A stretch of DNA of 64,000 nucleotides from an uncultured Opitutia bacterium (GTDB lineage: Bacteria; Verrucomicrobiota; Verrucomicrobiia; Opitutales; Opitutaceae): contig CAIQKV010000074.1 of NCBI GenBank assembly GCA_903872505.1, positions 1 through 64,000 of the forward strand. The letters run 5' to 3'. The notes below the pieces were generated by a model. It was not told the origin of the DNA and searched no databases. It worked only from the letters and a program-made list of their open reading frames with translations. Shown in pieces: positions 1-64,000 of the stretch; position 1 is the first letter of the stretch, and the number at the start of each line of letters is the position of its first letter. The translations under genes and the position numbers were made by a program.

Positions 1-407
1 CCTTCGTGGCCCTCGCCGCCAGCGACCTCTGGATCGACCGCTACTACGCGGCCCAGTACGGCTACACGTGGGAGCTCGGCGGCTCGCTGCTGCGCATCGC
101 CTGCTTCGCCGCGGCCCTCGGCATCGGCGCCCTCGTCGCCCGCCGCCGCACCGCGCTCAACGTGGTCAGCGGCGTCCTCGGCTGCTCCATCCTGTTCTAC
201 CTCGCGAGCAACACCGCCGCGTGGCTCGGCGACGCCTACTACGTCAAGACCCTCGCCGGCTGGTGGCAGGCGATGACCATCGGGCACGTCGAGTTCCCGC
301 CGACCCTGTGGTTCTTCCGCAACACGCTCGTCGGCGACCTGCTCTTCACCGGCGTCTTCGCCCTGGTGATGGCCCGCGCCCGCGTGACCCAGGTTCGCAC
401 CGCCTGA
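1..407 (+). CDS. Membrane protein, DUF6580-like (5' truncated by window)
   Basis: The reading frame is open to the window edge, so the N-terminus is missing; only the last ~134 residues are visible. They contain at least three hydrophobic segments (around residues 23-45, 50-72 and 105-122 of the visible part) and an aromatic-rich C-terminal stretch with the pattern FFRNTLVGDLLFTGVF, typical of the small DUF6580 integral membrane family as I remember it. No function is known for that family. The gene is followed at once by a strong rho-independent terminator, so it is the last gene of a plus-strand unit, convergent with the one-carbon operon. Confidence 0.6.
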   Translation, partial: FVALAASDLWIDRYYAAQYGYTWELGGSLLRIACFAAALGIGALVARRRTALNVVSGVLGCSILFYLASNTAAWLGDAYYVKTLAGWWQAMTIGHVEFPPTLWFFRNTLVGDLLFTGVFALVMARARVTQVRTA

Positions 408-429
408 GCTTTTGTCAGTTGTGTGTTCG

Positions 430-460
430 GGGCCGGTCATCGGACCGGCCCTTTTTTTTT
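430..460 (+). terminator. Rho-independent terminator
   Basis: A 9-bp perfect GC-rich stem (430-438 pairs with 443-451, 4-nt loop ATCG) is followed by nine T residues. It ends the plus-strand membrane protein gene and lies only about 15 bp past the stop codon of the convergent homocysteine methyltransferase gene. Confidence 0.9.
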
Positions 461-474
461 GGCCGCGGCGCGCC

Positions 475-2391
475 CTACGGCTGCAGGCCGGCGCGGAGGA
501 CCTCCACCGTGCCGCTGCCGGCGGCGGTGGACATGAGGTAGACGCCCGCCCACCCCTCGCGCACCAGCCAGCGGATCTGCTCCGCGGCGATCTCCCGGCC
601 GGCCTTCGTCTGGTCGGCCACGTTCGGCAGCGCCGCCAGCCGCTGCAGGATCGCATCGGGAATCACCACGCCGGGGACCTGGGCCGCCCGCTGGGCCTGC
701 TCGAAATTGGTCAGCACCATCACCCCGATGAGGAAGGGTTTCCGGCCGCGGAATTTTTCGAGCGGGGCCAGCGCCTCGGGGCGGAAGGCGGGCTGGGTCA
801 TGATGTAGTCCGCGCCGCTGTCGAGTTTCTGTTGCAGCCGGGCCAGCTCACGCGGCATGTCCTGCGCCTCCAGCTCGACGCCGGCGCCGATCGTGAAATG
901 CGTGCGCGGGTCGGCCTGCTTCCCGAGCGGCACGCCGCCGAAGTCCACCCCGGCGTTCAGGCAGGTATGCGTCAGCCGGATCATCGCGATGGAATCCAGG
1001 TCGAACACCGCCGTGGACCGCGGGTAGGTCGGCGACATCTTCGGCGGGTCGCCCGTGACGAAGAGCACGTTGTGGACGCGGTTGGCGTGATAGCCGACCA
1101 GCCGGCTCTGCACGCCCATGACGTTCAGGTCGCGGCCCGTGAAGTGCGGGATGAGTTCCACCGCGTCGCCCGTCGCGGCGGTCCAGCCGAGGCGTTCCCG
1201 GAGCAGGTGGATGTAGTCCCCGGGCGAAATCAGCGGGATGCCCCGCGAGCCGTCGGTGAAATCCACCGCATCGATCAGGCCGCTGGCGGCCAGCCCGGCG
1301 AGGGCCTCCACTTTCCGCGAGATGACGCTGTCGTCCGTCCCGCGCGGCGGCAGCGCCTCGATGCTGACGACAAACTTGCCGTCCTTGAGCTTGCGTGAAA
1401 GGGTGCCGTTACGCCGCTTCTCGGCGTCGCCCGCAGGCGGCAGCGTGCTCGCCACCGCGACGGTCGCGACCCGTTCGCCGGCCGACCGCGACTGCAGGTA
1501 ATTGTGCATCTCTTGGATGTGCGGCGGATGCATCTCGCAGCAGCCGCCCACCAGCCGCACGCCGCGGTCGGACAGGCTGCGGGCCATCTTGCCCGCGAAC
1601 TCCGGGTTGACTGCCGTCATCAGCCGGTTGCCGATGCGCTGGAAGCCACCGGCGTTCGGCATCACGACCAGCTGCAACGCCCCCGAGCGGACCGGCGCGG
1701 TGTCCCGCACCGCGTCCACGAACACGTCGGCATCCCACGGTGCGCAGCAGTTCACCCCCGCCACGGCCACGCCCAGCGCGGCCACGCGGTTGACGAACGT
1801 CACCGGGTCGGGCTCCAGCGGCTGTCCCGCGCTGGCGCCGCGGATCGTCATCTCCGCGATCACCGGCGGCATCCCGGGCAGCGACTTGATCAGGCCGACC
1901 AGCAGTTCCAGCTGCGGCAGGGAGCTGAACGTCTCCAGCAGCAGCGCGTCCGCGCCGGCGGCGGCGAGCGTCTCCAGCTGCTCGCGGTAGCACTCTGCCA
2001 CCGCTTCCGCCGCGGCCAGCGGGCTGGCCGTCGGCCCGACCGAGGCCAGCACGAAGAACGGGCCCGGGGCGCGCGCCTGCGCCTGGTAGGCCGCGATCGC
2101 CCCGCGCGCCAGCTGCACGCCCGCCCGGTTCAGCGCCGCGACGCGACCCTCCAGCCCGAACGGCCGCAGCTGCTGGCGGTTGGCGCCGAAGGTATTCGTC
2201 TTGAGGCAGCGCGCCCCGGCGGCGAGGTACGCGAGGTGAACTTTCTGGATCAGCTCGGGCTGCTCCACGTTGAACGCCTCGTAGACGTGGTTCGTCTCCG
2301 ACAACCGCCCCGTCAGTGTGAACAGGTAGGAACCCATCGCCCCGTCGGCGAGGAGCGGATGGTCCCGGAGCGCGGTCAGGAAATCAGCCAT
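475..2391 (-). CDS. Bifunctional homocysteine S-methyltransferase / methylenetetrahydrofolate reductase
   Basis: Two catalytic modules in one ~638-residue chain, the YitJ-like arrangement. Residues 1-300 are a cobalamin-independent homocysteine methyltransferase barrel with the zinc ligands visible: Cys215 in GVNCCAP and the pair Cys284-Cys285 in GGCCEMHP. Residues ~335-638 are a MetF-type flavin TIM barrel that would interconvert 5,10-methylene-THF and 5-methyl-THF. The ATG at 2391 is preferred because it overlaps the upstream transporter stop by 8 bp (ATG at 2391-2389, TGA at 2386-2384), indicating translational coupling; in-frame starts at 2406 and 2421 are possible. It is the last gene of the C1 operon and duplicates the MTHFR activity encoded by the first. 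It probably yields methionine from a methyl donor while linking to the THF pool. Confidence 0.9.
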   Translation of the reverse strand: MADFLTALRDHPLLADGAMGSYLFTLTGRLSETNHVYEAFNVEQPELIQKVHLAYLAAGARCLKTNTFGANRQQLRPFGLEGRVAALNRAGVQLARGAIAAYQAQARAPGPFFVLASVGPTASPLAAAEAVAECYREQLETLAAAGADALLLETFSSLPQLELLVGLIKSLPGMPPVIAEMTIRGASAGQPLEPDPVTFVNRVAALGVAVAGVNCCAPWDADVFVDAVRDTAPVRSGALQLVVMPNAGGFQRIGNRLMTAVNPEFAGKMARSLSDRGVRLVGGCCEMHPPHIQEMHNYLQSRSAGERVATVAVASTLPPAGDAEKRRNGTLSRKLKDGKFVVSIEALPPRGTDDSVISRKVEALAGLAASGLIDAVDFTDGSRGIPLISPGDYIHLLRERLGWTAATGDAVELIPHFTGRDLNVMGVQSRLVGYHANRVHNVLFVTGDPPKMSPTYPRSTAVFDLDSIAMIRLTHTCLNAGVDFGGVPLGKQADPRTHFTIGAGVELEAQDMPRELARLQQKLDSGADYIMTQPAFRPEALAPLEKFRGRKPFLIGVMVLTNFEQAQRAAQVPGVVIPDAILQRLAALPNVADQTKAGREIAAEQIRWLVREGWAGVYLMSTAAGSGTVEVLRAGLQP

Positions 2392-3751
2392 GCGCGACGG
2401 TTTTTCCATCGCGCGGCACAACAGTCAAAAGCAATGACACAAGAAATCCCGTCAGGAGCAGCCCGGCGCCGAGGGCAAAGGCGTACCCCGACGCCTGCGC
2501 GCCGTAGCGGTCCTTGAGCGCGGCAACGACCTGCGGGCCGACGACCCCCGCCGTGGACCAGGCGGTCAGGATGCAGCCGTAGAGCACCGCCATGCGCGGG
2601 GCCCCGAAGGTGTTGAGGACAAACGACGGCATGATCCCGAAACCGCCGCCGTAGCAGAGCAGCACATAGCAGATCAGGCTGACGAACACCCAGGCGTTGC
2701 CCGTGAGCATGAGCCCGATGAACGCGACCACCTGCGTGGCGAGGAGAATGCGGAAGGTGTTGAGCTGGCCGAGGCGGTCGGAGAGGCCGCCCCAGGCGAA
2801 CCGGCCGATGCCGTTGAACACGGAGCTGACCGCGATCAGGGTCGCCCCGTAGGCCGCGAGCGCGGCGGGCGTCGTGAGCGGGTGGAGTTTGCGCCAGAGG
2901 TCCTGCAGCAGCGGCGACTGGAAGCTGATGATGGCGATGCCGGCGGCGATGTTGCAGAAGAAGACCAGCCACATCAGCACGAACTGCCGGGAACGCAGCG
3001 CGGGCCAGGGCGATTCATCGCCGGCCACGGCCTTCGTCCGGCCCGGCGGGTTGTGGAGGAAGTGGGCCGCCACGAACCCGGTCACCCCGAGGATCGCGCC
3101 GCTCCCGGCGAAGACCAGCGGCAGCGAGCCGTGGAAGGCCGCGGCGAGCGTCGGCGCGATGACCTTGCTCATCAGCAGCGCGCCAAAGCCGAAGCCCATC
3201 ACCACCATGCCGGTGACGAGGCCCTTCTTGTCGGGGAACCATTTCGCGACGGTGGCGACCGGCGTGACATAGCCGAAGCCCAGGCCGATGCCCCCCACCA
3301 CGCCATAGCCGAAATACAGCAGCCCGAGCGATTTCGCCTGCAGCGCGAACGCCGCCAGCACGTGGGCCACGCCGTAGAACAGGCAGCCGATGGCGGCGAG
3401 CTTGCGCGGACCGACCCGCGGGAGCAGCACACCGCCGCCCGCGGCGGCCAGCCCGAGAAAACCGATGGCAAGGCTGAAGGTCCAGGCCACCTGGGAGTTG
3501 GTCCAGCCATACGTCTCCACGAGCGGCTTCTGGAAATAACTCCAGGCATAGACCGAGCCGAGACAGAGCTGCAGCAGCGTGCCCATCACGGCGATCAGCC
3601 AGCGGTTCCGCGGATATGCCCTGACCGGCCGCGGGAGACCCGGCGTCCCCTCCTCCCGGCGCGGCACCACCGCGGGACTGACCAGCGTTGGCTGCTGATC
3701 CGCCGGCGTGAAAGCCAGGACGGGGGGAAGGAGGAGCCGGATGAATTTCAT
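2384..3751 (-). CDS. MFS transporter, oxalate/formate antiporter (OFA) family
   Basis: A ~455-residue, 12-TM major facilitator. The first membrane helix carries the OFA hallmark (LCLGSVYAWSYFQKPL), and a glycine-rich central helix set (GYGVVGGIGLGFGYVTP) is typical of the family. Members move oxalate, formate or other small monocarboxylates; the substrate cannot be read from sequence. Its ATG shares one base with the stop codon of the formate-THF ligase gene (TGATG at 3753-3749), so the two are translationally coupled. That coupling makes formate the leading candidate substrate, but this is inference. A ~45-residue hydrophilic stretch precedes helix 1, so a later start cannot be excluded. Confidence 0.85.
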   Translation of the reverse strand: MKFIRLLLPPVLAFTPADQQPTLVSPAVVPRREEGTPGLPRPVRAYPRNRWLIAVMGTLLQLCLGSVYAWSYFQKPLVETYGWTNSQVAWTFSLAIGFLGLAAAGGGVLLPRVGPRKLAAIGCLFYGVAHVLAAFALQAKSLGLLYFGYGVVGGIGLGFGYVTPVATVAKWFPDKKGLVTGMVVMGFGFGALLMSKVIAPTLAAAFHGSLPLVFAGSGAILGVTGFVAAHFLHNPPGRTKAVAGDESPWPALRSRQFVLMWLVFFCNIAAGIAIISFQSPLLQDLWRKLHPLTTPAALAAYGATLIAVSSVFNGIGRFAWGGLSDRLGQLNTFRILLATQVVAFIGLMLTGNAWVFVSLICYVLLCYGGGFGIMPSFVLNTFGAPRMAVLYGCILTAWSTAGVVGPQVVAALKDRYGAQASGYAFALGAGLLLTGFLVSLLLTVVPRDGKTVAHG

Positions 3752-5436
3752 CAGAAGAGACCCACGATCTGGCCCTCGGCGTCGAGGTCGATGGCCTCGG
3801 CTGCGGGGACCTTGGGCAGGCCGGGCATGGTCATGATCTCGCCGGTGAGGCAGACAATGAAGCCGGCGCCGGCCGAGACGTTGACCTCGCGGATCTCGAC
3901 GTCGAAGCCGGTCGGGCGCCCGCGCAGGTTGGGATCGGTCGAGAACGAGTACTGCGTCTTGGCCATGCAGATCGGAAATTTCCCGTAGCCGGCCTTCTGC
4001 AGGTCCTCGAACTTGGTCTTCACGCGGGCGCTGGCGGTGATGTCCTTCGCGCCGTAGATCTTCTGGGCGATGGTGCGGACCTTCTCCCAGAGCGGCAGGT
4101 CGTCGGGGTAAAGCAGCTTGAACGTCTTGCCCGGTTTCTCCGCGGCCTCGATGACCGCGCGGGCGAGCGCCTCGGCGCCAGCGCCGCCGTCGGCCCAGTG
4201 CGTGGCGGGCACGGCCTTCACGCCGAGCTTGGCGCAGCGTTTCTCGATGACGGCGAACTCCTCGTCCGTGTCGGCGGTGAAGCGGTTGATCGCGACGACC
4301 GCGGGGACGCCGTAGCCGGCGATGTTTTCCAAATGCTTCTCGAGGTTGGCGAGGCCCTTCTCGACCGCGGCGACGTTGGGCGCCTTGAGGTCCTTCTTGT
4401 CCACGCCGCCGTGCATCTTCAGCGCGCGCACGGTGGCGACGATGACGATGGCGTCGGGGGCCAGGCCGGCAAAGCGGCACTTGATGTCGAGGAACTTCTG
4501 GGCGCCGAGGTCGGCGCCGAAGCCCGCCTCGGTGATGGTGTATTCGCCGAGGCTGAGGGCGAGCTTGGTGGCGAGCACGCTGTTGCAGCCGTGGGCGATG
4601 TTGGCAAACGGCCCGCCGTGCACGAACGCGGGGTTGTTCTCCAGCGTCTGCACGAGGTTGGGCGCGAGCGCGTCCCGCAGCAGCACGGCCATCGCGCCGT
4701 GGGCCTTGAGGTCGGCGGCGGTGACGGGCTTCTTTTCCCGCGTGTAGCCGATCACGATCCGGCCGAGCCGCTCGCGGAGTTCCTTGAGATCCTGCGAGAG
4801 GCAGAAGATCGCCATGACCTCGGAGGCGACGGTGATGTCGAAGCCGGACTGGCGGACCACGCCGTTGGCCACGCCGCCCATGCCGACGACGATCTCGCGC
4901 AGGGCGCGGTCGTTCATGTCCATGACGCGCTTCCACACGATGCGGTTCGGGTCGATCCCGAGCGCGTTGCCGTGGGTGAGGTGGTTGTCCACCATCGCCG
5001 AGAGAAGATTGTGGGCGGAGGTGATGGCGTGGAAATCGCCCGTGAAATGAAGGTTGATGTCCTCCATCGGCATGACCTGCGCATAACCGCCGCCGGCCGC
5101 GCCGCCCTTCACGCCAAAGCTGGGCCCGAGCGAGGGCTCGCGGATGCAGACGATCGCCCGCTTGCCGATCCGGTTGAGCGCGTCGGCGAGGCCGACCGTC
5201 GTCGTGGTCTTGCCCTCGCCGGCCGGCGTGGGCGAGATGGCGGTGACGAGCACGAGGCGGCCGCGGGGCTTCGCCAGCTGCTTTTGGTAGAAGCTCAGCC
5301 CGACCTTGGCCTTGTACTTGCCGTAGTGCTCAAGCGCGTCAGCGGGGATCTTGAGCTTTGCGGCGATCTGGTCGATCGGCAGCATTTTTGCCTGGTGGGC
5401 AATTTCGATGTCGGAGGGGACGATTTTTGTGGCCAT
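3751..5436 (-). CDS. fhs: Formate-tetrahydrofolate ligase
   Basis: Full-length 561-residue 10-formyl-THF synthetase: formate + ATP + THF <-> 10-formyl-THF + ADP + Pi, reversible and able to make ATP in the formate-forming direction. The P-loop variant [11 protein letters not shown] lies at residues 70-80, followed by EPSLGPSFG and the conserved [20 protein letters not shown] region; the C-terminal [10 protein letters not shown] signature is present. Length matches the family norm (~555-560). It lies 23 bp after the AcsE-like gene and overlaps the transporter gene downstream. No folD (methylene-THF dehydrogenase/cyclohydrolase) is in the operon, so the missing step must be encoded elsewhere. 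Confidence 0.97.
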
Positions 5437-5459
5437 GGCGGGTACGGGTTGGAGGGGGG

Positions 5460-6326
5460 TTAGCTCGAGTAGTATTCCTGGACGCGCATGATGACGTCGA
5501 AGCCCTCGAGCTTGAGACAGTCGGTGAGGCAGAGCATCGCCGGGTGATCGGGCGCCAGCACCGCGTAATTGCGCTTCACGGAGCCGATGACGTGGTCCAT
5601 GCCGAGCGGCACCGCCATCGTGAGGAACGCGCTTTCCAGCGGGCCCTTGGTGGGCGAGCCATCCGCGCGCTTGGGCGGGAGCATGACGCTGAAATTACTC
5701 AGGCCGACCGACATGTGGACGCCCTTGAGCGCGGGGTCGCCGTGGATCAGGTTGATCGCGCCCATCAGGCAGTGGAACCGGCCCTCGGAATCGGCACCGA
5801 TCGGCGAGATGGCGGGGTCGATGATGCAGTGGTCCACCGGGATGCCGTGCTGGCCCGCCTCGGCCACCAGCTCGCGCGCGGTCTGATGGACCTCGGCGGC
5901 GGTGTGGTTGGGATGGCTGATGCCCTTCTCGACGCGCTCGGAGGCGAGCAGGATCGGCATGAACGGCATGATCTTCGTCAGCCCGAACATCTGGCGCCGG
6001 GTCTGGGCGATCGAGTTCAGGACGGGAATCTTTCCGCCGGCGCGGGCCCGGTCGTAGGCCCGCAGCCCGGCCTCGGCCATGACCGGATCCGGCGTGTCGA
6101 TCGAGAGCGGCTTGGCGGTCACGCCCTGGACGTGCCGCACCATTTCGGCGAGGAACTCCGCGGAGCGCGGACCGACATTGACGTCGATGTAGCCGGCGCC
6201 GCCCAGGTCCTGGGACTTGGCGAGCTCCTTCAGGCCGGCAATGTCACCGGCCTCGAATAATTTGTTGGTCGACGGGACCGAGTCGTTGATCGATTCGCCG
6301 ATGATGGTCAGGTTGGGGATAGGCAT
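5460..6326 (-). CDS. AcsE/MtrH-like methyltetrahydrofolate:corrinoid methyltransferase (pterin-binding fold)
   Basis: A 288-residue single-domain pterin-binding TIM barrel. It starts with TIIGESIND and has DVNVGP (residues 48-53), SIDTPDP (75-81), PVLNSI (101-106), IDPAISP (169-175) and VGLSNFS (207-213); these match the pterin-contact loops of AcsE and the MeTr domain of MetH (Asp48, Asn50, Asp77, Asn104, Asp170), not classical FolP. The size and lack of the sulfonamide-type loops argue against dihydropteroate synthase, although automatic annotation may say that. Expected role: move a methyl group between 5-methyl-THF and a corrinoid protein. No corrinoid protein or reductive activator is in the window. 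It sits 28 bp after the MetF-MetV gene. Confidence 0.82.
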
Positions 6327-6354
6327 GGGTGTTTTCTGTTGAAAGGATAGTGGG

Positions 6355-7992
6355 TCAATTGGCCGGAGTCAGGGTTTTCTTCTCCGGCGGGGGGCCGCCA
6401 TTGCCCGCCGGCGCCGGCTTGGCGGGGGCGGTGTTGTGATGGTGGTCGCGTCCGAGGAAATTATTCGCCCAGCCCGAGGTGCCGCTCAGCGCCGGGTTGG
6501 CGAAGACGGCCGGTCCCTCGATCATGTGCTGCGATTCGCCGTAGTATTTCAGCCGGTCGTAGGCGCGCGACCAGATGCATTCCTTGTCGTCCAGCTCGCA
6601 GCGGCCGTCGGCCGACCCGCCGCAGGGGCCGTTGCGCTGGGTCTTGGAGCACGAGGCGCGCGGGCAGAAGTACCCGGTGTCCGGCAGCGAGCAGTCGCCG
6701 CAATCCTTGCACCCGAACATCAGGGTCTTCGAGAGGTGCTCGATCCCGTGCAAGGCATGGAGCGTCGTGCTGTGCTTGCCCTGCTCGAGGCGGTCGTAGG
6801 TTTTCTGGACCGCCGGAAACAGCTTCTTGCCGGGCGTGAACGCCACCTTGTGCATCAGGCGCGTGAACCGGTAGGCCAGGGTGACCTCGGCGGGCTTGGC
6901 CGGCTGCTCGAGGGACTTCATGTACGCGGCGTTGACCCGCGAGCCGTCGCCGAGCCCGGTCGCCTCGTCCCGCTCAAAGAGGTAGAATTCGTCCGGCTTG
7001 GGATACTGGATCTCGCGCGCGAATTCCTTCCAGTCGTTCGGCCTGTAGCTTTCAGCGAGGTCGATGATCTGCGCGAATGCTTCCGCCTTGTGGATGCCGC
7101 CGAGGTAGCCGGCGGCGAAGCCCATGCCCTTGAACACCGCGAGCTGCTTGGCCGCGAGTTCCGTGAAGAACACCTTTCCCTTGTCCGGCCCGGCGGCGTA
7201 TTTCTCGACCTGCGCGTAGAGCGCGTCGCTCACCACGCAGCCCGGGATCTTGTTCTGGTTGAACATGCGGGCGACGGTCTTGTTGAGCACGTAGACGTTG
7301 CCGACGATGGGCGCGGCGAGGTTCGTCCACTCGAGGAACAGCCGGATTTCATGGAATTTCCGCATGTCGTAGCCGAGCTGCGGGATGACCCATTGCGCGC
7401 CGCACTGGAGCTTGCGGGCCAGCTTGAAGTACTGCGGCATCAGCTCGCGTTCCTGGCGCTTGAACGGCGCCACGGCGCAGCCGGTGAAAAAATTTGTCTT
7501 GGGCAGCCGCTCGGTCTTCCCGTTGGGCTTGGTCACCTCCAGCCCCTCGTTCATGGAGCGCAGCATCGAAATCAGGCTCACCGAATCCAAATCGAACACC
7601 GGCAGCGCCGGGCCGCGGAAACCGGCCACCGGGTAGTCGCCCGTCAGCGCCAGCAGGTTGTTGAAGCCTTCCGCTGCGTAACGCCACGCGGCCGACTCGA
7701 GTCCGTTGCGGTTGAGATCCTTGCAGGTGAGGTGGATGACCACCTCCTTGCCGCGCGGCTTAAGGAGGTTGGCGATCCAGTCCGCCGGGATCATCGGGTT
7801 GCCGCCGGGATTGTCGGTGATGGACACCCACGCGATCCGCGAGTCCGCCGCCAAGCCTTCGCCGAGCTCGACGAGCTTGGGCTTCTGGTCGGGTTCGGGA
7901 ATGCCGCGCGTTGTGACCAACTCGGCGCCGTAGATAAACCGGCCCGAGGTTAGTTGTTCGCGAAAGGAGGAATGAGGGGTGGTTTCGATCAT
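6355..7992 (-). CDS. MetF-MetV fusion: methylenetetrahydrofolate reductase with Cys-rich C-terminal domain
   Basis: About 545 residues. The N-terminal ~300 form the MetF flavin barrel (VVIHLTCKDLNRNGLES, LALTGDYP, LPVFDLDSVS are recognisable). Residues ~425-475 hold a dense cysteine cluster with the pattern CKDCGDC...CPRASC...NGPCGG...RC, the signature of the MTHFR C-terminal (MetV-like) domain, which in acetogens is a separate zinc protein partnering MetF. A proline/histidine-rich tail follows. I choose the ATG at 7992; frame-open sequence upstream to 8217 is not MetF-like and instead forms a structured leader. First enzyme of the C1 operon. Direction (methyl oxidation or methyl-THF synthesis) cannot be told from sequence. 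Confidence 0.88.
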   Translation of the reverse strand: MIETTPHSSFREQLTSGRFIYGAELVTTRGIPEPDQKPKLVELGEGLAADSRIAWVSITDNPGGNPMIPADWIANLLKPRGKEVVIHLTCKDLNRNGLESAAWRYAAEGFNNLLALTGDYPVAGFRGPALPVFDLDSVSLISMLRSMNEGLEVTKPNGKTERLPKTNFFTGCAVAPFKRQERELMPQYFKLARKLQCGAQWVIPQLGYDMRKFHEIRLFLEWTNLAAPIVGNVYVLNKTVARMFNQNKIPGCVVSDALYAQVEKYAAGPDKGKVFFTELAAKQLAVFKGMGFAAGYLGGIHKAEAFAQIIDLAESYRPNDWKEFAREIQYPKPDEFYLFERDEATGLGDGSRVNAAYMKSLEQPAKPAEVTLAYRFTRLMHKVAFTPGKKLFPAVQKTYDRLEQGKHSTTLHALHGIEHLSKTLMFGCKDCGDCSLPDTGYFCPRASCSKTQRNGPCGGSADGRCELDDKECIWSRAYDRLKYYGESQHMIEGPAVFANPALSGTSGWANNFLGRDHHHNTAPAKPAPAGNGGPPPEKKTLTPAN

Positions 7993-8345
7993 GGGGTGTG
8001 ACCACCGCCCGGCCACCTTCTGCCCCAAGGCAGTCAGCGAGGGCCGGTGATTACTCCCAAAAGATACACGAAACCCGCTTGAGGGTCTTGTGTTCTGGAA
8101 CGTTTCTTTGGTGATTCGGTGCAGCAGCAACCACCCTAATATCATCTCTTTGTCCTGTGAATAAGACCGGGCGGGCGGATGGGGAGGACCCCCTTGATGT
8201 TTTCTCCGCCAAACCACACAAACTCACCACCAAAATATACATTAATATCGCCCCCGTGCCGCGAATCCGGCGATTTCGCAGGCGTTGGGGCAAAAACCGC
8301 GTCCACCCCACCCTTAGGCCGGGTAAACTTCCCTTATTGGCAGAG
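7993..8345 (-). promoter_or_regulatory. Leader and promoter region of the C1 operon, with strong predicted RNA structure
   Basis: This 353-bp gene-free stretch separates the regulator from the MetF-MetV gene. An AT-rich patch at 8232-8248 stands out from GC-rich flanks and may hold a promoter. Read on the minus strand, two structures follow. An 11-bp hairpin spans 8093-8066 (6-nt loop, one A-C mismatch, one G-U). A compound stem lies at 8051-8001: bases 8051-8042 (ATCACCGGCC) pair with 8014-8009 and 8004-8001, with a 4-nt bulge, enclosing a smaller CTGCC/GGCAG hairpin at 8033-8020. The GGTGGT at 8006-8001, the only Shine-Dalgarno-like sequence before the ATG at 7992, is inside this stem. It matches no riboswitch class I can name. 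Confidence 0.5.
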
Positions 8346-9140
8346 TTACGACCTGGGTGAACCGCCTGCCCGGGACCTGGCCGCGGGCAGGACCGGCTGG
8401 CCCTTGCCGGCGTCGCGATACTGCTTCGGCGTCGTTTTTTTCAGGTCCTGGAAGACGTGGGTGAAATAACTCTGGTCGCAAAAACCGGAGTCGAGAGCGA
8501 TCGCGGCGACGGTCATTTCGGTCTTCACCAGCAACTCGCAGGCGCGCTCGATGCGCGCCTCACGGAGCAACTCGGAGAAGGAGCGGCCGGTGCGTTCCTT
8601 GAGCAGGTCGGTGAGGTTCCGCGGGGAGATTCCGACCTGGCGGGCGACCTGCACCCGGGTGAGCGTGCCGCTGGCGCCGGTGCGGATGGCCTCCAGGGCC
8701 TTGCGGACCGGCTGCGGGACCTTGCCCGCGCGGCAACGTTCGACCGCGTCAAAAATCCGGAGCACCGCCTCGCGGAGCCAGCGCGACAACTGCTCGTCGT
8801 CGGTGATGGCGGCCAACTCGGTGAGATGCAGATAACGCAGGCCCAGCACCTCGGTCTGCGGCGCACCGGCCTCGACCGCGGCGCGCGACATCATGACCAC
8901 GAGTTCGAGCAGGAGCCCTTTCAGCAGTTCGCTGCGCTCCGCCCCGGCGCTGTAGATGTGGACCAGGATGAGATTGATGATCCGGGTGGCCTGCTTCCGG
9001 TCGCCGCGCTGGATCGAGGCAAGGAGCGCCGGCTCCTCATACAGGTAGAGTTCCCGGATGCGGTCATAGGGCTGGCTGGGATTGACCGCCACCGGCGGAA
9101 AATCATTGGGGTTTTTCGACGGCGATTGCCGGGCAATCAT
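8346..9140 (-). CDS. AraC-family transcriptional regulator (PocR-type linker, no PocR sensor domain)
   Basis: 264 residues. The C-terminal ~100 residues are an AraC/XylS double helix-turn-helix (VARQVGISPRNLTDLLKERT for the first, VAAIALDSGFCDQSYFTHVF for the second). Residues ~25-145 are helical and resemble the linker that follows the PocR sensory domain in PocR-AraC regulators (EEPALLASIQRGDRKQA, LVVMMSRAAVEAGA), but the N-terminal sensor is absent: only ~22 residues precede the linker. It lies directly upstream of, and in the same direction as, the C1 operon, so it is the likely regulator. The inducer is unknown. Its stop codon is 353 bp from the MetF-MetV start. Confidence 0.85.
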   Translation of the reverse strand: MIARQSPSKNPNDFPPVAVNPSQPYDRIRELYLYEEPALLASIQRGDRKQATRIINLILVHIYSAGAERSELLKGLLLELVVMMSRAAVEAGAPQTEVLGLRYLHLTELAAITDDEQLSRWLREAVLRIFDAVERCRAGKVPQPVRKALEAIRTGASGTLTRVQVARQVGISPRNLTDLLKERTGRSFSELLREARIERACELLVKTEMTVAAIALDSGFCDQSYFTHVFQDLKKTTPKQYRDAGKGQPVLPAARSRAGGSPRS

Positions 9141-9275
9141 CGGGGCTATCTGGGCGGGGGGTGGCGGGTTGAGTCAAGTTGCTTCCACGCCCGGCTTTCC
9201 ACCGGTTTTGGCTCCAACTCGCTGGCGCGGCCCGGCCGGCAGTTTGCTATTCCGCTGTTTGGCGTATGTTTGCGG

Positions 9276-9821
9276 ATGCGCCCAGTGCTGCGGCTCTTCC
9301 TGCTGCTGATCCCTTTTTTCCCCGCCATGGCAACCGAACAGGCCTTTCCTCCCACCGCACCCGGCGTCGCCGAGTTCAAGACCCTGCCCGCCGGGATGCT
9401 GCTCAAAACCACCGCCCAAGGCAGTTACTTCGACCAGTCGGGCCAGCTGTTCCGGCCGCTTTTCAGCTACATCTCCACGCACCAGATTGCGATGACGACG
9501 CCGGTCGAAGCCAAGATCGACGGTGCCGCGATGTATTTCTGGGTCGCCGCCAGCGAGCAGCCGAAGGTTGCCGGGAATGCCGCCGGCGTGGAGGTGATCC
9601 GGATCCCGGAGCGCCGCGTCGCCAGCCTGGGCGTCCGCGGGGCCTACACCCGGGCAAACTTCGAGCAGGCCCGGGGTGAACTCCTCGCGTGGCTGGCGCA
9701 CCAGCCGGGCATGGAGGCCGCCGGCGAACCCTACGCGGTCTACTGGAACAGCCCGTTCACCCTCTGGTTCGTCAAGCAATCCGAGGTGCACGTTCCGGTG
9801 CACCCGCGCCCCACTCCCTAG
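9276..9821 (+). CDS. SOUL haem-binding family protein, secreted
   Basis: 181 residues with a clear signal peptide (MRPVLRLFLLLIPFFPAMAT). The mature part follows the SOUL/HBP pattern: an N-terminal strand set with FKTLPAGMLLKTTAQGSY, then IAMTTPVEAKID (the conserved MT-PV motif), and a C-terminal YWNSPFTLWF motif. Eukaryotic and plant members bind haem or tetrapyrroles; bacterial roles are poorly known. The ATG at 9276 is chosen because the signal peptide begins there and upstream in-frame sequence is the antisense of the AraC gene. It is divergent from that regulator and convergent with the GH2 gene. Confidence 0.82.
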   Translation: MRPVLRLFLLLIPFFPAMATEQAFPPTAPGVAEFKTLPAGMLLKTTAQGSYFDQSGQLFRPLFSYISTHQIAMTTPVEAKIDGAAMYFWVAASEQPKVAGNAAGVEVIRIPERRVASLGVRGAYTRANFEQARGELLAWLAHQPGMEAAGEPYAVYWNSPFTLWFVKQSEVHVPVHPRPTP

Positions 9822-9844
9822 GGTCCGGACGCGCCCTCCCCCGG

Positions 9845-11695
9845 TCAGCCGCCGCGCTCGATGGCCGCCGTCCGCTGCTGGGCGGCGTGCACGCGCCGCA
9901 GGTCGAATTTCTTCCGGCGATCGAAATAGAAGATGCCGTTCTGCTCCTGGTGGACATCAGTGAGCTGCGTGTAGCAGTAGCCGAACATCCGGGGGTTATC
10001 GAGCAGCACGCGGCAGAGTTTTTCGAACCGCGTGTAATACTCCTCGAGCGATTTCGGCCGGTCGCCGTAACCCCACGAGGCGTCGCCCGGCTTGGCGCGC
10101 GGATTCCACCAGATGCCGCCAAACTCGCTCACAAAGTACGGCTGGCCCCGCCACGGCACCGACTCATGGCGGACGGTTTCGGTCCGATAGCCCGTGCCGG
10201 TCATCAACCCGGCGTGGCGCCGGGCGAGCGTTTTCGGGTTCTGGTCGTAGTCGTGGCCGTCATAGACGTCGCTCTCGGGCACGCGGTGGCAGTAGCCCGA
10301 CACGTCGAGCACCGGGCGCGTGGCGTCGTAGAGTTTCGCCGCGAGGAACATCGCGCGCATCATGTCGTCGTGCGTGGTGATGCGCTCGTCGCGCCGGCTC
10401 GCGCTCTCGTTGAGCGGGCACCAGCCGACGATCGCCGGGTGGTTGAAGTCGCGCGACAGCACCTCCAGCCACTGCGTCGCATAGGTCGCGGGGTAGTCGT
10501 GGCCGATGTGGTTGCCCGCGCGGATGTATCCGCCCGCGGCGTCCTGCTGCCAGCCGCGCACCGCCTCCGCGCCCGCCAACCCCCAGTCGCTGAATTCGCC
10601 CCACACGAGGTAGCCGAGCCGATCGGCGTGGTAGAGAAACCGCTCCTCGAACACCTTCTGGTGAAGCCGCGCGCCGTTGAAGCCCGCCGCCAGCGACAGC
10701 TTGATGTCGCGCACGAGCGCGGCGTCGCTCGGCGCGGTCAGGATGCCGTCGGGATAATACCCCTGGTCGAGCACGAGCCGCTGGAAGACCGGCCGGCCGT
10801 TCAGCTTCACCGCAAACCCGTCGATGCTCACGCCGCGCAGGCCGGCATAGCTCTTCACCGCGTCGACAACCTCACCCGAGGCGGTGTCCACCAACTCCAG
10901 TTCGAGATCGTAGAGATGCGGGTCGGCCGGGGACCAGAGCCGCAGCTGTTCCTGCGGCACGCCCAGGTCGAGCCGCGGATAAAATCCCGCGCCGCAGACG
11001 CACTTCGCCTCGCTGATGACCTGGCGTCCGTCGCGCAACCGCGCCCGGTAGGTCAGCCCGGCCTGCGCGCCTGCCACCGGCTGTTCGAGGAGAAACCGCC
11101 GGTTGGCGAGGTCGGGTACGATCTTCGGTCGCAGCAGGTGCGCCCGCTGCGGCACGGGCTCCAGCCACACCGTCTGCCAGATTCCCGTGGTGCGCGTGTA
11201 GTGGCAGCCGGAATTGGCGAACACCCACGACTGCTTGCCGGCGGGGGCGGATTCGCGGGGATTGTCCCGCGCGCGGACGACCAGCGTCACTTTCTTCCCG
11301 GGCACCGCCACCTCGGTGAGGTCGCAGCTGAACGGGGTCATGCCGCCGCGGTGCCGGCCGACCTCCGTGCCGTTGGCCCAGACGAAGGTGTCGTGATCGC
11401 TCGCCTGAAAATGCAGCAGAATCCGCCGGCCGCGCCACGCCCGCGGGATGGTGACCTCGCGGCGGTACCACACGGCGTTGAGATAGTCGGTGTTGCCCAC
11501 CCCCGAGAGCTTCGACTCCGGGCAGAACGGCACGATGATCGCGCCGCGCAGCGGCCGTTCGAGCAGGCCGCGGTCGAGCCCGCTGTCGCCCTGGTCGATC
11601 TCGAACTGCCAGCGGCCGTTGAGGCACAGCCAGTCGCGCCGTACCAACTGCGGGCGGGGATATTCGGGACGGGGCATCGCGGGGAGCTTCGGCAT
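9845..11695 (-). CDS. Glycoside hydrolase family 2 protein (beta-galactosidase/beta-glucuronidase type)
   Basis: About 616 residues without an obvious signal peptide. N-terminal jelly-roll sugar-binding domain (~residues 15-180, LNGRWQFEIDQGDSGLD, GIWQTVWLEP), central Ig-like sandwich (~190-300), then the TIM barrel with the GH2 active-site motifs: Glu430 in WCPLNES as acid/base and Glu524 in YFVSEFGG as nucleophile. Shorter than LacZ (~1,020) and close to the BgaA/uidA-like size class. Substrate is not predictable. The ATG at 11695 fits the domain start; an in-frame ATG at 11725 is possible. A 17-bp sequence 38 bp upstream recurs before the TonB-like gene at 11775-12833. Confidence 0.88.
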   Translation of the reverse strand: MPKLPAMPRPEYPRPQLVRRDWLCLNGRWQFEIDQGDSGLDRGLLERPLRGAIIVPFCPESKLSGVGNTDYLNAVWYRREVTIPRAWRGRRILLHFQASDHDTFVWANGTEVGRHRGGMTPFSCDLTEVAVPGKKVTLVVRARDNPRESAPAGKQSWVFANSGCHYTRTTGIWQTVWLEPVPQRAHLLRPKIVPDLANRRFLLEQPVAGAQAGLTYRARLRDGRQVISEAKCVCGAGFYPRLDLGVPQEQLRLWSPADPHLYDLELELVDTASGEVVDAVKSYAGLRGVSIDGFAVKLNGRPVFQRLVLDQGYYPDGILTAPSDAALVRDIKLSLAAGFNGARLHQKVFEERFLYHADRLGYLVWGEFSDWGLAGAEAVRGWQQDAAGGYIRAGNHIGHDYPATYATQWLEVLSRDFNHPAIVGWCPLNESASRRDERITTHDDMMRAMFLAAKLYDATRPVLDVSGYCHRVPESDVYDGHDYDQNPKTLARRHAGLMTGTGYRTETVRHESVPWRGQPYFVSEFGGIWWNPRAKPGDASWGYGDRPKSLEEYYTRFEKLCRVLLDNPRMFGYCYTQLTDVHQEQNGIFYFDRRKKFDLRRVHAAQQRTAAIERGG

Positions 11696-11732
11696 GGCGG
11701 GGTAAACTGGTGTCGCACACCGCACCGCCCAG

Positions 11733-11753
11733 CCGCGAGCCTTCTTTCAAAGC
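11733..11753 (-). repeat. Copy 1 of a 17-mer shared by two promoter regions
   Basis: The plus-strand sequence CCGCGAGCCTTCTTTCA at 11733-11749 is repeated exactly at 12882-12898, and similarity continues a few bases further (AxxxGAT). Copy 1 lies 38 bp upstream of the GH2 start codon on the minus strand. Confidence 0.7.
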
Positions 11754-11774
11754 CGATCCTACTACCCGATCCAG

Positions 11775-12833
11775 CTAAGGCGTGGGGGCTTTAAAACCAA
11801 AAGGCACCCGCACTCGGACATCCACCGGCTGACCGCCTTTTCGTGGCGGGGCAAACCGCCATTGGCGCACTGCCGTCGCTGCGGACCAACCGAATTCGGC
11901 CTTCGTCGCCGAGATAATTTTTGGCAGCCGCACCCAGCCATCACGGTCAATGATGACTTCAATGACCGTCTCACCAGCCAGACCTTCGCTGGCCAGGGCC
12001 AGCGGATAGTTTGGCGAGACCTGATGCTCGGGGGTGAGCGCGGCATCCAATTCCCCGGCACTGCTGAATTTTTGGCCCTTTCGGATCAAGCCCAGCAGCC
12101 GGATGTCGCTCTCGCCCGGAGGTTGATACAAGTCGAAGTTGGCCGTGAAACGCCCGACCGCCTTCGCCGGTTTGCCGTGAAGGGTAGCGGGTTTGAAGTG
12201 CCAACCTTGTATGGCGGCAGCCAAGGCGTATCCAAATACCGGCTCCGAGGCCTCCCAAATCTTGATGTCAATCACCCGGCCGGTCTCATCGACCGCATAG
12301 GCGACATTGGCATTCCCGCTAACTTGGTTCAGCCACTGTTCGTAGGGATAAATTGGACGGGGATTGTCCTCCGGCGCCGGCGCTTCGTCATACTGGTAAT
12401 CGGACGGCAGTTTTTCCGACGGCTTGGCGGGAAACCCAAAGATGCGTTTATCCAGGTCCTTCACACTCTCGCCTTCGAGTGTGAAGAAAATCGGCACTTG
12501 GACGACAAATCCAACCGGGGTCCCGTTCTTGGTCGCCGGAAAATACTGCCAGCGGCTGACGGATTCGTAGGCCGCCTTGCCAAAAGCGATATCCGACTGG
12601 CCCACCACCTCGCTCTTTTCAACCTGGCCCGCCGCATTCACGTAGCTTCGCACCACCGCCACACCTATCACGCCATTCGAACGCAGCTCATGCGGGTACT
12701 TGGGCGCCGGAATCGACTTTTGCTTCAGCCGGCCGTCCAATTCCTTGATCAGGAAAACCTCCGCCGTTGCGAGGTTGGCAATACCCAATCCGAGCAACCC
12801 AGTCAGAAACCAACAATTGGCACGGCGGCGCAT
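11775..12833 (-). CDS. Secreted protein with three TonB C-terminal domains (TonB family)
   Basis: 352 residues. An N-terminal hydrophobic segment ending in LATAEV looks like a signal peptide, not the cytoplasmic-anchor start of a classical TonB. Three successive TonB_C-type repeats follow at residues ~42-118, ~160-235 and ~273-348; each starts with a (K/I/N)YP motif, has a G-x-(V/A)-x-V strand, and ends with a W-x-(Y/F)-x-P-A/P motif and a hydrophobic strand. There is no proline-rich periplasm-spanning rod. TonB_C domains contact TonB boxes of outer-membrane receptors; a triplicated soluble form could be a periplasmic adaptor, but its role is unknown. A paralogue lies at 14712-15794. Confidence 0.8.
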   Translation of the reverse strand: MRRRANCWFLTGLLGLGIANLATAEVFLIKELDGRLKQKSIPAPKYPHELRSNGVIGVAVVRSYVNAAGQVEKSEVVGQSDIAFGKAAYESVSRWQYFPATKNGTPVGFVVQVPIFFTLEGESVKDLDKRIFGFPAKPSEKLPSDYQYDEAPAPEDNPRPIYPYEQWLNQVSGNANVAYAVDETGRVIDIKIWEASEPVFGYALAAAIQGWHFKPATLHGKPAKAVGRFTANFDLYQPPGESDIRLLGLIRKGQKFSSAGELDAALTPEHQVSPNYPLALASEGLAGETVIEVIIDRDGWVRLPKIISATKAEFGWSAATAVRQWRFAPPRKGGQPVDVRVRVPFGFKAPTP

Positions 12834-12881
12834 GAGTTCCAGTTACGCCGCGCGCCCCGGATCACGCAATTCATTACCCCA

Positions 12882-12902
12882 CCGCGAGCCTTCTTTCAGA
12901 AC
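12882..12902 (-). repeat. Copy 2 of a 17-mer shared by two promoter regions
   Basis: Exact second copy of CCGCGAGCCTTCTTTCA (12882-12898 on the plus strand), 49 bp upstream of the start codon of the triple-TonB_C gene on the minus strand. Possible operator, leader or promoter element. Confidence 0.7.
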
Positions 12903-12908
12903 TGATAG

Positions 12909-12999
12909 TTAACCACAGAGGACATGGAGGGCACAGAGAAGTAAAAAGTCCTCGATCTGGTTGGTCTGAGCTTCGTGCTCTCCGTGCCTCTGTGGTTAG
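12909..12999. repeat. Dispersed inverted-repeat element (AACCACAGAGG family)
   Basis: The left end TTAACCACAGAGG (12909-12921) is matched by the inverted right end CCTCTGTGGTTA (12987-12998). Internal direct echoes (ggacatggagggcacagagaag, gctctccgtgcctctgtgg) suggest a palindromic element built of CACAGAG-type units. A related half-element lies at 53000-53032. Confidence 0.65.
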
Positions 13000-13156
13000 G
13001 AGTATTATGGATCAGAGCGCGATCCTCGCCTTGCTCGCGCCGGTTTCGGAGCGCGGTGGTGAATCCTGCCCGCCCCGGGTTGCGCAACACCGATCCCTCC
13101 CCCGTTCAACCGCCGCCGGTGGCCAAAGGTTGGTGGCTGGCTTAATCGCGAAAAAA

Positions 13157-14650
13157 ATGAAACCCTGCCTTCGCTTTTCCATGAATCCTCCTTCCGCCCC
13201 CAACCTCGCCGCTCTGGGCAACTGGTTGCACTCCTGGGTGCAGCCCGACGGTGCCATCCACGGCTTCCACAATCACCCCGTCTGGGGCGTCAACCCCTAC
13301 CGCCTGGCCGACTTCACCGCCGGCCACACCACCTGGGCCTCGCCCTTCCTCGCCGGCCTTGCCGAGGCCATCGCCCTGCGCCCCGACCCGCGCGCCAAGG
13401 CCCTGCTCGAGCGCCTGGTCAATTTTCAATCCACCACCTTTCTGCCCGACGGCCAATACGACCACATCGGGTTCAACGCCGGCGAGATTTGCAAAAAGGG
13501 GCTCATCCACAACGCCGTCCCCAACCTCTCGCTCGGTCTCACCGCCCTCTCCGCCCGCGACTGGCTGGCCCCGCGTCTGCTCGACCAGATCCGCGCCGCC
13601 ATCCTCCGCAACATGGAGGTCGGCTGCCTGTCCTACGGCAAAAACGGCCGGCCGGATGCGAGCTCCGTCGCCAACCAGGATTACGCCCGCATCTGGGGAA
13701 AATTGCTCTTCACCCGCGCCTTTGAGGACCGCCGCTGGTATGACTCCACCCGCGAGGACCTCGACTACATGATCCGGACGTTTCACCTCGCCGGCATGCC
13801 CGACGCCGACAGCGCCGGTACCCTGCGCGTCCTCGGCATCAAGGACATCCTCGAGCCCTCCGAGTACTACGGCCTCATGATCTGTCCGCTGCTGCTCGCG
13901 GCGGAAATCTACGGTGATGGGCGCTATGTCGAGGAGGCGGGCAAACTCTGCCGGCATGTCGTCCGCTCTCACTGGATTGACGAGCGCGGCCAGACCCGCT
14001 GCCACCGCATGTGGTATTTCGCCGGCAACCGCTGGCACCTCAACCGGGGCCCGATGCTCATCGCCGGCATGGGCGACTCCCTGGAGGGCATCCAGCGCTA
14101 CGTTCGCCTGCGGCCGGACGCCGAACTGGAGGCGTTCCTCGTGGCCTGCGACCGCACCTATGCAACCTACCAGCACCCGCGCGGCTTCCTGGTTTCGGGC
14201 ACGGGCTGGCAGAGCGAGGTCGACATCGCCCCCAGCACGGGTTGGCAAAGCCACGATTTCCGCCATCTCGTGCATCGCCACGGCATCGACGCCGGTTTCT
14301 GGGATGCGTTTTTCACGCCCGATCTCCGCACCTCGGTGCTGCTCGGCGACCAGTGCCTCTGGATCGAGCAGGGCCAGCACTGGGCCATCGGCGACTACCT
14401 GTGGCAATGTGTCTTCGGGCTGGTCGGGCGGAAGGACCGCGTGCGGTTTGGCGTCGACCTGCCCGACTGGATCGAGGGCGGCTGGCACCCGCCGAAGGAC
14501 TACGCGATGCCCGGCCGCCCGGTCTTCATCAAGACCGACGACCAGATCGCGCTCTGGACCGGCTCGCGGGACAATCTTGCCGTCGCCTCCATCGCCCGGC
14601 ACCCGTACGTCCCCGGTCCCGCCCTGTCCGGCCAGTCCGGTTCGCCGTAA
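13157..14650 (+). CDS. Unrecognised ~497-residue protein, possible alpha/alpha-barrel carbohydrate-active enzyme
   Basis: I cannot name the family. The protein is rich in Trp, His, Tyr and Gly and reads as an all-helical (alpha/alpha)6 toroid: repeated helix pairs with motifs such as WVQPDGAIHGFHNHPVWG, QYDHIGFNAGEICKKG and NRWHLNRGPMLIAGMGDSL, the last recalling the GxG.NRGN active-site loops of GH105/GH88 and related lyases. No signal peptide is evident with the ATG at 13181; the ATG at 13157 adds eight residues. It is flanked by two triple-TonB_C genes on the other strand. Cytoplasmic oligosaccharide processing is a guess. The close weave of acidic and aromatic residues supports an enzyme. 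Confidence 0.7.
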   Translation: MKPCLRFSMNPPSAPNLAALGNWLHSWVQPDGAIHGFHNHPVWGVNPYRLADFTAGHTTWASPFLAGLAEAIALRPDPRAKALLERLVNFQSTTFLPDGQYDHIGFNAGEICKKGLIHNAVPNLSLGLTALSARDWLAPRLLDQIRAAILRNMEVGCLSYGKNGRPDASSVANQDYARIWGKLLFTRAFEDRRWYDSTREDLDYMIRTFHLAGMPDADSAGTLRVLGIKDILEPSEYYGLMICPLLLAAEIYGDGRYVEEAGKLCRHVVRSHWIDERGQTRCHRMWYFAGNRWHLNRGPMLIAGMGDSLEGIQRYVRLRPDAELEAFLVACDRTYATYQHPRGFLVSGTGWQSEVDIAPSTGWQSHDFRHLVHRHGIDAGFWDAFFTPDLRTSVLLGDQCLWIEQGQHWAIGDYLWQCVFGLVGRKDRVRFGVDLPDWIEGGWHPPKDYAMPGRPVFIKTDDQIALWTGSRDNLAVASIARHPYVPGPALSGQSGSP

Positions 14651-14711
14651 GCCGGCGGCGCTCCCGCCTGCTCCGGTCAATGCCGGGGTGGTGGCGAGGC
14701 TAATTCCGCGC

Positions 14712-15794
14712 TCAACTCCCAGCCGGTGCTGGCGCGGCAGGCTTCGGCGGGTCAAATCCCAGCGGCATGCGCACGCGCACATCCACCGGATGCCCCTTGA
14801 TCGTTGGGATCGAATAAAACCATTGCCCCACCGCGGTCACCGCGGCCCAGCCAAACTCCGGCCGCGTCGCCGAGACAATTCGCGGCAGCACCACCTGTCC
14901 GGTGTGGCTGATGATGAATTCCACCACCGCTTCTCCCGCAATGCACTGTTTCTCGTCCGCCACGGGATATTTGGGTGCCACCTGGTAAATCGGATGGGGC
15001 CGGTGGTCCAGCGCCTTGAGCTCCACCAGGTCCTTGCCGCCTTTTTTGAGCAGATTCAGCATGCGCTCCTCGGCGGCGGAAAGGAACGAACCGCCGGGAC
15101 GGAAGCGCTGCCGGAAAACGACCATGCTTTTGTAGGCGTATCCGCCTTCGACGGTGGGTTGAAACCGCCAGTTTTCGACGGCGGCCAGCAAGGCCGCGCC
15201 AAATTCCGGGCGGGTGGCAGACAAGACCTCGCCGCTTTCGAATTGCCCCTGCTCATTGACCACCCACTGGACCTCCGCCTCGCCCTTGACGTCTTCCAAG
15301 AGCAGTTCGTGGGGGTAGGCAGGTTCACAATAATACGTGAGCGACGGCGCGGATGTAATGGGGTATTCGGGTAGGGGTATTTTTGGCCGGCGCGGCAAGT
15401 CCGGCTCAAAACCGCTGCCCCGCCCCGGGCCATACTTGATGACAAAATTGATGCTGGTGGCATAGATGCACGCGATCGGCCGGCCCGCCATGAGTCCCGG
15501 GGTAAACTTGGCCTGATTTACCGTGGTGAGAGCCGATTTCACCATGGCTGGATGAGGGGAACTCATGATCCGCGCCTCGGTCAGGTTTCCGCGCTCGTCC
15601 AGGACCACCGCGATGACGACCGTGCCTTGAACGTAGTTAAAGGTGTTGAACAGTTCGCGCGGATATTGCGGCACGGGCCACCAAGTTAACTTGGGTGGCG
15701 TATCCACCTTCCGGCCGTCGAACGTCAACGCCTGCGGTTCCGCCCGCAGCGCCAGTGGCAGGATGAGAAAAAACAGCCAATGTCTCGCTTTCAC
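14712..15794 (-). CDS. Secreted protein with three TonB C-terminal domains, paralogue of 11775-12833
   Basis: 360 residues with a signal peptide ([20 protein letters not shown]). Three TonB_C-like repeats lie at ~40-120, ~158-230 and ~272-347. The third is the best conserved and closely parallels the third repeat of the paralogue: both share the sequence (L)P(K/R)I(I/V)SAT and the C-terminal (P)VDVRVR(V/M)P(F/L)GF. The linker before repeat three (LLKKGGKDL vs LIRKGQKFS) is also related, so the whole three-domain layout was duplicated, not the single domains. No transmembrane anchor other than the signal segment and no proline rod. Function unknown. Confidence 0.8.
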
Positions 15795-15977
15795 TGGCCG
15801 GCCATGGTGCCCACCCTTTCGCTTCCGGCAATGCCGGAGTGGGCGCTCTCAACCATCGGGGTGGAGTCGCGCTGCGCCCGATCCGCGAGGGTGTGGCAAG
15901 ACTGCACCCCTGCGTCCATTCAGCCACCCGAAGCAGGAATTGACCGCCGCCGCGCGGCCCGCCATCTCTGGCAGGCT

Positions 15978-17507
15978 ATGTCCGACACACCCGCTCCCAC
16001 CGCCGTCTCGATGGACAACATTGTCGCGCTCGCCAAGCGCCGCGGCTTCATCTTCCAGTCGTCCGAAATCTACGGCGGGCTGAACGGCTTCTTCGACTAC
16101 GGCCCGCTCGGCGCCGAGCTGAAGAAGAACATCCGCGACTGCTGGTGGAACGACATGGTGCGCCGCCGCGACGACATCGTCGGCCTCGAGTCCTCCATCA
16201 TCATGCACCCGAAGGTCTGGGAGGCGTCCGGCCACGTCGCCGGCTTCACCGACCCGCTCGTGGACTGCAAGGTGAGCAAGCAGCGCTACCGCGCCGACCA
16301 GCTGTTTTTCGCCGCCGTCGTGGTCGAGGGCAAAACCGTCGGTTATGTCTCCGCCCTCGAAAGCGAGAAGACCGCTGCCGAGCTCCAGGCCGCCGCGGAG
16401 TCATTCAAGCGCAAGAAGGCGATTCAGGGCTCCCTGCTCCCCGTCGTCGTCAAGGACATGACCGAGGCCCAGCCCGACGAGATCGCGCTCATCCCCTCGC
16501 CCGCCACCGGCGAGCCCGGCAGCCTGACCGCGCCGCGCTCGTTCAACATGATGTTCCAGACGAACGTCGGCGCGATGACCGACGCCTCCTCGGTCGCCTA
16601 CCTGCGGCCCGAGACCGCCCAGGGCATGTTCGTCGATTTCAAGAACATCGTGGACACCGGCCGCGTGAAGCTGCCCTTCGGCGTCGCCCAGATCGGCAAG
16701 TCGTTCCGCAACGAGATCACGCCGCGCAACTTCATCTTCCGCTCGCGCGAGTTCGAGCAGATGGAGATGGAGTATTTCATCCACGAGGACGCCGACTGGG
16801 CGAAGTGCCATGAGGAGTGGATCGCGTGGTGCGAGGCCTGGCTCAAGACCATCGGCCTGCCCGCCAGCCACCTCTCGCGCTACACCCACCCGAAGGAGAA
16901 GCTCGCGTTCTACTCGCGCGGCACCGTCGACATCATGTTCGCGTACCCGTTCGGCGTGCAGGAGCTGTGGGGCATCGCCGCGCGCGGCAACTACGACCTC
17001 ACCCAGCACGCCAACGCCAGCGGCAAGCCGCAGGAGATCTTCGACGAGGCCACGAAGAAGAAATTCGTGCCGCACGTCATCGAGCCCGCCGTGGGCGTCG
17101 ACCGCATCCTGCTCGCCGTGCTCTGCGCCGGCTATGCGGAGGAGGAGATCAAGGACGAGAAGGGCGCCGTGGAGAAGCGCACCGTCCTCCGTTTCTCCCC
17201 GCGCATCGCGCCGGTGAAGGTCGCCATCCTCCCCCTGCTCAAGAACAAGCCCGAGCTCGTCGCCGTGGCCCAGAAGCTCCACGCCAAGTTGAAGCGGAAA
17301 TACGCCGTGTTCTACGACGAGGCCGGCGCCATCGGCCGCCGCTACCGCCGGCAGGACGAGATCGGCACGCCGTGGTGCGTGACCATCGACTTCGACACGA
17401 TCGAGAAGCCCGGCGAGACCTTCACCCTCCGCGAGCGCGATTCGATGAGCCAGCGCCGGATCACCGAAGCTGACCTGTTCGCCCTGCTCGACGAGCAGGT
17501 TTACTGA
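15978..17507 (+). CDS. glyS: Glycyl-tRNA synthetase (single-chain, alpha2 type)
   Basis: About 509 residues; attaches glycine to tRNA-Gly. Class II synthetase with the FDYGPLG motif near residue 35, catalytic-core motif 2 ([23 protein letters not shown]) and motif 3 ([10 protein letters not shown]), then the anticodon-binding domain beginning at [10 protein letters not shown]. This is the eukaryote/archaea-like and Firmicutes-like single-chain form, not GlyQ+GlyS. The ATG at 15978 begins [18 protein letters not shown]; upstream in-frame sequence is unrelated. A diverged copy of its last ~50 codons lies at 19157-19314. Confidence 0.96.
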
Positions 17508-17522
17508 GTCCCGCGGCGTCCC

Positions 17523-18524
17523 ATGGAATCAGCCGCGTTGTCCTTTGAACTCATCGAGGCGCCCGACACCCCGGTGATCGGGCCGGATCATCCCGGCCTT
17601 GCCGGCAACCGCTATGGCTTCGAGGGCGGCTGCGTCGTGAAAGAGGCCGGGGTCTACCACCTCTTCACCGCCGAGATGGCCGGCGACCCGTTCTGGGTGA
17701 AGATGCGCCTCGCCCATTGGACGAGTCCCGATGCGCGAACCTGGCGGCGGATCGGAACCCTCTACGAGACCGAGGGCCGGATCACGCCGGGCGACCAGCG
17801 GTTCTCCCTCTGGGCCCCGATGGCCGTGTTTAACGACGACGAGCAGCGCTGGAACCTGTTCTACATCGCGTACCGCCCCGGCCAGGGCGAGCGCGAGGGC
17901 CTCCACATGGAGGGCAAGATCTGGCGCGCCGTCTCCACCGCGCCCGGTCGCGCCGGCATCGGCGGACCCTACCGTGACGCGGGCATCATCCTGCAGCCGG
18001 ACGCCCACTCCCAGCCCTGGGAGGGCCAGCAGGGCACCGACTCGTTTTATCCCTGGCGCGTCGGGGCCAAGTGGTACGCATTCTACGGCAGCCACCAGCA
18101 CTGGCCGTTGGGAACCTGGCCGGTCGGCCTCGCCGAGGCCCCGGCGCTGGCGGGGCCGTGGACCCGTTGTGTCGGCCTTAATCCCTCGCCCATCGAGCCG
18201 GTTTTCATCGAGAATCCGCTGGTGACCCGCGTCGGCTCCCAATTTGTGGCGGTCTATGACAACTGCGCGCCGGGCGACACCTATATCCCGGAGGGACGCC
18301 ACGTGGGCTGCTCCGTCTCCCTCGACGGCATCCACTGGCCCAAGGGCCACGATCTGCCGGTGCAGCCCGCCAGCGGTCCGGCCCAGTGGTCCGACGACCT
18401 CCGCACCGCGCTGGGCCTGATCGCCGAGGACGACGGCACGTTCACGCTGCTCTACACGGGCCAGCTGCGCGGGAAAAAATTCTGGCCGGTCGGATTGGCG
18501 CGGCTGCGGCCCAGGCAGGCTTGA
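17523..18524 (+). CDS. Glycosidase-like five-bladed beta-propeller protein (GH43/GH32 clan type)
   Basis: 333 residues, no signal peptide. The repeated blade pattern is visible: GVYHLFTAEM, LAHWTSPDARTWRRIGTL, RWNLFYIAYRP, KWYAFYGSHQ, GCSVSLDGIHWPKG, FTLLYTGQL. Such WxxxG/D-G-xWxxxG signatures mark glycoside hydrolase clans F/J and related GH130-like proteins. The catalytic acids cannot be assigned with confidence. It follows glyS by 15 bp on the same strand and may be cotranscribed, but the two have no clear functional link. Substrate unknown. Confidence 0.7.
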   Translation: MESAALSFELIEAPDTPVIGPDHPGLAGNRYGFEGGCVVKEAGVYHLFTAEMAGDPFWVKMRLAHWTSPDARTWRRIGTLYETEGRITPGDQRFSLWAPMAVFNDDEQRWNLFYIAYRPGQGEREGLHMEGKIWRAVSTAPGRAGIGGPYRDAGIILQPDAHSQPWEGQQGTDSFYPWRVGAKWYAFYGSHQHWPLGTWPVGLAEAPALAGPWTRCVGLNPSPIEPVFIENPLVTRVGSQFVAVYDNCAPGDTYIPEGRHVGCSVSLDGIHWPKGHDLPVQPASGPAQWSDDLRTALGLIAEDDGTFTLLYTGQLRGKKFWPVGLARLRPRQA

Positions 18525-18545
18525 GCCGGCCGGCGTTTTACCCTG

Positions 18546-18562
18546 ACCGGGGCCCCGGTTTT
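18546..18562. terminator. Weak candidate terminator between convergent genes
   Basis: The palindrome ACCGGGGCCCCGGT (18546-18559), followed by four T residues in all, lies between the convergent glycosidase-like and DUF2721 genes. A second GCCGGCCGGC palindrome with TTTT precedes it. Short stem and short T run, so support is weak. Confidence 0.3.
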
Positions 18563-18578
18563 CTGCGCCCCCGCGGCA

Positions 18579-19046
18579 CTACTTCACCGCGGGCTTGCCG
18601 ATCAGCTTCCAGTCGAGCTGCGCGGCCTGGAGCGAGAGATTCACGTCCCCGATAAAAGTGATCATCGACCCGATGAGGCCGAGCATCGCCACGCAGAAGA
18701 TCGCCACCAGCACCGCGACCATTTCCACCTGCCAGAGCGCCGCGACGAATAGCCCGAGGATCAGCACGCCCGCGCAAAGCACGGTGATCGCAGCCATCGT
18801 GATCGACAGCCGCAGGATCCGGGCGCGCCGGTGCAGGATCTCGATCTGGTCGTTCATGTTGGCCACGGCCGCGGGTGACTGACCGCCCTCGGAGATTTCC
18901 CGGATGATCGCCCGCGAGCGGTCGAGCATGCGGCCGAAGCGGTTGGTCAGCGTGAGCAGGAGGAGGCCGACGCCGGAAATCAGGATGACCGGGCCGACCG
19001 CGAGTTGCAGGATCGGCACGAGTTGGGTGAGGGAGAGGTCTTTCAT
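18579..19046 (-). CDS. DUF2721 family membrane protein
   Basis: 155 residues with three hydrophobic segments: ~10-32 (GPVILISGVGLLLLTLTNRF), ~70-95 and ~100-125. The charged stretch after helix 1 (NRFGRMLDRSRAI) is the DUF2721 signature. Function unknown. The ATG at 19046 (MKDLSLTQLVPIL) aligns with the start of the paralogue at 24287-24727, so it is preferred over an in-frame ATG at 19079. Confidence 0.85.
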   Translation of the reverse strand: MKDLSLTQLVPILQLAVGPVILISGVGLLLLTLTNRFGRMLDRSRAIIREISEGGQSPAAVANMNDQIEILHRRARILRLSITMAAITVLCAGVLILGLFVAALWQVEMVAVLVAIFCVAMLGLIGSMITFIGDVNLSLQAAQLDWKLIGKPAVK

Positions 19047-19156
19047 GGCAATGGTAGTGTGGTGCGTCGGTCCCGCCACCGGCCTGCCCCGTCGCGACCA
19101 GTTTCAAGCTAACACGTCCTGCCACCCCCTGCACAGGGATAAATCGCCCTTCGAAC

Positions 19157-19314
19157 CGCCGCAGGACGAGATCGGCACGCCCTGGTGCGTGACCATCGAC
19201 TTCGAGGCGATCGAGAAGGACGGCACGTTCACGCCCCGCGAGCGCGCCTTGATGGCTCAGAAATGAATCCCGGAGGTCGAGCTTTTTGCTCTGTTCGACG
19301 AGCAGGTTTATTGA
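19157..19314 (+). pseudogene. Remnant of the 3' end of a glycyl-tRNA synthetase gene
   Basis: The sequence translates as [21 protein letters not shown], then TFTPRERALMAQK, an in-frame TGA (19264-19266), and IPEVELFALFDEQVY before a final TGA. It parallels the last ~50 codons of glyS (17353-17507: [21 protein letters not shown] and [11 protein letters not shown]). The frame is intact apart from one net codon deletion and the TGA, which replaces an Arg codon. The copy has several substitutions, so it is an old or foreign copy, not an assembly duplicate. No upstream part of glyS is present. Confidence 0.85.
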
Positions 19315-19346
19315 TCCTCGTGAGCCGGCCGAAGCGCGGTCCGGTC

Positions 19347-20609
19347 CTAGGGCTTTTCCAGCTGCTGCAGAAGCGCCACACGCTGGTCTTCGGTTTTCCA
19401 AAACGCTTCGTTCAGTTTGGTGAAGGCCGGCAAGCTCACCCGAAATAGCAGCTGGCCCACCGGATCCTTAATCCGCCAGTCGCTGGCCTCTTCCACAAAG
19501 GCACTTATCCGCTTCTGGTTGGCTATCATCTCCCGCTCGCTCGCGTTGCGAGCAAACTCATGCAAAAACTCCGCGTACTCCCTTTCGCTACGGTTGGGAT
19601 TAAAAAAGAGCCGCCAAAGGAAGTGGTTGGAGGGAATCATGGCCTTCTCTTCCGGCACCAGGGTTCTGACCATTGCTCCATAGTCGCCTTTCAACACGTC
19701 CATGCCCGTTCGGGCAAAGGCCTCTTCCCCGAGGTAGGCGTGGTCAAAGACCAGCGACAGCGGAGGTGCCTCCTTTAATACCCCCGCAATGGAGGCCCGG
19801 CTGGCCGGCGACAGCTTGCCCGACGCCACCAGCAATTCCAATTGGTTGTAAGTCCGGCGTTGGATCGCTACCGCAACCGCGGCGGTGACGAGCAACGCGC
19901 CTCCGCGCTCGAAATGATAACTTGCCCGCAAGACTGGCACGAGTAACGCCGCCGCTTCGTCGTCTCGCTGATCCAGCATCAACACCTGCGCATATCCCGC
20001 GCGCGCGTCCGTAATGTAACGGACGGGCGCATAGGCCAGAATGCCCGCCCCTGATGCTTCCACGGGCGGCGGATAAATTCCCTCTGGCTCGGCCCGGGCC
20101 ATCGCCTCGATCCAATCCCGGCCTAGCGTGTCATTCGCCACAGCCTGCGTGAAAACCTGCCGGTGCTGCGCGGCAAACTCGGCCCATTTTGCGTGATCCG
20201 CAGGAAAGTGTGGCAACTCAGGCTTCCCCTTAAATTCGTTGATCCGGCTGTGCGGGTCCTTCTTGAGGTACCAGCGATAGGCGCCATAGCTCGCCGAATC
20301 CGGCGGCGTAATCATTCCCAAGTTCGGCGGAGGCGGCCGAACGGGATCGTCCCGAACGAGGTAAAATATCACGCCGCCGCTCAGCACCAATGCGGGCAGC
20401 AGCAGAGCATAAGGGGCTTTCTTCCAAATACCCCAGGCGCCGAGCAGGATGAGGATCACGGGCAATGCGAAGGTGATCCATTTTACCAGTAGATCGAACG
20501 ACGAAGACCGCAGCCCGACGCTGCCCACGGCAAAAAACATTACTGCTCCGAATAGAATCAACGTCACCAGCAGCGTCACCGTGTGCACGCATCGCGGGAG
20601 CAATCTCAT
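19347..20609 (-). CDS. Hypothetical membrane-anchored protein
   Basis: 420 residues; family not recognised. Three hydrophobic segments near the N-terminus (~10-33, ~40-60, ~64-82) are followed by a long soluble region from ~residue 90 that starts with a proline-rich stretch (DDPVRPPPPNLGMITPP). The soluble part is mainly helical with no motif I can name. The ATG at 20609 (MRLLPRCVHTVTLL) gives the first membrane helix; longer in-frame sequence upstream overlaps the divergent gene and is not protein-like. Its base composition is somewhat less GC-rich than neighbours, and it sits directly after the glyS fossil, so the segment may have been rearranged or acquired. Confidence 0.7.
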   Translation of the reverse strand: MRLLPRCVHTVTLLVTLILFGAVMFFAVGSVGLRSSSFDLLVKWITFALPVILILLGAWGIWKKAPYALLLPALVLSGGVIFYLVRDDPVRPPPPNLGMITPPDSASYGAYRWYLKKDPHSRINEFKGKPELPHFPADHAKWAEFAAQHRQVFTQAVANDTLGRDWIEAMARAEPEGIYPPPVEASGAGILAYAPVRYITDARAGYAQVLMLDQRDDEAAALLVPVLRASYHFERGGALLVTAAVAVAIQRRTYNQLELLVASGKLSPASRASIAGVLKEAPPLSLVFDHAYLGEEAFARTGMDVLKGDYGAMVRTLVPEEKAMIPSNHFLWRLFFNPNRSEREYAEFLHEFARNASEREMIANQKRISAFVEEASDWRIKDPVGQLLFRVSLPAFTKLNEAFWKTEDQRVALLQQLEKP

Positions 20610-20732
20610 CGGCTTCAATGCTCTCTTGCCGGGTCGGGAGTGGCGAGACGGAAACATTTGTCCGCGCCCAACCCCGCCGGTCGTTTCAAGCGGTGGCTTG
20701 CGGCCCGCTCTCACGCGCGTTTCAGTCGGTTG

Positions 20733-21317
20733 ATGGATACCCCCACCCGCGCCCGGGAATTGATCGATGCCGCGCACGCGGCCGATCCGGCGCGGGCCGC
20801 CGACGGCCGGCCGGCGGAGCTGGTTTATGCGGAGCGCGTCGAGGCCTGGGTCGGGCGGCTTGTGCCGGACGCCGCGCCGCTGCTGCGGCTCGCCGCGCGC
20901 TGCCAGCACCTCGAGCGCTGGTCCGTGCCGCGCGCGAGTTTTCCCGCGGGCAAGGCGGGCTATCTCGCCTGGCGCAAATCACTTTATGTGAAGCAAGCCG
21001 CCCGGGCGAAGGAGCTGCTGCTCGCCGCCGGCGTGTCCGCCGCCGAGGCGGATGAGGCCGCCACGTGGGTGTCGAAGACCAGCCTGAAGACGAATCCCGG
21101 CACGCAGGCGCTCGAGGATGCCGCGGTGCTGGTCTTTTTGGAAAACGAGATTGGCGCCTTCGCCGCGTCGCACGCGGAGTATCCGCGCGAAAAATTCGTC
21201 GAGATCCTCCGGAGGACCTGGCGCAAACTCAGCCCGCGCGCGCAGGAGCTGGCCGGCTCCCTCGCGCTGCCGCCGGAAATTGCCGCCTTGGTCCGCGACG
21301 CCGTGGCGGAAAATTGA
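20733..21317 (+). CDS. DUF4202 family protein
   Basis: 194 residues, soluble and helical. Motifs ELVYAERVEAWV, LAARCQHLERW, PAGKAGYLAWRK and DAAVLVFLENEIGAF fit the DUF4202 family, which has HD-like His/Asp/Glu spacing (CQHLERW...EDAAVLVFLE) but no assigned activity. The ATG at 20733 gives MDTPTRARELIDAAHAADP, a typical start. Divergent from the membrane protein upstream. Confidence 0.8.
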   Translation: MDTPTRARELIDAAHAADPARAADGRPAELVYAERVEAWVGRLVPDAAPLLRLAARCQHLERWSVPRASFPAGKAGYLAWRKSLYVKQAARAKELLLAAGVSAAEADEAATWVSKTSLKTNPGTQALEDAAVLVFLENEIGAFAASHAEYPREKFVEILRRTWRKLSPRAQELAGSLALPPEIAALVRDAVAEN

Positions 21318-21509
21318 CCGGCTGGCCGGCGACCCCGGCCATGCGCACATCTTGCGGCGGCAGGCTGTTCATCCTAATATCCCCTTTTTGCCCTGCATCG
21401 GGCTTCCTTTGTCCGGCCGGCGAAATAAGGTGACTGGGCGTATTGGTCCTTGAAGCGCCCGCAGGCCCTGCCGGTTGGTGCCACCTCGGCTGGTTGCATT
21501 TTCAATTTT

Positions 21510-22931
21510 ATGGCACATCCGGTCATCATTCAGGGCGGCATGGGCGCCGCGGTCTCCAACTGGGAATTGGCGCGCGCTGTTTCGAAACTGGGCGCGCTGG
21601 GCGTCGTGTCCGGCACCGCGCTGGCGAGCGTGATCGCGCGACGCCTGCAGAACGGCGATCCGACGGGCGAGATGCGCCGCGCGCTGGCGAATTTTCCCCT
21701 CCCCGCGGTGGCGGAGCGCGTGCTCGCCGCCTACTATTTTCCCGGCGGCAAGGCGGCGGCGGTGCCGTTTGCCCCGAATCCCCTGCCGGTGCTGCAGCCC
21801 GGACCCGCCCTGACCGAGCTGACGGTCGTGGCCAATTTCGCCGAGGTGTTTCTCGCAAAATCCGGGCACCCTGGCGTGGTGGGCATCAACCTGCTGGAAA
21901 AGATCCAGCTCCCGACGCTGGCTTCGCTGTACGGCGCGATGCTGGCCGGAGTGGACTACGTGCTGATGGGCGCTGGCATCCCGCGCGCCATTCCCGGCCT
22001 GCTCGACCTGCTGGCGGCGGGCGAACCCGCGACGCAGAAGATCGATGTCGAGGGCGCGCTGCCCGGCGAGGACTTCACCATCCGGTTTGACCCGGCGGCA
22101 TTCTGGGGCGGACCGCCGCCGCGGCTGCTGCGCCCGCAGTTTCTCGCGATCGTGGCCTCCGCCACGCTGGCCATGACCCTCGCCCGCAAGTCCAGCGGCC
22201 GGGTTGACGGCTTTATCGTCGAGGGCGACCTGGCGGGCGGCCATAACGCGCCACCCCGCGGCCCCCTGCAGCTGGATGCGAACGGCGAACCGATCTACGG
22301 CCTGCGCGACGCGCCTGACCTCGCCAAGATCCGCGAACTCGGCCTGCCCTTCTGGTTGGCGGGCAGCCAGGCCCGGCCGGACAAGCTGGCAGCGGCACTG
22401 GGTCTGGGCGCCACTGGCATTCAGGTCGGCACGGCGTTCGCCTTTTGCGACGAGTCGGGCGTCGAACCCGGCCTCAAGCGGCGGATGATACAGGCCAGCC
22501 GCGCCGGCAACGCCCGCGTGTTCACCGACCCGTCCGCCTCGCCCACGGGCTTTCCCTTCAAGGTCGCGGAGTTGTCCGGCACCCTGTCCCACGCCGAGGT
22601 CTATGCGGCGCGGGAGCGTATCTGCGATCTCGGCTACCTGCGGCAGGTGTATCGTAAACCCGAGGGCGGCGTCGGCTACCGGTGCCCCGGGGAGTCGGTT
22701 GAGTCCTACGTGCGCAAGGGCGGAGACGGCGCCGACACCGTGGGTCGGAAATGCCTGTGCAACGGGCTGATGGCGACCGTGGGGCTGGGACAGGTGCGCG
22801 CCAACGGAACCGAGCCGGCGATCATCACCGCGGGCAACGAGGTCGCGGACCTCGCGCGGCTGGTGGACGACGGCGAGGAGCACTACCGGGCGGAGGACGT
22901 CATCCGTTACCTGCGCGGCGCAACCGCGTGA
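21510..22931 (+). CDS. Nitronate monooxygenase / 2-nitropropane dioxygenase-family FMN protein
   Basis: 473 residues, longer than the usual ~320-360. TIM-barrel flavoprotein: N-terminal IIQGGMGAAVSNWELA is the canonical (P)I.QGGMG start; GVVGINLLEKIQ, YVLMGAGIPRAIPG, and the FMN-phosphate motif LGLGATGIQVGTAFAF are present. The conserved GGH appears in DLAGGHNAP. The C-terminal ~120 residues contain CxxC-like cysteines (YRCPGES, RKCLCNGLM) and resemble the longer PfaD/enoyl-reductase-like branch. Real substrate unknown; the nitronate name is a family label. The ATG at 21510 is placed one codon before the barrel. Confidence 0.78.
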   Translation: MAHPVIIQGGMGAAVSNWELARAVSKLGALGVVSGTALASVIARRLQNGDPTGEMRRALANFPLPAVAERVLAAYYFPGGKAAAVPFAPNPLPVLQPGPALTELTVVANFAEVFLAKSGHPGVVGINLLEKIQLPTLASLYGAMLAGVDYVLMGAGIPRAIPGLLDLLAAGEPATQKIDVEGALPGEDFTIRFDPAAFWGGPPPRLLRPQFLAIVASATLAMTLARKSSGRVDGFIVEGDLAGGHNAPPRGPLQLDANGEPIYGLRDAPDLAKIRELGLPFWLAGSQARPDKLAAALGLGATGIQVGTAFAFCDESGVEPGLKRRMIQASRAGNARVFTDPSASPTGFPFKVAELSGTLSHAEVYAARERICDLGYLRQVYRKPEGGVGYRCPGESVESYVRKGGDGADTVGRKCLCNGLMATVGLGQVRANGTEPAIITAGNEVADLARLVDDGEEHYRAEDVIRYLRGATA

Positions 22932-22944
22932 GGGCGGACGCCGC

Positions 22945-23631
22945 CTAGCTGGTGACCACCGCCAGCGTGAAACCGTCATAGCCCTTGCTGCCGACGGTCT
23001 GGAGGGTGGTGGCACTCACCCGCGCTTCGGTCGCGAGCATCGCGTTGAGCCGGCGCACGCCCAGGATGCTGGGGTCGGTGCTGGCGGCATCAGCCACCGC
23101 GCCCTTGCGGATAACGTTGTCGACGATGATGACGGTACCGCGACGCGACAGCTTCAGCGCCCAGGTGAAATACTCGGGTATACTGGCCTTGTCGGCGTCG
23201 ATGAAGATCAGGTCGAACGGCCCGCGCCCTTCCCTCGCCAGTTGCGGCAGCGTCTCGAGCGCCGCGCCCACGCGCAGTTCGATCATCTTGGCGAGACCCG
23301 CCCGTTCAAAATTGGCGCGCGCGACCGCCGCGTGCCGGGGGTCCAGTTCCAGGGTGACCACCTTGCCGCCCGCCGGCAGCATCCCGCGGGCGAGCCAGAT
23401 CGTGCTGTAGCCGCCGAGCGTGCCGATCTCGAGAATGGTGCGCGCCGCGTGAATGCGCGTGAGCAGGTGCAGGAATTTACCCTGCGCCGGTGACACGTTG
23501 ATCGCCGGGAGTCCGGCGTCCGTGCTGGCCCGCAGCGCCACCTCCAGCACGGGATCCTCCCCGATCAGCGCCCCGCCGATGTAGCGATCAACCTCAGCCC
23601 AAAGTTCTGGATCCATGATTTCAGAATCCAC
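22945..23631 (-). CDS. SAM-dependent O-methyltransferase (class I, COMT-like)
   Basis: 228 residues. SAM-binding motif ILEIGTLGGYSTIWLA near residue 66, acidic loop VVTLELDP, and the metal site region FDLIFIDADK with VDNV downstream, all typical of the YrrM/caffeoyl-CoA O-methyltransferase family (Mg-dependent catechol-type methylation). Start could be the ATG at 23631 or at 23616 (MDPELW). Convergent with the nitronate monooxygenase-like gene, 13 bp between stops. Substrate unknown. Confidence 0.88.
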   Translation of the reverse strand: MDSEIMDPELWAEVDRYIGGALIGEDPVLEVALRASTDAGLPAINVSPAQGKFLHLLTRIHAARTILEIGTLGGYSTIWLARGMLPAGGKVVTLELDPRHAAVARANFERAGLAKMIELRVGAALETLPQLAREGRGPFDLIFIDADKASIPEYFTWALKLSRRGTVIIVDNVIRKGAVADAASTDPSILGVRRLNAMLATEARVSATTLQTVGSKGYDGFTLAVVTS

Positions 23632-23707
23632 GTCCGCGGTTGGCGGTCAATCGCCGGGCCAACTCGCTCGACTTAAAGCGCGATTGCGGTTCGAATAATC
23701 GGACGTA

Positions 23708-24076
23708 ATGGCGACCTCCGAAGCGAAGAAAATCTTTGTGCCTGGCGTGATTTTTGGACTCTGCATTCTGGCCCTGTGTATGATTCCAAGCCCGCTTCAG
23801 CTGTTCGTTCTTCCCTATCATCTCCTTGCGGCAAGAACGCCGGGCGCAAGTCATACGGCGGCTTATTGGCACAACATCTTCTCCGCGGATGTGGCTGCGA
23901 AATTGGACATCGCACACTGGACAATTGTCACCGCGATCTTCGCGTGGTTCGCTCGCAACGTCAGGTGGCGATTCATTATTCCTTTGGCTGTTGCGACGAT
24001 TGCGGCTGTTTTTTTCGCGATGCTTCTGATCCTCCGCCTGTTCGGGATGGGGTTCTACTGGGACATTTGGCACTAA
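23708..24076 (+). CDS. Hypothetical three-helix membrane protein
   Basis: 122 residues, not recognised. Hydrophobic segments at ~10-32, ~70-84 and ~88-112. Codon use is visibly less GC-biased than in neighbours (many A/T third positions), suggesting recent transfer or relaxed selection. A start at 23708 (MATSEAKK) is reasonable. The 210 bp after it, up to the DUF2721 gene, shows no gene. Confidence 0.55.
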   Translation: MATSEAKKIFVPGVIFGLCILALCMIPSPLQLFVLPYHLLAARTPGASHTAAYWHNIFSADVAAKLDIAHWTIVTAIFAWFARNVRWRFIIPLAVATIAAVFFAMLLILRLFGMGFYWDIWH

Positions 24077-24286
24077 AGTGTCCCAATGAATGCTGGGCAT
24101 AGGATCAGCGCGTTAGCGATGTAATGGTCCACGACCATCGACGGCGTGGAGGGCTACAAGAAACTTGACGCCTCACCACAACTGCGGCCTTGGCGAAACC
24201 AAGAGAAGCTGAAGAGGGACGGTTAGCTGTTCTCGAACTAACCTTCATCCTGCTGGGTGCAGCCGGCCGGCATCTGCGCTGGAGGG

Positions 24287-24727
24287 CTACAGCTTCACCT
24301 CGAGCCGCACGGCCAGGAGTGCGAGGTTCATGTCGCGGATGAACGCGAGCATGGACCCGATGAGACAGAGCTGGGCCACGCAGAACACCGCGGCGATAAA
24401 GACCCCCAGCTCCAGCTTCAGCCACGCCGAGAGGAACAGGAGCAGCATGAGCACGGCGGCCAGCAGCACGGTGACCGCCCCGAGCGTGATCGCCAGCCGC
24501 AGGATGCCCGCGCGGCGCATCAGGATGCCGATCTGCGTGCGGAGCGCCTCCGCATTGTCGGCGGCCGGGTGCGTGCCCAGTTCGTGATTGAGGAGGCGCG
24601 CCCGGTCGAGCAGCCGGCCGAAGCGGTTCGTCAGGGTCAACAGCAACAGGCCGACGCCGGAAATCAGGATCACGGGCCCGATGGACGACTGGAGCATCGG
24701 CAGGAGTTCGGAAACGGCGGTTCTCAT
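24287..24727 (-). CDS. DUF2721 family membrane protein, paralogue of 18579-19046
   Basis: 146 residues, three membrane segments. Residues ~17-37 are nearly identical to the first helix of the paralogue (GPVILISGVGLLLLTLTNRF), and the following GR-LDRAR and MRRAGILRLAITLGAVTV stretches also align. Function unknown. Located 60 bp after the start of the region downstream of pyruvate carboxylase on the opposite side; it is transcribed in the same direction as pyc but lies beyond its 3' end. Confidence 0.85.
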   Translation of the reverse strand: MRTAVSELLPMLQSSIGPVILISGVGLLLLTLTNRFGRLLDRARLLNHELGTHPAADNAEALRTQIGILMRRAGILRLAITLGAVTVLLAAVLMLLLFLSAWLKLELGVFIAAVFCVAQLCLIGSMLAFIRDMNLALLAVRLEVKL

Positions 24728-24775
24728 GTTCGGTTGGTGGCCACTTGGGGCGCTGGCATCGCACCTGCCGCCCGC

Positions 24776-27700
24776 TCACCCCGCGGGGCGCAGCTTGACG
24801 ATCAGGTCCTTGGATTCGACGGTGTCGCCGACGGCGGCGTGCAGCTCGGCCACCACGCCGTCGGCCGGCGCGTAGATCGTGGTCTGCATTTTCATCGCCT
24901 CCATCATGAAGAGCTTGTCGCCTTTCGCGACCTTCGCCCCGACGGACGCGGACAACACCACGATGAGCCCCGGGATCGGCGCGGCGACCGACAGCGGGTC
25001 GGCGAGGTCGGCCTTCGGGCGCGCCTTGGCGGTGGCCGTCACGCTCTTGTCCGCGATGAAAACCTCGCGGGTGATGCCGTTCAACTCGTAGGTCACGGGG
25101 CGGCGGCCGTCCTTGTCGGACTCGCCCACGCTGATGAGGCGGATGATGAGCACCTTGCCCTCCTCGATCTCGACGGAGATTTCCTCGCGCGGCCTGAGTC
25201 CGTAGAAGAACGCCGGCGTCGGCAGCACGCTCACGTCGCCAAAGTCGCGCTGGTGCTTCGCGAAGTCGGCGAACACCTGCGGGTACATGAGGTGCGAGTA
25301 AAATTCATCTTCCGTCGGCTCGCGGCGGAGTTTTTCGGCGAGGGTCTTCTTCAGCGCGGCGAGCTCTGCCGCGGAGGCGGCAATTTTCGAATTTCGATTT
25401 TCGATTTTCGATTTCTTGCGGGCACGTCTCTTCTCCGCCGCGACGGCGGCGAGATACTTCGCGTGAGCTTCCTTGAATTTTTTCTCGCCGAGCACCGCCT
25501 TCCACATCGCCACCGGCCAGCCGCCGTCAGGCCAGCCGAGGCCGCCGGTCAGCATGTCGATCACGCTCTCGGGGAACGGCGTGGCGCCGGGCTCGAGGTT
25601 GATGACGTCGGCGGGCCGGATGCCGCGCGCGAACAGGAAGAGCGCCATGTCGCCGACGACCTTCGACGAGGGCGTGACCTTGATGATGTCGCCAAACAGC
25701 TGGTTCACCTCGGCATAGGTGCGCGCGATCTCCGGCCAGCGGTGCGCGACGCCCATCGAGGCGGCCTGCTCCTTGAGGTTGGTGTATTGGCCGCCCGGCA
25801 TCTCGTGCAGGTAGACCTCGGCGCTGCCGGTCTTCGGGGCGGTGTCGAACGGCCGGTAATATTCCCGCACCTGCTCCCAGTAGTCGGAAAACGTGTTCAG
25901 GGCGTCGAGGTCGAGGCCGGTGTCGCGCGGCGTGTGCTGCAGCGCGGCCACGAGGGAGTTGAGGTTAGGCTGCGCCGTGCTGCCGGACATGGATGCCGTC
26001 GCGAGGTCCACGATGTCCACGCCTGCATCAGCGGCCCGCAGGACGGAGGAGGAGGCCACGCCGCTCGTGTCGTGCGTGTGGAAATGGATCGGCAGGCCGA
26101 CCTCTTCCTTTAGTGCCTTCACCAGCAGGTGCGCGGCGTAGGGGCGGCAAAGCCCGGCCATGTCCTTGATCGCAAGCGTGTGTGCGCCCATGCGCTCGAG
26201 CTCGCGGGCCATCTTCACATAGTATTTCAACGCAAACTTGCTGCGGCCCGGATCCAGGATGTCGCCCGAGTAGCAGAGCGCGGCCTCGCACACGGCGTGC
26301 GTCTCCTGCACCGCCTCCATCGCCACCCGCAGGTTGGGCAGGTAGTTCAGCGAGTCGAAGATCCGGAAAATATCCATGCCCTCCGCGGCGGCGTGCTTGA
26401 CGAAGCCCGCGACCACGGCGTCGGGATAATTGGTGTAGCCGACGGCGTTGGCGCCGCGGAACAGCATCTGGAAGCAGATGTTCGGCACCCGCGCGCGGAG
26501 GTGGCGCAGCCGCTCCCACGGGTCCTCCGAGAGGAAGCGCATGGCGGTGTCGAAGGTCGCGCCGCCCCACATCTCGAGCGAGTAGAGCTCCGGGGCGCGC
26601 CGCGCGAGGAAGCCGGCGCAGGCCAGCATGTCGTAGCTGCGCACGCGCGTCGCCATGAGCGACTGGTGGGCGTCGCGGAAGGTGGTGTCGGTGACGAGCA
26701 GCCGCTTTTGCTTCAGCGTCCATTCGGCGAATTTTTTCGGCCCGAGCTCGAGCAGCAACTGGCGGGTGCCCGGCGGCGGCGCGCTGCGGTCGTCCTGGCC
26801 CGGGGCGGTCACGGCCGCGAGGGGCTTCGCCGGGCGGTAGCCCTTGGCGTGCGGGTTGCCGTTGACGACGACGTTGCCGAGGAAGTTCAGCAGTTTCGAC
26901 GCGCGGTCGCGCCGCGGCTTGAAGGTGAACAGCTCCGGCGAGGTGTCGATCAGCGCGGTCGTGGCCTGACCGGCGCGGAAGAGCGGGTGCGCGATGACAT
27001 TCTCGAGGAACGGGATGTTGGTCTTCACGCCGCGGATACGGAATTCGCTCAACACGCGGCGCGCGCGGGCCAGCGCGATGTCGTAGCTCTGGCCGCTGGT
27101 GATGCATTTCACGAGCAGCGAGTCGTAGAACGGCGTAATGACCGCGCCGGCGTAGCCCATGCCGCCGTCGAGCCGCACCCCGAAGCCGCCGGGCGACCGG
27201 TAGGCGATCAGGCGGCCGTAATCGGGCACGAATTTATTCTCCGGGTCCTCCGTGGTGATGCGGCACTGGATGGCGTAGCCGTTGCACGGCACCTGGTCCT
27301 GCAGTGGCATGCCCACCGCGGCCGAATGCAGCGCATGGCCCTGCGCGATGAGGATCTGCGCGCGGACGAGGTCGAGGCCGGTGACGACCTCCGTCACCGT
27401 GTGCTCCACCTGGATGCGCGGGTTCATCTCGATGAAGAACCACTCGTGGCGGTCCAAGTCGTAGAGAAACTCGATGGTGCCGGCGTTGTCGTAGCGCACC
27501 GCGCGGGCCATCCGCGCCGCGGCCGCGCAGAGTTCACCGACGACCTTTTTCGGCAGGCCGAAGCTCGGGGCGACCTCGACGACCTTCTGGTGGCGGCGCT
27601 GCACCGAGCAGTCGCGCTCGTGGAGGTGGATGACGTTGCCGTGCTGGTCGCCGAGGATCTGCACCTCGATGTGCTTGGCGTGGGTGATGTATTTCTCGAG

Positions 27701-28339
27701 GAAGACGGCGGGGTTGCCGAACGCGCGCTCGGCCTCCGCCTGGGCCTCGTCGAGGAGCGTGGCGAGGTCGGCGGACTTCTGGACGACGCGCATGCCGCGC
27801 CCGCCGCCACCGAACGCCGCCTTGATGATGAGGGGGAAGCCGATCTCCTTCGCGATCTTCAGCGCGGCCGCGCGGTCGGTCACCGGCTCCTCGGTGCCGG
27901 GGAGCACGGGCACGTGGATTTTTTTCGCGAGGGCGCGGGCCGCGGTCTTGTCGCCCATCATTTCGAGCAGCTCGGGCCGCGGGCCGACCCAGATGATGCC
28001 GGCCTTTTCGCAGGCGCGGGCAAACCCGGCGTTTTCCGAGAGGAAACCGTAGCCGGGGTGGATGGCCTGCACGCCCTTTTCCTGCGCGATGCCCACGATG
28101 CCCTCGATGTCGAGGTAGGCCGCGACCGGGCCCTTGCCGTGGCCGACCGAGTAGGCCTCGTCGGCCTTGTACCGGTGGATGCAAAAACGGTCCTCCTCGG
28201 CGTAAACCGCCACGGTGCGCAGGCCCAGCTCGGTGCCGGCGCGGAAGATGCGCACGGCGATCTCGCTGCGGTTGGCCGCCATCAGCTTGGTGAGCGGGCG
28301 GATGGTCGGGGCCGCGGAACTGGGATTGGCTTGGGTCAC
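24776..28339 (-). CDS. pyc: Pyruvate carboxylase
   Basis: 1,187 residues, slightly longer than the usual ~1,150. Makes oxaloacetate from pyruvate, bicarbonate and ATP. Biotin carboxylase domain ~1-470 (ANRSEIAVRIFRA, the ATP-grasp glycine loop FGGGGRGMRVV, FIEMNPRIQVEHTVTE), carboxyltransferase ~550-830 (TDTTFRDAHQSL, LEMWGGATFD, HTHDTSG), the PYC/OADA region, and a C-terminal biotinyl domain with MEAMKMQ. Residues ~972-990 (KKSKIENRNSKIA) are a low-complexity insertion encoded by tandem heptamers, between the allosteric region and the conserved segment REPTEDEFYSHLMYP. The residues around the insertion are normal, so the enzyme is probably active. Start ATG at 28339. Confidence 0.95.
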   Translation of the reverse strand: MTQANPSSAAPTIRPLTKLMAANRSEIAVRIFRAGTELGLRTVAVYAEEDRFCIHRYKADEAYSVGHGKGPVAAYLDIEGIVGIAQEKGVQAIHPGYGFLSENAGFARACEKAGIIWVGPRPELLEMMGDKTAARALAKKIHVPVLPGTEEPVTDRAAALKIAKEIGFPLIIKAAFGGGGRGMRVVQKSADLATLLDEAQAEAERAFGNPAVFLEKYITHAKHIEVQILGDQHGNVIHLHERDCSVQRRHQKVVEVAPSFGLPKKVVGELCAAAARMARAVRYDNAGTIEFLYDLDRHEWFFIEMNPRIQVEHTVTEVVTGLDLVRAQILIAQGHALHSAAVGMPLQDQVPCNGYAIQCRITTEDPENKFVPDYGRLIAYRSPGGFGVRLDGGMGYAGAVITPFYDSLLVKCITSGQSYDIALARARRVLSEFRIRGVKTNIPFLENVIAHPLFRAGQATTALIDTSPELFTFKPRRDRASKLLNFLGNVVVNGNPHAKGYRPAKPLAAVTAPGQDDRSAPPPGTRQLLLELGPKKFAEWTLKQKRLLVTDTTFRDAHQSLMATRVRSYDMLACAGFLARRAPELYSLEMWGGATFDTAMRFLSEDPWERLRHLRARVPNICFQMLFRGANAVGYTNYPDAVVAGFVKHAAAEGMDIFRIFDSLNYLPNLRVAMEAVQETHAVCEAALCYSGDILDPGRSKFALKYYVKMARELERMGAHTLAIKDMAGLCRPYAAHLLVKALKEEVGLPIHFHTHDTSGVASSSVLRAADAGVDIVDLATASMSGSTAQPNLNSLVAALQHTPRDTGLDLDALNTFSDYWEQVREYYRPFDTAPKTGSAEVYLHEMPGGQYTNLKEQAASMGVAHRWPEIARTYAEVNQLFGDIIKVTPSSKVVGDMALFLFARGIRPADVINLEPGATPFPESVIDMLTGGLGWPDGGWPVAMWKAVLGEKKFKEAHAKYLAAVAAEKRRARKKSKIENRNSKIAASAAELAALKKTLAEKLRREPTEDEFYSHLMYPQVFADFAKHQRDFGDVSVLPTPAFFYGLRPREEISVEIEEGKVLIIRLISVGESDKDGRRPVTYELNGITREVFIADKSVTATAKARPKADLADPLSVAAPIPGLIVVLSASVGAKVAKGDKLFMMEAMKMQTTIYAPADGVVAELHAAVGDTVESKDLIVKLRPAG
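25384..25416 (-). repeat. Tandem heptamer array (TTTTCGA) inside pyc
   Basis: Four consecutive 7-bp units of TTTTCGA/ATTTCGA on the plus strand (25384-25411) with a partial fifth. It is very AT-rich in a GC-rich gene and, because its total length keeps the frame, encodes a lysine/asparagine/serine-rich linker. Confidence 0.8.
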
Positions 28340-28410
28340 GGGGAGGAAAATTCAACCCTGCCATTAAGGGCAATGGCGCCGGACGCCAACCAGAACCTCG
28401 CGTTATGCCA

Positions 28411-28785
28411 TTATTCCGGCACGCGGTCGTGCTTGGCGGCCAGCTCGCCCTCGCACTGGGGCGACCCGCGGGCGAGGTCGCGGCAGACCTGCGGCCGCCG
28501 GTCGTAGAGCGTGCAGAAATACTCGGGGGCGCCATCCGCCGTCCGCCGGAGCTCGAGCGCCGCGCAATGGCTATCGGTCATTTTCATGTACGCGCGCTGG
28601 CTGATGAAGTGGGCCGCCCGCCCGGCGGCGTCACCCAGCCGTGCCCAGTCGTCGCCGGTCACGCGCACGAAGGTCTCTAGCCGGGAAAAGCAGCAGACAC
28701 CGCAGCGAAGACAGGGACGGGGCGGGTTCACGGGCGGGGTGAGCCCGGAGTCTGCCGTCGGCCGCGGCGGGCGCAACCGTTTCAC
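28411..28785 (-). CDS. YkgJ-type cysteine-cluster protein (zinc/iron-chelating domain)
   Basis: About 124 residues. The N-terminal CLRCGVCCFSRLE gives the CxxCxxCC pattern of the YkgJ/UPF0153 family, with further Cys at C(A), YFCTLYDRRPQVCRDL and SPQC. The family binds a metal cluster; function unknown. Start is uncertain: the frame is open to 28998, but the sequence before GTG 28785/28791 is not family-like and would overlap the divergent haem-binding gene. A near-palindrome AACCTAATAGGTT lies at 28804-28816 just upstream, possibly part of the promoter. Confidence 0.72.
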   Translation of the reverse strand: MKRLRPPRPTADSGLTPPVNPPRPCLRCGVCCFSRLETFVRVTGDDWARLGDAAGRAAHFISQRAYMKMTDSHCAALELRRTADGAPEYFCTLYDRRPQVCRDLARGSPQCEGELAAKHDRVPE

Positions 28786-28897
28786 GCCCACCGCGTCAAA
28801 GTAACCTAATAGGTTATGCTGGATTGGGGGTGGGGCCGGCCGGGATGCTCGCTTGCCGGCGGCGCCACCCTCATCCCTAATTGCTGTCCGTTCCCTC

Positions 28898-29362
28898 ATG
28901 AAATTCAAAATCCTGCTCGGGCTCGCCGTGGTTTTCCTGGCGATGCAAGCGTTCCGCCCGGCCAAGAATCTTTCCGCCGCCGCGCCATTTGCCGGCAAGG
29001 ATGAGGTGACGGTGCTGTTCCCCGCCTCGCCCGAGGTGAAGCAAATCCTTGCGACCTCCTGCTACGACTGCCACTCGAACCAGACCCGCTACCCGTGGTA
29101 TGCGGAGATCCAGCCGGTGGGATGGTGGCTCGCGTCGCACGTCAAGGACGGGCGGAAGCACCTGAATTTTTCCGAATTCGGCGCCTATCCGGCCAAGCGG
29201 CAGATGAAGAAGCTCGAGGAGATCGGCGATGAGGTGCAGGACCGCGGCATGCCGCTGAAATCCTACACGCTCGTCCACCGCGACGCCCGGCTCACCCCGG
29301 CCCAGGCGACCGCGCTGTGCGACTGGGCGGAGGCCGCGCACGACCGGCTCGCGGGGAAGTAA
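28898..29362 (+). CDS. Haem-binding domain protein (CxxCH, secreted)
   Basis: 154 residues with an N-terminal hydrophobic signal/anchor (FKILLGLAVVFLAMQAF). The c-type haem motif CYDCH is at about residue 53, followed by the pattern SNQTRYPWYAEIQPVGWWLASHV, characteristic of the small haem-binding (Haem_bd) domain found in Bacteroidota and Verrucomicrobiota. The C-terminal part (YTLVHRDARLTPAQATALCDWA) completes the domain. Periplasmic electron transfer or sensing is likely. Divergent from the YkgJ-type gene. Confidence 0.88.
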   Translation: MKFKILLGLAVVFLAMQAFRPAKNLSAAAPFAGKDEVTVLFPASPEVKQILATSCYDCHSNQTRYPWYAEIQPVGWWLASHVKDGRKHLNFSEFGAYPAKRQMKKLEEIGDEVQDRGMPLKSYTLVHRDARLTPAQATALCDWAEAAHDRLAGK

Positions 29363-29418
29363 GCTGGCGGCGCATTTTCGCGTTACTTGCGGGCGGATTC
29401 TTTCATCCTGCGGGCAGG

Positions 29419-30492
29419 ATGAAAATTTTCCCGCTTCGTTACGCCGTCATCGGCATGGGCGGCATCGCCCAGACGCATCTCCGCGACATCGCCACGCAGC
29501 CCGGCGTCACCGTGGTCGGGCTCGCCGATGTGACCGATCCCCAGACCTGGAAAGTGGCCGCCGAGCACGCCGCGGTGCCGCGGTTCCAGGCGGTGGAGCA
29601 AATGCTCCGGGAAACCCGGCCGGACCTCGTTTCCATCTGCACCCCGAACAAGTTCCACCACGCCTACACGCTGCTGGCGCTCCGGCACGGCGCGCATGTC
29701 ACCTGCGAGAAACCCATGGCGATGACCGTGGCCGAGGCGGAGGCGATGGAGGCGGCGCGCGCCGCGGCTGGGAAGCTGGGCGGCATCAATTTCTCCTACC
29801 GCAACATCGCCGCCTTCCGCTTTGCCCGCGAACTGATCGCCGCCGGCGAACTCGGCCGGCTGCGGCGGGTGCATGCCGTCTACCTGCAGAGCTTCCTGGG
29901 CGCCCAGGCGGCGCCCTATTCCTGGCGCAACGACGCCGGGCTCGCGGGCTTCGGAGCGCTGGGCGACCTCGGCGTGCACATGATCGACGGCGTGTATTTT
30001 CTCACCGGCCTCGACTACCGCCGCGTGACCGGCCTCGCCCAGATCCTCCTGCCGGAAAAGGCGGACGCCGCCGGCCGGATGCACCCGGTCACCACCGACA
30101 CCAACGCGGCGTTTCTCGCCGAGTTGTCCGGCGGGGTCGTCGCCACGTTTGAAACGACGCAGGTCGCCCCCGGCTACGGCAACTATTTCCGCATCGAGAT
30201 CTCCGGCGAGCGCGGGACCCTGGCCGTGTTGTCCGACCAGACCGACGCGCTCTGGTTGCGGGCGGGTGAGTCGCTGACGAAATATGCGACCTGGAAAACC
30301 GACCTGCCGCTGCAGCAGCTGCCGACGGATTTCATCGCCCGCGGCGCACCCCCGACGCCGGGCGCCATCGTGCCGGCCATTCGCGGCGAAAAAGTGGATC
30401 TCCCGACCTTTGCCGACGGTCTGCGGGCGCAGCGCGTGCTCGGCGCCATCCTCGACTCGATGAAAACCGGGGCGTGGCAGAAACTGGGGTGA
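29419..30492 (+). CDS. Gfo/Idh/MocA family oxidoreductase
   Basis: 357 residues. Rossmann nucleotide-binding motif GMGGIAQTH at residues 12-20, the family dinucleotide/catalytic motif CEKPMAM at ~94-100, and the C-terminal domain with ALGDLGVHMIDGVYFLTG where the catalytic HxxD-type His lies. It oxidises or reduces sugars, inositols or related polyols with NAD(P). Substrate unknown. The ATG at 29419 follows a small palindrome. The GNAT gene follows by 3 bp, so the two form an operon. Confidence 0.92.
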   Translation: MKIFPLRYAVIGMGGIAQTHLRDIATQPGVTVVGLADVTDPQTWKVAAEHAAVPRFQAVEQMLRETRPDLVSICTPNKFHHAYTLLALRHGAHVTCEKPMAMTVAEAEAMEAARAAAGKLGGINFSYRNIAAFRFARELIAAGELGRLRRVHAVYLQSFLGAQAAPYSWRNDAGLAGFGALGDLGVHMIDGVYFLTGLDYRRVTGLAQILLPEKADAAGRMHPVTTDTNAAFLAELSGGVVATFETTQVAPGYGNYFRIEISGERGTLAVLSDQTDALWLRAGESLTKYATWKTDLPLQQLPTDFIARGAPPTPGAIVPAIRGEKVDLPTFADGLRAQRVLGAILDSMKTGAWQKLG

Positions 30493-30495
30493 CCC

Positions 30496-31032
30496 GTGCG
30501 CCCGCCGGAACAGTTCACGACACCGCGGTTGCTGGGCCGAAAACCCCGCGCGAGCGACGCGTCGGCGGTGTTCGCCGCCTACGCCAGTGATCCCGAAGTG
30601 ACCCGCTATCTCGCCTGGAAAGCGTATCGCGAGCTCGGGCCGCTCGCTGAGTTCCTGCAGGCCCGGGCGGATGACTGGGAGAAGGAGGGCTCGCAATTCG
30701 CCTACCTGCTTTGCCTCCGCGAGACCGACACACCCATCGGTTCGATCGCGGTCCATCTCAACGGCAGCAATGCGCTGTTCGCCTACGTGCTCGGCCGGGC
30801 CCACTGGGGCCAGGGCCTGATGACCGAGGCGCTGCGTCATCTGGTGGACTGGTCGCTGGCGCAGCCGGAGATCTTTCGCGCCTGGGCGTTTTGCGATGCG
30901 GCCAACCCGGCGTCAGCCCGGGTCATGGAGAAGGCCGGCATGACGCGTGAAGGCATTCTCCGCCGGTGGTTTCCCTGCTCGGGTTTCGGCCCGGAGCCGC
31001 GCGACTGCATCGTCTGCGCCAAGGTGAAATAG
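30496..31032 (+). CDS. GNAT-family N-acetyltransferase (RimJ/RimL type)
   Basis: 178 residues starting at GTG. Typical RimJ/RimL layout: TPRLLGRKPRASDASAVFAAYASDPEVTRYLAW, then the acetyl-CoA loop region LGRAHWGQGLMTEALRHLVDW and NPASARVMEKAGMTREG near the C-terminus. The target amine is unknown. Tightly coupled to the oxidoreductase upstream (3 bp). Confidence 0.88.
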   Translation: MRPPEQFTTPRLLGRKPRASDASAVFAAYASDPEVTRYLAWKAYRELGPLAEFLQARADDWEKEGSQFAYLLCLRETDTPIGSIAVHLNGSNALFAYVLGRAHWGQGLMTEALRHLVDWSLAQPEIFRAWAFCDAANPASARVMEKAGMTREGILRRWFPCSGFGPEPRDCIVCAKVK

Positions 31033-31197
31033 CCCGGGCGGCCGGCCAGATGGGTGTTTCCCGGGGTCGCGGCGACGATGCCCGCGCCCGAGGGTTACAC
31101 GATCGCGCAAGATTTCGTGATTTTTTTCCGCCGTAATTTGCAACGGCCCGCGGCCAGGCGCGTCTCGTTGGCCATGTACCCTAACCCTTGTTCCTCC

Positions 31198-31899
31198 ATG
31201 AAAAATCGCCTCTCCTTCAAGCTCGTCTCCGCCGTCATCCTGACGGGCGCCTTCCTCGCGTTGTTCAGTTCCGCCCGCGCCGCCCAAGCCAAGCCGGCGC
31301 ACACCAAGACCCACACCGGCACCTACTCGGGCAGCAAGGGCAACAGCGGGACGTTCAGTTCCACGACCACGCACACGGCGGGTGAAACCACGCGCACCGG
31401 CACGGCGACTAACCAGGCCGGCCAGACCGCCACCCACACCGCCGACCGCACCTGGGACAAGGCCACCGGCACGGGCACCGTCACCTCCTCCACCACCGGC
31501 TTCAACGGCGGCACCACCACCCGCTCGGGCACCTCGGTAAAGAACGCCGACGGCACCATCTCCAGCCAGGGCACAGTCACGGGCCCGAACGGCAAGGTCG
31601 CCACCTACGCTGCAACCACCACCAATACGGCGACCGGCAGTACGACCACGGGCACGATCACCAACGCCAACGGGAAGACCGCCACCGTCGACTCCACGGT
31701 GACCCGGGCCGGCCCCGGCGACGTGACCCGCGACACGACCATCACCGGGCCCAACGGCCAGACCGCCGACAAGGTGGTCGCCACCAAAATTAATCCCGAC
31801 GGCACCGGCACCCGCGTGATCAATGTCACCAAACCCGATGGCACCACCGAGACCCGCACCGAGACGTTTACCATCACCCCGGCGCCGAAAGTGCCCTGA
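31198..31899 (+). CDS. Secreted Thr/Gly-rich repetitive protein
   Basis: 233 residues: signal peptide (~1-28, ending SSARAAQA), then ~200 residues almost entirely of Thr, Gly, Ser, Ala, Asn and Lys. Imperfect repeats of 30-40 residues share the core T(G/N)xNGKxAT and TxTGTxTxxNG, and alternating polar residues suggest beta-strand repeats like those of extracellular fibres or adhesins. Acidic or basic catalytic motifs are absent. No family recognised with certainty. It has its own strong terminator. The ATG at 31198 begins the signal peptide. Confidence 0.75.
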   Translation: MKNRLSFKLVSAVILTGAFLALFSSARAAQAKPAHTKTHTGTYSGSKGNSGTFSSTTTHTAGETTRTGTATNQAGQTATHTADRTWDKATGTGTVTSSTTGFNGGTTTRSGTSVKNADGTISSQGTVTGPNGKVATYAATTTNTATGSTTTGTITNANGKTATVDSTVTRAGPGDVTRDTTITGPNGQTADKVVATKINPDGTGTRVINVTKPDGTTETRTETFTITPAPKVP

Positions 31900-31912
31900 A
31901 CTTGCCCGTCGT

Positions 31913-31944
31913 AAAAAACACCCGGTTTCGCCGGGTGTTTTTTT
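31913..31944. terminator. Bidirectional rho-independent terminator
   Basis: A6-CACCCGG-TTTCG-CCGGGTG-T7: a 7-bp GC stem extended by A/T pairing, with A and T runs on both sides. It lies between convergent genes and overlaps the URO-D-family stop codon by 2 bp. Confidence 0.92.
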
Positions 31945-33031
31945 ACCCCACGATCATCTCCCGGAGCCGCGTGGCGTAGTGGCGGAAATTCGGCCACGAG
32001 ACGTCGTCCGGCACATGATGGTCGAGATCGGGGATGTAGCGCCCGGCCGCCAGGGCCGGCCGGATGCGCTCCAGTTCGGCGTCGATCGCCGCCGGGCCAA
32101 GGGCGAGGGCGCGCTTGTCGATCCCACCCATCAGCGCCAGCCCGGGGTATTTCCGCCGGAATACGTTCACATCGGCGCCAGCCGCCACCTCCATGGGGAA
32201 GAGGAAATTGACCCCGGCCTCCAGCATCGGCGGGACAATAAGGTCGGGCTGACCATCGGTGTCCACCGAGATGACCGGGATGCCGTGCTCGCGGGCGAAG
32301 GCGTGGATGCGCCGGTAGCATGGCGCCATGAATTCCCGCCAGTGCGCCGGTGAAATGAGCGGGCCCTGCTTGCCGCACATGTCCTCCCACAGGTGGATCA
32401 AGTCCACCCGCACCTCGCGCACCACGTGGCCGAACACCTCCAAATAGAGCCCCGTCATGTGTTCCATGATCTCGTGAACCAGGCCGGGCTCATCGCAGAA
32501 CGCCACCAGGCACTCCTCGTCGCCCAGCAGCCAGCGCAGCGTGCCGAAGATGCCGCAGTCGGGAAAATGGCCGAGCTGGATCGGGATGCCGGCGGCGGTC
32601 CATGAGCGGCAGGTTTCGCGCCAGTTCGTATCGAGCCGGAGCGGATCGCGGGGATTCAGCCGCTCGTCGCGGTAGCGCCGCCAGTCCGCCGGCGACTTCA
32701 CTGGCCAGTCGAGAAACTCGGACATGCCCTCGATGCCCTTGAGGTTGCGGCGCCGGATGCCCCAGCTGTCGATCGAGGTGACGGAGTCGGCGTCCTCGCT
32801 CACCTTCGCGGTGAAATCCGGCAGCGGGCCCAGGCGCACGGGCACGGCCCGCGGGACCTCGTCCGCGCCGAAATGTGCGCGCACGTCGGCGAAGGACTTG
32901 AACTGTTCGGGCAGACCCTCGTGTTTCCAGCGCTCCCAGGTGGAGGGCCAGATCCACCAATACAGCCAGTAGGGTGGCCGGTCGCGGGGCCGGTCGAGCA
33001 CGGTGGCGAGGAAGCGTTCGCGGGGGGTCAT
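31943..33031 (-). CDS. URO-D superfamily protein (uroporphyrinogen-decarboxylase-like, probably a methyltransferase-type member)
   Basis: 362 residues. TIM-barrel URO-D-fold protein beginning MTPRERFLATVLDRPRDRPPYW. The C-terminal motif RYIPDLDHHVPDDVSWPNF is that of the paralogous URO-D-like group common in Verrucomicrobiota, Planctomycetota and corrinoid methyltransferases (MtaA/MtbA), not of haem-pathway HemE, whose N-terminal RQAGR motif is missing. Substrate unknown. It is the last gene of an operon with a sugar-type ABC importer and threonine ammonia-lyase, 35 bp after the second permease. Confidence 0.8.
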   Translation of the reverse strand: MTPRERFLATVLDRPRDRPPYWLYWWIWPSTWERWKHEGLPEQFKSFADVRAHFGADEVPRAVPVRLGPLPDFTAKVSEDADSVTSIDSWGIRRRNLKGIEGMSEFLDWPVKSPADWRRYRDERLNPRDPLRLDTNWRETCRSWTAAGIPIQLGHFPDCGIFGTLRWLLGDEECLVAFCDEPGLVHEIMEHMTGLYLEVFGHVVREVRVDLIHLWEDMCGKQGPLISPAHWREFMAPCYRRIHAFAREHGIPVISVDTDGQPDLIVPPMLEAGVNFLFPMEVAAGADVNVFRRKYPGLALMGGIDKRALALGPAAIDAELERIRPALAAGRYIPDLDHHVPDDVSWPNFRHYATRLREMIVG

Positions 33032-33066
33032 GGGTGGGTTTCGCTCGGGCGGGACCAGCGGCGGGC

Positions 33067-33918
33067 TCAGCCCTTCAGGGCGCCGGCGGACACGCCCTTC
33101 ACGATGTGGCGCTGGAGCAGCAGGTAGAGGATGAGGATGGGCAGGGTCACGAGCACGAGCCCGGCGAACAGCATGCCGTAGTCGGTGTGATATTGCGCGG
33201 TGATGGACAGGTTCGCGAGGCCGAGCGGCAGCGTGCGCGCCTGGTTGGTGGTGTCGCCCCCGGTCAGCATGAAGGCGAAGAAATACTCCTTCCACACGCC
33301 GATGAACTGGAAGATCGCGACGGTCAGGAGACCGGGCCGCGCGAGCGGCAGCAGCACGCGCCAGAACGCCGCCAGTTCCCCGCACCCGTCGATCACCGCC
33401 GCCTCGTAGAGCGAGCGCGGCAGCGAGCGGAAAAAGCCCGCGAGGATGAAGATCGCAAACGGCAGGCCGTTGGCGGTGTAGACGAGGATCAGGCCGAGCT
33501 TCGAGTTGAGCAGGCCGAGTGCGCGCAGCTCAAAGAAGAGCGGAATGATCGAGAGCTGCACGGGGATCATCAGCCCGGAAAGGAACAGCCAGAATACGGC
33601 CTTGCCGAGCGGGTGGTAGAACCGCGCCAGCGCGTAGGCTGCCATCGAGCCCAGGACCAGGATGGCGCCGACCGAGACGCACGTCACCAGCACGGAATTG
33701 AAAAAATAATCGCCAAAATGCGCCTCGCGCCAGGCGTGCCCGTAGTTGTCGAACCGCAGGTCGCCGAACGCCGGCAGGGCGAACGGCGCGTGGGAGATGG
33801 CGGCGTCGGTCTTGAGCGACGAGTACACCATCCACACCATCGGATAGACCACCCAGGCGGCGTAGCCGAGCAGCACCGCGAGGATCAGGCCCGATGAAAC
33901 GTGGCGCGCGCGCTTCAT
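33067..33918 (-). CDS. CUT1-type ABC transporter permease (MalG-like)
   Basis: 283 residues, six membrane segments. The EAA loop LYEAAVIDGCGELAAFWRVLLPL, which docks the ATPase, is intact. MalG/AraQ-like. Its ATG (33918) overlaps the stop of the upstream SBP-permease fusion by 4 bp (ATGA). With that fusion it forms the heterodimeric membrane part of an importer for sugars or similar compounds. No ATPase gene is in the operon; a shared MsmX-like ATPase elsewhere is likely. Confidence 0.92.
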   Translation of the reverse strand: MKRARHVSSGLILAVLLGYAAWVVYPMVWMVYSSLKTDAAISHAPFALPAFGDLRFDNYGHAWREAHFGDYFFNSVLVTCVSVGAILVLGSMAAYALARFYHPLGKAVFWLFLSGLMIPVQLSIIPLFFELRALGLLNSKLGLILVYTANGLPFAIFILAGFFRSLPRSLYEAAVIDGCGELAAFWRVLLPLARPGLLTVAIFQFIGVWKEYFFAFMLTGGDTTNQARTLPLGLANLSITAQYHTDYGMLFAGLVLVTLPILILYLLLQRHIVKGVSAGALKG

Positions 33919-36230
33919 GCGTCCACCGCCTCCCGCCGGAGCCCGCGCATGACCGCCGCGCTGCCGACCAGCACAAACAGGAACATCATCACCGCGATCG
34001 CCGTGGCGCGGCCCACCTGGAATTCCTGGAACATCGTCGTGACCATCAGCGTGCTCAGCGTGTGCGAGGTGGTCCCGGGCTCCTGCGAGGTCAGCAGCCA
34101 GACGAGTTCGAAGGCGTTCAGGCCGCCGATCACGATGAACACGGCGGAAATCACCATCACCTCCCAGATCAGCGGCAGCGTGATGGCGAAAAACTGCCGC
34201 CACGCCGGCGCCCCGTCCATCTCGGCCGCCTCGTACAGCTGCGGGTCGATCCCCTCCATCGCCGCGAGGTAGAGGATGAGGTTAAACCCGCAGGCCATCC
34301 AGATGTAGATGGGGATGAGCGAGCCGTAGAGGTGCGCGGGCGAGAGCCAGGGATGCGACGCGAAGGAGCGGAGCCAGTCGTTGTCGAGCAGGTTGCCCGC
34401 CGCGACGAACGCGGCGTTGGCGATGCCGCTGTGCGGCTCGTAGGCGCTCATCCAGAGCAGCGTGGCGGCGATCCCGCCGATCAAATTTGGAAACAGGAAC
34501 AGCGCGCGAAACGTTTTCGCGCCCCAGACCCCGCGGTGAATCAGGCAGGCGAAGAACAGCGACAACGGCACGACGACCAGCGCCGGCACGATCATCAGGT
34601 AGAGATTGTTGCCCAGTGCGGCCCAGAACGCGTCGCTCTCCAGCAGGAGCGACTTGAAGTTCCGCCATCCGACCCAGGTCCGCGGCCCGATGCCGTCCCA
34701 GCCGGTGAACGCGCCCACGAACGAGGCCAGCCCGGGCAGCACGACCAGTGCGCCGAACAGCACCAGCGCCGGCCCGACAAAGCCCAGCGCGAACCCCCCG
34801 CGCAGCGGGGCGAAGTAGCCGCCCTCGATGGCCGCCTCCTCCCGCGCGCTCCGCCGGCGGCGCCAGCGCCAGCCCAGCCAGAGCACCGCGGCCGTCATCG
34901 CCGCCAGCAGGCCGCCCGCAGCCCAGGGGTGGCGGACATTGACGCTGGATGGATCTGCCGCCCGGGCGCGCTCGGCCGTCACCACGGCCTCGAGTCTTTC
35001 CCCAAATTGCTGCGCTGTGATCCGCCCGGAGAACAATTGCTGCCGCGCGTCGATGAGGGTCTGCGCATAGCCCGGCGGCACCAGCATGGTCAGCGGGGCG
35101 CTGTACGTGGCCCGGGCGGCGGCGATGAGCCGCCCCGCATCGCGCATTTGCGGGGAAAACCGGTCGAGCGGCACGCCGGCCACGGCCACCGGCGAGTCGA
35201 TGGCGCGCACCGCCGCGTCCGCCCGCTCGCGGGAGGTCAGGTAGCGCAGGAAATCCACCGTGAGCCGCTCCCGCACCGGATCGCCGCTGGCGAACACGAA
35301 GAAGAAATCGCTGCCCGACTGGATCGTGCTGGGATCCGCCACGCCGTCGGCAAACACCGGCAGGTTGACCGTGCCCAGCTCGAAGCCGGGCGGAAACTTG
35401 CCCTCCATCTCGTGCACCATCCACGTGCCGGAAAAATTCATCGCACAGCGGCCCTCGAGGAAAGCCAGCTGCGCCGCGGTGTGGGTCATGCCCTCCCAGC
35501 CCGCGACCATGGATTCGTTCGTGATCCGCCGCGCGACTTCCACCGCCCGGTAAAACTGCGGGTTCGCGCGGGTGCCGGCCTGGTAGTCCAGGTAGTCGCG
35601 CCAGCCCGCGGGCCCGGTCAGGTTGTAATAGCCCGCGTTGATGATCATGTCGCCGTAGCGCATGTAGACGCCGGGCAGGCTGGCGGGCGCGATGCCGGCC
35701 CGGCGCATCTGGGCGGCGAGCGCGAAGAACTCGTCCCAGGTCCGGGGCGGGCTCCAGCCGTGGGCGCGGAACAGGCCCTTGTTGTAGAACAACACCCAGG
35801 CGGCGTTCATCAGCGGCAGGCCGTAGTGGGCCCGGCCCACCTGCCAGCTGGCGAGCGCGCCCGGGATGAACGTGTCGCCCCAGCGCGCATCGCCCTCCCA
35901 GTTCGGCCCCGCGAGGTAGGGCGTCAGGTCCAGCATCTTGCCCGCCCGGATCAGGTTCGGCCAGTAGAGCGCGGCAGTGGTGGCGTCGGGATAATCGCCG
36001 CTGAGCACGCGGACCCGGACCTTGTCCCAGATCCGCGGGTCGCCGTAGAGGTTAACCTTCACCCCGGGGCGCAGCGCCTCGAAGTGGCGCGCGCTGTCCT
36101 CGAAGAACGCCGTCCCGAAGCCGCCGGAAAAAATCGGCACGTCGATCTCCGTGACGGCGGAAAGCCGCAGCGCCGCCAGCAGGAAGGCGAGGACGCCCGG
36201 CAGGAGGCGGACGTGGGACCGGAGCGTCAT
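33915..36230 (-). CDS. Solute-binding protein fused to CUT1-type ABC permease (MalE-MalF-like fusion)
   Basis: 771 residues in one frame. Residues 1-26: signal sequence; ~27-425: family-1 extracellular solute-binding protein (TEIDVPIFSGGFGTAFFED, GLPLMNAAWVLFYNKGLF, TWDEFFALAAQMRRAG); 437-456: a hydrophobic segment that would cross the membrane, followed by the positive stretch RWRRRRSAREE; ~480-765: a MalF-like permease with six hydrophobic segments and EAA loop LYEAAEMDGAPAWRQFFAITLPL (666-688). No stop, frameshift or start-like sequence lies between the two halves. It overlaps genes on both sides by 4 bp. The solute is unknown. Confidence 0.9.
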   Translation of the reverse strand: MTLRSHVRLLPGVLAFLLAALRLSAVTEIDVPIFSGGFGTAFFEDSARHFEALRPGVKVNLYGDPRIWDKVRVRVLSGDYPDATTAALYWPNLIRAGKMLDLTPYLAGPNWEGDARWGDTFIPGALASWQVGRAHYGLPLMNAAWVLFYNKGLFRAHGWSPPRTWDEFFALAAQMRRAGIAPASLPGVYMRYGDMIINAGYYNLTGPAGWRDYLDYQAGTRANPQFYRAVEVARRITNESMVAGWEGMTHTAAQLAFLEGRCAMNFSGTWMVHEMEGKFPPGFELGTVNLPVFADGVADPSTIQSGSDFFFVFASGDPVRERLTVDFLRYLTSRERADAAVRAIDSPVAVAGVPLDRFSPQMRDAGRLIAAARATYSAPLTMLVPPGYAQTLIDARQQLFSGRITAQQFGERLEAVVTAERARAADPSSVNVRHPWAAGGLLAAMTAAVLWLGWRWRRRRSAREEAAIEGGYFAPLRGGFALGFVGPALVLFGALVVLPGLASFVGAFTGWDGIGPRTWVGWRNFKSLLLESDAFWAALGNNLYLMIVPALVVVPLSLFFACLIHRGVWGAKTFRALFLFPNLIGGIAATLLWMSAYEPHSGIANAAFVAAGNLLDNDWLRSFASHPWLSPAHLYGSLIPIYIWMACGFNLILYLAAMEGIDPQLYEAAEMDGAPAWRQFFAITLPLIWEVMVISAVFIVIGGLNAFELVWLLTSQEPGTTSHTLSTLMVTTMFQEFQVGRATAIAVMMFLFVLVGSAAVMRGLRREAVDA

Positions 36231-37441
36231 TTCGCCACGACGAGCGGAAAGCCGTTTTTCTTCAGCGCGCGGTGCAGCGCCGCGACGTGGGCGCGGTTGC
36301 GCGTCTCGATCGTGCAGACCGCGTGGACCGCGGAGACGTCGGGCCCGCTGAAGGCGCGGTCGTGCTCGATGTCCTTGATGCTCGCGCCGGCGTCGGCGAT
36401 CACGCGGGCCAGCACGGCGAGGCCGCCCGGCCGGTCGCTGATCACCGCGGTGAAGCGCGTCAGGCGGCCGTCGTTCACGAGGCCCTTCTCGATGACGCGG
36501 CTGAGGATCGCCGGGTCGATATTCCCGCCGCCCACCACGAGCACCACTTTTTTGCCGCGCAGCTGCGGCAGCCGCCCGGCCATCATCGCCGCGAGCGGCG
36601 TGGCGGCCGCGCCCTCGACGACGGTTTTTTCCAGCTCGAGCATGCGGAGGATGGCGAGCGAGATCCAATCCTCCGACACGGCCACCACCTCATCCACGTG
36701 GCGGCGGGCAAGCGCGAAGGCGTTGGCCCCCATGGTGAGCGTGGCGAGACCGTCGGCCAGCGTGGGCCGGCGCGCCACGTTGACGGGCCGGCCGGCGCGC
36801 AGCGCGGCGGCAAAGTTGCCCGTGCAGGTGCTTTCGACCGCGATGATTTTCACGCGCGGCCGCAGGGATTTCACCGCCAGGGAAAGACCGGCGATCAGGC
36901 CGCCGCCGCCCACCGGGCAGACAATCGCGTCGACGTCAGGCACCTGGCGCAGGATCTCGAGCCCGATCGTGCCCTGGCCGGCGATGATGTCGGGGGCGTC
37001 GAAGCCGTGGATGTAGGTGAGGTCTTTCTCCGCGACGAGCGCATCGGCCTGCGCACGGGCGGCGGCGAAATCCTGCCCGTGCACGAGCACCGTGGCCCCG
37101 AGCCGCTGGCAGGTGGTGATCTTGATCAGCGGCGCGTAGTCGGGCATGACCACGGTCACCGGGATGCCGAGCAGCCGCCCGTGGTAGGCCAGGCCCAGCG
37201 CGTGGTTCCCGGCGCTGGCGGCGATGACCCCGCGTTTTTTCGCGGCGGCGGGCAGCCGGAGCAGGGCGTTGCGCGCCCCGCGTTCCTTGAACGAGCCGGT
37301 GCGCTGGAAGTTGTCGAGTTTGCAGCTGATGCGCGCGCCGGTGATCTCCGAGAGGGGAATCGAGGTGGGACACGGCGAGACGATCACGCCGCCGGCGATG
37401 CGGCGGGCCGCGGCGCGGATGTCGGTCAGGGAAACGGGCAT
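36227..37441 (-). CDS. ilvA: Threonine ammonia-lyase (biodegradative type with one ACT domain)
   Basis: 404 residues. PLP lysine in FQRTGSFKERGARNAL (Lys near residue 52), the phosphate loop GGGGLIAGL at ~180-190, and a C-terminal ACT domain from ~330 (FTAVISDRPGGLAVLARVIADAGASIKDIEHDR). Removes ammonia from threonine/serine to give 2-oxobutyrate/pyruvate. The single ACT domain and ~400-residue size fit the TdcB-like/IlvA short form (biosynthetic IlvA is longer with two ACT-like repeats). Stop overlaps the ABC fusion start (ATGA), so it heads that operon; the metabolic link is unclear. Confidence 0.9.
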   Translation of the reverse strand: MPVSLTDIRAAARRIAGGVIVSPCPTSIPLSEITGARISCKLDNFQRTGSFKERGARNALLRLPAAAKKRGVIAASAGNHALGLAYHGRLLGIPVTVVMPDYAPLIKITTCQRLGATVLVHGQDFAAARAQADALVAEKDLTYIHGFDAPDIIAGQGTIGLEILRQVPDVDAIVCPVGGGGLIAGLSLAVKSLRPRVKIIAVESTCTGNFAAALRAGRPVNVARRPTLADGLATLTMGANAFALARRHVDEVVAVSEDWISLAILRMLELEKTVVEGAAATPLAAMMAGRLPQLRGKKVVLVVGGGNIDPAILSRVIEKGLVNDGRLTRFTAVISDRPGGLAVLARVIADAGASIKDIEHDRAFSGPDVSAVHAVCTIETRNRAHVAALHRALKKNGFPLVVAK

Positions 37442-37562
37442 GCGGGAGGTGTAGCCCGCCGGCCGCGGCGTGGGAACCAGAAAGATGCCGGCGGGCTTTG
37501 GAGATGCGGCGCCCCGCCGCTTTTCCCTCCTTGTCCGCGGCGCTCGCGCCGCGGCTCCATTT

Positions 37563-37997
37563 TCAGTTATTCAATTTCCCCGCCTGATACTCAGCCTTGA
37601 GTTCCTGGCGCATGGCGGCGCGCTCATCCTCGTCGAGCCGGCCGTCATGATTTTGGTCGAACCGCTGGAGGAAATACGCCTGCGCCTCGGCGCGTTCGTT
37701 CTCGTCCAGCCGGCCGTCGCCATTCCGGTCGAATCGCCTCACGATCATCGCGCGAATTTTGCTACCCGGTTTGCCCTCCGCGCGGCCGCCCCGGCCTGCC
37801 TTGAGCATGCTTTCGTGGGCGGCCTCCAGCTCATCCTCGTCAAGTTTGCCGTCATGGTTCAGATCATAGCGCCGCAGCAGTCCCGCCTCGGCGGGATCCA
37901 GCGCGGCCGGTGGCGCGGTTTTGGGCCCGTCTGCCCGGGCGGCGGCAAGGAATAGCGTTGCCGAGAGGAGGCCCAGAGGTAGAAACCTCTTTTTCAT
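37563..37997 (-). CDS. Secreted EF-hand protein
   Basis: 144 residues: signal peptide (KKRFLPLGLLSATLFLAAARA), then three canonical calcium loops: DLNHDGKLDEDE, DRNGDGRLDENE and DQNHDGRLDEDE, all with Asp at 1, 3 and 5, Gly at 6 and an acidic residue at 12. The loops are 27-50 residues apart. Function: calcium binding in the periplasm or outside the cell. The ATG at 37997 starts the signal peptide. 120 bp of GC-rich intergenic sequence separates it from ilvA. Confidence 0.85.
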   Translation of the reverse strand: MKKRFLPLGLLSATLFLAAARADGPKTAPPAALDPAEAGLLRRYDLNHDGKLDEDELEAAHESMLKAGRGGRAEGKPGSKIRAMIVRRFDRNGDGRLDENERAEAQAYFLQRFDQNHDGRLDEDERAAMRQELKAEYQAGKLNN

Positions 37998-38088
37998 GGG
38001 TGTCCGGAGCCAATTTTTGCGCGTGCTGCCATCTTCCGCCAAGACGCCGGAGGGGTGGCGCGGTTACGCATCCGCCTGATCCATCGCC

Positions 38089-38439
38089 ATGTACCAGGTC
38101 ACTTTTTCCGAGCAGAGCATGCGCGAGCTGAACCGGCTCGACACGATGGCCCAGCTCGCACTCATCGACCCGATCAGCAGCCTGAAACCGGCGGATCTCG
38201 CCCACCCGCGCGAGCCGCTCGGCCGCTTTCACCGCGGGGAACGCGAATATTACCGGCTGCGCTCCGGCGACTACCGCTTTTATTTCGAGGTGCAGGGCGA
38301 CACGCTGCACACCCATTACATCCTGCATCGGAACTCGCTTGAGGACTTTCTGTTGCGCAACAAGCTGCCGGTGTCCGAGCAGCAGCTGGTCGAGCAGAAC
38401 TCGAAATTCTGGAAATACCTGGAGAGCCTGACCAAATGA
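38089..38439 (+). CDS. RelE/ParE-like small protein (no antitoxin partner)
   Basis: 116 residues. N-terminal MYQVTFSEQSMRELNRLDTMAQLALIDPIS and GRFHRGEREYYRLRSGDYRFYFEVQGDTLHTHYILHR match the RelE/ParE superfamily fold, including the R-x-GDYR core. No antitoxin gene lies on either side, and its ATGA overlaps the start of pssA. It is therefore more likely a domesticated RelE-fold protein, possibly regulating the phospholipid gene, than a plasmid-type toxin. Confidence 0.72.
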   Translation: MYQVTFSEQSMRELNRLDTMAQLALIDPISSLKPADLAHPREPLGRFHRGEREYYRLRSGDYRFYFEVQGDTLHTHYILHRNSLEDFLLRNKLPVSEQQLVEQNSKFWKYLESLTK

Positions 38440-39320
38440 ACTTCCGTCGCCCTGACCCCGAGGATCTCTCTGCTCGCGAGGACCCCTACAATGTCACGCA
38501 GGCGAGCCGGATCTATTTCCTGCCGAACCTGATGACGGCGGGAAATCTCTTCTGTGGTTTCCTGGCGGTGATCGAGTGCATCCAGGCGCGGCTGGCGGAA
38601 ACCGTACCCACCGGCGAATACCTGAACCAATCATCAGCCCAGCATTACACTTGGGCGGTTTGGCTGATTTTTGGCGCGGCGGCTTTTGACGCGCTGGATG
38701 GCCGTCTCGCGCGAATGGGCGGCCGCGAGTCCCTGTTTGGTGCCGAGTTTGATTCGCTGGCGGATGTCGTCTCCTTCGGCATCGCCCCGGCCCTGATGAT
38801 GTTCTTCCTGATTCTCTCACCCACCCAGGGTTATGAGATTTTCCGCAGCATCGGCTGGTTCCTGGGCTTCATCTACCTGCTGTGTGCGGCAGTGCGGCTG
38901 GCGCGGTTCAACGTCATCACCAACCCGCTGCTCCACGGGTCCAAGAAGGACACCAACAAGGATTTTGTCGGCCTGCCGGTGCCGGCGGCGGCCGCCACCG
39001 TGGCATCGCTGGTGCTGTTCCTGCTCCACCTCTCTTCAATGGACAAGTCCCTGCGTCTGTGGGCCCTGGCCCTGCCCCCACTGATGCTGTTGATCGCGAT
39101 CATGATGGTCAGCACGGTCCGTTACCCGAGCGGCAAAAACCTTAATCTCCAGACCAAGGCCCGCCTGCAGTTTCTGATCGGCTTCGTTATTTTAGCGGGC
39201 TTGGTGGTGCTCTTCAAGGAGTACGCCCTGGTGTGCGGCTGCCTGGGCTACATTTTCTTCGGCCTCATCCGCCAGTGGCGCCGGCCTGCCCGGATCAAAC
39301 CCCCGGCCAATACCGTGTGA
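38436..39320 (+). CDS. pssA: CDP-diacylglycerol-serine O-phosphatidyltransferase
   Basis: 294 residues, multi-pass membrane protein. The CDP-alcohol phosphotransferase motif DALDGRLARMGGRESLFGAE continuing to FDSLAD (D-G-x2-A-R-x8-G-x3-D-x3-D) is complete. Makes phosphatidylserine from CDP-diacylglycerol and serine, for phosphatidylethanolamine. Hydrophobic helices follow at ~110-135, ~140-160, ~175-195, ~200-220 and ~235-270. Start overlaps the RelE-like gene by 4 bp. A 228-bp AT-rich gap with the dnaN promoter follows. Confidence 0.92.
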   Translation: MNFRRPDPEDLSAREDPYNVTQASRIYFLPNLMTAGNLFCGFLAVIECIQARLAETVPTGEYLNQSSAQHYTWAVWLIFGAAAFDALDGRLARMGGRESLFGAEFDSLADVVSFGIAPALMMFFLILSPTQGYEIFRSIGWFLGFIYLLCAAVRLARFNVITNPLLHGSKKDTNKDFVGLPVPAAAATVASLVLFLLHLSSMDKSLRLWALALPPLMLLIAIMMVSTVRYPSGKNLNLQTKARLQFLIGFVILAGLVVLFKEYALVCGCLGYIFFGLIRQWRRPARIKPPANTV

Positions 39321-39439
39321 ACAAGCTGCCCATGACTTGCTCGCAACTCCCCACCTGCGAATAACCCCTTGATTACCCTCCGCTCACCCTCAGTTCCTCA
39401 CCACGCCCGACCGCTTGATTTCCAGAGTCAAAACCCGGG

Positions 39440-39520
39440 GTTATTGGTGTTCCTCACCGCCTATAATAATACTGCTTTAATTACTTATTGAACCCTTATC
39501 CTATTAGACTTTGTTAGCTT
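39440..39520 (+). promoter_or_regulatory. Candidate dnaN promoter region
   Basis: The 228-bp gap before dnaN is AT-rich against GC-rich surroundings. It holds a perfect TATAAT at 39462-39467, 82 bp before the dnaN ATG, but no good -35 at 17 bp spacing; a TTGAAC at 39488-39493 is a weaker second candidate. Confidence 0.35.
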
Positions 39521-39548
39521 CTCAAAGACGGTCCCCCGTCCCGCCCTC

Positions 39549-40673
39549 ATGAAATTCAAAATCAACCGCGATCATTTCGCCAACGGCCTCGCCCAGGTGC
39601 TCAATGTGGTCGGCTCCAAGGCCACGATGCCGATCCTGAGCAATGTGCTGATCGAGGCGGAGAAGGACCAGATTTCCCTCACCACCACCAACCTCGACCT
39701 CGGGATTCGGTGCAAAATCAAGGCGGAGGTGAAGGAAAAGGGCTCCGTCACGCTGCCGGTCAAGCGCCTCGCCACCATCGTGCGCGAACTGCCCAACGTG
39801 GATGTCACGCTGGATGCGTCGCCCAACCACCAGGTGAAACTCACCTCTGGCGGGTCCAATTTCCGCATCATGGGCATCGGCCGGGAGGAGTTTCCGCCGC
39901 TGCCGGAGTTTGGGGACGAAAAAGCCTACACCCTCGAGCAGGCCGAGCTCACCGCGATGCTCAAGAGCGTCGCCTACGCGCAGTCGAGCGACGAGACGCG
40001 CTACATCCTCAACGGCGTCTATTTCAACTTCAAGGACGGCAAGCTCTCGCTGGTCGCGACCGACGGCCGCCGCCTCGCCTTGGTCTCGAAGGAAATGGAA
40101 GTCCCCGCGGCCTCGGCCGGGGCGATCATCCTGCCCGCCAAGACCGTCAACGAGCTCACCCGCCTCCTCGACAAGGGCGAGAAGCTGAAGATCAACTTCA
40201 ACGAGCGCCGCGCGGCCTTCCAGATCGCGACGGACAAGGACACCAGCGGGCTGATCGACCACGTCTACCTTTACTCGAAGGTCGTCGAGGGCAGCTACCC
40301 GAACTACAACCAGGTCATCCCCAAGGAGACGCACCAGCGCATCAAGCTCGAGCGCGAGCTTTTCCTGCAATGCGTGCACCGCGCCGCCCTGGTCTGCTCG
40401 GAGAAGTCGAATTCCGTGAAGATCAAGCTGAGCAGCAACCTGCTCGAGATCACCGCGCAGAGTCCCGACTTCGGCGAGGCGCACGAGTCGATGGCCATCG
40501 GCTACAGCGGACCGGAGCTGCAGGTCGCCTTCAACCCGACCTTCGTGATGGACCCGCTCCGCGCGCTCACCAAGGACGAGATCTTCTTCGAGCTGAAGGA
40601 CGAGGTCAGCCCGGGCGTGTTCAAGACGCTCGACAGCTTCATCTGCGTGATCATGCCCGTGCGGCTCAGTTGA
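39549..40673 (+). CDS. dnaN: DNA polymerase III beta subunit (sliding clamp)
   Basis: 374 residues in three similar clamp domains. N-terminal [37 protein letters not shown] and the C-terminal [24 protein letters not shown] with a terminal VIMPVRLS (M-P-(V/M)-R-L ending) are diagnostic. Holds polymerase III on DNA. No dnaA or recF neighbours are in the window, so this is not the usual dnaA-dnaN-recF order. Confidence 0.97.
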
Positions 40674-40752
40674 TCTTTTCGCTTCCGCCGGCTAAGTTTC
40701 AGGCGCCCGCTACGTCCTGCCTTTTGCCGGTTCGCGCCCGGACCGCTCCGCC

Positions 40753-41631
40753 ATGGAAATGCCCTACCTGATTCTCGCTGCAATCCTGCTCTCGCTGGTC
40801 CTGGCGCAGGTCAACCAGCGGGTGCCCTCCCCGCTCCTGGCCATTGCCGACCGCTGGCTGCGCTGGCTTGTGTTTGCCTTCGGCGGGGCGCAGATCAGCC
40901 AGGACTTCGCCTGGATCGACCGGCCCTACTGGGTGCTGGTCGTGGTGTTCTTCCTGCTCTGGTTCCTCGGGGAAACCCTGCTGAACTGGCTGAGCATCCA
41001 CGCGCTCAGCGTGAGCCCGCTCCCGCTGTTTCCCCGCTACGTCGTCAACTCGGCGGGCGACGAGTGGCCGACCCAGCCCCGGCTGCTGCGGATCAAGGAC
41101 TGGCTGCGCGCGCAGGGCTTCAAACAGGCGCAGGCGCTGAAGGCCGAGATCGGCGGCGGCATCTACCTGCGGGCCTCGGTTTACCAAGACCCCGCGGCCA
41201 CCGCGCGCGTGCAGGTGACATTCATTCCGCGGTCGAACGGGACCGTGAACATCTGCTTCGCCGTCACCTCGCTCACCGCGGACGGGAACCGTTACGTGAC
41301 CGACAATCTGTTCGTGCCCTTTGCCGGCTTCTATCCCGAGCAGTGGTTTGTCGAGCGCGTGCCCCTGTGCCGCACGCTGCCGCGGCTGCTGGCGCGCCAT
41401 CGCGCGCGGCTGGCCCGCGCCGGCGAGACGGCGGTGCCCTTCACGGTCGATCCCCAGGCGGACCTCAATGACACCCAGGGCGAGCTCGACCGGCTCAACA
41501 CCGAGCTCGGTTTCCTGCACTCCCACCCGGACCGCGAGGACCGGGGCAAGATCACCCACGAGGGCTGTTACCGCGTGTGGAAGGAGCTCTGGATGCTGAA
41601 TTACTTCGGGCGCGCCGCGCGCTACGAGTAG
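40753..41631 (+). CDS. Hypothetical protein with N-terminal membrane helices
   Basis: 292 residues, not recognised. Hydrophobic segments near ~5-20 and ~55-85 (WVLVVVFFLLWFLGETLL) are followed by a soluble, mostly beta/alpha region (~95-292) with YLRASVYQDPAATARVQVTFIP and WFVERVPLCRTLPRLLARHR. No catalytic motif is evident. Start ATG at 40753 (MEMPYLIL). Same strand as dnaN, 80 bp downstream. Confidence 0.65.
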   Translation: MEMPYLILAAILLSLVLAQVNQRVPSPLLAIADRWLRWLVFAFGGAQISQDFAWIDRPYWVLVVVFFLLWFLGETLLNWLSIHALSVSPLPLFPRYVVNSAGDEWPTQPRLLRIKDWLRAQGFKQAQALKAEIGGGIYLRASVYQDPAATARVQVTFIPRSNGTVNICFAVTSLTADGNRYVTDNLFVPFAGFYPEQWFVERVPLCRTLPRLLARHRARLARAGETAVPFTVDPQADLNDTQGELDRLNTELGFLHSHPDREDRGKITHEGCYRVWKELWMLNYFGRAARYE

Positions 41632-41708
41632 GCCGCCGCCGCGGGGGCGGCGCAGAGAAGCCTCGTCTTTTTTTCCGTGGCCGGCACGCTCGCGCGAAAT
41701 CCCCGTCC

Positions 41709-43688
41709 ATGGCCCTACCCCAACTGACCGACGAGCAGATCCGCACCTGGACCCGGACCCAAAAGGACCGCTGGTGGTTTGAAAACGTCTTCCGCGGCGA
41801 CATGCCGCAGCTGACGATCCGCTCCGCGATCACCGGCTTCCTCCTCGGTGGGATTCTCGCGGCCACCAACCTCTACATCGGCGGCAAGACCGGCATCACC
41901 ACCGGCGTGGGCCTCACCTCGGTGATCCTGGCCTTCGCGCTCTACCGCGGGCTCGCCAAGGGCGGGTTCGCGCAGGACTTCACCATCCTCGAGAACAACT
42001 GCACCCAGTCGATCGCCACCGCGGCGGGCTACATGACGTCGCCGCTGATCTCCGCGCTGGCGGCCTACATGCTCGTCACCGGCAAAATTATCCCGTGGTG
42101 GCACATGCTGTCCTGGATGCTGGTGGTGTCCGTGCTGGGTGTGTTCATCGCCTTCCCGATGAAACGGCGCTTCATCAACGAGGAGCAGCTGCCGTTTCCC
42201 GAGGGCCGCGCCGCCGGTGTCGTGCTCGATGCGCTCTATCACGGCAAGGCGGAGCAGGGCGTGTTCAAGGCCCGGCTGCTCGGCTGGACCGCCGCGCTCG
42301 CCGCCTTCGTTAATTTCATCTCGGGCGACGGCTGGATGCGCCTGGTGCAGTTCACGCTGCTGCGGATGAATTCCTGGACCGGGCTGAAGGAGCCGTGGAT
42401 CCTGCAGGAACGGCTCGACACCTACTACTACAACCTCGCGACGCGGCTGCACCTCTGGATTCCCAAGATCCTCGGCACTGACATCCGCCAACTCGGGCTC
42501 CGGCTGACACTCGACCTTTCCATGATCGGCGTGGGCGGGCTGATGGGCATCCGCGTGGCGACCAGCTGCCTGCTCGGGGCGTTCATCAACTACCTCATCC
42601 TCGCGCCGATCATGATCCAGCGCGGCGAAATCGCGCCGCGGGTCGCGGCCAACGGCGCGGTCATCGCCATCTCCCGCGCCGAGATCGTCAACCAGTGGTC
42701 CCTCTGGTGGGCGGTGGCGATGATGGTGGTCGGTTCCCTGGTCGGCCTCCTCGGGAAACCCGAGCTGTTCCGGGGTATCTTCAAGCGGAAGGCCGCCGCC
42801 ACCGCCAGGGAGCCCGACGTGCTCAAGCACATCGAGCTGCCGCTCTGGCTGTCGGCCATCATGGTGCCGTTGCTCACCGTGCTCGGCGCGACGGTGTCGC
42901 ACCAGTTTTTCGGCGTGCCGTGGTTCCTGGCGTTCATCTCCTTCCCGCTGATCTTCGTGCTGGCGATCATCTGCACCAACGCGATGGCGCTCACGTCCTG
43001 GACCCCCACCGGCGCGCTCGCCAAGATCACCCAGTTCACGATGGCGGCCTTCGACCGCACCAACCCGGCGAGCAACCTCATCCCGGGCGGCATGACCGCG
43101 GAGGTCTCCGCCAACGCCGCCAACCTGCTGTCCGACATCAAGCCCGGCTACATGCTCGGCGCCAAGCCGCGCCAGCAGGCCATCGGCCACGTCATCGGCA
43201 TCTGCGCGGGGGCGATGGCCGCGGTGCCGCTGTTTTACCTGCTTTTCCTGCCGCCGGCGCGGGATGGCACGCGCACCGTGACCACCCTGGTGTCCGACCA
43301 GTTCGCCATGCCCGCCGCGGTGCAGTGGCGGGGTGTGGCCGACCTGATCGCCCACGGGCTGAAGTCGCTGCCCACCACGGCGGTGGTGGCGATGATCGTG
43401 GCGGCGGTCTGCGCCGCGGCGATCGAGATTGCGCGGATCGTGACGCGGGGCCGTTTCCCGCTGAGCGCGGTGTCGATCGGCCTCGGCGTCGTGCTGCCCC
43501 CCGAGTATACCTTCACGATGTGGTTGGGCGCACTGCTCTTCTGGTGGACGAGCCGGAAGCATCCCGAGCCCGGCACCAAGGGCCATGATTTCTGGGTGGA
43601 GGGCTGCGAACCGATCTGCGCCGGCCTGATTTCCGGCTGGGCCCTCACCGGCATCGCCAACTCGGTAATCAACGTCCTGCTCTACTGA
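41709..43688 (+). CDS. OPT-family oligopeptide/siderophore-type transporter
   Basis: 659 residues, ~14-16 membrane segments. The OPT signature regions are visible: FLLGGILAATNLYIGGKTGITTGVGLTS near the N-terminus, FTILENNCTQSIATAAGYM, EEQLPFPEGRAAG and later NAANLLSDIKPGYMLGAKPR with QAIGHVIGI. Members import oligopeptides or metal-chelate complexes. Substrate unknown. The ATG at 41709 gives MALPQLTDEQIRTW. moeA follows 34 bp downstream. Confidence 0.9.
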   Translation: MALPQLTDEQIRTWTRTQKDRWWFENVFRGDMPQLTIRSAITGFLLGGILAATNLYIGGKTGITTGVGLTSVILAFALYRGLAKGGFAQDFTILENNCTQSIATAAGYMTSPLISALAAYMLVTGKIIPWWHMLSWMLVVSVLGVFIAFPMKRRFINEEQLPFPEGRAAGVVLDALYHGKAEQGVFKARLLGWTAALAAFVNFISGDGWMRLVQFTLLRMNSWTGLKEPWILQERLDTYYYNLATRLHLWIPKILGTDIRQLGLRLTLDLSMIGVGGLMGIRVATSCLLGAFINYLILAPIMIQRGEIAPRVAANGAVIAISRAEIVNQWSLWWAVAMMVVGSLVGLLGKPELFRGIFKRKAAATAREPDVLKHIELPLWLSAIMVPLLTVLGATVSHQFFGVPWFLAFISFPLIFVLAIICTNAMALTSWTPTGALAKITQFTMAAFDRTNPASNLIPGGMTAEVSANAANLLSDIKPGYMLGAKPRQQAIGHVIGICAGAMAAVPLFYLLFLPPARDGTRTVTTLVSDQFAMPAAVQWRGVADLIAHGLKSLPTTAVVAMIVAAVCAAAIEIARIVTRGRFPLSAVSIGLGVVLPPEYTFTMWLGALLFWWTSRKHPEPGTKGHDFWVEGCEPICAGLISGWALTGIANSVINVLLY

Positions 43689-43722
43689 ACCGGCGGGCCC
43701 CGGCCCGCCCCAGGCGTCCGTC

Positions 43723-44928
43723 ATGCTCACCCCCGCCGAGGCCGAAAAACTGATGCGGGCGGCCCTCGCCCCGTTTCCAACCGAGGGGTGCCCGCTGGAC
43801 GCGGCCCACGGGCGGGTGCTGCGCGCCGAGTTGCACGCGGACCGCGACCTCCCGCCGTACGACCGGGTGATCCTGGATGGCTACGCGCTGCGCACCGCGG
43901 CGCTCAACGCCGGCCAGCGCCGGTTTCGCATCGAGGCCACGCAGGCCGCGGGCATGCGGCCGTTCCAACTCGGGCCGGCCGACGACGCCTGCGTCGAGGT
44001 CGCGACGGGAGCCGTGCTGCCCGCCGGCGCCGACTGCGTGGTGCCCTACGAGGACACGAAACCTGACGGCCCGGCCATGACGGTCCTGCCGGGAGCCGAA
44101 TGGGCGCCCCAGCGCGCGATCCATCGGCGGGGCAGCGACCACCAGGCGGGCGAGGTGATCGTACGCGCCGGCACGCGCATCACGGGCCGGGAAATTGCCG
44201 TGGCGGCCGCGGTCGGGGCCGTGACGCTGACCGTGACCCGGATTCCCAGCATCGCGGTGGTGGCCACCGGCGACGAACTGGTCGAGGTGGGCGACGCGGT
44301 GGCGCCGCACCAGATCCGCCGGAGCAACGATTACGCGCTGCGGGCAGCGCTCGCGCAGGCGGGTTTTCCGCGGGTCGAGCGCTTTCACCTGCGCGACATG
44401 CGGCACGAGATCGAGCACATGCTCTGGCACATCATGGCGGAGTTTGACGTGGTGCTCATCACCGGTGGCGTCTCGAAGGGAAAATTCGATTTTCTCCCCG
44501 CGGAACTGGAGGCCCAGGGCGTCCGGAAGATCTTCCACGGCGTCGCGCAGCGGCCCGGCAAGCCATTTTGGTTCGGGCTGAACCCCGAGGGAAAACCAGT
44601 CTTTGCCCTGCCCGGCAACCCGGTCTCCGCCTATACCTGCCTGCACCGCTACGTGCTGCCCGGGCTGGCGCAGGCGAGCGGACTCACCCCTGTTGCACCT
44701 CAGATGGTGGCCCTGGCCGGGCCCGTGACCTTCCGGCCCAAGCTCGCGTATTTCCTGCCGGTGCGGATCAGCAGCGGCCCGCGCGGCGAACTGCTGGCGA
44801 CACCGGATCCGAGCAACACTTCCGGTGACTTTGCCGGGCTGGTGGGCACGGACGGGTTTGTCGAGCTGCCGGCTGCATCCACCGAATTTCCCGCCGGCTA
44901 TCTGGCCCTGTTCCGCCCGTGGGTCTGA
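43723..44928 (+). CDS. moeA: Molybdopterin molybdenumtransferase
   Basis: 401 residues. Inserts molybdate into adenylated molybdopterin. MoeA landmarks: LPPYDRVILDGYALR near residue 47, VATGAVLPAGADCVVPYED at ~90, and the MPT-binding GGVSKGKFDFLPAELE (the GGVSxGxxD motif) near 247; the C-terminal domain has LPGNPVSAYTCLHRYV. Full family length (~400). Only moco gene in the window. Confidence 0.95.
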   Translation: MLTPAEAEKLMRAALAPFPTEGCPLDAAHGRVLRAELHADRDLPPYDRVILDGYALRTAALNAGQRRFRIEATQAAGMRPFQLGPADDACVEVATGAVLPAGADCVVPYEDTKPDGPAMTVLPGAEWAPQRAIHRRGSDHQAGEVIVRAGTRITGREIAVAAAVGAVTLTVTRIPSIAVVATGDELVEVGDAVAPHQIRRSNDYALRAALAQAGFPRVERFHLRDMRHEIEHMLWHIMAEFDVVLITGGVSKGKFDFLPAELEAQGVRKIFHGVAQRPGKPFWFGLNPEGKPVFALPGNPVSAYTCLHRYVLPGLAQASGLTPVAPQMVALAGPVTFRPKLAYFLPVRISSGPRGELLATPDPSNTSGDFAGLVGTDGFVELPAASTEFPAGYLALFRPWV

Positions 44929-44979
44929 CGCCGGCCGGTTTCGGCTCGTCACGCCGCCGGTGACCGTTATTTTTCCGGC

Positions 44980-45291
44980 ATGCTGTTCCTCGCCGCCGCC
45001 ACCGCCCTGGACAAACTGAAGCAGGTTCCCACCGCCTTCTGGTGGAAAGTCGGCGCGGCGGTGCTGTGCGTGATCATCCTGGCTGCCGTGCTGCAGCGGG
45101 TGGCGCAGATGAACAAGGTCGTGCTCGCGGTGATCGTGCTGGTCGTCTTCACGATCGTCGGGGTCAACTGGATCTACGATCGCAATGAGCCGGCGTTCAT
45201 GACGCCGATCATCAATAAGATCGCGCCGTTCCTGCCCAGCAAGGGCAGCTACTCCACGAAGCAGCAGGCCGCGCCGGGACAGAAACCCTAG
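44980..45291 (+). CDS. Small hypothetical membrane protein
   Basis: 103 residues, with two membrane segments (~22-40 FWWKVGAAVLCVIILAAVL; ~45-63 VVLAVIVLVVFTIVGVNWIY) and a hydrophilic, proline-containing tail. No family recognised. Convergent with gmk, 20 bp away. Confidence 0.6.
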   Translation: MLFLAAATALDKLKQVPTAFWWKVGAAVLCVIILAAVLQRVAQMNKVVLAVIVLVVFTIVGVNWIYDRNEPAFMTPIINKIAPFLPSKGSYSTKQQAAPGQKP

Positions 45292-45311
45292 CCCGCAAGC
45301 GCCGGCCTGAC

Positions 45312-45917
45312 TCAGGCGGTGCCGGCGGCCCGGGCGCGGGCCTTGGCCAGGATTTCCAGCAGCGCCGCGAAATCCTCGTCGCGCGTGCGGCTGTCGATCA
45401 CGAAGTCAAATTTAGGGGCCTCGCGCAATTCGCGCTCGGCCGTCCGCATCCGGCCGGCGATCTCCGCCTCGTCATCCTGTGCCCGCTCGCGCATCCGGGC
45501 CACCAGCCGGTCGTGGTCGACCATGATGAAAATCGTGGTCATCCGCCGGCCGAGCAGCGGGTCGGCCGCGGCCGCGCGGCGGAAGCTCTCCACGCCCTGC
45601 ACATCGACGCTGATCACCAGGCTCTGCCCGCGGGCCATCGGCTCCCGCACGCTTGAGGTGAGCGTGCCGTAGCGGCGCTTGCCATGCACCCAGGCCCACT
45701 CGAGGAAGGCGTTGGCCGCGAGCTTGGCGTCAAACTGCTCGGGGGTGAAGAAATGATAGTGCACGCCGTTGATTTCCCCGGGCCGCGGGGTACGGGTCGT
45801 GGTGGTGACCACCCGGGAGAAGCCCGGCACTTCCGCCACCAGCCGGTCGCACAGCGTGCTCTTGCCGGAGCCGGCCGGGCCGGCGAGGACGAGCAGAACG
45901 GGGGTCTCGGTGGTCAC
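45312..45917 (-). CDS. gmk: Guanylate kinase
   Basis: 201 residues. P-loop GPAGSGKST at residues ~13-21; the GMP-binding stretch VVTTTTRTPRPGEINGVHYHF is present, as is VDVQGVESFRR. Phosphorylates GMP to GDP. Normal length for bacterial Gmk (~200). It lies 10 bp after the upstream membrane-protein gene on the minus strand, so they may be cotranscribed. Confidence 0.95.
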   Translation of the reverse strand: MTTETPVLLVLAGPAGSGKSTLCDRLVAEVPGFSRVVTTTTRTPRPGEINGVHYHFFTPEQFDAKLAANAFLEWAWVHGKRRYGTLTSSVREPMARGQSLVISVDVQGVESFRRAAAADPLLGRRMTTIFIMVDHDRLVARMRERAQDDEAEIAGRMRTAERELREAPKFDFVIDSRTRDEDFAALLEILAKARARAAGTA

Positions 45918-45927
45918 GGCAGCGATA

Positions 45928-46467
45928 TCAGTAGGTGAAGGCCGCGGCCGCCAGCACCAGCCCGTAGGCCAGCAGCGCGCCGCCCAGCCCGCGGGACCGG
46001 CCGGGCCGGAGGAAGAGCCAGTTGAAAAAATCCCTCAGCCGGTACGGCTGGACGCCCAGCCAGATGGCCGCCGCGATCAGCAGATAGACCGGGGTGACCA
46101 GCAGCAGCCGCTGGGGATGCTCATACTCCATGTAGGCGGCGTTCAACAGCGGCGCCGCGGCCAGGAGTACCAGCACGCACAGGCCGCGCACGGCCAGGAA
46201 ATCCGGCACGCACTTGAACGCCAGCACGGCGACCGCCGCGAAACCGACGGTCAGCAGCACGTGGTATTCGCCAAAATCGGCCGCCGACAGGTGCCAGACA
46301 AGCCAGAGGAACCACAGGGCCCCGCCGCCGAAGAGGACGAGCGCGGCGGAGGACGAGCGCGGCAGGAGCTGCAGCGACGCCACCACCGCCGGGCGGTTCG
46401 CCAGCAGCGTCGCACCCAGCACGGCGAGGAACAGGCCGGGAAGGAGCGTGGCGAGAAAAAGCGACAT
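45928..46467 (-). CDS. Hypothetical multi-pass membrane protein
   Basis: 179 residues with about five hydrophobic segments (~4-24, ~40-58, ~67-84, ~92-108, ~122-140 and a C-terminal helix). No recognisable family. A possible role is as a small integral protein cotranscribed with gmk (10 bp apart). Confidence 0.6.
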   Translation of the reverse strand: MSLFLATLLPGLFLAVLGATLLANRPAVVASLQLLPRSSSAALVLFGGGALWFLWLVWHLSAADFGEYHVLLTVGFAAVAVLAFKCVPDFLAVRGLCVLVLLAAAPLLNAAYMEYEHPQRLLLVTPVYLLIAAAIWLGVQPYRLRDFFNWLFLRPGRSRGLGGALLAYGLVLAAAAFTY

Positions 46468-46509
46468 ATGGAGAAGTGACGGGCGTGCGCGGCTGGTGAC
46501 GAGGTTAAA

Positions 46510-47901
46510 TTATGACTGGGCGGAGACCGAAAGGTTTCCTTCGCTCCCCACCCCGGCCAGCACCAGCTCGCCGTACAGCGTGCTCACACTGGCCCGCGTG
46601 ATCGCCAGCGGCACCAGCGAACCAATGAGCCGCGCCTCGGCCTCGAATACGCACACGCGGTTGCCGCGCGTGCGGCCGGTGAAACGCCGGCCGGACTGGT
46701 CCGGGCCCTCGACCAGCACCTCCTCGACCGTGCCCACCAGCGTGGCGTTGCGGCGCTCGGAGTTCCGGCGGAGCACCTCGAGCAGCGCCTGGTTGCGCGC
46801 CTCCTTGGTCTCCTCCGGCACCTGCCCTTCCATCGTTGCGGCGGGCGTGCCGGTCCGGATGGAATACTTGAAAACGTAGGCCATGTCGTAGTTGCACGCC
46901 GCGAACAGCTCGAGCGTCTGCGCGAAGTCCTCGTCGGTTTCACCGGGGAAGCCCACGATCACGTCGGTCGAGAAATACATGTCGGCCCGCACCGCGCGCA
47001 GCGCGTCGACGATCTCCCGGTAGCGTTCCCGCGTGTATGGCCGGTTCATCGCGCGGAGGATGCGGTTGCTGCCCGACTGCATCGGCAGGTGCACGTAGCC
47101 GCAGAGCTTCGGCAGCCGGCCGTAGGCCTCGACCAGGTCGTCCTTGAAGCCGCGCGGGTGCGGCGAGGTGAAGCGGATGCGCTCCAGGCCCTCGATCGCG
47201 TGCACCTGCTCCAGCAGCTGCACAAACGGCGTCACGCCCCCGGCGTGCGCGTAGTCGCGGCGGCCGTAGCTGGTGACGATCTGGCCGAGCAGCGTGACCT
47301 CCTTCACGCCGCGCGCCGCGAGGGCGCGGCACTCGGCCACGATCTCCGCCATCGGCCGCGAGCGCTCGTCGCCGCGCGTCTTCGGCACGATGCAGAACGA
47401 ACAGTCCATGTTGCAGCCCTGCTGGATTGAGACGAAGGCGTTCACCTGGCGGTCGGCAAGCTCGTGGTCGCGGATGGTGTTCTGCGAGCCAGCCTCCTCG
47501 GCGATGTCGACGATGGTCTGTCCGAGCGGCACCCCGGCGTCGCGCGCCGCCCGGAGGTTGTCGAGATAGTCCGGCACCTGGTGGAATTTCTGCGTGCCGA
47601 CGATCAGGTCGACGTCCGGCAGCTGGTCGAGGAGTGCCGCGCCGCGGTTCTGGGCCATGCAGCCCAGGATCCCGAGGACGAAGTCCGGGTTCTTCCGCTG
47701 GCGTTTCTGCACACTGCCGGCCTTGCCGATGGCCTTCTGCTCCGCCGCGTCGCGCACCGAGCAGGTGTTGAGCAGCAGGATATCGCACTCCTCCTCCCGG
47801 CCGACGATGCGGTAACCGCGGGCGCGCAGTATTGCCGCGACCGCCTCGCTGTCGCGCTCGTTCATCTGGCAGCCGTAGGTTTTGATGTGGACCCGGTTCA
47901 C
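46510..47901 (-). CDS. miaB: tRNA-2-methylthio-N6-dimethylallyladenosine synthase (MiaB)
   Basis: 463 residues from a GTG start. Radical-SAM methylthiotransferase of A37 in tRNA. The N-terminal auxiliary Fe-S cluster Cys residues are in TYGCQMNERDS, LNTCSVRD and LGCMAQNRG; the radical-SAM CxxxCxxC is GCNMDCSFCIVPKTRG; a C-terminal TRAM domain follows (~395-463). The GTG at 47901 fits the family N-terminus (VNRVHIKTYGCQMNERD); the longer frame to 47979 is not family-like. Likely separate promoter upstream. Confidence 0.95.
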   Translation of the reverse strand: MNRVHIKTYGCQMNERDSEAVAAILRARGYRIVGREEECDILLLNTCSVRDAAEQKAIGKAGSVQKRQRKNPDFVLGILGCMAQNRGAALLDQLPDVDLIVGTQKFHQVPDYLDNLRAARDAGVPLGQTIVDIAEEAGSQNTIRDHELADRQVNAFVSIQQGCNMDCSFCIVPKTRGDERSRPMAEIVAECRALAARGVKEVTLLGQIVTSYGRRDYAHAGGVTPFVQLLEQVHAIEGLERIRFTSPHPRGFKDDLVEAYGRLPKLCGYVHLPMQSGSNRILRAMNRPYTRERYREIVDALRAVRADMYFSTDVIVGFPGETDEDFAQTLELFAACNYDMAYVFKYSIRTGTPAATMEGQVPEETKEARNQALLEVLRRNSERRNATLVGTVEEVLVEGPDQSGRRFTGRTRGNRVCVFEAEARLIGSLVPLAITRASVSTLYGELVLAGVGSEGNLSVSAQS

Positions 47902-48009
47902 GGAGGGAGCGGCCCTAATTAAAGGGGTCCCGAGGGGGGTCAAACGGTAAACACCCCGGGCTGGCCTGCGGCCGCGCAACCTGCTGGGCTGGTGGCGGTC
48001 AGACCAGCC

Positions 48010-48939
48010 ATGCGCCGACTCCCCATTATTGCCCTGATTGCGGTTGCGACCGGTTTTGCCGCCGAGCCGCCACCCGCGCCGAAACCGGCCGAGCCGTCCG
48101 CCGACGAGGCTTATGACTTGGGTAAGTCGCTCTTCGACCAGTACGCGCCGGCTGAGATCAAGGAGCAGTATGAGTTTCCCTCGCGCGAGCGCTGGGATGA
48201 GTTTGCTGGGCGGCTGCAGCAGGCGCTGGACAGCGACAACCTCGCGGAGCTGGCCACCTACGAGCCTGAGGCCAGATCGGCGCTCACCGCCCTGCGCGCG
48301 CTGCCCGGCTACGAGGACTATGCCGACTGGCTCGCCGCCCGCATCGACTACATCGAGGCCGCCAAGCTGGCGACGCGGCTCCCGCCACCACCGGCCAAAC
48401 CCGGCCAGCGGGCGCCCAACATTCCCTACTACGACCTCTGGATGCAGCGCGTGCGCGCCCGGCCGGTGCCGGCGCGCGCCGACGAGCTGATGCCGATCCT
48501 GCAGGCGGCCTTTGCGGCGGAGGGCGTGCCGCCCGAGGTGGCCTGGCTGGCCGAGGTGGAGTCGAGCCTCGACCCCGCGGCGCGCAGCCCGGCCGGCGCC
48601 AAGGGTCTATTCCAACTCATGCCCGTCACCGCCCGTTCGCTCGGGTTGAGCACGCTGCTGCCGGATGAGCGCGCCAACGTGGAAAAATCCGCCCGCGCCG
48701 CCGCGCGCTACCTGCAGGCCCTGCGGGCGAAATTTGGCGAGTGGCCCCTCGCCTTCGCGGCCTACAATGCCGGCGAGGGCCGCGTGCGCCGGATGCTGGC
48801 CGCGCGTTCGGGGCACAACTTTGGGGATATCTCCGCCGCGCTGCCGTCGGAGACGCGCATGTATGTGCCGAAGGTCTGCGCCACCATCGCGGTGCGCACG
48901 GGGATGACGCCGGAAAAACTGGCCGCGCCCCACAGCTAA
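48010..48939 (+). CDS. Lytic transglycosylase (SLT domain), secreted
   Basis: 309 residues: signal peptide (MRRLPIIALIAVATGFAAEP), a proline-rich linker, then the SLT catalytic domain from ~residue 160: the catalytic Glu in EVESSLDPAA, then GAKGLFQLMPVTARSLG and FAAYNAGEGRVRRML, as in MltD-type enzymes. Cleaves the glycan strand of peptidoglycan to 1,6-anhydro products. No LysM repeats are present. Confidence 0.9.
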   Translation: MRRLPIIALIAVATGFAAEPPPAPKPAEPSADEAYDLGKSLFDQYAPAEIKEQYEFPSRERWDEFAGRLQQALDSDNLAELATYEPEARSALTALRALPGYEDYADWLAARIDYIEAAKLATRLPPPPAKPGQRAPNIPYYDLWMQRVRARPVPARADELMPILQAAFAAEGVPPEVAWLAEVESSLDPAARSPAGAKGLFQLMPVTARSLGLSTLLPDERANVEKSARAAARYLQALRAKFGEWPLAFAAYNAGEGRVRRMLAARSGHNFGDISAALPSETRMYVPKVCATIAVRTGMTPEKLAAPHS

Positions 48940-49058
48940 GCCCCGCTGGAACCGCCCATCCGGCCGGAGGTTATCAAAAACCCGTATTTTCCCGGCGGCC
49001 GGGAGACGGGGCGCGAATTTTCGTCGCCAGCGGACGGCCCGGCGCTTTGCTCAAACCC

Positions 49059-50381
49059 ATGGGATTTTTCGATCGTTTTGCCGGCAAGAAACCCGCCCTG
49101 TCCGCCGCCCCGGCTACGGAGGAAACCGCCGCCCCGACCGCGAGCGCAGTGATGCCGCAGCTGATCGAGGCCCGGGAAAAACTCGAGGCCAAGGACCTGC
49201 CTGGCGCGCTCGCGCTGTATGAGGAGGCGCTGTTCCTGGCGGGCGACCGCGCCGACGTGCTGGTAACAATCTCGGGCGACCTCGGCGTCAACGGCCACGT
49301 GCGCCAGATCATCGAGCTGGTGGCGCCACGCTACGACGCCGAGCGCCACGGGCCCGCGACGGGCCTGAACGTCCTCCAGGCGTACCTCGCCGTGCGCAAC
49401 GCCGAGGCGGCGCAGCACGTGCTGGACATCCTCTTCGCCCTGCAGCGGCCCGAGCTCGAGGAGCGGCTCCACGGCTTCTCCAACGCCATCGCCGAGATCA
49501 TCCAGAAGGACCTGCCGCCGCTCGACACGGCCGGGGCGCCTCCCGAGCCGGACAAGGTCAACCTCGTGAGCATCAGCAAGCCGATCTGGTTCTACGGGCT
49601 GGAGTCGCTGGCCGGGCAGATCCTGCCGGCGAAAGGCAGCGGGCTGCGCCGCGTGGCGTTCACCCAGCTGGCGCTGCCGGGCGCCGGCGACGTCGCCGCC
49701 CTGCAGCGACGGGCGGAGGACGAGCTCGGCCGCCTGAGCCGCACGCTGCCACTGTGGCTGGCGGAGACGTTTTATTTCTCCCCGCATTATCTGCCGATCG
49801 CGGCCGTCGCCCTGATGAACCAGCGGCACTACGCGCTGTTTGGCTCGGAATGGACGATGGACAACCTCCGGCAGTTCATCGACACGACCGAGGGCGGGCT
49901 CGACTATGTGTTCACCGGCGCAGTTCACCAGACCGGCAGCGACTACGAGCTGCTGCTGCGGGTCTGGGAGGTGAAGAAAATGCGCGAGCGCAAGCTGTTC
50001 ACCCTGCGCTGGAATCCCGCCAGCGCGGACACCGACCTCACCCAGTTGCACGAGCAAATCCGGGCGTTCATGGAATGGTCGCCGGATACGACCGGCGTCA
50101 CCTACGCGCCACCCGCGCGGCCCACCGTCTGGCTCGATACGCTCGGCGCGTCCCTCTCGCTTTTCCTGAACGGGAAGGGCCTCTTGCCCAAGGAACAGGT
50201 CGTGCTGCCCGCGACCTTGGTGGATGTTGTGGCGGAGCAGGCGGCGACCAGCGAAGCGGCGTCGCTCGCCTGGTTGAACTTGAAGCACACGGCGACCCAG
50301 CTCGGCTTGGTTCGCAACCTCGCCGAGGTGCAGGTCCGCCCCACCGCAGTGGTCAAGCAGGCGCAGCAGGCCCTCGCCTAG
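49059..50381 (+). CDS. Hypothetical tetratricopeptide-like protein
   Basis: 440 residues, no signal peptide. It opens MGFFDRFAGKKPALSA, then ~residues 35-125 carry a helical repeat (LIEAREKLEAKDLPGALALYEEALFLAGDRADVLVTISGDL) resembling TPRs. The rest is mixed alpha/beta with no named motif (WFYGLESLAGQILPAKG; LAWLNLKHTATQLGLVRNLAEV). Cytoplasmic. Not recognised beyond the TPR-like start. The aro gene follows 68 bp downstream. Confidence 0.7.
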   Translation: MGFFDRFAGKKPALSAAPATEETAAPTASAVMPQLIEAREKLEAKDLPGALALYEEALFLAGDRADVLVTISGDLGVNGHVRQIIELVAPRYDAERHGPATGLNVLQAYLAVRNAEAAQHVLDILFALQRPELEERLHGFSNAIAEIIQKDLPPLDTAGAPPEPDKVNLVSISKPIWFYGLESLAGQILPAKGSGLRRVAFTQLALPGAGDVAALQRRAEDELGRLSRTLPLWLAETFYFSPHYLPIAAVALMNQRHYALFGSEWTMDNLRQFIDTTEGGLDYVFTGAVHQTGSDYELLLRVWEVKKMRERKLFTLRWNPASADTDLTQLHEQIRAFMEWSPDTTGVTYAPPARPTVWLDTLGASLSLFLNGKGLLPKEQVVLPATLVDVVAEQAATSEAASLAWLNLKHTATQLGLVRNLAEVQVRPTAVVKQAQQALA

Positions 50382-50449
50382 CGCCGGCGCCGCCCCGCAC
50401 AGAAAAGGTGGCGGCCGGGCCGGCTGTTGCTACGCTGCTTTCTCCCTTG

Positions 50450-51508
50450 ATGCATCCGTCCACCGCCGACCTGCGCATCCGCGCCACCAAGCCGCTCATC
50501 GCGCCGGCGTTGCTGGAGGAGGAGCTGCCGCTCGACGATGCCCGCGCGACCCTCGTCGCGCGCACCCGCCGCGAGATCGAGGCGATCCTCACCGGCGCGG
50601 ACCCGCGGTTGCTGGTCGTGGTCGGGCCCTGCTCCATCCACGACCCGGCGGCGGCGGTCGAGTACGCGCAGCGCCTGCACGCGACGGCCAAGAAATATGC
50701 CGGCGAACTGCTGCTCGTCATGCGGGTGTATTTCGAAAAGCCGCGCACGGTCATCGGCTGGAAGGGGCTGATCAACGACCCGTTTCGCGACGGCAGTTTC
50801 CAGATCAACGCCGGCCTCCGCCTCGCGCGAAAGCTGATGATCGATGTCACCGGCCTCGGGCTGCCGGTGGCGACCGAGTTTTTGGACACGACCCTCGGCC
50901 AGTACTACGCCGAGTTGGTATCCTGGGGTGCGATCGGCGCGCGCACGGTCGAAAGCCAGGTGCACCGCGAGCTGGCGTCCGGACTCTCGATGCCGGTGGG
51001 GTTCAAGAACCGCACCGACGGCGACCTTCAGGTGGTGGTTGACGCCATCCGCTCGGCGCAGCACCCGCACTGGTTTCCCTCGCTGACCCGCGAAGGGGCG
51101 CCGGCGGTGATGGGCACGGCGGGCAACCCTTTTGGTCATCTTGTGCTGCGCGGCGGGAGCCGCGGACCGAACTTTTCCGCGGCGCACATCCATGCCGCAA
51201 CCGCGCTGTTGAAGAAGAACCAGCTGCGGTCGTTCCTGATGGTGGATTGCAGCCACGCCAACAGCGCGAAGGACCCGGAAAAACAGGTGGCCGTGGCGGC
51301 CGACCTCGCGGCCCAGATCTCCGCCGGCGAGACCGCCATCGCCGCCGTGATGCTCGAGAGCAACCTGCTCGGCGGGACGCAGGATTATCAGGCGAAGCCG
51401 CTGGTCTACGGCCGCAGCATCACCGATGGCTGCCTGGCGTGGGAAAAGACGACCCCGATTCTCACGCAGCTGGCCAAGGCGGTGAAGGCGCGGCGCAAGA
51501 AGCAATGA
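50450..51508 (+). CDS. 3-deoxy-7-phosphoheptulonate synthase (DAHP synthase, AroG-type)
   Basis: 352 residues, typical of class I AroF/G/H (~350). Conserved LLVVVGPCSIHDPAAAVEYA, the catalytic core VMRVYFEKPRTVIGWKGLINDP, GARTVESQVHRELASG, MVDCSHANSAKDP and the C-terminal MLESNLLGG. First step of aromatic amino-acid synthesis: PEP + erythrose-4-phosphate. No feedback-type residues can be assigned with confidence. The AlkD-like gene overlaps its stop (ATGA). Confidence 0.96.
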   Translation: MHPSTADLRIRATKPLIAPALLEEELPLDDARATLVARTRREIEAILTGADPRLLVVVGPCSIHDPAAAVEYAQRLHATAKKYAGELLLVMRVYFEKPRTVIGWKGLINDPFRDGSFQINAGLRLARKLMIDVTGLGLPVATEFLDTTLGQYYAELVSWGAIGARTVESQVHRELASGLSMPVGFKNRTDGDLQVVVDAIRSAQHPHWFPSLTREGAPAVMGTAGNPFGHLVLRGGSRGPNFSAAHIHAATALLKKNQLRSFLMVDCSHANSAKDPEKQVAVAADLAAQISAGETAIAAVMLESNLLGGTQDYQAKPLVYGRSITDGCLAWEKTTPILTQLAKAVKARRKKQ

Positions 51509-52164
51509 CCCCGGCCGCCGCCATCGTGGCGGGACTGCGCGCGCAATGCAGCCCGCACAACGTCGAGGGCCAGCGGCGGTTTGGCATCACCCCGAAAACG
51601 GAACAGCTGGGCCTGCCGCTGCCGGTCCTGCGCGGCATCGCCCGGGAGCACCGGCGCAACCATGCGCTGGCGCTCGCGCTGTGGGACACGCGCGTGCACG
51701 ATGCCCGCCTGATCGCGGCGTTCATGGACGACCCGAAGCAGGTCACGCGCGGCCAGATGGAGGCATGGGCGCGGGATTTTGACACCTGGGCGATTGTGGA
51801 CGGGGTGTGCTGCACGTTGTTCAATCGTACCCCGTTCGCGGAGGAAAAGGCCTACGCGTGGAGCAAGCGCCGGCCGGAGTTCACCAAGCGTGCCGGTTTT
51901 GTCCTGATGGCGGGCATGGTTGTGCACCGGAAGGAACTGCCCGACGCCACCTTCCTCGCCTTCCTGCCGGTCCTGCGCCGGGAAGCGACCGATGAGCGGC
52001 ATTACGTGAAGAAAGGGGTCAACTGGGCACTCCGGCAGATCGGCAAGCGCAACCCCCGCCTGCGCCGCGCCGCCATCGCCGAGGCCAAGCGGATTAAAAA
52101 GATCGATTCCCCCGCAGCCCGCTGGATCGCAGCCGACGCACTGCGGGAACTGACGAAGCCCTAG
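51505..52164 (+). CDS. AlkD-like DNA alkylation repair protein (HEAT-repeat glycosylase type)
   Basis: 219 residues, all helical. Pattern RFGITPKTEQLGLPLPVLRGIARE, then HALALALWDTRVHDARLIAAFMDDP (the AlkD 'WxxxxHExRxlA' area) and DTWAIVDGVCCTLFNRTPF, RRPEFTKRAGFVLMAGMVVH match AlkD. Acts on alkylated purines. Starts at ATG 51505, overlapping DAHP synthase by 4 bp (ATGA). Convergent with the ankyrin gene. Confidence 0.85.
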   Translation: MTPAAAIVAGLRAQCSPHNVEGQRRFGITPKTEQLGLPLPVLRGIAREHRRNHALALALWDTRVHDARLIAAFMDDPKQVTRGQMEAWARDFDTWAIVDGVCCTLFNRTPFAEEKAYAWSKRRPEFTKRAGFVLMAGMVVHRKELPDATFLAFLPVLRREATDERHYVKKGVNWALRQIGKRNPRLRRAAIAEAKRIKKIDSPAARWIAADALRELTKP

Positions 52165-52179
52165 GACCGTAACTCATCT

Positions 52180-52968
52180 TCAATGGACGTTGACTACATC
52201 TATGCCTTTACTCTGCAGCTTCTCTACTAATTTTTCCCGCCATCTAGTCCCTTCAGGTAGCGTACGACCAACAGACAAGTTAATGAAATAAACGACGGTA
52301 TTTCCCCACCTATTCTTGATTGTTGGGTCGGCCCCCTCCTCAAGCATCACATACGCTAACTCATACTCATTTATGGCAGCTGCTTGCATGAACGCTGTCA
52401 TGCCATCGCAGTCTTGCCAATTCAAGTTGGTGCCAGCCTGAATCAATACCTTGGCATTCTCGGACCTCATCGAGAACATAGCGGAAAAAATTGGCGTATG
52501 CGACCGCGTAGAGTTCACGAGACTTGGATTTCCACCGTGCTTTAGCATCGCTCTTAGAAACCAAGAGTCTTCTAGCATCGCTGCTAGCGACATGGCGGAA
52601 TTGCCGGCTCCGGCTCCGATCTCATCCAACTCGCTACCTTCTGCCAGTTGGAGATTTGGATCGGCGCCATTCTCAAGCAGAAATTGGACGCTTGGTTTGT
52701 TGCGCTGCAACACAGCCCAAATCAGGTATGTCATCCCGTAGTTGCCTCGCGCGTTTACATTCACTCCCGCGGCGAGACTCCGGCTCATCGCGAGCGTGTT
52801 TCCGTCTGCCGCAGCTTCGGCAAGTTTGCGCTGATTCGGATCAGGAAAAAATGTACCTGTGGGAGCGCTTCCCGGCATCTGACAAGAGGCAAGTAAACAG
52901 GCCGAGACAGCACAAATCAGGTAGTGCCGCCAATGGTTAGACCAGACACCTTGTATTTTATGCGTCAC
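52180..52968 (-). CDS. Ankyrin-repeat lipoprotein
   Basis: 262 residues with a lipoprotein signal (CAVSACLLASC; lipobox L-A-S-C, modified Cys near residue 29). Then ankyrin-type repeats: ~47-80 (RKLAEAAADGNTLAMSRSLAAGVNVNARG), ~81-110 (FLLENGADPNLQLAEG), and further TPIFSAMFSMRSENAKVLIQAG and TAFMQAAAINEYELAYVMLEEGADP. GC content is markedly lower than its neighbours (many A/T-ending codons), so it may be a recent arrival. Role unknown; probably membrane-anchored at the periplasmic face. Confidence 0.8.
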   Translation of the reverse strand: MTHKIQGVWSNHWRHYLICAVSACLLASCQMPGSAPTGTFFPDPNQRKLAEAAADGNTLAMSRSLAAGVNVNARGNYGMTYLIWAVLQRNKPSVQFLLENGADPNLQLAEGSELDEIGAGAGNSAMSLAAMLEDSWFLRAMLKHGGNPSLVNSTRSHTPIFSAMFSMRSENAKVLIQAGTNLNWQDCDGMTAFMQAAAINEYELAYVMLEEGADPTIKNRWGNTVVYFINLSVGRTLPEGTRWREKLVEKLQSKGIDVVNVH

Positions 52969-52999
52969 GTTTGAAGCGATCGATACGCGGTCGGAGTCT

Positions 53000-53029
53000 T
53001 TGCGGCCTTTGTGCTCTTTGCGGTAAAAA

Positions 53030-53032
<3 letters not shown>
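53000..53032. repeat. Partial copy of the CACAGAG/CTTTGTG dispersed element
   Basis: tctttgcggcctttgtgctctttgcggtaaaaatc between the ankyrin and rlmN genes resembles half of the inverted repeat at 12909-12999 (CTCTGTGGTT end). Only one arm is seen. Confidence 0.4.
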
Positions 53033-54121
<1,089 letters not shown>

Positions 54122-54206
54122 CCCGCGGACATAGGCGCTGGGCGGGGAAATGACAGTTTTTTCCTTGGGCGGTTGCCTCCCGCTGAATGCCACGTTTGCT
54201 GTCGGC

Positions 54207-55184
54207 ATGAACTACCGCGCCCTCGGCTCGAGCGACGTCAAGGTCTCGGAAATCAGCCTGGGCTGCTGGACGATGGGCGGGCTCAACTGGGTCAACGGCA
54301 CGCCCAACGGCTGGGCGAACGTGAACGAGGACGAGGTCGCCGCCGCCATCAAGCGCGCGGTCGACGCCGGGGTGAACCACTTCGACAACGCCGACGTGTA
54401 CGGCAACGGGAAGGCCGAACGGATGCTGGCCCGCGTGCTCAAAAAGCTCGGGCTCAAGTCCACCGATTTCATCATCGCGACCAAGGTCGGCCACTTTCCC
54501 GGCACGGCCGAGCACGCCTACGACCCGCTGCACATCCGCCACCAGTGCGAGCAGTCGCTCAAGAACCTCGGGCGCGAATACATCGACGTCTACTACCTGC
54601 ATCACGGCGACTTCGGCCCCAACGCCGAGTGGCTGCCCGGCGCGGCGGCCACGCTCGACGCGCTGGTGGCCGAGGGAAAAATCCGGCTGAAGGGACAGAG
54701 CGCCTACAGCGACGGGCATTTTGCGCGCGCGGTGCCGGTCGTGAAGCCGGCGGTGCTGCAGTCGTGGGCCAACGCGCTGGCGCCCGATTTTCTCCGGCCC
54801 GGCGGCGTGGTGCCGAAACTGCTCGCCGAGCACCGGATGTCGTTCGTCGCGTTCAGCCCGCTCGCGCAGGGGCTGCTGCTCGACAAGTTCGATCCGGAGA
54901 AGCCGCCGCAGTTCGAGGAAGGCGACCACCGCCGGAACAGCGGGCGGTTCATCCCGGAGAAGCTGCGCGCGCTGAAGCCCAAGCTGGCGAAGCTCCAGGC
55001 GCGCTTCGGCGCGACGACGGAGGATCTGGCCGCGGTCGCGCAGCGCTACGTGCTCAACCATCCGAACGTGGCGTGCGTCATCCCGGGGTTCCGCAACGAG
55101 CGCCAGGTGGCGTGCAACCTCGCCGCCGTCGGCCGCGAGCTGAGCGTGGCGGACATGAAATTCCTCGAGCAATCGCTGGCCTGA
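54207..55184 (+). CDS. Aldo/keto reductase
   Basis: 325 residues. TIM-barrel AKR with the catalytic tetrad visible: Asp/Tyr in HFDNADVYGNGKAE, Lys in IATKVGHFPG, His in YYLHHGDFGP. The C-terminal IPGFRNERQVACNL resembles the NADPH loop of AKR5/12-type members. NADPH-dependent reduction of aldehydes or sugars. Divergent from rlmN with start codons close together; epimerase 7 bp downstream. Confidence 0.92.
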   Translation: MNYRALGSSDVKVSEISLGCWTMGGLNWVNGTPNGWANVNEDEVAAAIKRAVDAGVNHFDNADVYGNGKAERMLARVLKKLGLKSTDFIIATKVGHFPGTAEHAYDPLHIRHQCEQSLKNLGREYIDVYYLHHGDFGPNAEWLPGAAATLDALVAEGKIRLKGQSAYSDGHFARAVPVVKPAVLQSWANALAPDFLRPGGVVPKLLAEHRMSFVAFSPLAQGLLLDKFDPEKPPQFEEGDHRRNSGRFIPEKLRALKPKLAKLQARFGATTEDLAAVAQRYVLNHPNVACVIPGFRNERQVACNLAAVGRELSVADMKFLEQSLA

Positions 55185-55191
55185 TTTTCCC

Positions 55192-56106
55192 ATGAAGAAA
55201 GTGGTCATCGCAGGGGGAGCCGGATTCCTGGGCCGCGCCCTGGCGCACTCCCTGGCGCGGGACGGCTGGGAGGTGGTCATCCTCTCCCGACGGCCGGCGC
55301 CGGCGGACGGGAGCATCCGGACCGCAGTCTGGGACGGAAAAAACGCCGGCGCCTGGGCCGCCGAGTTGGACGGGGCGGCGGCCGTGGTGAACCTGGCCGG
55401 GCGCAGCGTGGCCTGCATCCACACGCCGGAGAACCGGCGGGAGATCGTCGACTCGCGGGTGAACTCGGTGCGCGCCATCGACCAGGCCTGCCGGCAGTGC
55501 AAGCAGCCGCCATCTGTGCTGGTCCAGGCGGCGTCACTGGCCATCTACGGCGACCCGGACGACCGGATCTGCGACGAGACCGCGCCGCATGGCACCGGTT
55601 TTTCCGTGGAGGTGTGCGAGGCGTGGGAAGGGGCGTTCTTTGCTGGCGTGGCGGCCGGCGAGGCGCGGCGCGTGGCGCTGCGGATCGGGTTTGTCCTCGG
55701 GCGCGACGGTGGGGCGCTCAAGCCGCTGGCCAATCTCGCCCGCTGGTTTCTCGGCGGCGCGGCCGGCAGCGGCCGGCAATACATCAGCTGGGTGCACATC
55801 GATGACTTCTCCGCCATGTGCCGCTGGGCGATCGAAAACCCGCAGGCGCAGGGCGCCTACAACGCCACCGGTCCGGCGCCTGCGACCAACGCAGAATTCA
55901 TGCGCGCGCTGCGCGCCACTCTCGGCCGGCCGTGGGCTCCGCCCACCCCGGCCTGGGCGGTGAAGCTCGGGGCGAGGTTTATCATTCGCGCCGACCCCGA
56001 CCTCGCGCTGGGCGGCCGGCGCTGCGTGCCGCGCCGGTTATTGGACGAGGGTTTTGCCTTCCGACACACCGACCTCGGCGCGTCGCTGCGCGAGCTGCTG
56101 GTGTAA
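55192..56106 (+). CDS. TIGR01777-family epimerase (SDR, YfcH-like)
   Basis: 304 residues. N-terminal Rossmann GGAGFLGRALAHSLARDG (GxxGFxG), then GAAAVVNLAGRSVAC, and the C-terminal pattern with ARWFLGGAAGSGRQYISWVHIDDFSAM typical of the TIGR01777 group; the YxxxK pair is degenerate (LAIYGDP). Function in most organisms unknown; sugar-nucleotide epimerase-like. Follows the AKR gene by 7 bp, so operon. Confidence 0.88.
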   Translation: MKKVVIAGGAGFLGRALAHSLARDGWEVVILSRRPAPADGSIRTAVWDGKNAGAWAAELDGAAAVVNLAGRSVACIHTPENRREIVDSRVNSVRAIDQACRQCKQPPSVLVQAASLAIYGDPDDRICDETAPHGTGFSVEVCEAWEGAFFAGVAAGEARRVALRIGFVLGRDGGALKPLANLARWFLGGAAGSGRQYISWVHIDDFSAMCRWAIENPQAQGAYNATGPAPATNAEFMRALRATLGRPWAPPTPAWAVKLGARFIIRADPDLALGGRRCVPRRLLDEGFAFRHTDLGASLRELLV

Positions 56107-56122
56107 GCGCTAGCGTTCAATT

Positions 56123-56178
56123 GTAGCTACGAGCGTAAGCGAGTGGAAGAAGCACCACTCGCTCACGCTCGTAGCTAC
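56123..56178. repeat. Dispersed palindrome (GTAGCTACGAGCG family), possible bidirectional terminator
   Basis: Two 24-bp arms, 56123-56146 and 56155-56178, pair with a single mismatch around an 8-nt loop (AAGAAGCA). It lies between convergent genes, where the hairpin could also end transcription. Confidence 0.85.
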
Positions 56179-56201
56179 CCAGTCACCAAGCCCAGGAGGT
56201 A

Positions 56202-57572
56202 TCAGAAGAACGTGTAGTACTTTCCGGCGGCCATCCGGGAAATCAGCAGCGCCAGTTCCATCGCGTGGTAGTCACCCCACATGGAAGACTCGCCGCACGG
56301 GACCTTGCGGCCCTTCGGGATGTAATCCCAGCCGTTCGGCCGGTGATACACGCTGTGCAGCAGCAGGCCCTGGTGCTTCGGGTCGGTGGAGAGATAAGGC
56401 TCGGCGAAGAGCGTGTTCGCGACGGTCAGACCCGCCTGCAGGTATTTTTTCCCCGCGGCCTTATCGCCGTGGGCCGCCAGCCAGTTGCCGAGGCGGATGA
56501 AGCCCTGGGCGGCGATCGCGGCGGCGGAGCTGTCCACCGGCTCGTAGTCGTTGAACGGATCGGCGGGCCGTGCCTGATAGTTGCCGAGCGCGTGGGTGTG
56601 CATCGCGCCGGTGTCCCAGTACGGGATGCCGTCCTTCGCCGAGTAGCCGTCGAGGTAGTAATCGCTCGTGGCGCGGGCGGTCTTGACGAAAAGGTCGGTC
56701 ACCGCGCGGCGGCCGCCGGCGGCGTCGAGGCTGGCGCCCGGGACGGTGTCGAGAAACTCCAACTGCTCGGCGTAGCCGCAGATGATCCAGGCGGCGCCGC
56801 GCGTCCAGGTGGTGAAGGGCGAGAAACCCTGCTGGCTCGACGGGCAGCGGTAGTTGCCGTCGTTGCGGTTGAAGATGGACTCGTGGGCGACGCGGCCGCG
56901 CACGTCGTAGGCGTCGCGCCCCTCGCCGAAGTAGACATTGAAGCGCGCGGTGGTCTTGGCGTGCTCGAGCGAGCGGTGGAGCAGGTTGGTGGGCTTGTCG
57001 CCCTCGCCCATCAGCACGTGGCCCAGTTGGTGGGCGACGGAGAGCGAGCGCATCGAGCGGATCGTGTCGGCGAAGAGCGAGTGCGGGCCGTTGAAGGAAT
57101 AGACGTAGCCCGTGCCGTAGGCGGTGGTCGAGAACCGGGCCGCCTGGACAGCGCCGGAGACCTTGAGCGCGAGCTCGGTGAAGTTGAGCTCATCCTGGTT
57201 GAAGGGGATCTTCCCCTCGAGCATCAGGCGGCGCTGGTTGCCGTAGGTGGAGACGTTGTTGAAGCCGTGGTCGTGCACGCCGATGTGCGAGACGTGCGAG
57301 GCCATGAGCTTGACGGTCTTTTCGCGGCCGAGCCGGAGCGACGCGGTGTCGCCGGTGGCGTCGAAGTGGAGGAACGCCAGGCCGAACTGGAAGCCCTGGG
57401 TCCACTCGGTCCAGCCGCGCGAGGTGTAGCGGCCGCGCACGGTGAAGACCGGCGTGCCCTTCGCGGGGTCCCACGCCGCGTCGAGGGCATGGATCTTCTG
57501 GCCCGCGAGGTCGAACACGCGGGAGACTTTTTTCTGGAGCCGGGCCGGGGTGAGCGAGACGTCGATTTTCAT
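56202..57572 (-). CDS. GH88/GH105-like unsaturated glucuronyl hydrolase
   Basis: 456 residues without signal peptide. All-alpha (alpha/alpha)6 toroid. Pattern HDHGFNNVSTYGNQRRL, GHVLMGEGDKPTNLLHRSLEHA, FTTWTRGAAWIICGYAEQLEFL, IPYWDTGAMHTHALGNYQARPADPFNDYEPVDSSAAAIAAQGFIRLGNWL and HRPNGWDYIPKGRKVPCGESSMWGDYHAMEL match GH88 (D/W rich, WGDYHxxEL), hydrolysing unsaturated uronic acid oligosaccharides from polysaccharide lyases. The ATG at 57572 gives MKIDVSLTPARL. The 212 bp upstream contain a dispersed palindrome. Confidence 0.85.
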   Translation of the reverse strand: MKIDVSLTPARLQKKVSRVFDLAGQKIHALDAAWDPAKGTPVFTVRGRYTSRGWTEWTQGFQFGLAFLHFDATGDTASLRLGREKTVKLMASHVSHIGVHDHGFNNVSTYGNQRRLMLEGKIPFNQDELNFTELALKVSGAVQAARFSTTAYGTGYVYSFNGPHSLFADTIRSMRSLSVAHQLGHVLMGEGDKPTNLLHRSLEHAKTTARFNVYFGEGRDAYDVRGRVAHESIFNRNDGNYRCPSSQQGFSPFTTWTRGAAWIICGYAEQLEFLDTVPGASLDAAGGRRAVTDLFVKTARATSDYYLDGYSAKDGIPYWDTGAMHTHALGNYQARPADPFNDYEPVDSSAAAIAAQGFIRLGNWLAAHGDKAAGKKYLQAGLTVANTLFAEPYLSTDPKHQGLLLHSVYHRPNGWDYIPKGRKVPCGESSMWGDYHAMELALLISRMAAGKYYTFF

Positions 57573-57636
57573 GGCAGCTGCCGGGACGTTGCCGCCCCGC
57601 CGCCGGCAAAACAAGGGCGAACTCCGCGTGCCACTT

Positions 57637-57724
57637 GTCATCACGAGGCGCGCGAAACGCGCCGTGGTGATCCATCCGGATGGATTGCCGCGTCGTCCCG
57701 TAAAACGGAACTCCTCGCAATGAC
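57637..57724. repeat. Dispersed palindromic element (GTCATTGCGAGG family)
   Basis: On the minus strand it opens GTCATTGCGAGGAG and contains CGACGCGGCAATCCAT, then closes with CCTCGTGATGAC: the common bacterial interspersed palindrome. Internal arms (GGCGCGCGAAACGCGCC, GGATGGATC/GATCCATCC) form smaller hairpins. It sits between the GH88-like gene and marC. Confidence 0.8.
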
Positions 57725-57784
57725 AAACGAAGGATTGTCCGGCGCGGGCTTGCGGTCGGCGTCCGCGCCGGAGAGATTACCACC

Positions 57785-58366
57785 ATGGCTGGCATGACCG
57801 AAAACTTCCTGAAGGCGTTCATCCCGCTCTTTGTGGCGATCGACCCGATCGGCCTGGCCGCGGTCTTTCTCGCGATGAGCGTGGGCGTGCCGGAGGTGCG
57901 GCGGAAGAAGATCGCGACCCAGGCGACGTGGACCGGCGGCCTGGTGGCGCTGCTGTTTCTCTTTCTGGGCCAGACGATTTTTACCGCGCTCGGGATCACT
58001 CCGGGCGACTTCCAGATCGCGGGCGGCCTCATCCTTTTCATCATCGCTGCGCGGGATATCATCCTCTCGTCGGTGGTCGAGCCGGCCAAGCTGGCCGATG
58101 ACTTCGGGGTGGTGCCGCTGGGCATGCCGCTGATCGCCGGGCCCGCGTCGATCACCACGCTGATCCTCCTCGCGGAGACACTGGGCATCCGGGTCACGCT
58201 GCTGGCGCTGGTGGTCAACCTCGTGCTCGTGGTACTCGCCTTTGCCTACAGCGGCTGGCTGGGCCGCAAGCTCGGCGTGAACGGCATGCGGGCGCTCTCC
58301 AAGATCGTCTCGCTGCTGCTCGCCGCCATCGCGGTGAACATGATCCGCCGCGGTCTGCTGAACTAG
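57785..58366 (+). CDS. MarC-family membrane protein
   Basis: 193 residues, six membrane segments; N-terminal FIPLFVAIDPIGLAAVFLAMS and central GMPLIAGPASITTLILLAE are MarC/UPF0056 signatures (P-x-G-P and AGPA motifs). Function unresolved. Convergent with the phosphotransferase gene, 3 bp between stops. The ATG at 57785 is the first M of MAGMTENFLKAF. Confidence 0.93.
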   Translation: MAGMTENFLKAFIPLFVAIDPIGLAAVFLAMSVGVPEVRRKKIATQATWTGGLVALLFLFLGQTIFTALGITPGDFQIAGGLILFIIAARDIILSSVVEPAKLADDFGVVPLGMPLIAGPASITTLILLAETLGIRVTLLALVVNLVLVVLAFAYSGWLGRKLGVNGMRALSKIVSLLLAAIAVNMIRRGLLN

Positions 58367-58369
58367 CGG

Positions 58370-59314
58370 TTACAGCCGCCCGAGCAGTTCGTCTAAGGTG
58401 AGTTCGAGTGCGGCGATTTTCGCCGGGTTAACCGCCGTGGAGGTGCGATTGAAAGATTGGCCCTGCTCGCCCAGGAAATCGGCGCAAAAAACCGCGGCGT
58501 AGAAATCGACCATTGCACGCTGCTCGGCGCTGGGGTTCAGAAGCGCGAGCCAATGAGCAACATAGTCCGTGTCCGAGCCGGCAGCCAGCAGAGCCATCTG
58601 GGTGAGCCCCACGGTTAGCAGCGGGTCACCAAAACATATCTCATCAACGTCCACTATTCCCGTAAGCCGGCCCTGATGCACAATGACATTCTTGGTGGTG
58701 GTATCGGCGAGGAAGGGAGTTGGCTTCACGCGAGAGAAATAAGCTTCAAAGCGGCGCAGCCACGGCGAAAGGCGATCGACCAGGTCGGCATCAACCACCC
58801 CAGCTGACTTGATGCGCTGACGGCTCCGCTCCAGTGAGGCGGCTACAACCTGCAGCCAGCTTTGGCAGCGGCTTAGTGCAGGATCCTTGTAGGAAAGGGC
58901 GTGCCCAAACCCTGTTGCTTCGGGCAAACGAGAAGTGAGGATTTGCGCATCAACAATCCCCGCGGCCAGGGCGCGCTTACTGTCGTTAGCCAACGTCGCA
59001 TAAACGTTTCCCAGGTCATCGCCGGGAAGGCGTTCCAGGATTACGTGAGGAATGGGTGCCGAAAGGTCGGCATGTAACTGAGCCGGAAGCGGTAATCCGA
59101 GGGGTTGCAGGAGCGACTGCCAATAAACGCCGCCAGCCAAAAACTGCCGGGTGTGAGTCCCAGCCAATCGAGCGACCACGCTTTGTCCATCGGTCAGTTC
59201 CACTTCATAAACGTAGTGGCATAAACCCGTAGGGAATCTTCGCGCGGACACCGATTTGGCGCCGAGAGCCTTCTCCACCAGCAAACAAGCATCCTTTTCG
59301 TTGGGCGCAGTCAT
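58370..59314 (-). CDS. Phosphotransferase/APH-fold protein with altered catalytic loop
   Basis: 314 residues of the aminoglycoside-phosphotransferase/choline-kinase fold. N-lobe: VYEVELTDGQSVVARLAG and ERLPG. The catalytic loop, normally HxDxxxxN, reads FLADTTTKNVIV: Asp and Asn are kept but the His is Leu. The Mg-binding motif is GIVDVDEICFGDP (DxD). Its GC is a little below average. Substrate unknown: small-molecule kinase or hygromycin-like class, not a predicted resistance gene. Confidence 0.8.
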   Translation of the reverse strand: MTAPNEKDACLLVEKALGAKSVSARRFPTGLCHYVYEVELTDGQSVVARLAGTHTRQFLAGGVYWQSLLQPLGLPLPAQLHADLSAPIPHVILERLPGDDLGNVYATLANDSKRALAAGIVDAQILTSRLPEATGFGHALSYKDPALSRCQSWLQVVAASLERSRQRIKSAGVVDADLVDRLSPWLRRFEAYFSRVKPTPFLADTTTKNVIVHQGRLTGIVDVDEICFGDPLLTVGLTQMALLAAGSDTDYVAHWLALLNPSAEQRAMVDFYAAVFCADFLGEQGQSFNRTSTAVNPAKIAALELTLDELLGRL

Positions 59315-59335
59315 TCCTGGCTCACACGGCAGTTG

Positions 59336-60577
59336 CTACCCCCGGAAATTCACCAGCAGGTCGGCGTAGATCTTGGCCGTCGCGACCAGGTCCTTCACGC
59401 TCGCGCGCTCGTCGATGGCGTGCTCGTTCGCGCCGCCGGGCCCGTAGCCGAGCGTCGGGATCTTCAGGTGGTGGGCGAAGAAATGCATGTCGTTGAAGCC
59501 GGACGAGACGCTGAAGCGGGTCGGCGAGCGGCGCACGCGGGTGACGCTTTCGGCCATGGCGGCGAAGAACGGGTTGCGCGGCGCATGGTAGCACGGGTGG
59601 TTGTGGGAGACCTTGGCCACGGTGATGCGGCAGCCGGGGATCCGCTGGGCGGCGGCGGCGAGGAAGGTGCGCAGCTCGCGCTCGGCGGTGGCAACGGTCT
59701 CGGTCGCGATCACGCGGCGGTCGATGGAGAACCGGGCGAGCGAGGGCACGGTGTTGATCTTGCCGCCCTCGCCGGAACTGAAGACCCCGCCGAGGTTGAG
59801 CGTCGGGCTCATGACCTTGCCCTCGGGTGTGGTGAAAGTGCGGCGGGAGAGTTTCCGGTGATGATCCCCGAGGGCGAGGACCAGCGCGGACATTTTTTCC
59901 AGGGCGTTGACGCCATGGCGGGGCATCGAGCCGTGGGCGGCCCGGCCGTGGACCGTGACCTCGAGCCAGACGACGCCGTTGTGGCCGCAGCAGACGGTGC
60001 CGCGGCAGGCGCCCTCCATCACGATGGCGTAGTCCGGGCGGATCGGGGCGTGCTCGACCAGCCAGCCGGTCCCGAGCGCGGAGTCGGTCTCCTCGTCGGC
60101 GGTGAACGACACCTCGACGTTCATCCGCGGCGCGGTGCCGGTCGCACGCAGGGCGCGCAACGCCAGCAGGAGGCTCGAGTGCGAGCCCTTCATGTCGGCG
60201 GTGCCGCGGCCGTAGATCCAGCCGGCCTCCACCCGGCCGCTGAAGGGGTTGCCGTGCCGCCATTGGCCAGAGACAGGCACGACATCGTAGTGGGCGTTGA
60301 AGTGGACGGTCTTGGTCGCACCGCGCACGGCGAGTTTGCCGAGCACGTTGTAGCGGGGAAAGGCCTGCTGTTCCGCCGGCAGGTGACGGCGCATCTCCGC
60401 CCGGGAAATTGGGTAGCGCTTCGTGGCTAGGCCGAGATCGCGGAGCTCGCGCGCCAGCACCGCCGTGATGGCGTCGTAGTGCTCGCCGGGCGGGTTGACG
60501 GTGGGAAAGTTGACCAGCCGGCGGAGCAAGCCGGTCAGGTCGGCGGCATGGCGGTCGAGATAGGCGGAGGGGGACAT
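59336..60577 (-). CDS. M20-family metallopeptidase/deacylase (ArgE/DapE/ACY1 type)
   Basis: 413 residues. Zinc-site motifs: HYDVVPVSG (HxD at ~95), YGRGTADMKGSHS (metal-bridging Asp), FTADEETDS (general-base Glu/metal Glu) and C-terminal LGYGPGGANEHAIDE. Dimerisation domain ~180-300. Removes acyl or amino-acid groups from amides; substrate is not predictable. TauE/SafE follows on the same strand 50 bp downstream. Confidence 0.92.
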   Translation of the reverse strand: MSPSAYLDRHAADLTGLLRRLVNFPTVNPPGEHYDAITAVLARELRDLGLATKRYPISRAEMRRHLPAEQQAFPRYNVLGKLAVRGATKTVHFNAHYDVVPVSGQWRHGNPFSGRVEAGWIYGRGTADMKGSHSSLLLALRALRATGTAPRMNVEVSFTADEETDSALGTGWLVEHAPIRPDYAIVMEGACRGTVCCGHNGVVWLEVTVHGRAAHGSMPRHGVNALEKMSALVLALGDHHRKLSRRTFTTPEGKVMSPTLNLGGVFSSGEGGKINTVPSLARFSIDRRVIATETVATAERELRTFLAAAAQRIPGCRITVAKVSHNHPCYHAPRNPFFAAMAESVTRVRRSPTRFSVSSGFNDMHFFAHHLKIPTLGYGPGGANEHAIDERASVKDLVATAKIYADLLVNFRG

Positions 60578-60630
60578 GACGTTGGCGCCAGCCTACAGGC
60601 CGGGACGCCCCGGCCGAAGCCTAAAGCTGC

Positions 60631-61389
60631 CTAACGGTAATTAATCCACACCAACCTCACAAGTGTAAGCCCCACAACGGTTAAAAATATCGGTCGGATA
60701 AACCGCGCCCCTTTTTTCAACACCATCCTCGAGCCGAGGCGGGCGCCGATAATTTGACCCGCCCCCATGGTGGCGCCCGCGCCGAAATGCACGAGCCCGG
60801 CGTAGGCAAACAGCGCGACCGAGATGAGGTTGCTGGTGAGGTTCATCACCTTGGTGTAACCGGTGGCCTTGGCAAAATTCTGGCCGAGCATGAAAATCAG
60901 CGCGATCGCCCAGAGCGACCCCACGCCCGGCCCGAAGAACCCGTCGTAAAAGCCGAGCCCGAGCCCGAAGACCGTGAAAAACACGTTCTGCCCGAGGCGT
61001 GGGGGCTGATCATGCTCGCCCACGGCGGGCCGGAAGAAGGTGTAGACCAGGATCGCCGCGAGGAGCCACGGGATGAGCCGGCCCAGCAGATGCGAATCCA
61101 TCCGCTGCACCGCCAGCGCCCCGGCCGTCGCCCCGACAAACGTGGCGACGATGCCGACCCGGCAGGCGCGAAAATCCACGAGGCCGCGGCGGACATACTG
61201 CCACGAGGCGGTGAGCGTGCCGCAGGCGGACTGGAATTTGTTCGTGCCGAGGGCGGCGGGCACCGGCAGGCCGAGCGTCAGCAGCAAGGGCAGCGCGATC
61301 AGCCCGCCCCCGCCGGCGATCGAGTCCACCAGCCCGGCCGCGAGGCCGGTGAAAAAGAGCAGCGGGTAGACCCAGGGGGTGAACTCCAT
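60631..61389 (-). CDS. TauE/SafE-family anion transporter (TSUP)
   Basis: 252 residues with ~8 membrane segments. First-helix motif GLAAGLVDSIAGGGGLIALPLLL and the second-half repeat GLGFYDGFFGPGVGSLWA are TauE/SafE signatures (two pseudo-symmetric halves). Exports or imports sulfite, sulfoacetate or similar small organic anions. Start ATG at 61389. Followed by a divergent pdxH 123 bp away. Confidence 0.92.
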   Translation of the reverse strand: MEFTPWVYPLLFFTGLAAGLVDSIAGGGGLIALPLLLTLGLPVPAALGTNKFQSACGTLTASWQYVRRGLVDFRACRVGIVATFVGATAGALAVQRMDSHLLGRLIPWLLAAILVYTFFRPAVGEHDQPPRLGQNVFFTVFGLGLGFYDGFFGPGVGSLWAIALIFMLGQNFAKATGYTKVMNLTSNLISVALFAYAGLVHFGAGATMGAGQIIGARLGSRMVLKKGARFIRPIFLTVVGLTLVRLVWINYR

Positions 61390-61512
61390 CCGGGCAGGAT
61401 CACGGAAAGGCCCGGGAACGGAAGCGCGGAAAATCCACCGGCCCGATTTTCGGGCGCGCGGCCAGATGATTTTTGACAGGGTGGCGGGGCGGGCCCACCG
61501 TGGCGGTGCACG

Positions 61513-62151
61513 ATGTCCCTCGCCGACCACAGGAAAGAATATGCCCTCGCCGGGCTCGCCGAGAAGGACCTCGCCCGCGATCCGTTCCGGCAGTTTGAAA
61601 AGTGGTTCCAAGAGGCGGAGGCCTCCAAGCTGGTCGAGCCGAACGCCATGGTGCTCGCCAGCGCCACGCGTGACGGGCGCCCCTCGGCGCGCGCCGTGCT
61701 GCTCAAGAGCGTGGACGGGCGGGGTTTTGTTTTTTTCACGAATTACGAGAGCCGCAAGGGCCGCGAACTCGACGCCAACCCGCGGGCCTCGCTGGTGTTT
61801 CCCTGGTTCGCATTCGAGCGGCAGGTTATCGTGGAGGGCCCGGTGGCCAAGGTGCCGCGGGAGGAGTCGGAGGCCTATTTTCACAGCCGGCCCCCGGCGA
61901 GCCAGCTGGCGGCCTGGGCGTCGGCGCAAAGCACCATCATCCCCGGCCGCAAGGCGCTCGAGGAGGCGATGAAAGACCTGGAAAAAAAATACGCCGGGCG
62001 GAAAGTGCCCGTCCCGCCGCACTGGGGCGGCTTCCGGCTCGCGCCCGAGACGGTGGAGTTCTGGCAGGGCCGGCGCAGCCGGCTCCATGACCGCCTGCGC
62101 TACCGCCGCGGCAGCGACGGCAGCTGGACCGTGGAGCGGCTCGCACCTTGA
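61513..62151 (+). CDS. pdxH: Pyridoxamine 5'-phosphate oxidase
   Basis: 212 residues. FMN split-barrel enzyme making pyridoxal phosphate. Signature features: NAMVLASATRDGRPSARAVLLKSVDGRGFVFFTNYESRKGREL, LVFPWFAFERQVIVEGPV, and C-terminal PPHWGGFRLAPETVEFWQGRRSRLHDRL. Full-length. Its stop overlaps the histidine kinase start (TTGA). Confidence 0.97.
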   Translation: MSLADHRKEYALAGLAEKDLARDPFRQFEKWFQEAEASKLVEPNAMVLASATRDGRPSARAVLLKSVDGRGFVFFTNYESRKGRELDANPRASLVFPWFAFERQVIVEGPVAKVPREESEAYFHSRPPASQLAAWASAQSTIIPGRKALEEAMKDLEKKYAGRKVPVPPHWGGFRLAPETVEFWQGRRSRLHDRLRYRRGSDGSWTVERLAP

Positions 62152-63689
62152 AAACGCCGCCCCACTCCGCCGTGCCGCCCGCCCTGCTGGCTGCGGCGCT
62201 GCATTCGCTCGACGAAGGCATTGTCGTCGCCCGCCGGGGCGCCGCCGCCGGCGGCCTCGAGATCCTGTTTGCGAACGCGGTTTTTTGCGCGATGACCGGG
62301 TACCCGGAATCAGCCCTCCGGGGCCGGCGGCACGGGTTGCTGCACGGCGAGAAGACCGACGTGGCCAAGATCGTCTCGTGGCAGCGCACGGCCCGGCCCG
62401 GCCAGTCGTTCGCGGGGGAAGGCTACCTCCGGCGCAAGGATGGCGGCGTCCTCCATGCCGCGTGGAATTTCAGCCTGATCCCCGCCAGCCGGGGCCGGGC
62501 GGTTCACGTCGTGGCGACCTACCGGGACACGACGGAGAAGCGCCGCCTGCAGGAGGCGCTCCTGCATGCGCAGCGGCTCGACGCGGTCGGCCGGCTGGCC
62601 GGCGGCGTGGCGCATGATTTCAACAACCTGCTCTCCGTCATCAACGGCTACTGCCAGATCATGGCCAGCCAGGTGGCGGACCAGCCGCCGCTCCTGAAGG
62701 GGATCGATGTGATCCACCGGGCGGGCCAGAAGGCCGCCGCGCTCACGCGCCAGCTGCTCGCCTTCGGCCGCCGCGAGCCGCTGAAGGCGCGGGTGATCAA
62801 CCTCAACCGGCTGGTCCACGGCAATGCCGACATTCTCTCCCGGATGCTGGGCGAATCGGGCCGGCTGAAGCTCGCCCTCGCCCGGAACATCGGGCAGGTG
62901 CGCACCAACCCGGTGCAATTCCAGCAGGTGCTGCTCAACCTGGTGCTCAACGCCCGCGATGCGCTCCGGGCCAACGGCCAGGTGGTCATCCGCACCGCCC
63001 GCCGGAACGTCCGGTCCGGCCTCAACCGCCGTGCCACCGATGCGGCGCCCGGCCGCTACGTCTGCCTGAGCGTCAGCGACAACGGCATTGGCATGGACGC
63101 GGAGACGCAGCGGCAGCTGTTTGAGCCGTTCTTCACCACCAAGCCCGAGGGCGAGGGCACCGGCCTGGGGCTTTCCCTGGTCTACGGCGTGGTGGAGCAG
63201 AGCGGCGGATTCATCACCGTGAAGAGCGAACTGGGGGCGGGCTCGACGTTCGAGATCCTGCTGCCCGAGACCAACGAGCCGGCCGAACCCCCGGAGCGGA
63301 CTGCCGCGATTGCACCCCTGCCGTCCACCCGCGGCCACGAGTCGGTCCTGCTGATCGAGAAGGACGACCTGCTGCGCAAGATGGTCGCCGGCATTTTGAC
63401 CGCCGACGGCTACCACGTGGCGGCGACGCGGAGCCCGGCGGCCGCGCGGCGCGAGGCCCGGCACCTGCCCAAGCCGGCGCAGCTGCTGATCGCGAGCCTC
63501 ACCAGCGAGGGCGAAAAGCTCGCCCGCGCGCTGCAGGCCGCGGAACCAAACCTGCGCATCCTCTGCACCACCGGCCGCGAGCGCGCGCCCGCCCTCGGCT
63601 GGCTCAAGCGCCGCCGGTGCGCCTACCTGCCGAAGCCCTACGCACTCAGCGAACTCCTGAAACGGGCGCGCGCGCTGCTGGATGCCTGA
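62148..63689 (+). CDS. PAS-sensor hybrid histidine kinase with degenerate receiver domain
   Basis: 513 residues from a TTG start. PAS sensor ~14-130 (MTGYPESALRG, DGGVLHAAW, VATYRDTTEKRRL); HisKA with phospho-accepting His156 in GRLAGGVAHDFNNLL; HATPase_c with N-box NLVLNARDAL (264-273), G1 DNGIGMD (311-317), G2 GTGLGLSLVYGV. The C-terminal receiver (~398-512) keeps acidic residues D406/D407 and the Lys in YLPKPYAL but lacks the phosphorylation Asp: the usual D-(x)-M-P site reads LLIASLTSEG. No membrane segment: cytosolic. Overlaps pdxH by 4 bp (TTGA). Confidence 0.9.
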   Translation: MKTPPHSAVPPALLAAALHSLDEGIVVARRGAAAGGLEILFANAVFCAMTGYPESALRGRRHGLLHGEKTDVAKIVSWQRTARPGQSFAGEGYLRRKDGGVLHAAWNFSLIPASRGRAVHVVATYRDTTEKRRLQEALLHAQRLDAVGRLAGGVAHDFNNLLSVINGYCQIMASQVADQPPLLKGIDVIHRAGQKAAALTRQLLAFGRREPLKARVINLNRLVHGNADILSRMLGESGRLKLALARNIGQVRTNPVQFQQVLLNLVLNARDALRANGQVVIRTARRNVRSGLNRRATDAAPGRYVCLSVSDNGIGMDAETQRQLFEPFFTTKPEGEGTGLGLSLVYGVVEQSGGFITVKSELGAGSTFEILLPETNEPAEPPERTAAIAPLPSTRGHESVLLIEKDDLLRKMVAGILTADGYHVAATRSPAAARREARHLPKPAQLLIASLTSEGEKLARALQAAEPNLRILCTTGRERAPALGWLKRRRCAYLPKPYALSELLKRARALLDA

Positions 63690-63719
63690 GCCGCAGGGCG
63701 GTGGCGCGGGACGGAAAAC

Positions 63720-64000
63720 ATGGCCCTGGAGATTTTACCCATCCGCACCGGCGGCGCCGCGGAGAATATGGCGGTCGATTTCCTGCTGCTGCAGCGGTAC
63801 CCGCGGGCCGCGGTACCGCGCTTCCGGCACTACGGCTGGCGCGGGCCGGCCTTCACCTTCGGGTATGCCCAGAAGATCGCGTTCATCCGCGGCACGCTCC
63901 CACCGGGCGCTACGCTGGATCTTTGCCGGCGGCCGACCGGCGGCGGCCTGGTCGATCACCGTGACGACTGGACGTACGCGCTGGTGATTCCGCGCGGGCA
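63720..64000 (+). CDS. Lipoate-protein ligase A-like protein (truncated by window end)
   Basis: The visible 93 residues start MALEILPIRTGGAAENMAVDF and show the biotin/lipoate-ligase A/B fold: FRHYGWRGPAFTFGYAQK and the ligand loop RRPTGGGLVDHRDDWTYALVIPRG, equivalent to the RRxSGGGAVYHD motif. Transfers lipoyl or octanoyl groups to 2-oxoacid dehydrogenase proteins. The C-terminal half is outside the window. Confidence 0.85.
   Translation, partial: MALEILPIRTGGAAENMAVDFLLLQRYPRAAVPRFRHYGWRGPAFTFGYAQKIAFIRGTLPPGATLDLCRRPTGGGLVDHRDDWTYALVIPRG

Follow-up and report, generated by a model that had tools for sequence, protein, structure and literature searches.

A one-carbon operon of an uncultured Opitutia bacterium as the probable outlet of a corrinoid-dependent demethylation system

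The window analysed here is a stretch of 64,000 nucleotides (contig CAIQKV010000074.1, hereafter C74) from an uncultured Opitutia bacterium (assembly GCA_903872505.1), and it begins at a contig end. Close to this end, ORF calls and family profile searches confirmed the six co-directional genes, all on the minus strand, that a preliminary description had read from the DNA alone (Table 1). The AraC-family protein encoded at the head of the operon is possibly its regulator. For the MetF-MetV fusion, comparison with a related locus (L007) places the start better at 7992 than at 8217. The start/stop coupling of the last three genes also holds: in the TGATG at 3751 one base is common to the Fhs stop and the ATG of the MFS transporter, and the reading frames of the transporter and of the last gene overlap near 2384-2409. 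The product of this last gene, which we take to be YitJ-like, scores 414 bits against NF006396 (cut-off 453). Upstream of the operon lies a GH2-type glycosidase gene, whose cluster (c9) is present in the window and in six of 32 related loci. Further away, a UroD-superfamily gene has as neighbours the genes for an ABC transporter (33067-36230) and, at 36227-37441, a PALP enzyme. Neither riboswitches nor tRNAs were found in the window at default thresholds.

Table 1. Features of the window discussed in the text, with profile scores.
Feature	Position	Strand	Evidence and remarks
c12, C-terminal portion of a conserved ORF of 189 aa, truncated at the contig start	3..407	+	N-terminal portion at the end of contig C28
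Homocysteine S-methyltransferase-MTHFR (HMT-MTHFR), bifunctional	475..2409	-	S-methyl_trans 183.6, MTHFR 84.8
MFS transporter, OFA/monocarboxylate type	2384..3751	-	MFS_1 and NCBIfam scores (see text)
Fhs, formate-tetrahydrofolate ligase	3751..5436	-	PF01268 (FTHFS) 914 bits; NF010030 929, cut-off 652
AcsE/MeTr-like methyl-corrinoid:tetrahydrofolate methyltransferase (MT-II)	5460..6326	-	Pterin_bind; PRK07535 112 bits
MetF-MetV fusion (MetF-V)	6355..7992	-	MTHFR and DUF5981; C-terminal Cys-rich MetV domain on methylenetetrahydrofolate reductase
AraC-family regulator	8346..9140	-	HTH_18 82.3 bits, HTH_AraC 56.3 bits
GH2-type glycosidase (beta-glucuronidase/galactosidase-like)	9845..11695	-	PRK10150 145.7 bits, cut-off 544
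UroD-superfamily protein	31943..33031	-	URO-D 48.6 bits

The third gene of the operon encodes a protein whose best NCBIfam match is the MeTr model PRK07535, at 112 bits against a cut-off of 259, and which reaches 53.5 against NF040758 (cut-off 370), so that both curated AcsE/MeTr cut-offs are missed. Because it belongs to a distant subfamily below these cut-offs, we call it AcsE-like rather than AcsE. Its AF2 model (pLDDT 93.5) gave VIA Z scores of 26.7-29.8 to the MetH folate domain, AcsE and 4o1e/4o1f/4o0q, with 29.8 for MetH and 27.5 for AcsE against about 19 for FolP; some MetH chains scored 22.9-24.8. With the O-demethylation MT-II 4o1e it aligns over 235 residues (Z 27.4, rmsd 2.4, 30% identity). 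The title of one PDB entry among the structural matches names an Asn199Ala mutant. In the alignment, D77, N104, D170 and N211, which by their roles in MeTr are presumably the folate-site Asp/Asn residues, are kept in 25/25 AcsE rows and 8/8 MetH rows, and N211, the Asn of GLSN, is absent from all three FolP rows. In the tree, these three FolP sequences, a fourth (L098) having yielded no row, separate at 100/100, whereas the AcsE rows group at only 89/61; this topology was obtained without L072 (a mis-cut ORF) and L073 (a long branch), and with them AcsE does not form one group. As judged from the predicted model, the protein is of AcsE/MeTr type, with a Pterin_bind TIM barrel nearer AcsE and MetH than FolP; residues, tree and fold together rule out a FolP reading and bear out the original assignment. 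No FolP-like match was found in this genome or in the same-genus genome G066. This absence had suggested the FolP reading, but G129 lacks matches to both proteins and G135, G157 and G162 have both.

The gene order is conserved beyond chance. Among the 32 loci found in genome contigs, some of which end at contig ends, metF-V immediately precedes acsE in 26 and fhs immediately follows it in 28. Further out, an OFA-type MFS gene follows fhs in 13/32 loci, HMT-MTHFR is among the two genes after fhs in 14/32, and an AraC-cluster gene directly precedes metF-V in 7/32 (L023 has an additional broken match). Corrinoid, RACo or DUF1638 genes occur in the flanks covered at only seven of the 32 loci, or at 14 when UroD genes are counted too; L007 and L008 combine the operon arrangement with a corrinoid gene and DUF1638. 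Six AcsE-bearing genomes belong to other genera of the order, and five of them (G047, G095, G126, G135 and G162) have metF-V beside acsE, with corrinoid and UroD genes within the same stretch and an activase in four of the five. G157 has corrinoid and RACo matches. Since the stretches of the other-genus loci read gave no fhs match, and that of G157 gave no match to metF-V or UroD, the Fhs link appears confined to near relatives.

The preliminary description regarded a corrinoid protein and a methyl-donor enzyme as missing. In fact, an apparently adjoining contig, C28, carries an island that encodes a corrinoid (B12-binding) protein, an activase similar to RACo/AcsV whose gene is divergent within the island, DUF1638 and a homocysteine methyltransferase, along with some twelve proteins of the UroD superfamily, the latter being candidate methyl-donor enzymes. 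The end of C28 and the start of the window share a 29-base exact overlap inside one ORF (c12), and joining them restores an ORF of 189 aa. The same 29-mer is also present on C108, and therefore the overlap alone is no proof of the join. Nevertheless, a chance joining is countered by the full c12 copy that C108 has of its own, which differs from both pieces (213/227 and 450/465 positions equal), and by G066, where island and operon follow in the same order on one contig. We thus consider it likely, on sequence grounds, that C28 adjoins C74, in which case a distance of about 12 kb would separate acsE and the corrinoid gene. MT-I, corrinoid protein, MT-II and activase would then all be linked across island and operon, as they are on the single contig of G066. 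A single copy of the corrinoid gene is ruled out: C38 ends with the N-terminal half of the protein and C108 starts with its C-terminal end, both identical, where read, to the C28 protein; on C108 the second c12 copy follows. Because both c12 and the corrinoid gene are present twice, the region is repetitive. Still, one corrinoid protein sequence, in two gene copies, faces dozens of UroDs; G066 has one stand-alone corrinoid match besides MetH.

Profile searches of this 3.55-Mb genome (94.8% complete) gave 46 UroD matches. The predicted model of one such protein (L050:18359-19402, pLDDT 91.8) has the UroD fold by structure comparison, with Z 25.1 to UroD (rmsd 3.3, 299 aligned) and 22.8 to MtaA; neither an O-demethylase MT-I nor CdmB is among the best 50 structural matches listed, which does not exclude them; a profile search did pick up CdmB, at 1.7e-16. 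For another (L051:3891-4982), MtaA was the sole match among solved structures (phmmer, 1e-3). The third Cys of the zinc site is absent in 47 of the 52 aligned UroDs, a set that includes HemE; the second site is Asp in 27/52 and Cys in 21/52, and the full His-Cys-Cys occurs in 5/52. According to the accessible parts of one study, Cys is replaced by a carboxylate or other residues in the O-demethylase type (PMC10418091). The UroD neighbourhoods are mixed overall, and several of the genes adjoin sugar-acid genes. Because most UroDs lack the full His-Cys-Cys and several lie beside such genes, we favour O-methyl sugars or sugar acids as the putative, though unproven, substrates. At least five UroD candidates were present in 8/8 AcsE genomes against 19/169 others (Mann-Whitney on candidate numbers, p = 2e-6, kinship ignored). 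The same order also includes genomes (G013, G129, G147 and G063) that are rich in UroD, with 12-15 candidates, and have no AcsE match at 1e-20.

Elsewhere in the genome, FolD, earlier said to be missing, is present on contig C107, unlinked to the operon. MttB (PF06253), which the preliminary description suggested looking for, has no match in this genome, and UroD-family proteins would take its place. There is no match to CdhC/ACS (PF03598) in the 94.8% complete genome, and thus no acetyl-CoA synthesis is expected; together with the AcsE/MeTr-type protein, this supports the earlier view of a Wood-Ljungdahl methyl branch in an apparent non-acetogen. The genome further has three matches to COX1 and what is probably a formate dehydrogenase of the NAD type. 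C73 bears a same-strand block of a DesA/LigM-like protein (DesA 553.7 of 800 and LigM 513.2 of 580, both below cut-off), a second MetF-V and a UroD. A MetH-type gene is present with an HMT-like gene directly upstream.

From gene content, order, co-occurrence and the fold and residues of the MT-II, all of which were computed, we infer reactions, direction, substrates and regulation. Quite probably, in our judgement, the operon is the branch of a corrinoid-dependent demethylation system through which methyl groups reach folate and are oxidised. In this scheme, numerous UroD methyltransferases (MT-I) would load methyl groups onto a shared corrinoid (vitamin-B12) carrier, from which the AcsE-like MT-II would pass them to tetrahydrofolate (THF). 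MetF-V would oxidise methyl-THF to methylene-THF, the unlinked FolD would carry this to formyl-THF, and Fhs would release formate with ATP. The formate may be oxidised by the putative dehydrogenase or leave through the MFS transporter, while the homocysteine methyltransferases, one beside the corrinoid gene and one in the operon, could divert methyl groups to methionine. Oxidation of a methyl donor to formate with ATP had already been proposed as one of two directions; this oxidative reading of the methyl branch in a non-acetogen is supported, there being no CdhC/ACS match, but formate export is no more than a candidate function. The best-scoring model for the transporter is an L-lactate transporter, every curated cut-off is missed (SfMCT 309.9, cut-off 320; the OFA models TIGR00890 177.5, cut-off 374.85, and TIGR04259 152.1, cut-off 335), and a formate dehydrogenase appears to be present.

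The same genes could instead form a methionine-synthesis module, in which the AcsE-like protein, corrinoid protein and HMT act as a split methionine synthase, MetF-V and Fhs make methyl-THF from formate, and the UroDs are accessory. HMT-MTHFR ends the operon, another HMT lies in the C28 island, and in Ruegeria pomeroyi MtgC and MtgD are described as acting in the demethylation of glycine betaine as well as in methionine synthesis (PMC12478193, in part). However, the MetH-type gene with its upstream HMT-like gene, together with 46 UroDs and a MetF-V paralogue adjacent to a LigM-like demethylase, which would be superfluous for methionine synthesis, make this module unlikely as the main function, even if methionine synthesis and demethylation can exist side by side. 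Running Fhs, FolD and MetF-V reductively, so that AcsE passes the methyl group to an acceptor such as a corrinoid protein and formate or another monocarboxylate enters through the transporter, would agree with the reversibility of these three steps and with the OFA/monocarboxylate type of the transporter. We regard such formate assimilation as very improbable, for no CdhC/ACS match is there to consume methyl-corrinoid, the UroD-corrinoid island suits demethylation better, and the formate dehydrogenase and three COX1 matches suit an oxidative, respiring cell.

Salvage of methyl-sulphur or methyl-selenium compounds, as suggested for type 1 mlp gene clusters, would account for UroD, corrinoid protein and activase, the core of such clusters in the accessible text (PMC10418091), and for the 5/52 aligned UroDs with His-Cys-Cys. 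The third Cys absent from 47/52 and the Asp at the second site in 27/52 speak against it, as does, provided that the two contigs adjoin, the distance of about 12 kb between acsE and the corrinoid gene, mlp clusters being described there as without a THF methylase within 20 kb; salvage thus seems improbable.

To return to demethylation coupled to oxidation, this Opitutae bacterium seems to use dozens of enzymes to remove the methyl groups of many methylated compounds; a shared vitamin-B12 carrier would receive them, and the operon would transfer them to folate and gain energy by oxidising them to formate. A more specific version, which we put forward only tentatively, is a hub-and-spoke arrangement in respiring Opitutae: some 45 scattered UroDs might each demethylate a different O-methyl sugar or sugar acid onto one corrinoid protein, with the operon burning the methyl groups. 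Some of these UroDs have sugar-acid transport and dehydratase genes as neighbours, and conceivable substrates are the 4-O-methylglucuronate of plant xylan and O-methyl sugars of algal polysaccharides. If so, corrinoid O-demethylation of sugars would, to our knowledge, be a new reaction class. The use of methyl groups by corrinoid enzymes has been described mostly in acetogens, methanogens and proteobacteria that degrade betaine. If our reading is true, heterotrophic Verrucomicrobiota also invest heavily in it (46 UroD matches in 3.55 Mb), methoxy groups of plant or algal matter would be an energy source for cells that possess oxidases for oxygen, and the substrates of the uncharacterised MT-I candidates, dozens of which seemingly share one carrier, could be assayed with a single corrinoid protein and MT-II. 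Among the literature matches listed, titles and abstract starts gave no description of corrinoid demethylation in Verrucomicrobia/Opitutae, which is weak evidence of novelty, and the available parts of two environmental surveys report no such system in Verrucomicrobia (PMC10805028, PMC11264602).

The system shares MetF-V, an AcsE-type MT-II and Fhs with the Wood-Ljungdahl methyl branch of Moorella and Acetobacterium, and the fhs2-fdhC pair of Acetobacterium woodii (PMC10284823, in part) offers a parallel that involves a formate transporter. Unlike the acetogenic pathway, it comes with no CODH/acetyl-CoA synthase match (PF03598). LigM, a GcvT-fold O-demethylase that works without a corrinoid, is not among the six operon genes. 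The analogy drawn earlier with ligM-metF-ligH of Sphingobium SYK-6 is nonetheless apt, both in the route from methyl-THF to MetF, FolD and LigH (Fhs) (PMC6888825, in part) and in the C73 block, where the DesA/LigM-like gene, unlinked to the operon, stands beside the second MetF-V. Type 1 mlp clusters (Kountz and Balskus, PMC10418091) likewise have several UroDs, a corrinoid protein and a Ram-type activase, but are defined, in the accessible text, by co-directional components and the absence of a THF methylase within 20 kb. Provided that C28 and C74 join, the present locus falls outside that class: its THF methyltransferase is linked, its activase divergent and its zinc site mostly not His-Cys-Cys. 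With MtgBCD(E)-MetF2 of Ruegeria pomeroyi and other roseobacters it has in common a stand-alone pterin-binding MT-II, a corrinoid protein, an Hcy subunit and a MetF paralogue, which in marine Ruegeria lies downstream of the MT-II and is thought to oxidise methyl-THF; in contrast, the MT-I of Ruegeria is of the MttB family (pfam06253), where we found 46 UroD-type candidates and no MttB match, and MetF is here fused to MetV (PMC12478193, available sections). Finally, the O-demethylases of anaerobes (MtvABC, OdmB, VdmB, MtoABCD) and the chloromethane system CdmBCA share with it a UroD-superfamily MT-I, a corrinoid protein, an AcsE/MtgA-type MT-II and an activase (PMC8630106, PMC13222342, both in part). 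From these it differs in that the acetogen/methanogen core was not found in this genome, and in that one corrinoid protein sequence stands for dozens of UroDs.

The six co-directional one-carbon genes proposed as an operon at 475-9140 were found again in the window, with gaps of 28 bases between metF-V and acsE and 23 bases between acsE and fhs, overlaps among the last three genes (Fhs, MFS and HMT-MTHFR) and a spacing of 353 bases between araC and metF-V. A protein scan of genome contigs retrieved 32 AcsE-like loci, mostly from MAGs that carry an Opitutae, Opitutaceae, Verrucomicrobia or Akkermansiaceae label, the outliers being a Lentisphaerae locus, a Thermoguttaceae locus at 55% identity, and one Piscinibacter- and one Burkholderiaceae-labelled locus (41-43% identity). 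With several loci cut by contig ends, metF-V lies immediately upstream of acsE in 26/32 loci and fhs immediately downstream in 28/32. Therefore, the core is metFV-acsE-fhs, and the regulator, transporter and HMT-MTHFR are common extras around it, with an araC cluster upstream of metF-V in 7/32 loci and, after fhs, an OFA-type MFS in 13/32 and HMT-MTHFR in 14/32 (again with loci cut by contig ends). A GH2-type glycosidase is located upstream of the operon in the window and in 6/32 loci.

Features of the operon, the C28 island and the C73 block of the source genome
Feature	Location	Arrangement	Profile evidence
AraC regulator	9140-8346	minus strand	
MetF-MetV fusion	7992-6355	minus strand	
AcsE-like methyltransferase	6326-5460	minus strand	
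Fhs	5436-3751	minus strand	
MFS transporter	3751-2384	minus strand	
HMT-MTHFR	2409-475	minus strand	
UroD-type ORFs, n=7	C28	first, reading toward the contig end that overlaps the window start	in-house UroD profile
RACo/AcsV-like activase	C28	after the seven UroD-type ORFs	337 bits to AcsV, cut-off 800
DUF1638 protein	C28	between activase and corrinoid gene	
Corrinoid protein, 212 aa	C28	after DUF1638	best NCBIfam MtgC-type, 190 bits, cut-off 370
UroD, UroD, UroD, UroD-like, HMT, UroD	C28	from corrinoid gene toward the contig end that overlaps the window start	UroD-like ORF without Pfam match
UroD, second MetF-MetV, GcvT-fold DesA/LigM-like protein	L064 (C73:7000-13053), 202-4208	same-strand block	

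The AcsE-like protein falls far short of the NCBIfam AcsE cut-offs and is therefore a distant subfamily. D77, N104, D170 and the Asn of the GLSN motif (N211) are kept in 25/25 AcsE-like and 8/8 MetH rows. Its AlphaFold2 model (pLDDT 93.5) resembles the folate domain of MetH (Z 29.8, rmsd 2.2, 267 aligned), AcsE (Z 27.5, rmsd 2.6, 234 aligned) and 4o1e, a methyltransferase of O-demethylation (Z 27.4, rmsd 2.4, 235 aligned, 30% identity). The protein looks able to perform an AcsE/MtgA-type function. A grouping with FolP is disfavoured by the absence of N211 from FolP (3/3) and by a lower Z of about 19.

The preliminary description considered a corrinoid protein and a methyl-donor enzyme to be missing, but an island on contig C28 carries both a corrinoid protein and UroD-family candidates for the donor:corrinoid methyltransferase (MT-I). 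In two relatives (L007, L008), the operon is convergent with a group of genes for UroD-family members and a corrinoid protein, beyond which lie DUF1638 and, in L007, the beginning of an activase gene; in L004, L005, L009, L010 and L014, the UroD and HMT section is visible up to the end of the fetched stretch. The window start is a contig end, and the last 29 bases of C28 are exactly the first 29 of the window, the junction falling within a conserved 189-aa ORF (c12, its window part at 3-407) that joining restores in full. The same 29-mer recurs on C108. That contig has its own complete c12 copy, preceded by the 3' end of a second corrinoid copy that begins at the end of C38. Thus, the C28-window join rests on elimination and synteny. 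In G066, a genome of the same genus (100% complete, 30 contigs), island and operon share one contig, on which DUF1638 was not called. Assembly breaks of the source genome fall within both repeats (corrinoid gene and c12). C108 continues with a UroD and a c10-type gene facing c12, and may hold a second demethylation island.

DUF1638 repeatedly adjoins corrinoid and activase genes (L050:16730-17470, L007:19916-20656, L008, L026, L077, L082). One of the seven C28 ORFs (L050:12768-14045) is without a Pfam match, as is L051:1916-3001, whose cluster, c10, is kept next to the operon in 7 relatives; this protein and L086:2042-3160, both in the range 361-372 aa, are UroD-like by the in-house profile.

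The source genome contains 46 UroD matches, 45 above cut-off, the top one being HemE-like. It also encodes one FolD, previously thought missing; the suggested search for MttB-type methyltransferases gave no match. The formate dehydrogenase alpha subunit scores 677 against a cut-off of 666 (its ORF is cut by the locus end) and adjoins a gene resembling NuoF, at 258 bits against a cut-off of 559. CdhC/ACS has no match, in agreement with the proposed non-acetogenic lifestyle, and COX1 has three; the predicted gene content of the genome is that of an oxygen-respiring non-acetogen capable of converting methyl-THF to formate and CO2. MetH looks split in L001 (C82:35519-39235), a 374-aa HMT-like gene lying immediately upstream of the folate/B12 part. 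FolP (DHPS) has no match in the source genome, G066, G126, G047, G095 or G129, two of which are rated 100% complete; as folate is expected to be necessary, this suggests folate auxotrophy or a missed enzyme.

Among 177 genomes of the order, eight have an AcsE match (threshold 1e-20). All eight carry at least five UroD candidates (range 5 to 56), versus 19/169 others (Mann-Whitney on UroD counts, p = 2e-6, from loose candidate counts with no correction for relatedness). Some UroD-rich genomes (G013, G129, G147, G063) lack an AcsE match at the same threshold, and therefore the UroD expansion is wider than the AcsE-linked system. G066 has 33 UroD candidates in a loose first pass, of which 11 were scored, and a single corrinoid match that stands alone. 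In five genomes of other genera, three belonging to other families (G047, G095, G126, G135, G162), metF-V adjoins acsE with corrinoid and UroD genes in the same stretch (5/5), together with an activase in 4/5; fhs has no match within these stretches. G157 presents acsE with corrinoid and RACo genes, but no metF-V or UroD match. The Piscinibacter (L032) and Burkholderiaceae (L033) loci combine acsE with corrinoid, RACo and UroD-matching genes, L032 including a 487-aa gene with a MetV match at its start followed by MTHFR; this is perhaps the same system in proteobacteria.

Regarding substrates, among 52 aligned UroD-family proteins of the source genome, zinc position 1 is His in 40 and position 2 is Asp in 27 or Cys in 21, while position 3 is Cys in only five, all His-Cys-Cys. 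According to PMC10418091, His-Cys-Cys goes with S-methyl substrates, whereas O-methyl substrates go with ligands that are carboxylate or lost, a rule which suggests that most of these UroDs are O-type. Block mates of UroDs include, in L063, a UxuA-like protein and a YjhG/YagF-like xylonate dehydratase, in L055, a galactarate dehydratase-like protein, RhaT, a sugar MFS and a heparinase N domain, in L054, a DHDPS/KDG-aldolase-like protein and, in the window, an ABC transporter; four of those from L063, L055 and L054 were scanned against NCBIfam and none reaches its cut-off. The 134 UroD neighbours scanned gave matches to MFS_1 (10), PhyH (5), MFS_2 (4) and GFO_IDH_MocA (4) among the best 25 of 160 families; ankyrin, pyruvate kinase, Na/Ca exchanger and peptidase neighbours are uninformative on substrate. 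Hence, from the zinc ligands, the sugar-acid-type neighbours and the GH2-type glycosidase, O-methyl sugars or sugar acids are the favoured putative substrates, and methoxyaromatics are possible. The GcvT-fold protein on C73 (DesA, 553.7 of 800 bits; LigM, 513.2 of 580) is likely a corrinoid-free O-demethylase supplying the same folate pathway. Five PhyH-family dioxygenases (PF05721) lie at most three genes from UroDs in the source genome, and could be oxygen-dependent counterparts on UroD substrates.

The earlier C1-pathway interpretation was correct in outline, the system being bigger than first noticed. We consider it probable that operon and island form a corrinoid demethylation system, in which the genes are present and we infer the reactions, their direction and the substrate. 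A UroD MT-I would methylate a Co(I)-corrinoid protein from the donor, the AcsE-like MT-II would pass the methyl group to THF, MetF-V and then FolD would carry on the oxidation, and Fhs would release formate and ATP, the formate going to CO2 via formate dehydrogenase or being exported. The system would be a novel form of corrinoid methyltransferase metabolism, with no description in Opitutae among the literature matches listed, which is weak evidence of novelty. That fhs is unlinked in the clusters from other genera makes the interpretation slightly less certain. Published parallels to the proposed mechanism are MtgBCD/MetF2 of a marine bacterium (PMC12478193), UroD MT-I systems (PMC8630106, PMC13222342), the Acetobacterium oxidation of methyl-THF to formate and fhs2-formate transporter pair (PMC10284823), and ligM-metF-ligH (PMC6888825). 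If the UroDs are MT-I enzymes, their 46 matches, alongside a single carrier sequence, would outnumber the published counts for A. woodii (23 MT-I enzymes; PMC10284823) and A. dehalogenans (26 methyltransferase systems; PMC13222342).
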